Assembly: GCF_964340395.1 (NCBI RefSeq)
Contig: NC_135551.1
Location: 25,103,003-25,167,002 of the forward strand
DNA from: Glandiceps talaboti
Lineage: Eukaryota > Hemichordata > Enteropneusta > Spengelidae
Reading direction: 5' to 3'
DNA: 64,000 nt
Part shown: one piece after another, positions 1 through 64,000 of the stretch
Numbering within the stretch: the first letter of the stretch is position 1
Layout: each line of letters opens with the position of its first letter
Program-made: the position numbers and the translations under genes
Notes under the pieces: model-generated
Seen by the model: only the letters and a program-made list of their open reading frames with translations
The model's database searches: none
What the model was told of the DNA's origin: nothing

Positions 1-75
1 TAGTATAATATAGTATATAGTATATAGCATAGCATAGTATATAGTATATAGTCTTGTATAGTTTATAGTATAGTA
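1..75. repeat. TATAG-rich simple repeat
   Basis: Irregular runs of TAGTATA/TAGCATA units fill the first 75 bases and run off the left edge. Low-complexity DNA, no coding content. Confidence 0.8.
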
Positions 76-1129
76 CCATACACTATTATAAGCCCAGTGG
101 ATGTATTTGTATAGAACAAAATGTTCACTTGGTAAGCCCACATAGGGCAAGTAAATAAATAAAACAAACTATACTATACTTTGTACTTGATCTTTTTTTC
201 ATTATCATTTGTGTCAATATGACTTGGAATGATTTAAACTTTTGAAACCCTAAAATTAGTGATACTTTTATGATATAACTAAGTTGTGTTTTACTTATGA
301 ATGGTGCTCTAAATGGCCTCCAAAAGGTGTTCATTTTTCAAAAGATCTTACCATGGGAGGGGGACACCCCCTCCCACTTGTATAGCATGCACGCATGGGC
401 ATAGCATGCACTTCTCCCGACACTTTTTCAAGTTCTCTCCCTACTTTGAAACTTACTGAAACCCCTAGGTTTACAATTATGTTAATTTCATTTCTAATAA
501 TGTACTTTATAATTAGCTGAATTAATCTATAATGATAATAGTTCACTCAATGTAAGAGATATCCTAGAACTTTTGGTTACTAAAACCATGAATATTTTGC
601 ACAGCTATGAACAGACAATCATACTTCTCATAGGGTTCCTGCCTAAAGAGCTTTATATATTGCAAGAAAGAACAAGAATATTTCTTGTCAACAGATGTGG
701 GGGGGGGGGGGGCAGTGTTTTTTTATTTGTCAGCAGGGGTGGGGTGAACAAAAAGTCAGCGTAAAATCTGATCGCTCCCTAAAATCAGTCTCATTCAACA
801 ACAAAAAATAAAACTGAATCAAATAAAATGAAATCATTCACCACTTACATGCTAGCTTCACTCTGTGTATAACATGTAAAATTGTCAGATATATAGAAGT
901 CCACACTGGTTTTCTGTTCATTTTACATTTTATTACTTATTAATATTATCCATGATTTAAGTTATATGACTATATCTCTTTGCAATATCCAAAATTTTTC
1001 TAATGACAAAAGATTGTGTCTTTTAACATTCTCATTTAACAAGTGCTTGAAGTACAAATTACAAAAACACGTGTGTTTACACCAACGAAGAGAGCCAAGA
1101 GACAAGATTAAACAAAATTCACATTTTTA
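76..1129. other. Gene-free AT-rich stretch
   Basis: No reading frame here resembles a known protein and no splice-flanked exon was found. It contains one G homopolymer run near 699-712. Short frames at 125-764 are random-looking. Confidence 0.5.
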
Positions 1130-1340
1130 TACCTAATTTTCATGTCACTGATGAGATCATCATATGCTTAACACTTCTTCATCTATATACCCCAAGAGCC
1201 ATTCAAATTAATTTCCAGCTCATTACTTTTGGAATTAAAGATTATTTTACCAAAAAGACACATTTTAGCCATAATTTGCATATCAATAATGGAATCATCA
1301 TGTTCTGAATAATTCTTAAAGCAATAAAAAAAAATAATTG
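1130..1340 (+). repeat. Interspersed repeat family R, truncated copy
   Basis: Matches the middle of the longer copies at 1635-2525 and 33365-34300. Shared phrases include the 'atacctaattt' segment, 'gatgagatcat', 'ggaattaaag' and 'ttagccataatttgcat'. It is truncated at both ends. I see no coding capacity. Confidence 0.6.
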
Positions 1341-1634
1341 TTTGATTCCGGTTATCTGACCCTGCCTAGTTTTTCACTGCCGACCCTAACCTTTTTATTA
1401 ACAAGTTCAAGAAAAAAATTGTAACATCACAAAAATTATGAAGTCTCGCAAGAATTGGTGGATGCACAAACTGACATCAATTTAAAAAGACAATATAAAA
1501 CTTTTCTTCCAAAATGTAATGACTGTACATCTGATGAGAAGAAACCAAAAACAGAGAGCATATGGAGAACAATGAAAAACATAACTACCTCAGATATGAA
1601 AAAAAATATTTAGAAAAAAAGAAATATAAAATGG

Positions 1635-2525
1635 CATTGTAGCACAACTATTGTTTTCCAAAATACTGCCAATGGCGATGTAGCACAACTGTAGTTTTTT
1701 AAAATATTTATCCATATGGTAGTCCATTCTAAAAATAGGTGTTCATTTGTTGAATGACTATCCAGTTGCCTATCCAAACATGTTATGTTTGTCACATATG
1801 TGATTATTGGGCTGTTGCCATGGGCGGGGCCACTGTTGCTAGGGATATTTGCATACATTTTTTGAATGTTTACTAACTGCCTACCAGATGGTGTTCTTAT
1901 TTAACCAAAATATACTGCCATTTGGTTGTTGCTAAGGCCATGGTCATGGTTGCTAGGGCCAATTGTGTCAAACTATTCTAAAGGAAATCTGCAGAACAAC
2001 ACTTCTAGAACCATCTCACCAAATTTCAGTTTCCCTGACCAAGTACTTTTTGAGATATAAATTTTTGACCAATTTACATGTTTACACCTAATTTGGATGT
2101 TACTGATGAGATCATTATATGCTTAATATTTCTTCATCTATACACCAGCAGATACATCCCTGTTAAAAGTTCAGCCCAATCTACTGAGTAGTTTTGGAAT
2201 TGTAGGTTTTTAACCAAAAAGCCCTACTTTGCATATTACACATGGAAACATCATGTCATGAACAAATCTTAATTTACACACCCCTGAGAATGTTCCCACC
2301 AAATTTCAGGCCAATCTGCCCAGTAGTTTTGTAGTTTAAATTCTTTGACAAAAATCACATTTTTGACCCAAAACCCATATATCTGATGTGATCATTTTCA
2401 TTTGAACAATTTCACTACAAGACATCCAATATAACATGACCACCAAGTATCAAAGAAATCGGACTGCAGTTTTCGACTAAGTTGTTTACACACACACACA
2501 CACACACACACACTCTTCATTTCAA
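1635..2525 (+). repeat. Interspersed repeat family R, long copy
   Basis: About 0.9 kb, alignable by eye along most of its length with 33365-34300. It begins near 'tgtagcacaact', passes through 'ggttgttgctaagg' and two 'caaatttcag...ccaatct' blocks, and ends in a CA dinucleotide tail at 2491-2512. A 3' microsatellite tail suggests a retroposed or terminally slipped element. No protein is encoded. The class is unknown to me. Confidence 0.65.
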
Positions 2526-2829
2526 TTGTATTAAAAATGTTCAAAATAGAGCTCATGTCCTTGTGCACAACTAATTGATTTAAGATCTAAATTTCTGTTT
2601 TACTACACATAGAGTCTGAAGTTATTTTTTTTCTCTTAGAGACGAGCAAAACAACAGCTTCTTTGAATAGGACATCTGTTATGTACTGTGTAACAAACCT
2701 GTAAGAGATAAGAAAGTTAACAAAGGATTAATACATTTATTGTTCAACTCTAAAACTTGCAAATATTTATGGTCAAAGTATTGGTGTAGTATTTGATCAT
2801 GATTTCTTTTGCTAGTTATGTTTCTGTTA
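2526..2829. other. Gene-free spacer between repeat R and the satellite
   Basis: AT-rich single-copy-looking DNA. I see no exon, RNA gene or repeat. Confidence 0.4.
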
Positions 2830-5800
2830 AATGAGATTTGGAAAAGAGCAAAGTTTGCAAGGCTAGGTACATGTAACTCTGGTGTCCGGTCTCAGTTACA
2901 TGTACATGCTAAAAATCAAAATGGCGGACATTTTTCTAATAAATTTTAGTAGTTTAGTCTAAGATGGATAGAAATAGGTGAAAAACAGTGACAGTGTTAT
3001 TGTAGCATGATTCAATTTGGAAAGGAGTATAGTTTGTAAGGTTAGGTAACTCTGGTGTCTGGTCTCCTAGTTACATGCTAAAAATCAAAATGGCTGACAT
3101 TTTTCTAACAAATTTTAGTAGTTTAGTCTAAGATGGATAGAAATAGGTGAAAAACAGTGACAGTGTTATTGTAGCATGATTCAATTTGGAAAGGAGTATA
3201 GTTTGTAAGGTTAGGTAACTCTGGTGTCTGGTCTCCTAGTTACATGCTAAAAATCAAAATGGCGGACATTTTTCTAACAAATTTTAGTAGTTTAGTCTAA
3301 GATGGATAGAAATAGGTGAAAAACAGTGACAGTGTTATTGTAGCATGATTCAATTTGGAAAGGAGTATAGTTTGTAAGGTTAGGTAACTCTGGTGTCTGG
3401 TCTCCTAGTTACATGCTAAAAATCAAAATGGCGGACATTTTTCTAACAAATTTTAGTAGTTTAGTCTAAGATGGATAGAAATAGGTGAAAAACAGTGACA
3501 GTGTTATTGTAGCATGATTCAATTTGGAAAGGAGTATAGTTTGTAAGGTTAGGTAACTCTGGTGTCTGGTCTCCTAGTTACATGCTAAAAATCAAAATGG
3601 CGGACATTTTTCTAATAAATTTTAGTAGTTTAGTCTAAGATGGATAGAAATAGGTGAAAAACAGTGACAGTGTTATTGTAGCATGATTCAATTTGGAAAG
3701 GAGTATAGTTTGTAAGGTTAGGTAACTCTGGTGTCTGGTCTCCTAGTTACATGCTAAAAATCAAAATGGCGGACATTTTTCTAATAAATTTTAGTAGTTT
3801 AGTCTAAGATGGATAGAAATAGGTGAAAAACAGTGACAGTGTTATTGTAGCATGATTCAATTTGGAAAGGAGTATAGTTTGTAAGGCTAGGTAACTCTGG
3901 TGTCTGGTCTCCTAGTTACATGCTAAAAATCAAAATGGCTGACATTTTTCTAACAAATTTTAGTAGTTTAGTCTAAGATGGATAGAAATAGGTAAAAAAC
4001 AGTGACAGTGTTATTGTAGCATGAATGAATTTGGAAAAGAGTATAGTTTGTAAGGCTAGGTAACTCTGGTGTCTGGTCTCCTAGTTACATGCTAAAAATC
4101 AAAATGGCGGACATTTTTCTAATAAATTTTAGTAGTTTAGTCTAAGATGGATAGAAATAGGTGAAAAACAGTGACAGTGTTATTGTAGCATGAATGAATT
4201 TGGAAAGGGGTATAGTTTGTAAGGCTAGGTAACTCTGGTGTCTGGTCTCCTAGTTACATGCTAAAAATCAAAATGGCGGACATTTTTCTAATAAATTTTA
4301 GTAGTTTAGTCTAAGATGGATAGAAATAGGTGAAAAACAGTGACAGTGTTATTGTAGCATGAATGAATTTGGAAAGGAGTATAGTTTGTAAGGCTAGGTA
4401 ACTCTGGTGTCTGGTCTCCTAGTTACATGCTAAAAATCAAAATGGCTGACATTTTTCTAACAAATTTTAGTAGTTTAGTCTAAGATGGATAGAAATAGGT
4501 GAAAAACAGTGACAGTGTTATTGTAGCATGATTCAATTTGGAAAGGAGTATAGTTTGTAAGGTTAGGTAACTCTGGTGTCTGGTCTCCTAGTTACATGCT
4601 AAAAATCAAAATGGCGGACATTTTTCTAATAAATTTTAGTAGTTTAGTCTAAGATGGATAGAAATAGGTGAAAAACAGTGACAGTGTTATTGTAGCATGA
4701 TTCAATTTGGAAAGGAGTATAGTTTGTAAGGTTAGGTAACTCTGGTGTCTGGTCTCCTAGTTACATGCTAAAAATCAAAATGGCTGACATTTTTCTAACA
4801 AATTTTAGTAGTTTAGTCTAAGATGGATAGAAATAGGTGAAAAACAGTGACAGTGTTATTGTAGCATGATTCAATTTGGAAAGGAGTATAGTTTGTAAGG
4901 TTAGGTAACTCTGGTGTCTGGTCTCCTAGTTACATGCTAAAAATCAAAATGGCGGACATTTTTCTAACAAATTTTAGTAGTTTAGTCTAAGATGGATAGA
5001 AATAGGTGAAAAACAGTGACAGTGTTATTGTAGCATGATTCAATTTGGAAAGGAGTATAGTTTGTAAGGTTAGGTAACTCTGGTGTCTGGTCTCCTAGTT
5101 ACATGCTAAAAATCAAAATGGCTGACATTTTTCTAACAAATTTTAGTAGTTTAGTCTAAGATGGATAGAAATAGGTAAAAAACAGTGACAGTGTTATTGT
5201 AGCATGAATGAATTTGGAAAAGAGTATAGTTTGTAAGGCTAGGTAACTCTGGTGTCTGGTCTCCTAGTTACATGCTAAAAATCAAAATGGCTGACATTTT
5301 TCTAACAAATTTTAGTAGTTTAGTCTAAGATGGATAGAAATAGGTGAAAAACAGTGACAGTGTTATTGTAGCATGATTCAATTTGGAAAGGAGTATAGTT
5401 TGTAAGGTTAGGTAACTCTGGTGTCTGGTCTCCTAGTTACATGCTAAAAATCAAAATGGCGGACATTTTTCTAATAAATTTTAGTAGTTTAGTCTAAGAT
5501 GGATAGAAATAGGTGAAAAACAGTGACAGTGTTATTGTAGCATGATTCAATTTGGAAAGGAGTATAGTTTGTAAGGTTAGGTAACTCTGGTGTCTGGTCT
5601 CCTAGTTACATGCTAAAAATCAAAATGGCGGACATTTTTCTAATAAATTTTAGTAGTTTAGTCTAAGATGGATAGAAATAGGTGAAAAACAGTGACAGTG
5701 TTATTGTAGCATGAATGAATTTGGAAAGGAGTATAGTTTGTAAGGCTAGGTAACTCTGGTGTCTGGTCTCCTAGTTACATGCTAAAAATCAAAATGGCTG

Positions 5801-8800
5801 ACATTTTTCTAACAAATTTTAGTAGTTTAGTCTAAGATGGATAGAAATAGGTAAAAAACAGTGACAGTGTTATTGTAGCATGAATGAATTTGGAAAAGAG
5901 TATAGTTTGTAAGGCTAGGTAACTCTGGTGTCTGGTCTCCTAGTTACATGCTAAAAATCAAAATGGCTGACATTTTTCTAACAAATTTTAGTAGTTTAGT
6001 CTAAGATGGATAGAAATAGGTGAAAAACAGTGACAGTGTTATTGTAGCATGATTCAATTTGGAAAGGAGTATAGTTTGTAAGGTTAGGTAACTCTGGTGT
6101 CTGGTCTCCTAGTTACATGCTAAAAATCAAAATGGCGGACATTTTTCTAACAAATTTTAGTAGTTTAGTCTAAGATGGATAGAAATAGGTGAAAAACAGT
6201 GACAGTGTTATTGTAGCATGATTCAATTTGGAAAGGAGTATAGTTTGTAAGGTTAGGTAACTCTGGTGTCTGGTCTCCTAGTTACATGCTAAAAATCAAA
6301 ATGGCGGACATTTTTCTAATAAATTTTAGTAGTTTAGTCTAAGATGGATAGAAATAGGTGAAAAACAGTGACAGTGTTATTGTAGCATGATTCAATTTGG
6401 AAAGGAGTATAGTTTGTAAGGTTAGGTAACTCTGGTGTCTGGTCTCCTAGTTACATGCTAAAAATCAAAATGGCGGACATTTTTCTAATAAATTTTAGTA
6501 GTTTAGTCTAAGATGGATAGAAATAGGTGAAAAACAGTGACAGTGTTATTGTAGCATGAATGAATTTGGAAAGGAGTATAGTTTGTAAGGCTAGGTAACT
6601 CTGGTGTCTGGTCTCCTAGTTACATGCTAAAAATCAAAATGGCGGACATTTTTCTAATAAATTTTAGTAGTTTAGTCTAAGATGGATAGAAATAGGTGAA
6701 AAACAGTGACAGTGTTATTGTAGCATGAATGAATTTGGAAAGGAGTATAGTTTGTAAGGCTAGGTAACTCTGGTGTCTGGTCTCCTAGTTACATGCTAAA
6801 AATCAAAATGGCTGACATTTTTCTAACAAATTTTAGTAGTTTAGTCTAAGATGGATAGAAATAGGTAAAAAACAGTGACAGTGTTATTGTAGCATGAATG
6901 AATTTGGAAAAGAGTATAGTTTGTAAGGCTAGGTAACTCTGGTGTCTGGTCTCCTAGTTACATGCTAAAAATCAAAATGGCTGACATTTTTCTAACAAAT
7001 TTTAGTAGTTTAGTCTAAGATGGATAGAAATAGGTGAAAAACAGTGACAGTGTTATTGTAGCATGATTCAATTTGGAAAGGAGTATAGTTTGTAAGGTTA
7101 GGTAACTCTGGTGTCTGGTCTCCTAGTTACATGCTAAAAATCAAAATGGCGGACATTTTTCTAACAAATTTTAGTAGTTTAGTCTAAGATGGATAGAAAT
7201 AGGTGAAAAACAGTGACAGTGTTATTGTAGCATGATTCAATTTGGAAAGGAGTATAGTTTGTAAGGTTAGGTAACTCTGGTGTCTGGTCTCCTAGTTACA
7301 TGCTAAAAATCAAAATGGCTGACATTTTTCTAATAAATTTTAGTAGTTTAGTCTAAGATGGATAGAAATAGGTGAAAAACAGTGACAGTGTTATTGTAGC
7401 ATGATTCAATTTGGAAAGGAGTATAGTTTGTAAGGCTAGGTAACTCTGGTGTCTGGTCTCCTAGTTACATGCTAAAAATCAAAATGGCTGACATTTTTCT
7501 AACAAATTTTAGTAGTTTAGTCTAAGATGGATAGAAATAGGTGAAAAACAGTGACAGTGTTATTGTAGCATGATTCAATTTGGAAAGGAGTATAGTTTGT
7601 AAGGTTAGGTAACTCTGGTGTCTGGTCTCCTAGTTACATGCTAAAAATCAAAATGGCTGACATTTTTCTAACAAATTTTAGTAGTTTAGTCTAAGATGGA
7701 TAGAAATAGGTGAAAAACAGTGACAGTGTTATTGTAGCATGATTCAATTTGGAAAGGAGTATAGTTTGTAAGGTTAGGTAACTCTGGTGTCTGGTCTCCT
7801 AGTTACATGCTAAAAATCAAAATGGCGGACATTTTTCTAATAAATTTTAGTAGTTTAGTCTAAGATGGATAGAAATAGGTGAAAAACAGTGACAGTGTTA
7901 TTGTAGCATGATTCAATTTGGAAAGGAGTATAGTTTGTAAGGTTAGGTAACTCTGGTGTCTGGTCTCCTAGTTACATGCTAAAAATCAAAATGGCGGACA
8001 TTTTTCTATCAAATTTTAGTAGTTTAGTCTAAGATGGATAGAAATAGGTAAAAAACAGTGACAGTGTTATTGTAGCATGAATGAATTTGGAAAAGAGTAT
8101 AGTTTGTAAGGCTAGGTAACTCTGGTGTCTGGTCTCCTAGTTACATGCTAAAAATCAAAATGGCTGACATTTTTCTAACAAATTTTAGTAGTTTAGTCTA
8201 AGATGGATAGAAATAGGTGAAAAACAGTGACAGTGTTATTGTAGCATGAATGAATTTGGAAAGGAGTATAGTTTGTAAGGTTAGGTAACTCTGGTGTCTG
8301 GTCTCCTAGTTACATGCTAAAAATCAAAATGGCGGACATTTTTCTAATAAATTTTAGTAGTTTAGTCTAAGATGGATAGAAGTAGGTGAGAAACAGTGAC
8401 AGTGTTGTTGTAGCATGATTCAATTTGGAAAGGAGCATAGTTTGTAAGGTTAGGTAACTCTGGTGTCTGGTCTCCTAGTTACATGCTAAAAATCAAAATG
8501 GCTGACATTTTTCTAATAAATTTTAGTAGTTTAGTCTAAGATGGATAGAAATAGGTGAAAAACAGTGACAGTGTTGTTGTAGCATGATTCAATTTGGAAA
8601 GGAGCATAGTTTGTAAGTCTAGGTAACTCTGGTGTCTGGTCTCCTAGTTACATGCTAAAAATCAAAATGGCGGACATTTTTGTAATAAATTTTAATAGTT
8701 TATACTAAGATGGATAGAAGTAGGTGAGAAACAGTGACAGTGTTGTTGTAGCATGAATGAATTTGGAATAGAGCATAGTTTGCAAGGCTAGGTATAACTC

Positions 8801-8975
8801 TGGTGTCTGGCCTCATACAAAAATGTAGTTACATTTGTACATGTTTAAAACGAAAATTGCGAACATTTTTGTAATAAATTTTAGTACTTTAGTCTAAGAT
8901 TGGTAAAGGAAGGTCAAAAACAAGGAAAGAGTTGATTTAGAATCCACCAGTTTGGAAAGAGCTTGTTTTGTCAAG
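2830..8975. repeat. 169-bp tandem satellite, about 36 units
   Basis: Head-to-tail units of 169 bp, highly similar in the centre and decayed at both edges (before about 2950 and after about 8600). Each unit carries 'ggtaactctggtgtctggtc', 'aaaatggc(g/t)gac' and 'tttagtctaagatgg'. Variants alternate between units: 'gattcaattt' versus 'aatgaattt', and 'ggcggac' versus 'ggctgac'. The rarer 'ggtaaaaaac' variant occurs near 3991, 5174, 5850, 6864 and 8047. These are spaced by about 7, 4, 6 and 7 units, which indicates multi-unit duplications. There are no unique spacers, so this is not a CRISPR array. Unit length is close to a nucleosome repeat. Confidence 0.95.
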
Positions 8976-8984
8976 AATGATAGC

Positions 8985-10090
8985 CCTGTGAAACTTACAA
9001 GTGTGTCTCTGAATTGTCTTTTATATGCTGATGAGTCTCTACCACTAGAAATTAAAGTTGAGTTGCAAAGTTGTTTATTTAAATTACATTATTTTGTACA
9101 AAGTAGAAAATAATAATCAACATTAAGAAATCAAGGTCATATGTAAATACAGGAAATCCAAATTTTATTTTTTATAATTTTACTCTCGACAATGTAAGCC
9201 TAAGAGAATACTGTTTTCTTGGTATCATTATTTCTTCTAACAGTAAATTTAAACAAAACCTCAATAACTTGAAGTTTAAATCCACGAGAGCTCTCTTAAG
9301 TTCATGTATAACTATTTCTTCTAACTAGAGTATTTCTATTGATGTGGCTTTAGATCTCTTTGATTGTTTAATTGTTGCTATTGTGACTTACAGATGTGAA
9401 GTTTGGGGTTATGAAATTGAGAAATTTTCAGATTCTTGTTGATGTTTTTTTTTTCTTTTTATAGATTTCTACTTTGGGTTTCTTATAAGATATCAAGATG
9501 TGGTATTGTTGGAGAATTAGGTCATTTCCCCACTAATTTCACTGTAATTAAACTTCTGTTAAAGTATTGGTATAGATTAATTGTCGATGGACAATTTATT
9601 GTGAGCAGCCTACATTTGTTCTATGTGTTATTCAACATGGGGTATTTATATTTTATTATTAGAAACTTACTTGTTAAATATAATGAGAACAGTGTGTGGT
9701 CAAATCTTTGCAGGTTTAATTATACTAGGAAGGTTCATCATAATTTTATGACTTATGTCTAGAATTTTGTAATCATGGTACAGGGAATTACATAATGACA
9801 TTAGAAGAAAAAAGTACTAATAAAAACAAAATGAGAACATTTAGATTATTTAAAACAGCTTTTGGTTTTGAGAAACATCTTCTGCAAATTAAAAATCCAG
9901 TTGGTAGAAGACTAGTGACTAAATTTAGAATTTTGGATTATAATATTTATATTGAGTTGGGGAGATGGTGTACTCCTAAGATTCCTGTACATGATGAAAG
10001 AATCTTTAAATTTTGTCAAATTATGCGGTAGAAGATGAATTTCATCATTTCATGCTTTATTCTCATTATACAAATTAAAGAAAGGCACTT
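8985..10090 (+). pseudogene. Degenerate non-LTR retrotransposon (LINE) reverse-transcriptase 3' part
   Basis: Broken frames read like the back half of a LINE reverse transcriptase. The sequence 'LNCLLYADES' at about 9008-9037 is the catalytic Y-x-D-D box with its last Asp changed to Glu. Next come a 'YCFLGIIIS' block and 'VTYRCEVWGYE' near 9383-9418. A 'GELGHFP..' segment with 'KYW' lies at 9507-9573. The C-terminal end at 9795-10031 includes 'RTFRLFKTAF', 'KFRILDYNIYIELGRW' and a final cysteine. Stops and frame changes break it throughout, so it is dead. It directly abuts the satellite. Family (CR1/RTE-like) is inferred from motif order. Confidence 0.75.
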
Positions 10091-11925
10091 ATTCTTCTTC
10101 TTTTTCATTAGATAATTCAAATTTTCATTCAGTTTATGCATATTTTGACCTCAGATGATAGACTTCCTCTTGGAAACTTTCTAGTCGATGTAAACAGTGC
10201 TCCATCAGTTGGTTAAAAGAATATATTTTAATCATTTTATTTCTGCATGTTATTTTTGTATGCTTTACCATGCATGTAAAGATTGACTGTAGACACAGCT
10301 GAGAATACAGTACTACTACCAGTATCAATGTCTGTTGTTAAACTTCATGCTAGTCACTAGGAAAGCTCAGAAAACTGTCTATGTATACACAATCTTGCAT
10401 GGTTCTCTTCAAAACATCGTTCATTCCAACAGCTGTGTTTATTCAAAACTCATTATATGGCCCATTTTAAACCCACAGAATGTTAATTGTACTTGTGTCA
10501 ATTGCTTTGTACATTGTATTTTGAGCATAAAGATGCATTCATAATCATGTACGCATAATAAATGTTACACCTCGTTATCTTATCTTTATCTGTGTTTATG
10601 TGTTACAACTCAGAGTGAGACAATGCATAGGGATGGGTCTATACATGGATGTATCACTAATACATCCATGGTCTATACTAGCGACAAACACACTACTTTC
10701 TAAACTGCATGTCCTGCTTGATATTACGGGAAACGTTTCTGACAATGGAGAATCAGTCCCTTGTGACGTGAGCTAAGATTCTATTCAAGAATGCTATCTA
10801 TGATGATCATACAAAATAATGACGTTATTTGGGTATATACAATATTCAAAGTTATCGTTGCCGGCGATTGCTCCGGAATATTCAGCTGCCAATATTGATT
10901 GTTTTGTATTACGGTCGAAATAGAGTAGAATATTGCCATCATTGAATAGTGTATACTTATTAGCACACAATTACAAGTTGTTGTGATCCAGACACACGCA
11001 TAGTTTTTCTAATAATAGTGACACATGTACATTTTTGTCGATGAAAGAACAGGGGTCAACTTACCGTGAAAGTTCGCACTTGCACTACGCTCTCGCGATG
11101 TATACATCTAGACTGGAACACAGACAATTCTGTGACTTGAAGGAGCACTAGCACTGCACGTGAAGTACAAGTGACACATGTGCATGATGTGAATAACTAT
11201 ATACACAAACAAATTGTAACGTGTGCAAAATGCGCAGGCGTAAACCCGAATATGTATTAAACCAGACACAGGCGTTGTTTACCAGTCACATGCGTTACTG
11301 GCAACTCTCATGTCTGCAAACTCGACAACGCGCGTACTGCCTCTATCCTTCAAAGACATGAGACAGTGCCGACATCAACAATCCCATAATTCAATCTTGG
11401 CAGTGAATACGGAAGTGAATATTCGGTATGTATTGTTTGTCGTGCTAAAGTCTTATACGTTTGTAAGGTATTTGATGAAAAATCTCAGTAAATTCTTCAA
11501 TTTGTGGTAACACGAAATAGTAACACGTTTCGTTTCCACACATTTCTTTATTTTTTCCAAATGCTGAATCATATTTTTACTAGTATCGTAGCGTAGAATA
11601 GTAATCCACATTTATAAATTATATCGAAGTTCGTAACCATTATCAAGACTTCACGTTTAACGTTTGTAGTAGTACTCTCAGAACATGCTTTGTGGAGTTC
11701 TAGTGTGTAATTTCTATGAGTCACGAAATATCGTTGCGTGTGGTTGAAGTGGAAGTATGTGTTCATTGAAAAGCGCCCTCCAGCATGTTTGTGACAAATC
11801 TGAAACTCGGGTACAAGAAGTGTCAATTTAGGTAAAAAAAACTTACTGTGGTGGGCATGTTGTCGAAATCTATTGGGTGGATTGGGCGGAAATTGGATGG
11901 GAATGTTACTATAGGTGTTTGCTGA
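10091..11925. other. Gene-free stretch with a small palindrome
   Basis: No exon is recognised. A perfect short palindrome sits at about 10644-10671, with arms 'catggatgtat' and 'atacatccatg' around a short loop. A good minus-strand splice donor (G|GTAAGT) lies near 11064, which could end a 5' exon of an unseen transcript, but nothing else supports one. Confidence 0.4.
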
Positions 11926-12240
11926 TGCTTTTGAAGACATATTTACACAACTGGCCCTAGCAACCATGACCAAACCCTTGGCAACAGCCAAATGCCACTA
12001 TATTCTGCAAAAATAACATTATAGGGTAAACAATTAAATAACAATTCCAAAAATATATGCAAATATGCCTAGCAACAAGATCACACCAATAGCAACAGGC
12101 AAATGGTGGCATATATTGCATATGTAACAACAGGGCCCGATGGATCGATCAGCATGTGAATATGCACTTTGAAAATTGACACATTAACTGTACAGTTGTG
12201 CTAAAGTTAGTTTCCGATGACATAACATCTGAAAATGGGG
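11926..12240 (-). repeat. Interspersed repeat family R, inverted old copy
   Basis: Read on the minus strand it gives 'tggctgttgccaagg', 'gtcatggttgctagggcc', 'cttgttgctagg' and 'tagcacaactgtac' in the family's order. It is more diverged than the copies at 1635 and 33365. Another fragment of its 5' end lies near 12655-12690. Confidence 0.55.
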
Positions 12241-13315
12241 TATGTAGGTCAGAATTTAACTTCAAATTTTTTATTTTTTATTTTTTTTATTTTATTTTTT
12301 TTTCTGAGAGCCAAATGCTTCAACCCAAAGACAATATACCTGTTGGTCATCATATATCTGTGTAAGGTATAAAAGAATTGAAGAAAATGAAAACAATTGT
12401 ATGTGAAGGAGATAAACACAATATGCAGACTGTACTGTGTAAATTCAACTTACAGTCTTAAAATACTTGGTTACCTATCTTGGGAATGAGGTTTATCAAC
12501 AGAAATGACCAAAGATACTTTGGCAAGAAAAGTTACACGGGCAATACAAGTAAATTTTCGTAACTTTTCCTTTTTGAATGTTAAAAAAATGTTAAGGGTT
12601 GGCAACGTATGCTAGGGTCAGTTGGGTTATTGGAAACACACAATTGTTATATTTGGCGTAAACTGTACCGTTGTGCTACAATGCCATTTCTTGCCATTTA
12701 TACTATACAAAGCATGTACTTACAAATGTAATAACTGATGGGGGGGGGGGGGGGTTCAACTGCCACAGATGACAATATCATTATGGGTAGGATCTTAGTG
12801 AAAGTGATGTTTTTCCAATGTCTCCAAGTATGAGAATTAAGTGGTCTGCTTTTCAGTAAAAAGGAGGTAGGTAGTACTTAGTAGTAGCGTGGTTAGTATT
12901 GTTCCAGTGCTGTGTAGTGAAATTTTTAGCTAGGTTTAAGTTATGACAGTACTATTACACATGCAAAGGGCTGTTGTGACTGGTCTTTGTCTGGTTATTA
13001 TAGACAGCTGGGTGTGACAAAGAGTTCCTTTCTTTTTTCCAAATGTGGTGGGACTGCACTTTTGGGTTTCCACCCCACCCCACCCCTTGTAAGTTTACCC
13101 AATCCTCTGTAATCTTATGCACTTTCAGAGACTGTAATAGAATTGTTTGCTCCCTAGGAAGCAGAAGTAATATGAAAGGTTATAAAGGGCATAATGTGCC
13201 ACTATAGGTACATGTCAGGGGTACTAATTGTAAAGAGCTGCAATATAAAAGCTATATTAGTATTATTTTGTTATTTCAGTGAATGTCGTAATACACAGTA
13301 GTTGCCGTTAAAAAG
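12241..13315. other. Upstream region of the ankyrin-MYND gene
   Basis: Contains poly-T/A stretches and a G homopolymer run near 12739-12755. 'ttatttcag' at 13271-13279 looks like a splice acceptor 36 bases before the start codon. The gene probably has an untranslated first exon further left, but I could not locate that exon or its promoter. Confidence 0.45.
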
Positions 13316-16300
13316 ATGTCTAATATCAAAGATAAACAGAAGGACTATGGACTAACAAAGGAGAACCCAGCAAGGCCAACTACAGACTTGGCAGTACTAG
13401 TGTGTGCCATGCAAAACCCAACTCTGCTAGAAGAATGCATGGAAGAAGCACTGACATTTCATAAATATGAAGTTGACGGTAAAGACTGTCTTGGAATGAC
13501 TGCACTACACTGGGCTGTCTGCTATGAAAGAGTAAGTGAAAACTTCAATAGAACTTGAACTGTAAATGGATGCAGAAATCTATTACCTGTGTTACCTGGA
13601 TTTTAGAGTTGTCAGTGGCCAATTGGTTTACACCACCTGTCTTGTACCACTGCCAGCCCTTGTCTGGGTTAGGTAGATTAAAGGGGAACAAGTTTATACA
13701 TGTTTAGGCATAGTTTTTACTGCATATTTAAAAGGTATACTCACATTACAATGGTTAACAGGGAAGTAAAGCATTTCAGCGACTTATCCCATTCCATTCA
13801 TATCATGTGTAAAATACCAGTGTTTGATTATCAGCTCAGTACATAGTTACGCACACTTAACCATCACTTGCAATTGCGAAACTCAAACCTGGTATTAAGA
13901 CATAACTCTTAAATGATCCGATGACATAATTTGTGATACATATCAAAAAATATTCTCCAAATTCCTACTATGCAATCAACAGTTTGAGCAATGCCAGAAG
14001 ACAATCATAATATTGTAGAAGACTTACATCAACATTAACATTTTACTGGGGATGTGGTTTGATTGAGTATTTTCATTCGAGGAAAAAGCTTATAAACTCA
14101 GCTTGTGCTACTTTTAAGTTTGCCATGCTGCAAATAAGCAGAATATTGTTCGGTTTGACTACTGAGAAATGTAGTTTTTCCCAGGCATTCTGTTTTTTTC
14201 CTGCATTAACTTGGTCAACGTTTATAACGTGTCAGTGTGGTTTTCCTGACTGATTTCAAAGACTAAGGAAGAAATGAAGAAAGAAAGAAATATAATTTCC
14301 AATTGGCTTGTTATTTAGAACTCTGGTTGACAATACTGTATCTTGCACATGTAAAAAAAACATGGCTTACAGGGTTCATATGCTCCTGCAAACTCATGGA
14401 AAATTAGTTTAGGATTGGTGTAACAGATGAAAACTACCTCAAGAAATATGTTTTAAAAAGCAGATGTATTGGCAAGTAAATTGTATTCCACTGGTCAACA
14501 TTCCTGGAAAATGACCAAACGTTGATATGAATACTCCTGGAAAGTCCTGGAATTGTATTAACTTTAAACTTTTGAACCCCCACCTGGTTAATGAGCATAT
14601 TAATGTTTGCTGTATTTTGTTTTTAGGTACAAGCCATCAAATTACTTATTGGTAAGGGAGCAAGAATTGATTCTTCAGACAAATTTGGTGGTACACCATT
14701 GTTCTATGCAACAGGTATGACTTTCATATAATGGCTTAATTGTAGATAAAATGTACTCAGACCAATAGAGTGATTAATATATAGCTGATGTTTCTGGAAT
14801 AACCTTTCTATGAGCTAAAGCCTAAACACTGAAAGTGTAGGAAATCACTGATATTATTAATGTCCTACTGTCTAGTGGTTGTGTTTTATAGGGATAAAAT
14901 TGGAATATACCTTAGAGCAATTTCTTTAGATCAACCAAATGTACATATCAGAACATACCACTTACAGAGACTTCAGTGGATTGTATACTTCCCAGAAGTG
15001 GAAGAAGTACAATTAAGACCATTGTTCCAGTATAAATTCATGCCAGGAGTAATAATTATAAAGTGCTTTTTAATTAACACAGTGTGGAAAAGTACAAAAG
15101 GAACCCTAATGTCATCATTTTAATTATATGTATTATGGGAAGGGATCCGGAAGCCTCATGGAATCGACAACAGACACAATAGTGTTTGTGTAAGTTTGAG
15201 AGTGGCACACATTCTGATTATCTGTCTTATAAAATTGCTTTTTCATTTATAGGTAGAGCACCAAATGCAGAAATTGCACAATATCTGATAGAAAACGGAG
15301 CAACTGTTGACTATCGTAATACAAATGGTGCCATACCACTTCATGGTGCTGCATTGCAGGGAAATACAGGCAAGTGAGTTTATTATATATAATTATAAAC
15401 TTTTTTACTCCCTCTTGCAGGCATCACCGGCAGGTGCAGGGAGGGGGTATCTGTTCATCCATGTGTAATCAGTCATTTCGTGACATACGATATCTGGTTG
15501 CTTTCATACCTGTCATCCAGATTAAGACCACGTGTTATTTAGTTAGAGACCATGTTGGCATCCAGACTAACTATTGACTGAATTACTACAGATAGCATTT
15601 AATTTGCCACAAAAATTACCACCCAAGAATTTATGAATAAACTCAGTTTGTGCCCCCTTTTAATATGTTTTATTGCCACTTCTCACATATAGATAATTCC
15701 CCACTTTCACAAACTGCTATTTGAATAATTTTATTGCAGAGTGTGTAAAGTTATTGCTAAAGCATGGTGCCGACCCAAAAGCCATGGATCATGATGGGAA
15801 AACACCGTTAGACTTATGTGATGCTGAGGAAACCAAGAAAGTAATTTACAAGGCAAATAAGAAAGCTGACAAAGCCAAAGAAAAATCTGGTAAGTTGTCT
15901 GATGTAATAGTCAATTTTCTGGTTCTAAGATGCATGTGAAGCTTATTTTGTCTGTCACCTTTTTATCATTAAACAATTGAAAGACACATTGGTCTGTTAA
16001 AGTCTGTGTTATTGTAAAAAAGACAGACTAAACATCAAGACAAAATATTTTTTCTCTAATTTTTACTACCTTCAAAACAAACACTCAAGTTTCATCTACA
16101 TTCATGCCAAGCATTGATCATACAAATTACTGTTGATACAAATGGGGGGGGGGGGGGGGGGGTGTTGCATACATTACGTACCCAGATGTATCATATTTTG
16201 GTGGGTTTTAGTAACCCTGCCAAAAATCCTGAGGGAACTTACTGACATGTAAGTTTGACCTACTTACCAGCATTAAAGTGCAACAAAGGCAAGGCTCATA

Positions 16301-19300
16301 TTATCTTGGTTTTATTTCTTCAGGGACCTAAAAAGTCAATTTTTACCAATTTTGTGTCACATGACCTCTCTAAAATAGTCTTAAACATTGGCAAGCCTGG
16401 CTTAGGAGAGGCCTGTGCTCTGAGGCAAGGCTTTCTATAAAACAAATCAAGTTATGAGCTCTTATAATCTCTTTTATAGCCTTAACATTGTTTTGGCAAG
16501 GGATAAAGAGGAGCTCCTAATTGCCCCTTCCCCCCCCCCCCCCAAATACTTTGCTCCAGTGTACAGCACACCTCATCTAAGCCTAATTTGCCAACATTTG
16601 TAACACTATTTCAGAAAGACTGTACAATGCAGGGTTGGAGAAAATTATTTTTCTTGGTGTCAGAAGCATATACAATGCAGATGAGACAAAAACAGCTGTG
16701 CCTTTGTTTTCCCATTAATGAAAACACTGCATAACCCAAATTACGATTTAATGTCAATAATAATAATAATGTTGGGTTCTTATTTCGCGCTTTCCCACTC
16801 CATGCTCAAAACGCTTTACAATTATTACTCCTGGCTCGGGCCAGAATGGCACAATGGCCCTTTAGTCTTCCTCAACTCCCCGGGGAGCATACAATCCATT
16901 AAAGCCCTCACATTGCAACCTACATCCTACCAGTTCCCCAATTACACAGCTGGGTTGACTGAGGCACAGTCGTGGTTCAAATCTTGCCCAAGGACTTTAG
17001 CCACTCAGAAACAAACAGGAGGCAGCGACGGGGCTCGAACCTGCAACCTGTAGATTCCAAGCCGGTTACGCTAACCTTTCCCCCATCATGACTCCACACA
17101 AAGTACCTATCATATTAATTATGTTGTAACATTGATTTAAACAGATGCTCACTGTGCTTGGTGTGGTGAAGGCCATGATGATCTAAAGAAGTGTGCAAGG
17201 TGCCATTCTGTCATGTATTGTGGGCGAGATTGCCAAGTTAGACACTGGAAAGAAGGTGGACATAAGAATGACTGTAAAGGTAATGTCAGAACAATTGCTG
17301 GGCTGGGTATATACCGGTAGTATGTATTTTTGGCCCAAAACTTTTGTTTAGCTAGCTTATTTAGCTGAGATGGTTTTTGAACCAAATTAATTATTGTAAA
17401 TATGGAATTATGTTACTGTTATGAGTGTTTTCTAGAGACAAGTTTAAAAGGCAAGGTGAAATAAAGTGTGAATCAACAAACTTGATAAAAGTATACCCCG
17501 TATCGGCACTAACCATGAAAAATTAATTACTTGATACTTAAAACTTACGAGCAAAGTAAATAATATGTATTAAACTTATTCAAACTTAATTCTCATTAAC
17601 ACTCATTGTGACAAATGGCATGTTTATCTGTTGAATACAAAATATCATCAATGTTGTTGAATGACAATGTTTATATTAATGCAAATAAAAAGATTCCTCA
17701 TGAAAATAGTCAATATGCAAGTGGACTTCAAAATTTGGCTGTCAAATGCAGTAAAAAAAAAGTTTACTATGTCGCCTACTGAAAGGAGGTATTTGTAAAA
17801 ATTCACCTGTATTGGACCATTTATCACCTGCAAATGCCAGTACTTGCTGGCAACTTCCTAGGCTGTGTAACCATAAGAGTTCAAGTTCAAATCCCGAGTG
17901 AGTGGATTTACTGAACCAATGAGAATGTGTCTTACGCCGAAACTTACAGGTGCAGTACCTCAGATCACTCTGTTCAAAAAGAGATTGAGTTCAGAACGCA
18001 GACAACGATGTTATTGTTATTGTTTGGTGGTTCTCATTGTTTCCATTTCAATCCTCAAGTGTTATATCGTAAAATAGATTCTAATTGGTTTCATGTATGT
18101 ACAAGATTTGAACATGAACTCCTATGATATTGTGTCAGATGTAGGAACAAGCCACTCACTTTATCTATCTATATATAATACCAGCTAATCTCCTTACGGA
18201 TATCACAGCTGGGGGAAGGGATGCACACAAAGATCTAGTAGTAATGTTTATGGAGTTTAGCCTTGAAAGTGTCAGTGTCCTGACTGGCTTTCATATCATG
18301 GTGTAGTGAGTTCCAGTCTCTAATGGTTTTAGGAAAGAAATTGTGTTGATACACTTGATGTTTAAATCCAAGGTGCTTGAAATGGCCTCTTCTACCCAGT
18401 GCTAGAAGATCAGTGTCTCTAGTAATTGTTATCTCCCCATTTACAATTTGGAACAGTAGTATCAACCTTGCATTTAGATGCCTATCATTCATGGAACAAA
18501 AAAGAATGTAGCAAAAAGGGGTAAATTATTTAAAAAATCACTACATCAAATTTTAATCAGATTGACCAAAATCAAAACTATGATTGGCAAAAATACATGT
18601 ACACAGTATATGTCAATGCTTCAACTAAAATGTGGCTTTTCCATTTTGTGAGAACCAAATTTTGTAAAGGAATCAAATATTGTGCATTACATCTGTTATT
18701 CTCTGTATTATGTTTTCTCCCAATGTACAGGTCATATTCTTGCTTACCCAGTCATGCCACAAGTCCCGGGTCAGGATGTATGTGGAGTTACCTTCTCAAA
18801 TGTGTTTGGAGCAATGCGACCAACTGTTGATGTCCGTATACAGCCACCTACAGCAGAATCCAAACCCAAGTCCGGTTTTTTGAAAAATACTAGATTTGTT
18901 GTGAAGGTTCAAGTGCCATTAGATGGAGTTGATGGTCACTGTGGTAATGATGGTGAGTATAGTTTAACTGCCTTCAATGTGTAGTCTCAGTTACCCAGAC
19001 CCCTCTCTCACACGTCACAGTGGTAATGATGGTGAGTATAGTTTAATTGCCTTCAATGTGTAGTCTCAGTTACCCAGACCCCTCTCTCACTGTGGTAATG
19101 ATGGTGAGTATAGTTTAATTGGCAATGCCTTCAATGTGTAGTCTCAGTTACCCAGACCCCTCTCTCACTGTGGTAATGATGGTGAGTATAGTTTTATTAC
19201 CTTCAATATGTAGTCTCAGTTACCCAGACCCCTCTCTCACTGTGGTAATGATGGTGAGTATAGTTTAATTGCTTTCAATATGTAGTCTTGATTACCCAGA

Positions 19301-22300
19301 CCCCTCTCACTGTGGTAATGATGGTGAGTATAGTTTAATTGCTTTCAATATGTAGTCTTGATTACCCAGACCCCTCTCTCACTGTGGTAATGATGGTGAG
19401 TATAGTTTAATTGCCTTCAATATGTAGTCTCAGTTACCCAGACCCCTCTCTCACTGTGGTAATGATGGTGAGTATAGTTTAATTGCCTTCAATGTGTAGT
19501 CTCAGTTACCCATACCCCTCTCTCACTGTGGTAATGATGGTGAGTATAGTTTAATTGCTTTCAATATGTAGTCTTGATTACCCAGACCCCTCTCTCACTG
19601 TGGTAATGATGGTGAGTATAGTTTAATTGCTTTCAATATGTAGTCTTGATTACCCAGACCCCTCTCTCACTGTGGTAATGATGGTGAGTATAGTTTAATT
19701 GCCTTCAATGTGTAGTCTCAGTTACCCAGACCCCTCTCTCACTGTGGTAATGATGGTGAGTATAGTTTAATTGCTTTCAATATGTAGTCTTGATTACCCA
19801 GACCCCTCTCTCACTGTGGTAATGATGGTGAGTATAGTTTAATTGCCTTCAATATGTAGTCTTAGTTACCCAGACCCCTCTCTCACTGTGGTAATGATGG
19901 TGAGTATAGTTTAATTGCTTTCAATATGTAGTCTCAGTTACCCAGACCCCTCTCTCACTGTGATGTGGTAATGATGGTGAGTATAGTTTAATTGCCTTCA
20001 ATGTGTAGTCTCAGTTACCCAGACCCCTCTCTCACTGTGGTAATGATGGTGAGTATAGTTTAATTGCTTTCAATATGTAGTCTTGATTACTCAGACCCCT
20101 CTCTCACTGTGGTAATGATGGTGAGTATAGTTTAATTGCTTTCAATATGTAGTCTTGATTACCCAGACCCCTCTCTCACTGTGGTAATGATGGTGAGTAT
20201 AGTTTAATTGCCTTCAATGTGTAGTCTCAGTTACCCAGACCCCTCTCTCACTGTGGTAATGATGGTGAGTATAGTTTAATTGCTTTCAATATGTAGTCTT
20301 GATTACCCAGACCCCTCTCACTGTGGTAATGATGGTGAGTATAGTTTAATTGCTTTCAATATGTAGTCTTGATTACCCAGACCCCTCTCTCACTGTGGTA
20401 ATGATGGTGAGTATAGTTTAATTGCCTTCAATATGTAGTCTCAGTTACCCAGACCCCTCTCTCACTGTGGTAATGATGGTGAGTATAGTTTAATTGTATT
20501 CAATGTGTAGTCTCAGTTACCCATACCCCTCTCTCACTGTGGTAATGATGGTGAGTATAGTTTAATTGCTTTCAATATGTAGTCTTGATTACCCAGACCC
20601 CTCTCTCACTGTGGTAATGATGGTGAGTATAGTTTAATTGCTTTCAATATGTAGTCTTGATTACCCAGACCCCTCTCTCACTGTGGTAATGATGGTGAGT
20701 ATAGTTTAATTGCCTTCAATGTGTAGTCTCAGTTACCCAGACCCCTCTCTCACTGTGGTAATGATGGTGAGTATAGTTTAATTGCTTTCAATATGTAGTC
20801 TTGATTACCCAGACCCCTCTCTCACTGTGGTAATGATGGTGAGTATAGTTTAATTGCCTTCAATATGTAGTCTTAGTTACCCAGACCCCTCTCTCACTGT
20901 GGTAATGATGGTGAGTATAGTTTAATTGCCTTCAATATGTAGTCTCAGTTACCCAGACCCCTCTCTCACTGTGATGTGGTAATGATGGTGAGTATAGTTT
21001 AATTGCCTTCAATGTGTAGTCTCAGTTACCCAGACCCCTCTCTCACTGTGGTAATGATGGTGAGTATAGTTTAATTGCTTTCAATATGTAGTCTTGATTA
21101 CTCAGACCCCTCTCTCACTGTGGTAATGATGGTGAGTATAGTTTAATTGCTTTCAATATGTAGTCTTGATTACCCAGACCCCTCTCTCACTGTGGTAATG
21201 ATGGTGAGTATAGTTTAATTGCCTTCAATGTGTAGTCTCAGTTACCCAGACCCCTCTCTCACTGTGGTAATGATGGTGAGTATAGTTTAATTGCTTTCAA
21301 TATGTAGTCTTGATTACCCAGACCCCTCTCTCACTGTGGTAATGATGGTGAGTATAGTTTAATTGCCTTCAATATGTAGTCTCAGTTACCCAGACCCCTC
21401 TCACTGTGGTAATGATGGTGAGTATAGTTTAATTGCCTTCAATATGTAGTCTCAGTTACCCAGACCCCTCTCTCACTGTGGTAATGATGGTGTGAGTATA
21501 GTTTAATTGCCTTCAATGTGTAGTCTCAGTTACCCAGACCCCTCTCTCACTGTGGTAATGATGGTGTGAGTATAGTTTAATTGCCTTCAATGTGTAGTCT
21601 CAGTTACCCAGACCCCTCTCTCACTGTGGTAATGATGGTGAGTATAGTTTAATTGCCTTTAATATGTAGTCTCAGTTACCCAGACCCCTCTCACTGTGGT
21701 AATGATGGTGAGTATAGTTTAATTGCTTTCAATATGTAGTCTTGATTACCCAGACCCCCCCCCCCCCCCCCACTCCTCTCTCTATCCTATCCGGGTTACC
21801 AATCATACAGCTTTGTTGACTGTGGTGCAGTATTAAATCAAATCATACTCAAGGTATACTACATATCCTTGAGGACCAATAAATAAATAATAAATAAATA
21901 ATAATAATAATAATAATAAGGATGTAAGTCATTTAGAAATAAATGTCAGTACCAAGACCAGAACCGACAACTTGTAGGTTCTGAACTGACTATTCAACCA
22001 TTATGACAAGGGTTTTTTTTGCTGACAGCTTACTTAACGTTTTCTTGTTGAAATTGTGGGCATAGGTATCGGTATTGGTAAAGGAGATATGATGGTATAC
22101 AATGAAGATAGAACTGTTTTTGTCTTCATCAAAGCCTCAGAACCAGGTAAGATGAAAAAGATATGGCCATCTTTAAGGGGAACACCACTCCAGGAAGTAA
22201 AGGCATTTTTGTAAACTTTGAGTTATAGAGTCATTTTATGATTTTATATCACTTTGCATTACTGTCAAAATGTTTGGTCTATTGTTTAATGATAGCCCCT

Positions 22301-23278
22301 ATTAGCAGCCACACGTTGTGGGGGGGGGGGATACAATCCACTGCTGCCACCAAAACTCTGTGTAACCATATAGGATTAAAACATTCACATCACAACTTCA
22401 ATCCTACCAGATCCCCAATTTATCACCTGAGTTGACTGGGTCACAATCATTGTTCAAATCTTGCCTAGGGAGTTAGTTTATCCATTCAGATGCAAATGAC
22501 TGGAAGGGCTGCGCAAACAAACTTGCTACTCTAACCACATCTATGTCACTACACCGTACATCAGAGAAAAATCAGTAGCAGTACAACCGAGTCTCTATGT
22601 GTTGCCACCACTCATTTCATCAGTTAGTGTTTGATCAGTCCTAACTAAAAAAAATTGTGTGGTTCTGATTACACTCTTAGAATAGGTGGAGTAGGTAGAT
22701 TTTGTATTGTATTTTTTTTATATATACATTTGGTTTCATATATCACATTATCAGTGTCTAGTTCAGGTAGTTATGTTTTCCGTTGTTTTCCGTATGGTCT
22801 CTGTGCTATTGGTTACTTCTCATCAGATATACAGCCATTACAGATTGGGAGAACAGTTTCATATTGTCTTTTTAAGTTGATGTTAGTTTTCCCATCCACT
22901 ATTTCTTGCGAGACTTCACAGTTTTCACGATTTTATTATTTTTTTGTTTGAATACATAAAAAAAGTGAAAAATGAGGTGGGGGTCGGGTAACCGGAACCA
23001 AACAATTTTTTTTTAGGCCTCATTATTTTAAACAGCACTGTAAAAGGATGTCACATCAACTTGTTTCTTGTTCTAGTTTTCAGCAGTTTTAGCTATCATT
23101 GTTAGAATTCTATTGTGTCTTTTGATTTCTCTTGTTAGAATATGGTAGCATCAGAAAGAAGATAACCAATGAGGGATTCATGAGAGTGAAGGCATATTTC
23201 TGGGCAGAGTTATGCAATGATGACACTGGTGCTGTCAAAATATATCACGGAAAGACTGCTCCATTCCAACAATGGTGA
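13316..23278 (+). CDS. Ankyrin-repeat and MYND-finger protein, 8 exons, 382 aa
   Basis: Coding exons: 13316-13531, 14627-14714, 15253-15369, 15740-15889, 17145-17279, 18731-18952, 22066-22146, 23139-23278. They join in frame to 1149 bases, and all junctions after exon 1 are phase 1 except the first, which is phase 0. Residues about 57-175 form three to four ankyrin repeats (TALHWAV, TPLFYAT, IPLHGAA, TPLDLC). A lysine-rich linker follows. A MYND zinc finger at 194-234 has its full Cys/His pattern (CAWC, CARC, YCGRDC, HW, HKNDC). A tail of about 147 residues ends in FQQW. Ankyrin-MYND proteins are usually protein-interaction adaptors; no catalytic domain is visible. The tail and MYND match the C-terminus of the neighbouring convergent STAND gene. 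Intron 3 starts with GC. Intron 6 begins with a large tandem array. It is not orthologous in layout to ANKMY2. Start chosen as the first Met, after an upstream acceptor. Confidence 0.9.
15370..15739 (+). other. GC-AG intron (intron 3 of ankyrin-MYND gene)
   Basis: The donor is ACAG|GCAAGT, the typical sequence of a GC donor, and the acceptor is TTGCAG. Using the nearby GTGAGT at 15374-15379 would put exon 4 out of frame. The GC donor keeps the ankyrin repeat at its exact consensus spacing (GAIPLHGAALQGNTECVKLL). Confidence 0.8.
16140..16165 (+). repeat. G homopolymer run
   Basis: About 18 consecutive G inside intron 4 of the ankyrin-MYND gene. Runs of 9 or more G recur all over the window (also near 700, 12740, 22320, 23546, 37440, 50180, 56780, 57326, 58530). 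Confidence 0.85.
16755..17095 (-). mobile_element. SINE-like element with tRNA-like head
   Basis: On the minus strand the element starts near 17095. It has a tRNA-like head with a perfect B box, GGTTCGAGCC, then 'ccgtcgctgcc' and a body. It ends in an ATT trinucleotide tail (16755-16772 on the plus strand). The head matches 49428-49500, and the body matches the copies near 21775 and 22290. It lies in intron 4. A polymerase III-derived retroposon is the natural reading. Confidence 0.75.
18235..18492 (-). pseudogene. LINE reverse-transcriptase C-terminal fragment
   Basis: An 85-residue frame on the minus strand contains 'RLILLFQIVNGEI', 'YQHNFFPKTIRDWNSL' and 'FKAKL'. This is the conserved end of many non-LTR retrotransposon polyproteins, where the FFP-x-T-x-x-WN-x-L motif precedes the stop. 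It is antisense in intron 5 of the ankyrin-MYND gene and only the tail is left. Confidence 0.8.
18937..21758 (+). repeat. 72-bp tandem array made from an exon end and its splice donor, about 39 units
   Basis: The first unit is the real end of exon 6 (CACTGTGGTAATGATG) plus the donor GTGAGTATAG and about 50 bases of intron. This whole piece is repeated about 39 times, so nearly every unit carries an exon-like end with a GTGAGT donor. Two units near 21490 and 21560 read GTGTGAGT. Rare variants recur 1011 bases apart: 'ccatacccc' at about 19510 and 20521, 'gatgtggtaatg' at about 19962 and 20973, 'gattactcag' at about 20086 and 21097. This shows a higher-order duplication of 14 units. The array ends in a C run at 21758-21770. 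Confidence 0.95.
21775..22012 (-). mobile_element. Degenerate SINE-like copy
   Basis: It shares 'acagct..gttgactg' and 'gacaacttgtaggttctga' with the element at 16755-17095, and contains AATA/AAT runs at 21880-21918. The head is damaged. It sits in intron 6 just after the 72-bp array. Confidence 0.5.
22290..22560 (-). mobile_element. Degenerate SINE-like copy
   Basis: The body matches the 16755 element in order: 'catacaatcca' (here 'gatacaatcca'), 'cctaccag.tccccaatt', 'gttgactg', 'gttcaaatcttgcc'. The tRNA-like head has decayed. In intron 7. Confidence 0.55.
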
Positions 23279-24605
23279 AAGATTTGAATATGCCTTATTC
23301 TGGTTACCCTCCTTGCAGTCATTTTTGAACACGATGTCACAATAGGGGTGACCCAAATGAGAAGAAAATGAAAACTAAAATCATGTGGCAGTACACGAAG
23401 TACTAAATAATATAACTAAAACAACTCTTGAAAGCAAATCAAAAACAAAGTTAACGGAATGCTTTGATTGGTTAAGAATGCAACCAAATTTTTCAGTGAA
23501 ATATGAGGAAATTATTATTATTATTATTTTTTTTTTTTTTTTTTGGGGGGGGGTGGGAATTTTTTTTAATAGTGCTCATTGACAACCATTATTGTCCTCC
23601 CTTCTGGCCCAAAGGCTGTCTCCAAACAGCACTCCTAGTGGCCAAACTATACTTTCTTTTGTCTTTATGTTAATCGCTACTTCATGTGATGTGATGACAG
23701 AGTTTCTTGGGCTACATCTCTATACAGGTAAACAAGTGCCTTAATACTATACTGCCATATGAGTGATACTTATATATACTGATACAATCAGTCGATATTA
23801 GTAGTTCACAACCCTGGGGTTTTTTTGTTACACGCTCAGTTTAGCTCTCTGAAGCCGAGGAGACAAGGGTATTCAAAATAATACTGCGCATCCTCTGTCT
23901 GGGGAAAGGTTGTAATTATACATTGACATCACCACACATTGTGATTTTGTAATGATGCCCTATCATATGTAGATCCTTTAAAAATGATGGGTGTGACTTG
24001 CATATTATATACCTAATTTGCATAAATAATTCTTTTGAAGTAAATTATATAAACTTATAATATTTTAAAGAGTACTGAAGTTTAGGCAAGTTTTTTTTTC
24101 ATGAAATTTGTTGATCATTGTGGCATTTTGGCAGTGTGGCAATTGTTACTGTTCTTCAGTGTTTACAGACATAAAATACATTTCTAACATATTTACATAA
24201 TTCTAGAGAAAACAAGAATACTTGTTAAGTTTACATACAACTTTATTCAGAAGAGGTATAATGAGAATCAGTACCAAGGTTATTTACAGCCTCTGATGGA
24301 AGTTTTCACTGCCAACTGAGGGGGCTGAAGTTGAAATAGCGCCCTCACAGTATTTTCATTACAAAACCTTTGTTTTTGAAAGCCTCATTCTGTTTTCACC
24401 ATAGACAACAGAGGCAAATTTTCTTTGTTTGCTTTTTGAAATTTCAAAACAATATGATACACTGATTATATATCACTATAAGCTTGTATTACATATTTCT
24501 TATTTTATAAAGTACAGTTACCTCATTACTGAACCTTTTTGTACTCATTTTTACAATTTTGAAAGTATTTAACCAAGTATTTATTTAAGTATTTATATAT
24601 ATATA
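23279..24605. other. 3' flank of ankyrin-MYND gene
   Basis: This is the 3' untranslated region and beyond; I did not find a clear AATAAA close to the stop. T and G homopolymers occur at 23528-23555. There is no second gene. Confidence 0.4.
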
Positions 24606-24746
24606 TAGTTTTGGTAGTACTGGAACTCTTTCTTGGGTTTAACTCAGAGTTTCACGCATATTGCGATCATCAGAGTGTCTGATGATCGCAATATGCGTGA
24701 AACTCCGAGTTACACCCAAGAAAGAGTTCCAGTACTACCAAAACTA
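24606..24746. repeat. 141-bp near-perfect palindrome (foldback)
   Basis: Arms of about 69 bases ('tagttttggtagtactgg' ... 'ccagtactaccaaaacta') meet at a tiny loop near 24676. Only a few mismatches are visible. The flanks give no clear target-site duplication. TA tracts lie on both sides. Confidence 0.9.
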
Positions 24747-24802
24747 TTACGCTCTGCCACTGCGGTATAGAGCACTGTCTTAGCAGATTGATACTCACCG
24801 AG

Positions 24803-27277
<2,475 letters not shown>

Positions 27278-30200
27278 CTACCATGTTTGCACTGGAGCTA
27301 GTACATCTGTGAACACTCTCAGTGTTTTGCCACCATCTGCAAATGCTGCCCAGCAAAACATCTTCTTTGCTGTGTGTTTGCTGACCCCGATGAAGCCACA
27401 TTCTAAAAGGATATGGTATAACCTTGGTGATACAATAATGGTATCTAGCATTGTTGTCTGGTCATACAAAGTCAAGGTCTGCTCGGGTTCGTATGGGTGG
27501 TTCTCTTGATCTTGAATCTTAACAATAAATCGACATTTACTTTTTGGGCTTGGCACTTTGCCCTTCCCAATGCCTACAAGTCCCGCCTTGAATGTTCTTA
27601 ATACTCTCATACAGCCCTTATCCGTGAGGTGGCCACTTATATGCTTGTAGCCTACAGTTTCTGGTACCACACATTCTGTGTAGATGGCAATGTAAAACTT
27701 ACAAAAGACCTCGTGTTCTGGCCAATGTTTCCTTTGACACTTTGGATTGCAGTATGTAACTTTCTTGCATTGAGTACAAAACTTGAGTTCCCCAGAGTTA
27801 ATTGGTATACACTGACAGCTGGCACACCTACCACAAAGAGTGCCAACCTTTGCTACCAAATGCTGTTGTGTGTTGCTGTTGTTGTAAACCAGATTTTCAA
27901 CCAGGACTGGTGGTGTTGTATAGAAAGCATCCTCTCCCAATTCATGCTTCAGTTTTCCGAGCATTCTTTCAAATTCTTGTCCCGGACATGGTAGATTTAT
28001 TTGATCATTGAATTCAACATGGAATGGGGGTCCTGTGTGGTCATGGATCAGATTTTTCTGGACAAGACATTGGCCTGAGAAATGCGTTTCAAACTTGATA
28101 CCTCCATCTCTGTTATGGTAAATGTCATTTTGTCTCATTATATCCACCGTCTGTTCTCCAATTATTACGCCCCAATGGTCATTCTCATAAATGGTGTTTC
28201 CTTCTATAGAGGTACTTCCACCTGCTGTCTTGATACCTCGTGTTCCGTTTTTGGCGATTACATTGTTATAAATTTTTACGTTTTCACTTTCATATACAAA
28301 CACTCCATCACCACAGTTATTACAAATAATGTTATCTTCAATTATGGTTTCACCAGCACTAGGGCCTACATACACTCCATGCAGCATGTTTCCAATTATT
28401 TTGTTTCTTGTGCATGTCAGTTGACCACCTTCTGAAACTTCAACGCCAGATTGGCTTCTATTACAGATAGAACTATCCTCAATATGACAGATTGCAAGTC
28501 TCTTTGCAAAGATGCCACCACCAAGACCCCCTTCTGCAATAGTTGAATTACGTACCATGAGTGTACTACCACGATCTCGAATACCAACAGTGGGATAGCT
28601 AATGGTATCTGCACATTTCGTTTCCCTTACCCTTTTGTGTTTGTAATTGCACCTGAAACATCCTTGGCAGGGTTCATGATGCTCAAAACTCTCCATAGGT
28701 TTAGCAGATCCACCCGCAATAGCACATGAGGATATGATAATTGAGGTTTTTTGAACACCAATGATACCACCAAAGCTTATGGGGAATGAAATATTCTCAA
28801 TAAAGAGAGAACTCTTACTTGGTGTCCACATTTTTCCATAGTCAATTGTCACCTTTCCAATTCCAATTAATCTAACATTCAAGGGTGTTATGTTAATCGA
28901 GTCAGGGAGTTCATAAGCACCTTCTTCAATCAACATTGTGGTCACTGTGTGATAATCTTTGCCAAACATTTTCTTTAACAATTCAGATTTAAAATTACCA
29001 GAATTGATGACTGTATATCTTTCCATTTCACTTACTAGAATTTCTTCAAATTGTTTCTTGAGAAATATTGATGGGATCCCAAGATAGTGTGCAACACTGC
29101 CATTCGTGATAACTTCATTTCTGTATTTTTCTTGATTTATCATTTGCAAGGCTTGTGATTTCCGTAGGTAGGCTTTGCAATATCTTCTGTTAGTCTTCAT
29201 GCTTTCTTCAGCCTCTTTCAATGCTTTGTGTGGCTCTTTGAGACAAATATAACATACAGATTGATTACAATGAAGAATGGACAGCAATCCTTTGTCTTCT
29301 GTATGTTCCATAGCTTCAGAGTATTTACAAATGGCATCATCAAACTGATTCTTTTCAAAAAAGGCATTCCCTTCAGCCTTCAATTTCTCACTTCTTGTCT
29401 TATCAATGGTTTTGCAAACCTCCTCTCCTTTCTCAGTTGTTTGCATGTGTTGCAGCATTTTCTGTTGTGTTTCTTGCTGTAACGGAACCTGAAGAGTCCC
29501 AACCAATGACTGCAAGGATAACTTATCCAAAGGCGGGCTGAATCGAGCCAATAGCTCTAACATCCTATGCTGTGATTCCATGGCAACAACATGTCTCCGT
29601 TGTACACTATAGAATATTGCACTAGTTTTGAAAGTATGAATGACTTCTTTGTGTAATATTGGAAGATATGGTCTTTTGAGTCTGTCGCATGTTTTGATAA
29701 AGTTTTCAACATGATCAGTGACATTGCAAGCATTGAGAGACAACCTTTTCCAGAGAACTAATTCATTTGAAAAGGAAGCTTCTTTTTGATCCACTAACTT
29801 CTCTGGGCATGATGTGTGGCAGAGTGCATATTTTAGCATTCTGCAAGCTGAAAGTAACAGTGCGCCTTCATCGTCAGCTGACATACCATCACGCACAACT
29901 TCTTGAACCATTCTATGTACCCTAAGGGAGTTATTTGCAGATGACCATTGAAAAAGAGAAAACTTGGTAAGTACTTCAGTAACCTGATTTGCACCAAGGC
30001 TGTCGCTCATACAGCCATACAGGTCCTCTTGTGTAACCACAGGATCTCCAATATTCATTATCTCTCTTGGTATGTCTTCTGATGCAAGGAATGCTGCAAT
30101 CTTCATGAACATTGTTGCTGCTTGTCCGAGGCTTTGTTCTTCTGACATTTCTGATATGTATTCGAAATTCATAAGCCATGTGGTGTGCACTGCTAGACGC

Positions 30201-33200
30201 ATTTTCGACTGAGTTGTATTGCCTTTCAGCTTTTTCTGTTTTAAAAGTTTGAGTTTGGATTTCCTGTACTTTTGAAGATACTCGGTAAATGAGCATCTAA
30301 GAGATTTGACATGGGCAGCAGCTTGCTCAAGGGCGAGTGGTAATCCTCCCAATTCAGTGACTAAATCATTAACTTCTGTCTGCTCAGACAACACGTCTCG
30401 TTGTGTTCGGACTGCAAAAAAGCTCGCACCATCTTCTTGAGACAAGGATAAAAGTTCGATACACTGCTCTTCTCCAATATGACAACTCTCCCCTATTTCT
30501 AAGGGTTCCCTTCTCGTTGTAACCAAAATGGTACCATTTGTTCGATGCCTCCACTTGCCATTTAATATCGTCTCTGTTTCCTCCGAAAGTTCTAACTCAT
30601 CAACATTATCAACAACTAAGAGCCACTGATGTGCTTGAGTCTTAAGCCAGTGTAATGTCTTTGATAAGGTATCACGGAAGTCTTTTCCAGAGGTTTTCAA
30701 CTCAATAGCCAATTCCTCCACTGATAGCTGCAGAGTTCTATGATCATCGGCATTTATCCAGAATGTACCTCCAGGGTGGTATGTTTGATACTTCCATGCA
30801 AACTCAGCTGCTAGCGTCGTCTTACCTGTTCCTCCTAAACCACACACTACAACTACACTGCATGAATCTTTAGATTTCTCTTGACAAATGACATGTTCCA
30901 ACTTAGACATTTCTTCTCTTCTTCCACTGAAAAACCTATTGCGATGTGGTACGAAGAAATGGTTTACGGTAGGAATTGGTTCCTGTGTAGACTCCTCGAT
31001 ATGATCGACTCTTCTCTCAAGAGTGTGTTGTGCTGCTTGAACTTCATCAACTGTTGACTTCAACTCACTGTGTTTTTCTTTAACACAAGCTAACTCTTCA
31101 CCAATCTCTGACTGATTTGTTTGTATATCATCTACCTTATCTGCCAGTTGGCTTTGTTTTCCTTGCACGTCTTTCATCGCAAGTTTTAAAGTACAAGTAT
31201 CTTCCACCACGCCTTCCACTTTCAAATCAGTGGCTTGTGTTACTCGCTTTAAGTTCTGTATATCTACTTTCATGGTGCCGATATTTTCAGAGATGGAATT
31301 TATAAAATGACGAATTTGCTCTTTCTCTTCTTCTTGAATGGCATCATTCTGGATTATATAATTTGCCATTACTTTAACATCTGCATGAAGTTTGTTCAAG
31401 ACATCTTCGTTACCCATTCCACCAATGCATAATGTTAGCCCTGTATAAAAAAAAGAGTACAACAATATAAAGAATACTCCAAGGCCAATGACATTGTAGC
31501 ACAATATATTGTACCGATCTCAACTAATTAGGAGGGCATACATTGACTACTATAGAAAGCGAGCTGTCAACAAACTAAGATAGACACAAACTAACACCAT
31601 TGTTACAGCATGTTGGCATAAGGTATCAATGAATGTCTAGGGTGGTGTCTATGATAGTAAGTTTATTTCAAGTGGCCATACACCAAATCCCATTAATTAT
31701 TTACACTCTAAGTCTTGATGACAGGGTGATTTTATCTACATTATTTAAGAATATAATCTACCACATGCAATAATAATAGTTTAAGTTTTGTGTCTATTTC
31801 AGATTGTTGATCAGGTAGTTTGCTTCCCATAGTATTAGTAATATTTCAATACTTATACTGAGAGAAACGGGAAAGGGGTTACCAATAAACTAAAATCTTA
31901 AATTTGGAAAAGGGTATTACCATCAGTTTTCCAGTCTTCTAGTTTGTTCTTTAATGCATCTTCTTTCTCCCTTGGCAGTTTCAATGACATTACCATCTTG
32001 GTCATAATCTGCAATTAATCAACGGAATGAATGCCTTATGAATTAAACTTTATTGATCATAATAATCAAGACCACAAATTATTATTAAAACAACTTCATT
32101 TACTATCTACACCAATCTACATCAATGTGAACTTATGTATTGACACTCTTCTGTGGTCCGAAGGGTAATGTTGATTTATGAAACATATTCATTAGAAATG
32201 TTTTTGCATATTACCTTATATTAAAATTAATATGCATAAGTAGTATGCTCAGATTAAATTTTAGACTTCAAGCACTCAACATGCAAACCAATCTCTAAGA
32301 TTGGCACGTACGATATATAGCATAGGATAAACCAGGTTATGTTGCTGTAACTATAAACAGCATAACGGGGAAGTATCAAATTAACCCCCACCCCCAGGGA
32401 GGGGGTGAACAAATACAAACATGTATTATACAATTTTTATTCTAAGGTCACCATATTTCCCTAAACCTTTTCCATAACAACTTAAAGCAAAATCAGTGGT
32501 AAGCTTATAGTCTGTTTGACTGCTGGCATGGTGTATACAATAAAGTCAAACATACAAAACCATGGGTGACAAATCTCATAAAACTCAGACTGACATGTAT
32601 AAAAAAAAGCTGTTAAAACTAATTATAAAAATTGTGGTTTTGGCAGTTTCAATAAGTATTTAAATTTTATAAGCTCACCTTAAAACACTGCAAGAATTTC
32701 ATATCATCCCAATTGGATATATTGCAGTGTCCCCACTCATTTCTCACTTTATTGCGTACATCATTGGTAGCATTTGCCAGAAACTTGCCTCGATTAGAGA
32801 AAACAGACACTTCTGATATCAGTGATAGGCAAGCAGATATATCACAGCTCTCATCAAAGCCTGTCATCTTTGACATGAAAGACTGAAGATACAATTTTGC
32901 CAAATCAACTGCGTCAGTTATATCATAATTATATCTAGCAAGATGACGGCTATGTAGTCGGCCATTACCATGAATATTTTCATACTTCAGTTTCTTATTA
33001 CTACTATAGTCCTGGGGTAAGTGATTAGCATAAGTCTGTTTGTTGATATAATATTGAGATTTAAGGTCGGCATAGTGATTCTCCATTTCCCGTTTTACAA
33101 CTTCTCGTAGCACTGGAGTGAGAACATTATTGAGAACAATACCAACTACAGTCCAACGGGTTTCATTTTCACTAAGTGCAAGTCTTTGCTCTCCTGTACA

Positions 33201-33237
33201 GAAAAAAAAGATGAAGGGAAGTTAGGTGCTGGAAATT

Positions 33238-33268
<31 letters not shown>

Positions 33269-34444
33269 TGACGACGACGACGACGACGATGACGACGGCG
33301 GCGACGAAGAAGAAGAAGTAGAAGAAGAATCGAAATTTTATTTTATTTTACTTTAAATGTTTAAAAATAGAGCCAATGGTGTTGTAGCACAACTGCAGTT
33401 TTTGAAAAATGTTTATCCACATGCTGATCTATGTTAGGTATAGGTGTTCATTTGCTGAATGATTATTCAGTTGCCTATCCAGCCCTGTTGTTATCTTTGC
33501 AATATACGATCATTTGGCTGTTGCTATTGGCGTGGTCTTGTTGCTAGATATATTTACATATATTTTTTAATTGTTTTTCACTTGTCTATGAATCCATGTT
33601 ATCTTTGCGATATACACCATAGTTTGGCTGTTGCTATGGGTGTGGGCTTGTTGCTAGGGATATTTGAATACATTTTTTGAATGTTTACTAGCCTACCAGA
33701 TGATGTTATTTTACCAAAATATACTCTGTCATTTGGTTGTTGCTAAAGGTGTGGTCATGGTTGCTGGGGCCAATTGTCAAAAAAAAATTAAACATTTGCA
33801 CGTCTAGAAACATCTCACCAAATTTCAGTCCCAATGACGAAGTACTTTCTGAGATACAAGTTTTTGACCACAATTCACATTTTATACCTAATTTGCATAT
33901 TGCCAATGAGATCATTACATGCTTACTTTAATAGTTCTTCATCTACACATCCCTAAATGCATCCCCATTAAATTTCAGCCCAATCTGCTCAGTAGTTTTG
34001 GAATTAAAGATTTTTGACCAAAAAGACAGATTTTAGCCATAATTTGCATATTACTGATGGGGGTCATCATGTCATAAACAAATCTTAATGTACACACTCC
34101 TAAGAATCTTCCCACAAACTTTCAGGCCAATCTGCCTAGTAGATTTTGATTTTAAGTTTTTTTGACCAAAATGACATTTTTTGAGTTCAATAACACACCT
34201 GAGTTGCTATCATTTTGCTTTCAATATATTCCCAACTAGACACCAATAGGAACATTTAAAACAATATCAAAACAATCGGAGGAGTAGTGTTTGAGTTGAA
34301 GTCGTGCACACACTCAGACAGATAGATACCGCAATATGCCTAGAGCACTACTTAACACCTTATTGGTTCAGTTGTGTTGAAAATTACTTCGACCCCAAGT
34401 TGATATACTCGTCGGTCACAACAATACACACACACACACACACA

Positions 34445-34530
<86 letters not shown>

Positions 34531-34537
34531 GTCTCTC

Positions 34538-34633
<96 letters not shown>

Positions 34634-34929
34634 ACTCACTCACTCACTGTGAAAACAATTCCCAGCCTACCTTTCCTTGGTATTTCATTTTTGGCAATTT
34701 CTATAATCCTTGGCTTTATCTCATGAACACTTCCTTCAGCGTGCTCCCCGAAAAATTTCTGAACATAACCTTGTTCATTAGCATAAGCATTCCATTCCTT
34801 CAGATCTCCGACGGGAAAGAGATCACCACTTTTACCAGTAAATTTTCTCATGGACTCCATGTTTGTTTCCAACTGAAAAGGACACACTACTTTCTTTAAT
34901 ATCAAGTTTTCACATTCAAAGTCTACCAT
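27278..34929 (-). CDS. STAND/NLR-like protein: HEPN-like, coiled coil, NB-ARC, TPR, beta-helix, MYND; 4 exons, 1674 aa
   Basis: Exons (minus): 34671-34929, 32679-33193, 31921-32008, 27278-31440. They join in frame to 5025 bases with GT-AG introns; an in-frame stop lies just before the ATG. Residues about 90-258 resemble the CXorf38/DUF4559 family and carry an R-N-E-W-G-H (237-242) HEPN-type R-x4-H motif. Residues 326-441 are coiled coil. NB-ARC: P-loop GLGGTGKTT at 488-496, Walker B LLVVDN at 561-566, GGLPLAL at 652-658. TPR-like helices lie at 969-1056 (EGNAFFEKNQFDDAICKYSE). A right-handed beta-helix of G-V/I-x-V and N-x-I-x-x-N coils spans about 1156-1436, with a Cys-rich insert (CQGCFRC). 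The MYND finger is 1490-1534, and the tail ends VQTW. Known biology: NB-ARC proteins are ATP-driven switches; HEPN domains with this motif often cleave RNA. A sensor-effector role is inferred. Confidence 0.92.
33235..33340. repeat. Composite trinucleotide repeat (AAC, GAC, GAA)
   Basis: Consecutive AAC, GAC and GAA/GAG triplets in intron 1 of the STAND gene, 42 bases upstream (in transcript sense) of exon 2. Confidence 0.9.
33365..34300 (+). repeat. Interspersed repeat family R, long copy in STAND intron 1
   Basis: Same order of blocks as 1635-2525: 'gtagcacaactgcag', 'ggctgttgctatggg', 'ggttgttgctaaagg', 'catctcaccaaatttcag', 'tcagcccaatctgc'. It ends in 'gtgcacacactcagacagat', a simple 3' tail. 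A 5' sub-block is partly duplicated (33500-33560 and 33600-33665). It is antisense to the gene. Confidence 0.65.
34427..34648. repeat. (CA)n-(CT)n microsatellite
   Basis: A CA tract (34427-34446), a long CT tract with a few G interruptions, then CACT repeats to 34648. It lies only 22 bases from the donor of STAND exon 1, in intron 1. Confidence 0.95.
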
Positions 34930-35393
34930 AGCATAATAGGCTATAAACTAAACTACACAAACAATGGGGAAGTTGTCAATATTTATTTAGCTTTCAAGTG
35001 CACATATGTATTTTCATAAACGTTCGGTTTTTATGATTTCTACATAAACTTTGCGGGATTACCAAGAAATACTCTTTTTCTCCTCCATATAGCAGTGCTC
35101 TGCTGTTCCCTCATGAGACCTAGGAGATATGCATATATATTAGATGAGCAATATAAGCAAGTCATGAATATTCATTGTTTACCTAATTAGGCATGTCTAA
35201 AGTGCACCCCAGCTAGTACAATATGGAGGTAAAACAGAGTTTCAATGTGATGTTTTTTTTGGTAATAGTGATATGAAATCATGAAATGATTTTTCAGAAA
35301 CCAAAGTTTATGAAAATACCATTATTGCTGAGTTGGTGTTCCCCTTTTAAAGAATATCCACGTTGGACAAAACCAGGGATCAGATCAGACCCA

Positions 35394-35990
35394 GTGATTT
35401 TGTTTACAACAAATAAGCACATCAATATTCACAAACATATACAACCCATTTTGTGTTAGTGTTCACTGGCTCTGTTTGACACAACCACCAGAAACCAATA
35501 AGCAACTCAACTACACATTCTACACTTTAAGCTAGCAAGACCACAACATCTTGCTACATGTTATCTAAATTTTAAACATACTGCGACTAGTGATAGACAC
35601 ACTGGCGCCAGTATTTTGATGTGTGCATTTGATGTGTACACAGTGGCACGTAAATATACCTCACTTTGACAAAATGTCGCAAGAAACTACATTCATTGAA
35701 TCTTGCTATCATGGAGTGCAGAATGTCCAGTTTCTTATCGGTTTCTGTGTGGTTGTACCAAACAGAGACAGTGAACACTAACATAAAACGGGCCGTATAC
35801 ATCAAACTGCTGTAATGGAATGGCAATTTGCACGAGGTCACCGTGGGGATGTTGTAGCAGAGTAACATATAGGGTCCGAAGATTGTTTTCATTATCGCAA
35901 ACGGAATTTGTATATGTCATTGCATGCAAGCTTGTATGTGTGTTTGTATTTTTTGTTGTTTACGTGCTCATTTGTTGTAAACAAAATCAC
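35394..35990. repeat. 597-bp foldback element upstream of the STAND gene
   Basis: The ends are inverted copies (5' 'tgattttgtttacaac', mirrored at the 3' end). Inner blocks also mirror: 'gttagtgttcactggctctg' near 35456 pairs with the complement of about 35760-35785. 'actggcgccagt' lies near the middle (35603-35614). No target-site duplication is clear. It is a non-autonomous inverted-repeat element about 0.5 kb upstream of the STAND start codon. Confidence 0.7.
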
Positions 35991-38900
35991 CAATTAATAA
36001 AGCCGTGACCTCTGTGCTTAGACGCGTCGTCAGCCAACCAACGTACAACCATGAATTCAACCTTCTGTTTCGGAGACATTCTCTCTATAAACAATTCATT
36101 TTATAGTCATAGTTATCCTTCATTTTTGTTACAGCCTCCTCGATCCTCATTAGACTGTCAGACACGTCTTGTCTTTCCAAATACCTGCCCCAACAGACAC
36201 TGTCGACTTTTGTAAATTATCTGTTTGAATATTTTTAGGTGATAAAATAGAATTAAAACATAGTAGTTTTGAGAACTCTGTAAATACTTCAGAAGATATT
36301 TAAAAATATCATCCGCGTCTGAATAAAGCCTCAACGTTCAATGGGGTTGTCTGATGTATTGGAGGTGCGCCCCCACACGATGTAGACCTATACAATACAA
36401 ATATTTATTTGTCCAAGCACTGTTTAATAGTCGTTCTTATTCTATCATGTCCTCAATGCATAGGGTTCACGCACAGGGCGTACATGCAATTGTGACCATT
36501 TCACGTATAGGAAAACATATAGTAATTCGACTTGTTGCTATATTGATTGTAGTTACTCTGTTGTTGATGCTTGTCAGTATTTTTTGTTTGTTTGTTTGTT
36601 TGTTTGTTTGGGGGTTTTTTTCTTTGTTTTTGTAAATAACTAACTAAGCCTGAGCGCCCTGTGGTTCACGCAGACCTATTTATCATATATAAGTCAGTAA
36701 TTAAAATGAATGTGATGTAGGAATGATTCGATTCCTTTATTCCCGTCACGTAAATTACATACGAATATCGTTGCTTTTTGTAGCTCTGGAAGTGATCGCC
36801 TCTTCCCAACTATATGAAGGAACTAAAGATAAAACAAAGAAGAATCGAACTGAATTCGATTCCTACGTCAGATTTAAATCAGATCGGGTAAACGACAACT
36901 AAATTTACACATTTCTCATTCGCCATTGTTAATCCGTCTAGATCATGTGACTATATATTCATACCGTGATTGACCTTTTGTGACCCATGTAGCCATGAAT
37001 ACTGTACTCCTTGGTAGTGGCTTTATAAACTATTGTACATACTCGGAATTGAAACCCGTAATAATTCCGCCTGTCAGCCAGATTAACCTTATTAGTATTC
37101 AGTCTAAAGTGAGCGATTTATTGGGATCCATAATTATAGAAATCATTGTAAATGCCAAGTTCTGGATACAAGATTGTTTTAAAAAGTTGACACAAGTATA
37201 ATATAAGACAGTCTGATAACTGTGGCGAAGTGACTGGTACAGTTTGAGTACTAGTAATTCTGCATTGTAGAAAACTTATATCACACGACTGACTTTTGTA
37301 ATTACTGAGGAGACTAGGAAATGGTTCACAACTATAGCTTAAGTTTTCATGTATTATTCTTTTTGGTGGTCAAGATGTGTACATAGACATGTGTTTTTAC
37401 TTTGTTACATTTTAAATAGAACCTGGCCATGTTTTCTCCGGGGGGGGGGGGGGAAGTCTCTTCTTATGACGGTGTCATAAATAGGCATGTTGATTTACGA
37501 CCATGGTGTATATTAACCGTACATCGGATTTAGACAAAGGGTCTGACTTCCATACCTACGCAACATGAAAAATATAGTCAACACACTTACCGTAATTCTG
37601 AAAAATTTGCGACTACTTGTTACAGTCTATGTCCGTCGTATGTCGTACAAGGAGGAAATTCTGCTTATTGTAACCATAACTGCGCACTACACTTTGCGCA
37701 TGGTGATTTCACAATTCCTAGAAGAGCAGACATGACGTTATGCATGGAGGGCGTCTATGCGTTATGCTATTTATAGATGTTGAATCACAAACAACACTTG
37801 TGAGGTACCAGGTATGATGTTATCCTATCTATGGTATATAAAACCTACCATTGACACAGAGTTTCACGTATATTCATATATTAGAGAGATACATAAAAGC
37901 CTTTAATGGCGAAATAGTTTGCTAATATAATTCATATTACTATACAACCTATTATCAGCTCACAAGTGTATGAAGTGAATGTGGTGTACAGTAATTAAAA
38001 CTGCACTCATAGATACAACTGGGATGTTTTGTGTGTTTTTTTTCAAAATGTGGTGTCAAGTACAATAAATGAATCGTAATATCGTACAATGTTTGGAATA
38101 TTGCGTCACCTGTTTGGATAAACGTATTTTTTGTAACTGTGTACACAATAAATCAAATCAATTAAAATTGATCTTGGGGTCCGCACCCACAAATCAGCGC
38201 CCTCAACGGCAATAACGATTTCAACCTGTTTCTTTCCTGCTTATGGATAAAATCGACCACTGATTAACATGTGCAATATCTAATTATTGGTATTGTAACA
38301 ATTTTCAGTGAATATGTTATGGTTGTCTGATCGAAAAATGACAGTTTTAAAATGTGACAGATTCAAAACCAAACTTTCGCTCAAGATTTAAACTTGTCAC
38401 TACACCACCTACAGATAATATTGACCACTAATTAACAGATCTTTTTATAATTATAATATTAATTGACCAATTTTTAGTGAATATAACTTTTTTTTTATTT
38501 GATGAAAGAATATTCCCCTTTACACATAACCAGTAACTCTAGTTTATTTATACCAACACAATCCGATGATTCTATTCACAGGCCCGGGATCAATCCGGCA
38601 AAGAAACGTTACGGGCAATTAACTGAGTTCGTACACCATCAACTTTTGTTAAGCTAAGATTACCTCTCAGAAGTCGGGCTCAGATTCATGTTAATTTTTG
38701 CCAACATATCTCATTGTGTTCCCCATCATCTGAGCAATTAAAAAATATATGTTGGCAATTTTTATTTCAATATTAAGGGTAATTTTTGCAGCAGTTTCAT
38801 AAATGATGTAATATCATGGTTTTTCTGTATATTGATGGCAAATTAAAATATGTGAACTGTACGGTTGCTTCATATCTGTATACATGTACTTATGGGCATC
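35991..38900. other. Gene-free stretch; possible untranslated exon donor
   Basis: No protein exon is recognised. A minus-strand donor (ACG|GTAAGTG) near 37589 and an acceptor-like TTTATAG just upstream of the STAND ATG could bound a 5' UTR intron of the STAND gene; this is a guess. A G run at 37440-37453. Confidence 0.3.
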
Positions 38901-39219
38901 TAGTCTGTAAGGTACGCCGTGACGGTGCGCCCTCAAACATCGGCCAACCCCTAACACGTCTGTATCGAACTGCACTCTTCCCAGCGTTTCCAACCAGAAC
39001 TGGTTGCGGCCAATCACAGGCATGCACACGATTAGAGGCCGTTAAATGACACTTTTATGTTAATTTATTTCAATTTCACTGGCGACGTAATCAAAAATTG
39101 CGTCACCGATATTAGCATACATTCCGCCCACAACCGTCTTGTATCTTATCATGTGTACACAATGTAATGTATACCCGATTACGTTCTCAGTTTGCAAAGT
39201 ACGTCGAGTTACCAGCAAA

Positions 39220-39534
39220 ATGTCTGTCGTGAATGCCATTACGAAGTCTTCCCATGAATTTGGAATAGTGTTGAAAGAGAAGCAGAGAGAATGTCTGGAG
39301 GTTTTTTGCACTGGAAGAGACGTGTTCGCGATACTACCGACTGGTTACGAGAAGTCGATCATATATTACCTAGCACCCAAAGTCATCGATTTAATCAAGG
39401 GTCAACCAGGTTCTATAATTCTTGTTATTTCGCCTCTCGTTTCACGTGGTCGAAACACAACTTGCAAACCCCAGCACGTTCATGATCTTCTTTTCGTAAC
39501 GGGACACAAAATAAGTCACGTTAATAGGACCTGA
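39220..39534 (+). pseudogene. RecQ-type helicase N-terminal fragment
   Basis: Residues read 'FGIVLKEKQRECLEVF', then 'DVFAILPTGYEKSIIYYLAP', 'GSIILVISPLVS', which is the Q-motif/motif I/Ia order of a RecQ ATP-dependent DNA helicase. Motif I should be TG-x-GKS, but here the second Gly is Glu (TGYEKS), expected to damage ATP binding. After 'SPLVS' similarity stops and a stop codon follows. Only about 80 of several hundred family residues remain. It is enclosed by the TIR element, so it was either captured or is a relic of the element's own cargo. Start placed at the first Met before the similarity. Confidence 0.75.
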
Positions 39535-39957
39535 AACGATCTTCTGTAGAAAACACGGATCGCCTTTTTTTAGGGTGTAATTGTACACCACAGACGGCAC
39601 ACTCCGTACACGTAAGTTTGAATGTGGCGATCGTGGACTTCGTTGGCGTTTTACCGTCATCCATGACTCTGTTACATTTATTTCAAAACTGAACATGAAA
39701 ATTTGAAGTACAAGTACGTTATTTTAGGAGAGTTTCAAACTAGTTTTATTGGTCACTATTGGTAATGTATATTGGCCTACACGTGTGTGTGTTTATTTAC
39801 GTGGTGGTAGTATCGGTGGTTATGCAAGTCAAATCCCAGAGCGGATGTCGCCGACCGAGTGATTGACATATATTACCATGGCAACATTCGCTCTTATCGC
39901 CTGACGTACAAGCTATTCTACATATTTGATTTCTAATCTACACGACAACCTCTGCAC

Positions 39958-40344
39958 TAGACTCTCTCACAGTCCTCGGAACTTCGCTTTACTAAAATCG
40001 ACGCTAAATGAATTATTTTGTATGTACCGATACCATCTACATAACGTACTCCATCGTACTCGAACAACCTTGTACTGTGCGCCCTCATCGACCACATAGA
40101 GATATATGTTCGTTGACGTGTGACTGCGACGCTCCGTGTTATCGCGAAGTCCGATCGGGGCTTCGCGATAACACGGAGCGTCGCAGTCACACGTCAACGA
40201 ATGGTTATCTCTGTCATGGTCGATGAGGGCGCATAGTACAAGGATATTCGAGTACGGTTAATTAGCTGGCATCGGTACATACAAAATAATTCGTTTAGCT
40301 TTAATTTTAGTAAAGCGAAGCTCCGAGGGCTGTAAGAGAGTCTA
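39958..40344. mobile_element. Nested foldback MITE with 9-bp target duplication
   Basis: The element is almost entirely two inverted arms of about 190 bases meeting near 40160 ('tatcgcgaagtccgat' / 'cggggcttcgcgata'). Ends are TAGACTCTCTCACAG and the complement of CTGTAAGAGAGTCTA. Exact 9-bp duplications CCTCTGCAC lie at 39949-39957 and 40345-40353. It sits inside the element at 38901-40529 and is therefore younger than it. Confidence 0.88.
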
Positions 40345-40744
40345 CCTCTGCACGACCTTCTAATCGCTAGTTCAGGGCGGGGCCCAAATCTTTTGAAGTG
40401 TCCGACATACTAGTGCAGAGTAGTACAGTCGTGTGAGAGGAGGCCGGTGAGGGCGAAACGTCACGACGTATCTTACAGTGTGAGAGGAGGCCGGTGAGGG
40501 CGAAACGTCACGACGTATCTTACAGTCTAATGGGCATCCTGTAGACTATAAACTTGTAGACAGTTGTATAATTTTGCATTTTAATCACAAAATGATAAAT
40601 TCTGGGTTCTTTATTTGCATATCATTTGCATATTATGTATGATGCTTCTTATGCTTGTTTATTTGATTTCCTGTATTGTTTGATGTTGGTGATTGCTATT
40701 GAAACGCTGTTGATCGGCTTACTGTGCAGTTTATCGTTTATGTA

Positions 40745-40819
40745 TACAATAGACACCGGTGGAAAGATAAACAACAAGGCGGAGCCGCGTTGTTTATCTT
40801 TCCACCGGTGTCTATTGTA
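40745..40819. repeat. Perfect 31-bp-arm hairpin
   Basis: Arms 'tacaatagacaccggtgg...' and their exact complement surround a 13-base GC-rich loop (aaggcggagccgc). No mismatch is visible in 31 pairs. No clear target duplication. Confidence 0.9.
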
Positions 40820-42214
40820 CTTATGCCCGACAAGTTCACAGGATGGCAGGATTAGTCCATCTCACCCTTGCTAGACTAGATTAAGATAAAGTACACACTG
40901 TCTCACCCCTTGCCAGGCTAGGTGATGATAATAACTGAGATAAAAGTGTACACATTCGGGTGAGGACACTCACAGCATGCAGTGTTCACGGCGAAGAAAT
41001 AAGCCATACAACATTCACAAGCCCTGATATGACTGAACAACGAGACGTGTCTAATATTATAGCGTAGCTCATCTGAAGATCTGTGTAAAATTCGTTTTTT
41101 AAATGTTTACCGTTTCTTTTGAATGGTAACAGTTGTGCCCTTCATCCTTAAACCCTTACTGTGCAGTCACTACTCCATTCATGATACAGTAGTATGACTT
41201 ATTTTTAATACTACTCGCCACAACTATTTTTCTCCAAGTAATTTTGGCAAATTATTTTGGTCCGGGTCGTACTCTTGCATTTCATTCTTGAGACCATGGA
41301 GGCTCCCCTTCTCTATACTTCCATGTGCAGGCATATGGTTTCTGACTTTGCCGGACTGGTTTTACTTGAACTACAAAGGTCAACCCAATTCACACCTTCT
41401 AAGTCCCCCTTTGTCTTACACTATCCAATACTGATAAGACTTCAGCGGCAACTCAGACAAGGAGGTGGTTATAACCCGCTACACAAACTTTAATATTAGC
41501 TCCGGTAGAGGACTGCTAATCCCGTACATGTCAAACAATGTGTCAACATTATGACAGATAAAGGGCATAATTAATGTTCAAACGGGGAAGTACTCACTCG
41601 CACTGCTGTTCCAATCATCAGTCTGTTCCATTTAAGACTATAACATTGAATTAGCCAACCAACTAGTTTCTTCTCAAACCACCTTTTCTACGAGGTACCG
41701 TACCGACTTGGATTGTGTTGAGTAGAACTCACAACGAAACATACGTATCTGGTTCAACGAACGCCAAGCTAACCACTTGGTTGATTTTATTACATGACCA
41801 AATCTCCGTCTCAGCCTCTCTCCCCGAGATGGGGTATGACGTATTCTTAAGTCTATGATAAAAGACACCATCCGAGATCTAATATCCAATCACCTTCCCT
41901 AGATTAGTAATACAAGTTCATATCTCAAAGACCATAAAATAGTCATGTCATAATAAAACTTGTTGACAGTTCAATCGTACAAACAATTCAGAAACACCCC
42001 ATGTGGAGATGTCAAAGACCTATGTTGTTACGCAACGGAATGTCACTTTATGTACAAAGTTTAAATGCTTTTGACTTCAATTTAGAGTTCATAATGAAAA
42101 TTTACCAAAATGTCCTGAATGGATATATTTTAGATCTGTGACTCGTAACACTATTCTTTCAAAAATGTACGCCAACCATGAATTATTTCAGTTACTATGA
42201 CATGAATACTCTGG
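40820..42214. other. Gene-free stretch
   Basis: No exon or repeat recognised. Frames at 41257-41493 and 41674-41889 resemble nothing I know. Confidence 0.4.
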
Positions 42215-42760
42215 TTGGTTTTTATCTTTTAAAGCACTAGTAAGTCCACACCTTGACTATGCTTCCCCAGTGTCTTCCCCACATATATACGAGTAGGGAT
42301 ATTGCATTTTTGGGAAAAGTGCAGCGTCGGTTCACCAGGATGATTCCGCAGCTTGGTGGCTTGAATTATGAGGACAGTTACGCATATTGAAACTGACAAC
42401 TTTAGAAACTAGATGAATTAGAGCTGATTTGCTTGAAGTGTATAAACCTTCCATTTACATATTCTCCTAGATCCAGTTGTATTTTTCAAAGTATCTACTT
42501 CGAGAACAAGGGGATATAGATTGAAATGATTTAAAGACAGATCCGGATTGGATATACCAAAATATATTTTCAGTCGACATGTTGTAAACATTTGGAACAG
42601 TTTACCAGAAAGGGTTATTGTTATTACTACACCAGTTAAATCATTGTAATTACTTAGTAATTCTTTTAATCCAGATTGGATATACGTAAATATTTTTCCA
42701 GTCAATATGTCGTAGACATTTGGAACAGTTTACCAGAAAGGGTTATTGTGACTATATCAA
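42215..42760 (+). pseudogene. Degenerate LINE reverse-transcriptase fragment
   Basis: Frames read 'FKALVSPHLDYASPV', then an out-of-frame 'KVQRRFTRMIPQL', then 'RILKLTTLETR' and 'IRADLLEVYK'. They continue to 'STRSRGYRLK' and 'VVNIWNSLPERVIV'. This is the order seen after the catalytic core of CR1-like LINEs. A block around 42583-42630 is repeated at 42710-42750 ('acatttggaacagtttacca'), an internal duplication. Several stops and frameshifts make it dead. Confidence 0.78.
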
Positions 42761-44317
42761 TTAATCATTTTATAGTGTGTATTGATAACACCTCAGAACA
42801 GTAAGGGGTCTATAAAAGCATCAATGGCTTCCTTCCCCATGTACATTCATGGGTACATGCATCGTAAAAAAATAAAGGCATTCATTTATTGCATAGAACG
42901 ACCCTTGCCAAATGATATGTCCTTTTGACCAATTTCGGCGTATTGGTGTGGCTTGTTATCAAGTGTACATACACACATTAAAAATATTCCTTTTCAGATC
43001 TGGCATCTGGTTTTAATACGTATCTACACATGTAGTATTGAATCCTGGACAGGTACATTCTACACAGGATATAGAGTCCAAGTTTAGGTCTACACAAAAT
43101 GTGAAATTTTACCTCTCAAATTAGCATACAAGTTACATAAATTGGACCTCTTGCAAATATTAGATAGAAAAGAAACATCACTCAGTAAAACACCTTTAGA
43201 AACCTTCAGAATGTTATACCCCCACTTTTGACCAATTGAGATACTTTCTAGAGCAATGGAAAAAGTCAATATGGCAGCTACTTTAGAACGTTTTTGTTAT
43301 TTGTTCTGTATGCAGTTCTCCCTCTACGTTCTGTAGAAATATCATATTAAAAAGTAAATGAATCGTTGCTAAAGGCATTTCATGAGTGCTTATTAATTTC
43401 CCACTTTGCAATGGTGTCAAAATGAGATAGGCTTAGTCATCAAGTTGGCATGTGACTACTTATTCCCAGCAATGAAGGTTATTTGTGTATGAGACGTTTA
43501 CGTTGAGGATTTGAATGTCAGATTTTCTTTGAGTACTAAAACACGTGGAATGATAGCTAACAATGCAATAAAATTTGATTTAAGATACTATTTTCTGGTG
43601 GGTTGGGGTTGGGTGGTACATTAGAATCTGTCTCTGCTGTTACTTTCAACCTTTATTCATGACTGACCAAGAGGAAGTTCGTTGCGTAATCGAATGTAAG
43701 AGTGCCTTCACGCTGAATAACTAAACTAAATATGCATATATTCATATTGTTCCTTTGGAATATTATAAAAGATATTCTTCAGATACTGAATTTATCATCT
43801 TTATTTTATACTACATTGTCCTTGATCTTGTTTTATTTTAGAATTTCGATGAAATAACGTAATCAAATGTAACAGCGGAGAACACGTCTATTCATGTTGT
43901 TCCTTTGAATTGACATGTAACGCCACCCAAATAGCTATACTAGTAGAAACGTAGACAATGCATACGACATAATGGCGCGAGTAGTTTTGAATAAAAATAA
44001 TTGGGTCTATTCACTCGAAATCCTCGAATACATAACTTTGTATAGTAACCATTCAATTGATGCTATGCTATTGATCAACAATATGTTTATATCAGATGTA
44101 AACTGAATGCCTTCAATAAAGGCAAAACTTTAGATTGCTGTTCCTTCACGCCTTGTCGAAAGAAAAATTCTGCGCTACCAGACATGATATTGCATATCCA
44201 TTAGTTACTACATCAATAAATAAAACGTAGCTTTGGAACTCATTTTTCATATCCTCTTCTGTAAAAGTTGAGTCTTCTGTATTTTCAACCCACTGTAACT
44301 TCACTAGAGTTTAGTTC
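42761..44317. other. Gene-free stretch
   Basis: AT-rich, no exon, RNA gene or clear repeat seen. Confidence 0.4.
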
Positions 44318-44570
44318 ACTATACGAAATGTCATATTTGACCATGTCTTTCCACCGGGGTAAATCTTTAGCAGAGGATGTGTAAATGTGTTGAGTATGAG
44401 ACGAAGTGACACCTTTGACTTAATTCACCCCCGGTGACCTCTCCCCTGAGGCTGTGAAGTCAAAAGTATCACTTTGTCTCGTACTACCCCTTGACAGAGA
44501 TGGTAGTTAGGTGGGTCACAGGTAGGGTAAATGTTGGGTAAAGGTGGGTAAATTTGACTTTTCGTATAGT
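44318..44570. repeat. Short inverted-repeat element (MITE-like)
   Basis: The left end 'actatacgaaatgtcatatt' mirrors the right end (complement 'actatacgaaaagtcaaatt') over about 25 bases with few mismatches. The interior holds diverged inverted halves. The target duplication is unclear. Confidence 0.55.
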
Positions 44571-45166
44571 TAACCTCAACCGAATCTCTTCTTTCGTGCC
44601 AGTAAAATCAATTTAATACTAGGCAATAATTTTGAAAAAAATATTAATCAGGTCTACCACTCAAGTAGTTGTTTTGTCAACTATTTTTGTCCTTGTTACT
44701 ACGTCTACTCAAATAAAACCTCCTAAGAGTACCCATTCATTCTCATTCAGGCTACCAGCCTACCATCCACAGACACCACCACGATCTAGGTTTGTGTAAT
44801 CTGTTCACCCTATGAGATTCACCAAGTTTTATTACAAAAGGGCGATGGATATATTCACTTGTTTCAAAGATGGTAAATGTAATTTGGTAGTTAAATTTCA
44901 GTAATTGTACGTGTATTAATGTCGCACAGCTTGGTGTAGTTTTAGTGGAAATTCGACGAGTCAATTTGAAAGTAAAATGTGACCCTCTCTATATCCCATA
45001 TCCCATTTTCTAAAATTTTACCCACCACTGGGAACCGATTTTTAAAAAGTGACAAGCGCCCATCCGCCCATGTAATTACTGAAGGTTCCCCTAAAGTGTT
45101 TGTGAATTCAACTAAAAGAAGTACGCATTACTGAGAAGAATATTAAACTTATCAAATTTACCGTCC

Positions 45167-45368
<202 letters not shown>

Positions 45369-45560
45369 AATGGATGGTGGTCGTAGAACGTATAGGGACT
45401 AGACTAAAAATCTTGTTATTTCTCAAACCCCTATATCACACTAGTTCGCTCTGGGCTGGTTTGCAAGTAAACTATTCATTATTATTTTGTTTTTAATTAA
45501 TTAAGCCGACCTAAGACCAGAGTCGACTTTGCGTAGTGCGAACCCTTATCAAAGTCAGGT

Positions 45561-45983
45561 TCAATCCTTGGTAAGACTCACGAGAAGTCTTCTTTCCTCA
45601 GTGAAGCCAAGTCTAGCATGTTGAACGTACACATTGTCAAGAACCAAGAGATCTCTCTTCTGCAATTGAAATCCAACAGCTGCATTCCACATGACATTTC
45701 GAACATGCTGTAAAGTTTCTTCCTCTATGTCACTACCATCACCATAGTAACAGTGAGAAGGATATTGGTCATCGGGGATGTTGAGATGTACAAAATGCGG
45801 TGATACTTTGAAGTACGATGCATGATTTAAATGTAGCTGATTAAACCACAATTCTTCACCTGTAGGAGTGATGACAATAGATGCATATAGTGAACTAAAC
45901 TAGTATATGGTTATCAATCAATCAACCAACCAACCAACCAACCGACCAACCAAACAAACAATCACACCCACTCACCCACCCAC

Positions 45984-46065
<82 letters not shown>

Positions 46066-49000
46066 CACGGGTGATTTCCAACGGAGATCATTGTGGGGGT
46101 AGTGTTTGTTGTTCGTTGGTTTGTTGTTGTTGTTTACTCATGTATGTATGTACTCATTTGTCGGTTAAATTGTTTTTTTTTGTTTATTTATTTATTTGTT
46201 TCTTTGTTTCTGTTTGTTTCTTTGTTTGTTTGTTTGTTTGTTTGTTTGTTTGTTTAATTACTTACTTACTTATTTGTATATTTGTTTGTTTGCTTGCTTA
46301 CTTGTTTGTTTGTTTATTTGTAAACAAAACTAACTGAGCCTGAGCTCCCTGTGATTAGAGTGGCATTGATTTGGTTCTTCTGAAATACTCAGATGACTTC
46401 TGTCGTTTAGATTTCAAAATCCGTTCAAGAGATTTCGAAAAGGACCATACACAAGCGGAGTTGCTAAAATACAAACTCCACGATCACATCTGTTGTAAAA
46501 AGTATTCATTGCAGACTTGAATGCCGTGTATATGTATTGTTGTATTGTCATGTGTGTTGGCAATTTTTCGCCCAAAATTCACCATATAATCTATACACTG
46601 AAAGTTTATGTTTAGGGCCAGACAGACTATTTATATTTCCGGCTACCCCAATAGCATTATTTTCCGAGAGCATAGAGGAAGCATTTTGTTCCTACTAGAC
46701 GCAAGGCAATGTTTTTTGGAAATAAATGTCTTAAATTTGGCCATTGTCCTTACATCGCACCACTGTGTGGAGGGAAAGAATGGGACATTCCATTACCAAT
46801 AAATTAAATCTCGTGATCTTCTTTCATTACACATGATGACTAGATGAATGCATTTTCTTAATTGTCATTCATTATTGTTACATACATTATGCAGATCACA
46901 AAAGCTCATGAGTCAGTATATGTGAGTGTCGTTTTAGTTTTCTCTCTGCTCGGCTGGTGTGTGGATGTGGCGTCGTCCCTGGCCTCAACTTTTCCAGTAG
47001 AATATTATCCCAAGACCCTGTTCTAAGGTAAATCTGTGAATCTAGTTGTGTTTGTTACAGTCGATTAAGGCCTTCGTTCTGCTTTGAGTTAATTTGGCTG
47101 AAATACAGCCACGGTTTTGTTGAGCAGTTGAAAGTTTTGTACTTGTACCACATCTTCGTTCTACGCCGAAGAATAGCGTGATTGAGCTTGGAGTTCATAC
47201 ATAACAGTAAACCTAGGTATTTCGCTGCTAAATTTCTGCGATTTTACAGTCTTCAGCTAGTTCTTAAAGACTATTTCTTTTACGAATTACCACACTGGTA
47301 CACCGTGTTCATGTAAAATAGGGTGTTTTAGGGAGCTTTGTACGAGCTTGCAGTAATGATAGGAGGAGGACCGGGGTATTAGGGGGATCACTTTTTACAA
47401 GTCTGTCCCGAGGGTCATATTTTAGACCATGGAAATCAGGGAGGAGGGTCACATTATACTATGACACTTTTTTATTATCTAACTTTTCATTTTGTTGTCA
47501 TTTTGTGGCATGATCCCACCCACTGCCACCACTTCCAAATCCTACTGCTACCACACCCGGTACTGTAAAGTAATGTCAAAACATATCAGTGAAATGTACT
47601 GAATTAACTTTAGTTATGGTTTAAAGAGAGGAGTGGGTCTCAAAGTAGTAAAAGGCGGAGCAGCGTGGCAAGATATTTGGCATAATGTTGTGGAGTGGAG
47701 TTGAAGTTGTCAGTTGTGTGCTCTTCTAGTCTTTCGCTCATCTGGCCTTCAGCTTAGCCACACCCAAAAACAGGCACTGATTTAATACAAACCCACTGTG
47801 TTGGTAATAGTGGGAAAAAAACAAAATGCCTTTAAAGATCCTGACTACTAATCTTGAGCTCACAGGGAGGCGGTATTAAAAATGCGTTTCATTCAAATAT
47901 TTGACTACGGGGGTGTGGCGTCATATTTGAGAGATAATGATTCGATTCAAAGGAAATTGAGGGAGGGTCACATTTTAGCACAACGGACTAGGGGAAGGGT
48001 CACATTTTATGCCACAGACCTGAGGTTGATTTCCCTCCCCTTGTATATTTACTGAAGGCTCTCTTAGTCAATACTTGTATTTGCATTTTTGTTTTCCAAT
48101 GACAAAAGTGAAAAATAAGTCTCAAGCGAAAATGTCCAGGTTTACTGTATTTCCAGAGCTAAAAGCAACTAATTCGTTGTGACATACTGAATATATGCAT
48201 TTATCTATTTAATTTGGTGGTGAGGAGTATGAAGTTAGTCTCAGATTCAGAATCAGATTCACACTGGAAGACAATATGAGGCTAGTCTTATATTAATCCT
48301 CAGATCCAGTCCCATATATGGAAAATCGCGATGAGTGCAAACAAAAGCAAATGGTGAATGCCAAAGCTGCAGGAAATGTCCCATCTTCACATCCAATTGC
48401 AGGGCATGGGGCATGTCACCAAGCAAGTGAAAGCGGCTAGATGCTTTATTTACCTCTATATTCATCGTTTTGTGTCGTTTTTAATTGTTTTGTTCCGAGT
48501 GATCGCCGTTGGAAGATTAGGAGGCAATCACTCGGAACAAAACAAACGACACAAAACTATGGAAACAGAGGTAAATAAAGCATCTAGCAACTTTCAACAC
48601 ATCAGAGTTTAATAATCAGATTGGTCACCAAGATATTTGTGAGAGGTCAAAGTTCAGCTGATGGTATGTTTCTTGGTTGGCTCTGTTCTAATGAAGTGTG
48701 TCTGTGACAAGTATTGCAGCTGTTTAAAAGATTTTAATCTTATTAAAAATTTTGTAGAAGTAATATTTTATACGGTGGGTGAGAGGTACTAGGTGGGACA
48801 TTTCCTGCATTGAGTGTCATCAATTTTTTCCGTATATGAGGCTGAATCCGAGGCTCAATATGAGACTAGCCTCACTATGAATCCGCTGATTCTGAATCTG
48901 AGACTAACTTTGTAGACGTTTTGTGCTGGTAATTGCCGTCAGAGCCAGCAAACAAAACATATGCGGGCTCCGTGTGATAGTAAAGTTTTTCTATCAATGA

Positions 49001-52000
49001 TGAAAAATCCAAAACAAGTAACAATTTCTCATCTTATACTACCACGTTACTAACTTTTAAATTCAATATTTGATTTTTTTTTTCAGAAACATCGTGTAGT
49101 GTATCTAGATCGCCCTGTCAGTGATCGCTGCTCAGTAATTGCTTTTGGTCAACCTGATAATGATGCTGTTATTAAATGTGTTGACGGGAGTACCAAGTAC
49201 GAACCCATGACCTACCAAGAATATTTAAAGGAACGGATCTCATGCAAAGTGTATATATAGTAGGATTAAGGTTATATTTATTGTTGACTTTAATCACTTT
49301 TATATGCATGTTTGATAACATTACATTTTTAAATTGTTACATCAACGGTTTGGGTTATTTACATGTAGGCTAGTGTATTTATTTCCGATGTTAATTATTA
49401 CATTTATGTTTGATTTTGAGTTCATGTGGAGTCAGGATGGGCGAATGGTTAGAGTGGCCGGCTTGGAATCTGCAGGTTGCAGGCTCGAGCCCCGTCGCTG
49501 CCGTTTGTTTCTGAATATGTCATTGGGAAAGATTTGAACCGCGATTGTGTCTGTTTGGGGACCTGGTAGGATAGACGGTAGGATAGACTAGAACATACAG
49601 TTGCATTTCTGATTTACAACTATTTTAATCTAATGTGTATTTACTTTTCTTTTACGAGTATTGAATGAATGATTTTAAGACGGACATTTAGACTTTTCTC
49701 ATGTTTCACGACTTATGCTGTCGTCTTTTAGGATTTTTTTTAGTGTTCGTGACATTTTGTTTTCTTGAGATTTTTTTTTCATATATATTTACAGGACTGA
49801 TCACTACTGTCAATTACTGTATTCCATAATCAATATTTATATTAGACTACATCAAGTGCTATGTTTACTTGTGTGTTTATTCAAGATATATATCAACGTT
49901 GCTAAGCTATTTTGATCACTTCCTTGATTTCATAATTGGTTTACATTGTAATTTATTCTATGTATACATACATTTATCTCATATATATTTATATACTCTG
50001 TATTTAACATTCCTTGAGACTATTTTACCTGATTACCAATTACATAATGTATCTATGCAACTGTGTTACTTAGTTATTATATAAAGAAAAACGCAAAAAC
50101 AAATTTACAAGAAAGTTTTGGCTGTGCCATTCGTCATGTTTCTCCAGTTCTCAAGTCGCGGGTCGCTCCTTTAGGAAAACGGGGGGGGGGGGTGGTGTTA
50201 CGATCCAAAATATCGTATTTCGGAATTATGGGAATAAATTCTACTTTTCGGCATTGTAGGCCATAGGTCAGAAATAGACTGGCGATGACGAATCTGGGCA
50301 AACATGATGTAACTGAAATTCACATGATTGGTTAGAGAAAAGTACATAATAACTTTTATGATGCCATGATCTTATGGTGTGATTTGCTATTTATAGTTGT
50401 TGTGTAAATTCCATTGTATTCGAAGTATACTTAAGATGAGAATTAAACATCCAGAATCAGACGAGACGAGACGAGCACCCGTGTAGGTGATTCTGGCAAG
50501 CCGAAATCTCTTCTCAGTCGTGACTAATTCCCGACTTGGACCTGAACGATCCCGTACGAGAGTACGAGAGTGTGAGTGCTAGAGTGTAACGTCAGAACTA
50601 TCCATACTTATACTGTTCAACTCTACGACTCGCATCATTATTACATTTATGGTTGATGCTAATACATTTATGGTTGATATGATTACATTTACTGTTGATT
50701 TTTTATCAGTTACCAATGTTCAATGTTTTACCCGAAACCATGCGCAGGATGTATCTGCGCAATGTCACGGTTTCCTTATGGGAGTAAAATGGCGGAGCGG
50801 GATGGAGACGTGTTGCAAATAGCCAGAGTGAGTCTGTATTGTAAAATATTAAAGCGTGGTGGCCTATTAGTCTGTAAGGTACGCCGTGACGGTGCGCCCT
50901 CAAACATCGGCCAACCCCTGTGAGAGGAGGCCGGTGAGGGCGAAACGTCACGACGTATCTTACAGTTCAGTGGCCTATTGTTTAAGAATAAATTCTTATC
51001 ATTCTCATTGTGAACGAAGTATCTTCATTTTCATACAAACAATATCTTCAATGTGTAAAAAATGATGACGGCATTTTTTTTTGAATGTTCGTAAATACAT
51101 AATAACGCCATTTTTACCTTCCGTAAAATGGAAGGTCATATTTCAGGGTTGGATGGGGTAGGATGGGTTCGCATGCATGGTGCACTGAGCTAGGCTACAT
51201 AAGTAGAAACATTTGTATTACCCTGAGCAATTCTTGTCATGGCTAGAAGGGATATTGATACAACAAGTGAAAGTTATTCAAAAAAGTATCGCAAGATATA
51301 TCAATCAGATATATGACCGATCACATAGCTCGACACACATACGCACATACGCACGCGCACTGACATATCTGAAAAGGGTTTTCAAGGTTCTAAGATTTTA
51401 CACATAACTGATTACCTGTCTTTGGATTGGTGGTAAAAGCCGATAAGTGATACCGGTATGTTAGGGCGCCATCTTTATGCCAATGGTAGGTCATACCTTG
51501 CTCTTCAAGACATCGTTCAACATCTGACTTGTCCTCAGTAAAGAAGGCCTGATAGTGGGAAGAATATTTACATGATCATTTGTGTAAGTATTTTCTATTA
51601 TGGGACTAGGAATTCAGTATTTTAGAATTCGCAAACTTTTATTTGAGTATATTTTCCATCCATAATGCACTTTTTAATTTCAAATTGGGGGAAACTGAGA
51701 TTGAAAAAACTATTATACATGCTGGTTGCCTTTATCACTCGTATTGTTCGTATTTGGAGACTATGAATACACAAAAGAATGACTAGCAGAGTAACTTGGA
51801 CCCTCCCCCTAGTTCCTCTCATCTCCCTAGAAAAGTATTTTACATATTAATGCACTTATTGATTACCATGGTATCCTATCTTAACCTTATGTACGCAGGT
51901 GTAGTCACTGTGGAACACACAATAAATTGGAACACACTTCACTTGCACGAGCCACCTAGATCATGTCTACTGGCTCTATCATTCCGCTACACTCGATTGT

Positions 52001-53296
52001 TATTTATCACAGTGAGTATAGCGGAGTCACACATTGGTCACAAACCCCCTTTATCACATAGAGCGGGCCGAGGAGGGCGGAACGACACGTCGACGTCAGA
52101 CATTCGAGAATTTGGCCCCGTTAAATCTCATTATTATCCATCGGGTAAGGCCACTACTGCTGGTGGTAGGCAGTTGATTCGAAGCTTTATCCGATCCCAC
52201 AGGGACATTATAATCATGATAATAGATTATATCACAGGCGAATCCTAGGCCTGCTAAGAACTATAAATGTATCCTTTCCGTAAAAGTAGGGGAAATATTA
52301 TTCAAAACGTTGTTATATAATTTATCCTGTAGACAATATTACGCCCATCCCCCCTATGCTTTCTCTTATGCAAGTCACTATATTATAGCCTAGCTAAGCG
52401 CATATAGTACTAGGCTAGCATGAAGTTAAAACATTATTGTCGATTAGCTGAATTGCCTGACTCCGGGTTATACGTGCAGCATCTCGTTAGAATCAAATGA
52501 ACAGTGTTCAAGCAAACTACTATATATTGTCTTTCTGTCTATTGAAATTATGTTTATTTTGCATACTGGAAACAATATATAATAAAAATGTAGTTTGCTT
52601 GAACACTGTTCATTGCCTCGGTAAAAATGTGTATACGTACTTCGTCTTCGGAAAGTTAAAGTTATGTAACAAAACAACAAAAAACATGTACCCCTTGCCA
52701 GCTACATATGTTTCCGGGTTGATGTGACGGTAGATGACGTTGATACTGGATACCAACTTTGCGTAACTTCTGGACAAGGTTTGGGTCGAGTCCCGGTAAA
52801 ATGTCCCTATTACGACAGAGAACACTTTCCCCTCCATGGCCAGGTTTGGCAGGTATGTCACAATAAAAGAATATCTGGGGGAAAAAAAGACAATACGTGT
52901 CGTATGATCATTGGTTAGCCCACATACTTGTCTTGGTGATACTAGTCCTGCTTACATGACGGTGCACGAGTATGTATTACTGACTTGACTGGGAGAGGGA
53001 CAATTGTCAGAATCGATTCCCGAATTCCTCCGTATGCAAGCAGGACTATGGTGATACTATCTCAAGAAGCTGTCTACGCAAAACCCAATGCTTTTGTATT
53101 TGACGGCATGTAGAAAGCTGTACTGAAGTCGGTATTACCACTCTTCTAAATCTAAGCCGGAAGGGGCACAAGCTGAGTTTACACGGGTTTGGGCGCAGTT
53201 TAGGCAGCATATTTATTAACAGTACTCGCAGTATTTTGCTTACAGGAGCGCACTTAGCCACCACACACACGCACGCACGCACGCACGCCCACGCGC

Positions 53297-53360
<64 letters not shown>

Positions 53361-53977
53361 CTTGTATTGTATACCTTTTTCGGAAAATGAAGTGAATAAG
53401 ACATTTCGTTGTGGGGTTCGATGCTGTAACGGGAATCTTCCTCGCTTGCTGTGAAAACATCTCCAGCAACTTTACGTCTGATGCCCGTCCCTCCTTCATA
53501 CCCCGCCATAGTGTATCCAAGTCCACGTACAAACTTAGAAAAACTTGCACCATTCTGAAGAGGTAGGTCACGAAATAGAATCGCTCCATGCAGGTGCAGT
53601 TCATTCTCTAGTATTTCACGAGCTTCTTTGGCTAAATCACGTAAGTTTACCATGTTTACGTAGTGCTGCAACGATTCAATACATCTGTACACAGCGGGAA
53701 AGTTTTCTTTCGGACTGGCTATGTGCTGCGGAAACTGACACCCTTTCCCCTTGGCTCCCGGAAGCCAGTCACGACCTGCTAGTACCGCCGTCGTTTGGGG
53801 TGGCACGTCTAGTCGACTGCTGTATATGTAGTTTGATCGTACACCATTTTTAATCTGTTTGGATAAGCTGAAGCATCGCTGTGCTGTTCTCCGAAGGAGA
53901 GGAAAGGCAGGTCGCATATTGAATGTCTCCACGATTATACGGCGAGAACCAGGATCATTGTATATGGGATCTGACAC
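45561..53977 (-). CDS. TauD/TfdA-family Fe(II)/2-oxoglutarate dioxygenase, 4 exons, 405 aa
   Basis: Exons (minus): 53375-53977, 52692-52874, 51416-51548, 45561-45859; 1218 bases in frame, GT-AG introns of phase 0, 0 and 1. The fold is that of the TauD family, closest by eye to the clavaminate-synthase-like branch. Iron ligands: H189 and E191 in HNEM, and H387 in VQHARLGF. An Arg at 396-397 (EERR) is placed to hold 2-oxoglutarate. Other hallmarks are GAILFRDLP (131-139), GHGGES in exon 2 and SWQG at the exon 2 end. These enzymes hydroxylate small molecules using O2; the substrate is unknown. The Met at 21 (53915-53917) begins MRPAFPLLRRTAQR, which looks like a mitochondrial presequence, so it may be the true start (385 aa). 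A UG tract follows the exon 1 donor, and the last intron (5.6 kb) holds an opposite-strand oxygenase exon. Confidence 0.9.
45905..46064. repeat. Tetranucleotide repeat (CAAC/CAAT)n
   Basis: AACC/CACC-type units pass into a long pure TCAA run (about 45985-46063), in the last intron of the dioxygenase gene. Confidence 0.95.
46100..46325. repeat. TTTG-rich low-complexity tract
   Basis: Degenerate TTTG/TTTA/CTTA tetranucleotides. The hydrophobic reading frame across it is an artefact. Confidence 0.85.
46326..48231. other. Intronic stretch without recognised feature
   Basis: Plus-strand partner exons for the oxygenase exon at 49087 were looked for here and not found. Nothing else is recognised. 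Confidence 0.4.
48232..48910. mobile_element. 679-bp foldback DNA element
   Basis: Outer ends AAGTTAGTCTCAGATTCAG mirror exactly. Mirroring continues through 'gaggctagtct', 'gcaggaaatgtccca' (48369 and complement near 48805) and a long inner hairpin at 48435-48594 ('ctagatgctttatttacct' arms). Nearly the whole element is an imperfect palindrome. There is no transposase and no clear target duplication. Confidence 0.85.
49087..49260 (+). CDS. Lone last exon of an isopenicillin-N-synthase-like 2-oxoglutarate oxygenase
   Basis: After a strong acceptor (T-rich then CAG at 49084-49086) an open frame of 57 residues runs to a stop. It starts KHRVVYLD, where H is the distal iron-ligand His. It has R-x-S (RCS) for 2-oxoglutarate binding, then 'PDNDAVIKCVDGS' and 'MTYQEYLKERIS', the typical end of this family. 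About 270 upstream residues expected for the family are not visible on this strand. It is nested antisense in the last intron of the TauD-like gene. It may be a real final exon with unseen upstream exons or an orphan left by a rearrangement. The frame is undamaged. Confidence 0.72.
   Translation, partial: KHRVVYLDRPVSDRCSVIAFGQPDNDAVIKCVDGSTKYEPMTYQEYLKERISCKVYI
49428..49560 (+). mobile_element. SINE-like element, tRNA-like head
   Basis: Starts 'gtggagtcaggatgggcg', with an A-box-like 'tgggcgaatgg' and a B box GGCTCGAGCC, then 'ccgtcgctgcc' and 'gatttgaaccgcgattgtg'. It matches the head and upper body of the element at 16755-17095 in the opposite orientation, but is truncated before the tail. 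Confidence 0.72.
50868..50969. mobile_element. 102-bp MITE, end-to-end derivative of the 38901-40529 element
   Basis: It consists of only the left terminus (TAGTCTGTAAGGTACGCCG...CCAACCCCT) joined to the right terminus (GTGAGAGGAGGCC...CTTACAGTTCA) of the larger element. Exact 9-bp target duplications GTGGCCTAT lie at 50859-50867 and 50970-50978. Inserted in the last intron of the dioxygenase gene. Confidence 0.9.
52496..52614. repeat. 119-bp inverted repeat in dioxygenase intron 2
   Basis: Arms of about 25 bases (5' 'aatgaacagtgttcaagcaa', exact complement at the 3' end) flank a loop of about 70 bases. It lies 77 bases from exon 2. Confidence 0.85.
53264..53358. repeat. (CA)n microsatellite at the dioxygenase exon 1 donor
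   Basis: An imperfect ACGC/ACAC tract grading into pure CA. In the transcript it is a UG repeat that begins about 16 bases after the exon 1 splice donor. Confidence 0.95.
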
Positions 53978-54214
53978 ACAAACTCTGAACCCTCACAAAC
54001 TCTGACCCCTCACAAACTGTCAGTTGCATCACCTCATACATATAATACACATGTCCGTGGGAAGAAATCGCCTTCGCCTTGTAGTGCAAAATGGGCTTGG
54101 AAGGCACGCGTTTTTCCTTTTTAAAACTCACAGTATCTGGATTTTTTATTCAGCATATTCACGTTCACTTATACAACTGTAGTAGTCAGGTGGCTTAGCA
54201 ACTTTTTTGTTACA

Positions 54215-55270
54215 CGCCGGATAAAAGCACCAAATTTGGCATGAATGTTCCTTAGGTCCTACTTATTGAATTTAGATTGGGAGCCCTCGTGAATATTTGC
54301 ATAAATTTGCATAAATCAAAATGGCCGCCATCACTCACAAACAATCCCACTTTGCAGAACTTTGTGATGAAATAAAAGCACCAAATTGGGTATGAGTGGT
54401 CTCGAGGACTTACTTATTGAATGTAGGAGTGCAGCCCTCCTGAATATTTGCATACGTTTGAATAAAATTAATGAAATTCAAAATGGCCACCATTATTCAC
54501 AATCAATCTCATTTGCTGAGATATAGCATGTACTTTGCAGAACTGTGTGTTGCACCAAATTGGGTATGAGTGATCCTGAGGACCTACTTACTGCATTTAG
54601 AATGGAGCCCTTGCCCTTGTGAATATTTGCAGAAATTTGCATAAATCAATGAAATTCAACATGGCAGCCATCATTCTTAAAAATTCCATTGTTCTGCGAT
54701 ATACAATGTAGCATACTTTGCAGATCTTTTTGTTGAAATAAAAGCACCAAATTGGGTACGAGTGATCCTGAGGACCTACATATTGCATTTAAAATGGGAG
54801 CCCTTGTGAATATTTGCAGACATTTGCATAAATCAATAAAATTCAACATGGCAGCCATCATTCTTAAAAATCCCATATTTCTGAGATATAACATACTTTG
54901 CCTTTTTAATGAAATAAAAGCACCAAGTTGGGTATGGGTGATCCTGGGGACCTACTTATAGTATTTAGAATGAGAGCCCTTGTAAATATTTGCAGACATT
55001 TGCATAAATCAAGAAATTCAGCATGGTGGCTGCAGTCATTCTTAAAAATCCCATTTTTCTGAGATATAGCATACTTTGCAGAACTTTTTATTGAAATAGA
55101 TTGGGCATGAGTGGTCCTTAGGACCTACTTCTTGATTTTGGCTCAGGAGAGCTCTAAATGATTACATACATTCAGTAAAATCAAAAATGTTTGCTGTCAC
55201 CCTTGAAAACTGTCATTTCTGGTCATGAAATATTTTGCATAACTTAATGAAATAAAGTGTCATTTTGTTT
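54215..55270 (+). repeat. Degenerate tandem repeat, about 6 units of 150-190 bp
   Basis: Units start near 54228, 54378, 54552, 54743, 54920 and 55097. Each carries 'gcaccaaattgggtatgagt', 'aggacctact', 'atttgcataaatca', 'aaatggcagccatcatt' and 'gagatatagcatactttgca' in order, with base changes and indels. The last unit is most decayed. Confidence 0.85.
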
Positions 55271-57300
55271 ATACAAATATGTTACCTATCATTCACAATT
55301 ATATACGTTGCACTAATATTACCAAATTTCATTATTTTCATCATTTCATGTACTATTTAATCAATACCTGGTCAGTTTAGCAACTACCTGTATTGTTTAT
55401 GGTAGTGTAACATATACAGGTGTGCTATTGGCAAACTTCTTTGTCTCATCGATCAAAGATACTTCCATAAGCCCTTATTCTCATATTGGTATGTTTTGTA
55501 ACATAACCCCTCCCTCATTAACTAACTTTCCTGATATACACTAGAGTTGAGGTACATGGGTGACAAAACACACACCTAGCCTATGTATCATCTTTAAGAA
55601 ATGTACATTTTTGTTGTAGGAATGATAGTTCAGCAAAATAAATGTTAGTACATGTATATAGTATATTTGTGAATGACAGGTATCAGATTTATATGTTGAA
55701 AATAGCCTTTTATTTCACTATTCAATCACATGTAATATATGATTTTTACATTATCTAGGGAGAACGTTTGTGAGTTCATAGTGTTTGTTGATGAACTAAA
55801 CAGAAAAGGCTGAAAATTGTGGCAGCCATTAATTTACATATTTTAAAAAGTAGTAATGTGATAAACAATATTATTATTTCATACATATAAGCTATATATT
55901 AGCAGGATTAAGTGCACACTAATAGTATGGTTGGAAAAATCAATCTCATCATCCCCCCCCCCAAAAAAAAAAAAATAGAAATGCATTTAAAAGGGCTCGC
56001 TGATTTGATGTTATCTTAGAAAAGCTAGTGATAGTAAGAAGAAAATTTGATTCAATTGCATGCCATCTTCTTGCCAGAATGTCTAGAAAATTCTTCCCTC
56101 AAGGCTAAACTTTTTAAGAGGCCATATTGTTCTCTATCCATTGCAACAAATGTACCTTAACTCCTTGGTTAGTCTCATTATTGGCTAGACTATTGCTTTT
56201 GAATTTGATGAAAAGAAATGGTCAGAAAAATGATAGAGCAATTATAATAAAATGGACATCAGTATATAAATGAAACTTTTATAGATTTATGATAGCACAC
56301 CTACTTTTCTGTAAAGATCTATTTATTAAAAACCTGGACCATAAAGCTTAATTGCATCTCTTGACCGTTTTTCATGGAACTTTTAAAGCCTTCTCAACTT
56401 TTTAACTAAGTCAGATTAATGAATTTGATAGCAAATTCTCTGTCATAGTACCATCTACAGAATATAAAAAAAGATTCCTTCATGAAAGTTGTTCCAATGT
56501 TCCACGAGTAACTATGATGACATCCTCCATTGCAGTGACTAAGTGTAATATGAAGAAATTTCACACCTCTGTAGACAAGGCTGAAGGTGTTCCAGATGCG
56601 CAAATGTACAAATAAAATTATCTGCCAACCATATTGCCTTCAAGAACCCTACTTCATCATCCAACTTTTATTGAATGTGTGCAATTTCTGTCAAAGAATT
56701 GACTTTGCACCAAAGGACAGATGCCTGGACTGAACTTAAGTAATAACCCCCCATCCAGCCATATCCTATATAAAGGGGATGGGGGGGGGGGGGGGGGTTA
56801 TAACAATATTCATAAAGGGTTTGCTATAAATGAGGCAACACAGACGACATTTTTATTTGCTTGGCAATGCACATATTTGACTCCTGCACATATATACATG
56901 TACTCTTCAGGGTGTGAGTAATAATGATGATTTGCATCCTATAAGGGACGATATATTGATTCGAAAACAAGTTATTGCAGATCTAAATGTGAATTATGGT
57001 AATCATATTTGTTCAAAGCATGATTATGATTGTTGCAGGAATAGGATTTATATATTGACAAAAAATTGTCTTCAAGAAGTGCAGCAAGTATGCTTTTTAG
57101 CAATGATAATGGCCATGTTTGAATCGTATTGATTTATCAAACCTTGACGTTCAAATTCAAGATCATTTTTCAACTACAATCAATGAATAGGTACTGGGGA
57201 ACACTTGTGCCAAAATTTGGGTTATTCTACTTGTATGGACAATTTCCATATCTATTTTGGAGAAGTCCAGAATTTAGTAGAAATTACTTTTCTTGGGCCC
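55271..57300. other. Gene-free stretch
   Basis: No exon recognised. It includes a C/A homopolymer junction near 55952-55974 and a G run at 56780-56798. The frame at 56914-57132 resembles nothing I can name. Confidence 0.4.
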
Positions 57301-58702
<1,402 letters not shown>

Positions 58703-59018
58703 TGATGTAATTTACCTTTATCAACATTTGAAATTACACTGTTTTCACTATCAAACGGCTGAAAGATATATTGACCGGTTTAAAAGAAATTAAAGCCACC
58801 AACGAAACAATTTACCTGGCCCGTCATGTTTGACTGGCTTGGAATGTTGAATAGCGCCGTTGGCACAACTGTAAAATTTATGATAGTGTTACTGACAGAA
58901 CACAATTTTCTGATAATCACAAAGTTTTGATGTGACGCGAGGTCACAGTGAACTCTCGTGTCATGAACTAATAATACTTCTATATGGACCTGTCAGTTTC
59001 TTTGGGGGGGGGGGTTGA

Positions 59019-59062
<44 letters not shown>

Positions 59063-60039
59063 GGTTACCCTGTTTTTGAAATTAGCAGTAGGGGTCATGT
59101 GTTTTGAAAATTGTGGATAGGGGTCATTCGTTGTGTTTTGGATTGTGATGGAAGAAAAAAATCCTTTTCTACAATGGCATATACCGCCTTGTCTGAAATG
59201 TGGTACATGTACATATTTGTTCTTGTCCCTGTTTCTTCCATCAATTCTTTAATATTACTTCACGTAAGAGTTCAATAACTATATATATACATATATATAC
59301 ATATACATGTATTACCTAGCTACCACACTAGTTACAGAACATGTCATGTACCGGTAGATGCTTGGCTGTTTCACAATCAACGCTTCACTTACATTGCACT
59401 TTGGGGCAAAAGTGAACTTGAACGTTTCACAGTGCTAGTAGATAGCTTATAAAAGAAGTTAATCTAAATTGTTCTACTCTTCAGTATGAACTTGTCAGAA
59501 TGGATTAATACACTTTCTATTTCAGACACTACATGTTATCTACACTACATTGTAAGTTTAAGTTTAAGTTTATTTATTTTCTAAAGCGCCTTTTCTATTT
59601 AAAATATTCAAAAGCGCTGCACATAAAATACAAAAACGTAAATAAGGTGAATGCTACAAAAACAAGTATACCGTTAACACCCTTAAAATGTCAAATGTTA
59701 AAAGGATCATAGTGAATGGTCATTAAAATTATAGACTGAGACTTGTTATAAAAGCCTTAAAAAATGTCAAATATTAAAACGAACGTAAATGACCACTAAG
59801 ATAATAAAATTTTGTACTCTGAGTCAAATAACCAAATCACAATTCATGATACATTTTAAAGAGGTGTGTTTTAAGTTTTCGTTTAAAAAGTTCAAGTTTC
59901 CTAGAGAAAGTATTATTGTACAAATCACCACATCTCATCAGATTCCAGTTTCTATTATACACTAGGTATGGCCACCTAAAGTTCTCTAACATACCAGTGA
60001 CTTTACTTTACATGCAATATTAATGCCCCTATACCAAGT
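58703..60039. other. Gene-free stretch with microsatellite and a possible interspersed repeat
   Basis: A TG repeat at 59018-59058. Around 59560-59650 'taagtttaagtttaag' and 'aaagcgcc...aaaagcgctgcac' resemble the start of a dispersed repeat, but only one copy is in the window. No exon seen. Confidence 0.4.
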
Positions 60040-60860
60040 GTTACAGGCCCATTTGTATGTGACATGTAGAACTCATTTAAAACTAGCTTTTCAAAGCTTG
60101 GGAATATTACCTCAGAGGCAATGAATAACCTAAACAATTGCCATAATAGAAACAAAAAAACTCCAGATCTACCAGGGGGAAACACTCCCTCACCCCAGAA
60201 GTTACTCATGCATTTAACCAACAATCAGATCCACCAACCTTTTTACTGTCATTAAACTTTTCTTAAATATTTTCACCCACCCTAGGCTAAATTGAGATAT
60301 TGTTTTTTAAAGATGTGAAATGTTTGCCAGAATAGTCTAAAATTGCCTTAAAACTCAAAATTTCCCCAACCAATGATACTACCATTAGATGTGCTGACCT
60401 TTACTATAATGATGCCATTTAACTTTTTAAGAACATATTTCAACCCTATGTATGTTATAAAGAATAGTTTCTCATACTTGTCTTGTAAAGCCTGGTGGAG
60501 GTTATTGCTTGAAAGGGTCTGAATACCCTAAAATTTGCTTTAAGATTAAAAATCCTCCAGGGTATCTAGGGGAGAGACCCTAGGACCCCACATGAGGTGG
60601 ACACATCCCAGTCTCGAGCTCTTCCCCCTACCTCTTACTGTCAAGATATGTTACCAAACTATATTTCAAAAATATTTCAACCCTATGTAGTTCCTTTTTA
60701 CATGTTGGTGCTGTCTTGTAAAGCTTGGAAATTATTGTCTGAAAGTGTCTGAATAGTCTCAAAATTGACTTTTAAGAGTAAAATTCCTCCAGTGCTTCTA
60801 GGGGGAGACCTCCCTTGGACTCCCAAGATAGGTGTACATATTCCCCTTTCCCATACGAGT
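60040..60860. repeat. Highly diverged tandem repeat, units about 230 bp
   Basis: Recurrent blocks 'atttcaaccctatgta', 'cttgtaaagc.tgg', 'tctgaata', 'cctccag' and 'ctagggg.gagacc' appear near 60430-60590 and 60662-60815. Weaker traces lie near 60115-60190 and 60290-60370. Confidence 0.55.
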
Positions 60861-61294
60861 GTCTGCCATCTTTTTTTTTCTTTTTCATGTACAAAATTCT
60901 AAAAGTGCTTGCAGTTGGCAAAATGTTTTTACTCTTAAATGCACCCAGTATGTACAAGAATGAGTATGAAATCTATGTGAAAAATGTCATTCCTAGAATA
61001 GAAGACACTAATTGCCTAGCATATGTTGTTTCACATTGATTTTTAAAGTAGAATGCAATGATAAAATTGTTTTATAAATTCAAAATTCAAAATATATACC
61101 AAATCCTCATCATACAAAACTGATGTTAAAGAGGAACAAAGGCAAGACTGATTTGTAAATCAGCTGTTTTTCTTTTAATTGACCACATTACAGAACATAA
61201 CTGAATATTGACAGCAGTGTTTTTCAGCAGTCTTGCAGGATGAATATTCTAAATTATTTTTTGCACCACTGCGACCTACTGTCATATACTGTAA

Positions 61295-61431
61295 TAGTCT
61301 TGCTGATAGACCCCTCAGGCTTTTCTGCTCACTGTCAAGGTGACCGAAGGTCGCTTGTGAGGGTGACAGCCCGAACGGCATTCGCCCTCGATTGTGTACC
61401 ACAGAAAGCCTGAGGTCTAGCAACTAGACTA
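61295..61431. mobile_element. 137-bp MITE with 9-bp target duplication
   Basis: The left end TAGTCTTGCTGATAGACC and the right end (complement TAGTCTAGTTGCTAGACC) mirror, continuing through 'tcaggctttctg'. Exact 9-bp duplications ATACTGTAA lie at 61286-61294 and 61432-61440. It shares the TAG terminus, 9-bp duplication and a 'gagggcgaa'-like interior with the elements at 38901 and 50868. Confidence 0.85.
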
Positions 61432-61623
61432 ATACTGTAACTGCAATCCACCAGTATATTTGACCAACCAATCATCATACCACTTTCAAGACCCTTAATA
61501 TATTCAACAAAGGTGAAACACTTTATAAGGTACACTCTGATTCGTTGGAAAATAATGGAATAAAATACAAACCATCAAATATAGGAAGACACCTTAAAAC
61601 GATAAATGAAAGTGACTAAAATC

Positions 61624-61629
61624 TTTATT
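61624..61629 (-). terminator. Candidate polyadenylation signal of the APEX1-like gene
   Basis: AATAAA on the minus strand, about 480 bases after the APEX1-like stop codon. No downstream element was checked; position is plausible only. Confidence 0.35.
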
Positions 61630-62105
61630 GAAAAATACAAAGTGAAAAAAATATCAATGAGATTTAAGTTTTACATTTATCCATTTCAGTACTCCTTTTT
61701 TTAATATTTGAAATTGTTTACATAATCTAATGTCTGGTCTAACCTCTACTCTAAATAAACGCTGTTATACCACACACAAACCAGGTTGTACCCTGGTCAT
61801 TCTAAATTACGACAACTTGTGTCTACATCATTGGCCTGGCTATACCCTGAAATGTGACTCAATCCTGCACACAAACTAGGTTGAACACATTTGAACAAAA
61901 ATATGGAGCTTTATACCCTGGTCACTCCACATCATGACAATTAACTCACATCTACGTCATTGGCTCTGCAGTACCTGAAATGTGAATCAATCCTACAATT
62001 GTACTCTCAAATGTCAGCCATCAAATACATGTACAACTGTGTGGTAAACTTCCACAAAACTATAAAAGACTTTATATAAATCGAAGTTCTACAAATCTTA
62101 GATAC

Positions 62106-64000
62106 TCAAATATTCAGTAAAAGTACAATTGGTGCATGGTCACTGCCATAGACTTGAGTTCTTATGCAGGAATCACACAGATTTTCAAGCAGCCTCTTGG
62201 ACAACACAAAGTAGTCTAAACGCCTGTGAAAATATGAAGTCATAAAAAATGATAATTAACTCTTTTGTGTTTGTATATTTCTATACATTCCTATATTATC
62301 TTATACCTTTTAGTACTTGGAGGAACTGGACCCGACCTTCGATGGAATGGAAATTTCACACCTGCTATAATCATGATAATGGAAAAATACAACTATTAAT
62401 TATATCAATTTCATCCTGTACTTGAACATCCCTAACCCTAATGTCAGTCTCCTTCATTCCATCAACTTTATCCTGTATTCTAACATCCCTAACCCTAATG
62501 TCACAGTCTCCATCATTTCATCTACTTTATGGACCTGTATTCTAACATCCCTAACCCTAATGTCACAGTCTCCATCATTTCATCTACTTTATGGACCTGT
62601 ATTCTAACATCCCTAACCCTAATATCACAGGCTCCTTCATTTCATCTACTTTATGGACCTGTATTCTAATACAGTAGATAATATTCTAATGTCAGTCTCT
62701 TTCATTCAATCTGATTTTTTCAATAAATTATAGTACACAACATATGTATAATGGAGCCACTCTTCTCCAGTCTTGCCCTGATTTCCAATCCTAAACAGGC
62801 CATCAAAATAATTTCATTACAGTGTACATTGGAATAGTACAGATGGACAAATATCATCAATCATGAATCTTTGTACACATACAGATGATTTAAAGGCCCA
62901 CTTCGGATGAGAATTAAAATCTCGCTGTAAAAATCGGTTGTTTGGCAGAGCTATTGAAAAAGATGAGCCTGAACAAAAAATGATCTCATGTAAATTCTTA
63001 TTTAGGTAACACAAGTACGATGACCCTAGGATTGAAACATAGCCTCATAAACCTAGTCTTGATGCCAACATGGTCTCTAACTAAACCACGTCTAGTCAAA
63101 GTCCCTCAATCAGCACAAAATGTTGTTCATCCAATCAGTGAACTCCAACTGTTATAGTGACATAAACAGTGCATAAGTAGCATCCTGAGCTGACAAATAT
63201 ACTACGGTATATTTGAACATTACATAACTGCCCCAATAAACACTAACTTTATGAGGGACTGTGTTATTGGTTAGAATTTTCTGATTAGATTGAGACATAA
63301 TCAATGACTGTGTGTGGGTGGCTGTAGATGAATTTTAAATTGCATCTCATGCATCTCAGGACTTCTAGTGTAACGAATTTGACTATACTGTGATTGGAGG
63401 TGTAAATTGTAATGATACTGTACAGGAACTAGACTAGATAATGCCAGATCTAAAGGATATGATTTGTATTTATCTCTATATACTAGTTTTATCTTCGGCA
63501 CTGAATGGCCAGGGATTAATCCTATGTTCTTGCATTAGTGTTATCTAATCAGTGAAGCATTAGGATCAATCTCTTGTCCAGGACCAACTTTTTCTACATA
63601 CAGCTCTGCCAAACAACCAATTTTCACACCTAGATTTTAATCCTAATTCAAAGCGAGACTTTAAAGGCCAGAGTTTCAATCCAAGGTTCTCGTATAAGGG
63701 TTATCGTATAAGTTGAGCCATAAGGATTGTATAGGATCAATCATTTGTTTTGGACCAACTTTTTCAATAGTTCTGTCAGACAACTGAGTTTTTCACACCA
63801 GAATCTAGGCCTAATACAGGAGTACAATACGATGCACTTTCACATTCAATGATATAAATCACATAAATCTACTTACCAGCCGATGTTTTTACCTCTGGCA
63901 TTCATCATATAGGTCCAGAATGACCACTCTCCTGTTTTATCTGGATAAAGATGACGATAACTGTCGACAAACCCTTCCGCCAAATGTTCTGTGAAACCTT
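62106..64000 (-). CDS. APEX1: AP endonuclease 1 (APEX1-type), last two exons, partial
   Basis: Exons on the minus strand: 63877-64000 (continues beyond the window) and 62106-62223, joined by a GT-AG intron that splits the Trp codon of IGW. The visible 80 residues read '[20 protein letters not shown]', '[20 protein letters not shown]' and end '[14 protein letters not shown]'. This is the C-terminus of the exonuclease III/APE1 family. The enzyme cuts the DNA backbone 5' to abasic sites in base-excision repair, in nucleus and mitochondria. The Asp of RLDYF and the Asp-His of SDH correspond to the known catalytic Asp283 and Asp308-His309 of human APE1. The stop is TGA. The N-terminal part, with the other metal ligands, lies outside the window. 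The intron holds a small minisatellite. Confidence 0.93.
62415..62690 (+). repeat. Minisatellite of about 60 bp with telomere-like core
   Basis: Four to five units contain 'acatccctaaccctaatgtc', 'tccatcatttcatctact' and 'ttatggacctgtattcta'. Each holds two CCCTAA motifs. Located in the last intron of the APEX1-like gene. Confidence 0.85.
62691..63876. other. Remainder of APEX1-like intron
   Basis: No exon. Two related patches, near 62920-62950 and its inverse near 63605-63650 (and weakly 63770-63810), share 'gccaaacaacc', 'aaaatcg' and 'tttcacacc' phrases and suggest an old inverted-repeat element. Confidence 0.35.

Follow-up and report, generated by a model that had tools for sequence, protein, structure and literature searches.

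A predicted NLR-like STAND protein of Glandiceps talaboti that joins a CXorf38-like HEPN domain to clamp-type TPR, beta-helix and MYND modules

Our results support a model whereby a single minus-strand gene in the window (the whole 64-kb stretch of DNA analysed here) encodes what is probably a cytosolic NLR-like STAND sensor with a CXorf38-like HEPN endoribonuclease as its effector, in which a trigger would induce oligomerization and the oligomer would cut RNA; we assign this reading a probability of roughly 0.55. The gene encodes, in one polypeptide, a HEPN-like domain with an intact R-x4-H motif, a coiled-coil-like stretch, an NB-ARC ATPase, DUF7779, a clamp-type TPR block, a beta-helix, a MYND finger and a conserved C-terminal domain. 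HEPN-STAND fusions are already known in animals, and the version described here, with its clamp TPR, beta-helix and MYND finger, is a new variant. CXorf38-family HEPN-NACHT fusions were reported in 2013 (PMC3710099).

Results

Four exons join into one reading frame

As originally predicted, four minus-strand exons join in frame into a protein of 1674 residues; the joined frame comprises 1674 codons plus the stop, has no internal stop codon, and all introns are GT-AG.

34671..34929, minus strand: exon 1, encoding residues 1-86 (plus 1 nt) and opening with the ATG at 34929
32679..33193, minus strand: exon 2, encoding residues 87-258, which contain the core of the CXorf38-like (DUF4559-like) HEPN domain
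31921..32008, minus strand: exon 3, encoding residues 259-287 (plus 1 nt); the conserved region continues past the motif
27278..31440, minus strand: exon 4, residues 288-1674 plus the stop codon

Exon 4 alone is open for ~1387 codons, the chance of which is near 10^-43 from base composition. A search of 5.8 billion proteins gave 15 matches at E<=0.001, with P0001 (LOC144922377 of a Branchiostoma hybrid, 1651 aa) ranking first; it is 33% identical over 96% of the query and, in the parts of the alignment displayed, collinear from the HEPN region through to the C-terminal W. Because of this collinear match, the sequences make it very likely that exons 2-4 form one gene, and collinear relatives in Branchiostoma and octocorals likewise point to a single gene. 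For exon 1, no homologue was found; of the 165 other ORFs in the window, all but two are no more coding-like than exon 1 in codon usage, on a score trained on exon 4 and with some of the comparison ORFs themselves likely to be exons.

The orphan status of exon 1, together with exon joins that were predicted from DNA alone, would be compatible with two adjacent genes wrongly joined, one comprising exons 1-3 with the HEPN domain and the other exon 4 with the STAND part. We regard such a join as extremely improbable because HEPN and Walker A lie within one protein in nine of 11 relatives (P0001-P0008 and P0017), including named chordate and cnidarian proteins. The other two (P0009 and P0010) are without the HEPN stretch and begin in the coiled coil. 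No paralogue of the gene was seen in the 64-kb window (tblastn, E<=1), the sole match outside its own exons being the MYND finger of a neighbour gene (E 0.005). The first intron of the gene contains a long CT microsatellite (34447-34645) near the exon 1 donor.

The N-terminal domain is likely a HEPN domain

The R-x4-H motif that had been predicted in a CXorf38/DUF4559-like N-terminal domain is RNEWGH.

32727..32744, minus strand: RNEWGH, the R-x4-H motif, at residues 237-242; a candidate catalytic site for an RNase

Among the profiles proposed at the outset, those for NB-ARC, the beta-helix and MYND exceed their cut-offs, whereas DUF4559 (CXorf38) matches exon 2 below its Pfam cut-off (22.1 bits against 27), with the match ending at R237. 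A profile search with the domain yielded 423 proteins at E<=0.001. Within a set of 66 sequences (alignment A4: the window exon plus 65 relatives drawn from the best 120 of 423), HEPN_Swt1 matches 15 and DUF4559 11 at E<=0.01; when ten members were taken singly, HEPN_Swt1 was matched by five and DUF4559 by four at E<=0.1, none of these matches reaching the cut-off. The whole RN-x-W-x-H lies inside the HEPN_Swt1 stretch in all five members checked, and a precomputed domain list assigns PF15112 to P0111 and P0123.

Conservation was counted in 132 sequences that matched at 1e-10 among 138 scanned, including the window protein; this set combines the best 120 of the 423 profile matches with earlier matches and leans towards close relatives, and the six rows without a HEPN match (P0009, P0010 and P0013-P0016) were left out of the motif counts. 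N238, W240 and H242 are present in 132/132 sequences and R237 in 131/132, and an upstream acidic residue, D204, is likewise invariant (132/132). D204 fits a HEPN active site, for which an upstream acidic residue has been described (PMC3710099). The same 2013 survey lists the CXorf38 proteins under its Swt1-like entry and calls the group active, and it names a Zn ribbon inserted in the HEPN domain among the salient features of the group (Table 1), a feature that may not hold for every member. There is no C-x2-C pair in residues 1-460 of the window protein, and because the inserted Zn ribbon is thus absent we term the domain CXorf38-like rather than a member of CXorf38.

An AlphaFold2 model of exon 2, built on a thin alignment of ten sequences, is mostly helical and, with a pLDDT of 46, too poor for fold assignment; PDB sequence searches with exon 2 or with the 66-row profile reached no solved HEPN structure. 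The HEPN identity proposed at the outset therefore stands on the weak profile matches of the relatives, the conservation of the motif and the published classification of CXorf38, and not on structure, and we consider it likely. RNase activity of the domain would follow from the motif, since such activity is predicted where the HEPN motif is present (PMC3710099). Alternatively, the domain might bind RNA or another HEPN domain without cutting, in which case the STAND scaffold would signal by assembly while the N-terminal domain senses or tethers RNA. The RNase activity of this domain is itself a prediction, and non-catalytic RNA binding has been proposed for some HEPN domains (PMC3710099), but those domains are motif-less, whereas here R, N and H are near-invariant; we consider a non-cutting domain unlikely, if the strongest of the alternatives to RNA cleavage.

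The same type of HEPN domain occurs outside the architecture studied here. In P0011 and P0012 (Actinia tenebrosa), it lies near the C-terminus of what, going by Pfam names, are presumably Roc-COR GTPase proteins, and in P0065 (Dendronephthya gigantea) a DUF4559-like HEPN precedes a HEPN_DZIP3 domain (E 4.3e-44) in tandem. Judged from these sequences, the CXorf38-like HEPN is a portable domain, as expected of an effector. When the HEPN profile of the family was compared with the DZIP3-type HEPN of P0065, the similarity was not significant (E 0.54), although the local alignment set their R-N motifs no more than a few columns apart.

An intact STAND switch follows a coiled-coil-like stretch

30983..31291, minus strand: coiled-coil-like heptad stretch, residues 338-440
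30257..30877, minus strand: NB-ARC STAND ATPase, residues 476-682 (PF00931, E 5e-10), with Walker A at 488-497, Walker B at 560-570, TTRR at 595-598 and GLPLA at 653-657
29873..30136, minus strand: DUF7779, residues 723-810 (Pfam, above cut-off)

The heptad pattern of residues 338-440 was reached by none of 5000 shuffles. PF00931 scores 39.5 bits against a cut-off of 23.5, and all 12 rows of the alignment retain the GLGGxGKT Walker A, the Walker B aspartate, TRR and LPLALEQ, in agreement with the full NB-ARC P-loop and Walker B of the original prediction. Within DUF7779, VHRMVQE at residues 795-801 occupies what we take to be the MHD-like position. The protein thus has the tripartite layout of NLRs, with an N-terminal domain (the putative effector), a central NTPase and C-terminal repeats. 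No LRR is among the 25 Pfam families listed for the window protein at E<=1, and because TPR and beta-helix replace the C-terminal LRR we call the protein NLR-like.

In a midpoint-rooted tree of 12 rows, the window protein is grouped with two Branchiostoma proteins (support 100/100) apart from nine others, and three of these nine non-Branchiostoma relatives (P0003, P0008 and P0017) are from the octocoral Dendronephthya. On this small tree, it is plausible that the architecture is older than the cnidarian-bilaterian split.

The TPR block carries a candidate chaperone clamp

29123..29395, minus strand: TPR block, residues about 970-1060

The predicted TPR-like helices proved to be a block alignable to Hop TPR1, with Hop/STIP1 as the best match (E 2e-13) and SGTA, PP5 and CHIP further down. 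Residues K975, N979, N1013, K1043 and R1047 align with what we take to be the five carboxylate-clamp positions of Hop TPR1. By analogy, the EEVD tail of Hsp70/Hsp90 may dock at this clamp, which would hold the sensor in a folded, ready state. The window TPR has an alignable block and the five clamp residues in common with Hop/STIP1, SGTA, PP5 and CHIP; these co-chaperones, however, are adaptors or enzymes, whereas the window TPR lies inside a STAND protein, and we know of no described clamp TPR within a STAND sensor. The K/R spacing agrees with that of K160 and R164 of SGTA, the double mutant of which no longer bound Rpn13 (PMC5101480).

Across the 11 rows with an alignable TPR, the clamp reads K-N-N-K-R in two (the window protein and P0007) and R-N-N-K-R in four (P0001, P0003, P0006 and P0017), and it is lost in five (P0004, P0005, P0008, P0009 and P0010); the TPR region is missing from P0002. 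Because of these losses, chaperone docking is not needed family-wide. The same losses speak against a second alternative, in which the protein serves not immunity but quality control or stress sensing linked to chaperones, its TPR monitoring Hsp70/Hsp90 tails and its HEPN domain lowering translation under proteotoxic stress. Such a sensor would be in keeping with the alignment of all five residues to the presumed clamp positions of Hop TPR1, with the SGTA-like spacing and with sacsin, a chaperone protein for which a HEPN domain acting on RNA has been proposed (PMC3710099). The low identity (33%) to the nearest relative found would suit a conflict gene at least equally, and we judge a stress sensor to be quite unlikely.

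The C-terminal half combines a beta-helix, a MYND finger and an unnamed domain

27881..29017, minus strand: right-handed parallel beta-helix, residues about 1096-1474 (Pfam, above cut-off)
27701..27826, minus strand: MYND zinc finger, residues 1493-1534 (PF01753)
27281..27523, minus strand: unnamed conserved C-terminal domain, residues about 1594-1674, ending W-stop

Instead of the roughly six coils originally counted, the beta-helix is full-sized, with a low-confidence insert at about residues 1199-1235. The MYND finger is intact as predicted, PF01753 scoring 33.6 bits against a cut-off of 22.7 and the eight zinc ligands (C4-C2HC, seven C and one H) being invariant in 11 rows (alignment A2). 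A search with residues 1080-1674 recovered two proteins, a Candidatus Aenigmatar... beta-helix protein and Dendronephthya P0017; it was insensitive, as P0001-P0010 were not recovered.

A right-handed parallel beta-helix is also found in FBXO11 and in bacterial NosD/AlgE. The fold in common with NosD/AlgE shows no enzyme function, and FBXO11 has an F-box, whereas the window protein is without one. This difference bears on a third alternative, a ubiquitin-ligase-like or transcription-linked adaptor in which the beta-helix and MYND recruit targets and the HEPN domain is vestigial. MYND is a protein-interaction finger, and one relative, P0002, bears the source name FBXO11, both of which would suit an adaptor; against it, neither an F-box nor a UBR finger is among the 25 Pfam families listed for the window protein, and the HEPN and NB-ARC motifs are intact, so we hold an adaptor to be very unlikely. 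P0002 (Branchiostoma lanceolatum) carries, its database name notwithstanding, a CXorf38-like HEPN and a NACHT match, and the name perhaps derives from its beta-helix.

Discussion

In NLR and STAND proteins, a ligand frees the NTPase, and ATP binding drives oligomerization. By analogy, in our preferred reading of an NLR-like sensor with an RNase effector, a trigger would be bound by the C-terminal half (beta-helix, MYND and/or TPR), upon which ADP-to-ATP exchange in the NB-ARC would open the protein and let it oligomerize; the coiled coil would then pair HEPN domains into a composite active site, and the paired HEPN would cut viral or cellular RNA and thereby stop the infection. Ligand, oligomer, RNA cleavage and immune role are all inferred. 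More speculatively, the protein might be a self-contained, chaperone-docked RNase "resistosome" in which the built-in Hsp70/Hsp90 clamp guards chaperones or keeps the sensor primed, the HEPN domain fires upon sequestration of the tails or upon binding of a beta-helix ligand, and the architecture dates from before the cnidarian-bilaterian split. We regard this as a rather doubtful extension; if true, it would provide animals with a route to translation shut-off that is independent of RNase L and caspases.

Fusions of HEPN domains with STAND ATPases have been reported in bacteria, and cephalochordates and cnidarians are reported to have CXorf38-family HEPN domains fused to NACHT ATPases and to DEATH (PMC3710099). 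These animal fusions resemble the window protein in that a related R-x4-H HEPN sits on a STAND ATPase, and a defence role via RNA degradation was already proposed for them there. They differ in that NB-ARC is the best-scoring assignment for the window ATPase, which is accompanied by DUF7779 and followed by TPR, beta-helix, MYND and the C-terminal domain, and in that the window HEPN falls below the DUF4559 cut-off and has no inserted Zn ribbon. Pearl oyster and cnidarians have large expansions of HEPN-NACHT proteins of the DZIP3 type (PMC9646362, PMC8260672), which similarly place an N-terminal HEPN effector on a STAND ATPase, and the NACHT proteins there can carry a C-terminal TPR; their HEPN, however, belongs to another family (PF18738), with no significant similarity to ours in the profile comparison above, and the term "MYND" is absent from the main texts of both papers. 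Of the NACHT and NB-ARC proteins described in corals, those with NB-ARC mostly have TPR and many have an N-terminal DZIP3-like HEPN, and neither a beta-helix nor MYND is mentioned in the part of that account consulted (PMC10236652). The full domain order was not met in the consulted parts of PMC8195603 or PMC9334734, and a literature search whose coverage lay largely outside subscription journals found no paper describing it with the beta-helix and MYND. The original claim that no described protein is known with this exact order is qualified by the HEPN-NACHT fusions of 2013 and by proteins of matching architecture that databases already contain under the label of uncharacterised loci.

In vertebrates, most NLRs have adaptor domains in place of HEPN. 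With a STAND protein that is conserved in animals and retains the HEPN motif, the persistence of nuclease-output NLRs in animals would become testable, and amphioxus and octocoral members are available for such tests. Moreover, NLRs depend on Hsp90, and a clamp TPR would allow this dependence to be studied within one polypeptide.

Other features of the window

A neighbour gene on the plus strand, with exon-like ORFs at 13292-23275, contains ankyrin repeats (13292-15936, some below cut-off) and a MYND finger (17141-17317, E 1.4e-11). Two of its pieces resemble the C-terminal domain of the window protein very weakly, RFVVKVQ at 18892-18936 (tblastn E 8.0) and KAYFWAE...FQQW-stop at 23189-23275 (E 1.1); if these are real, MYND and the C-terminal domain would form a module common to both genes. 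A minisatellite of about 38 copies of a 72-base unit (19015-21758) lies within the span of the ankyrin-MYND ORFs, and a satellite array at 2873-8814 consists of about 35 copies of a 169-base unit with 97% matches, and positions 4001-8000 have a GC skew of about 0.37. On the plus strand, 39091-39531 holds a fragment matching a DEAD/DEAH helicase (21.1 bits, cut-off 26) that is RecQ-like by eye. Finally, two pieces of a TauD/TfdA-type dioxygenase on the minus strand within 45564-53992 (45564-45899, E 1.9e-8; 53243-53992, E 2.6e-7) perhaps belong to one gene.
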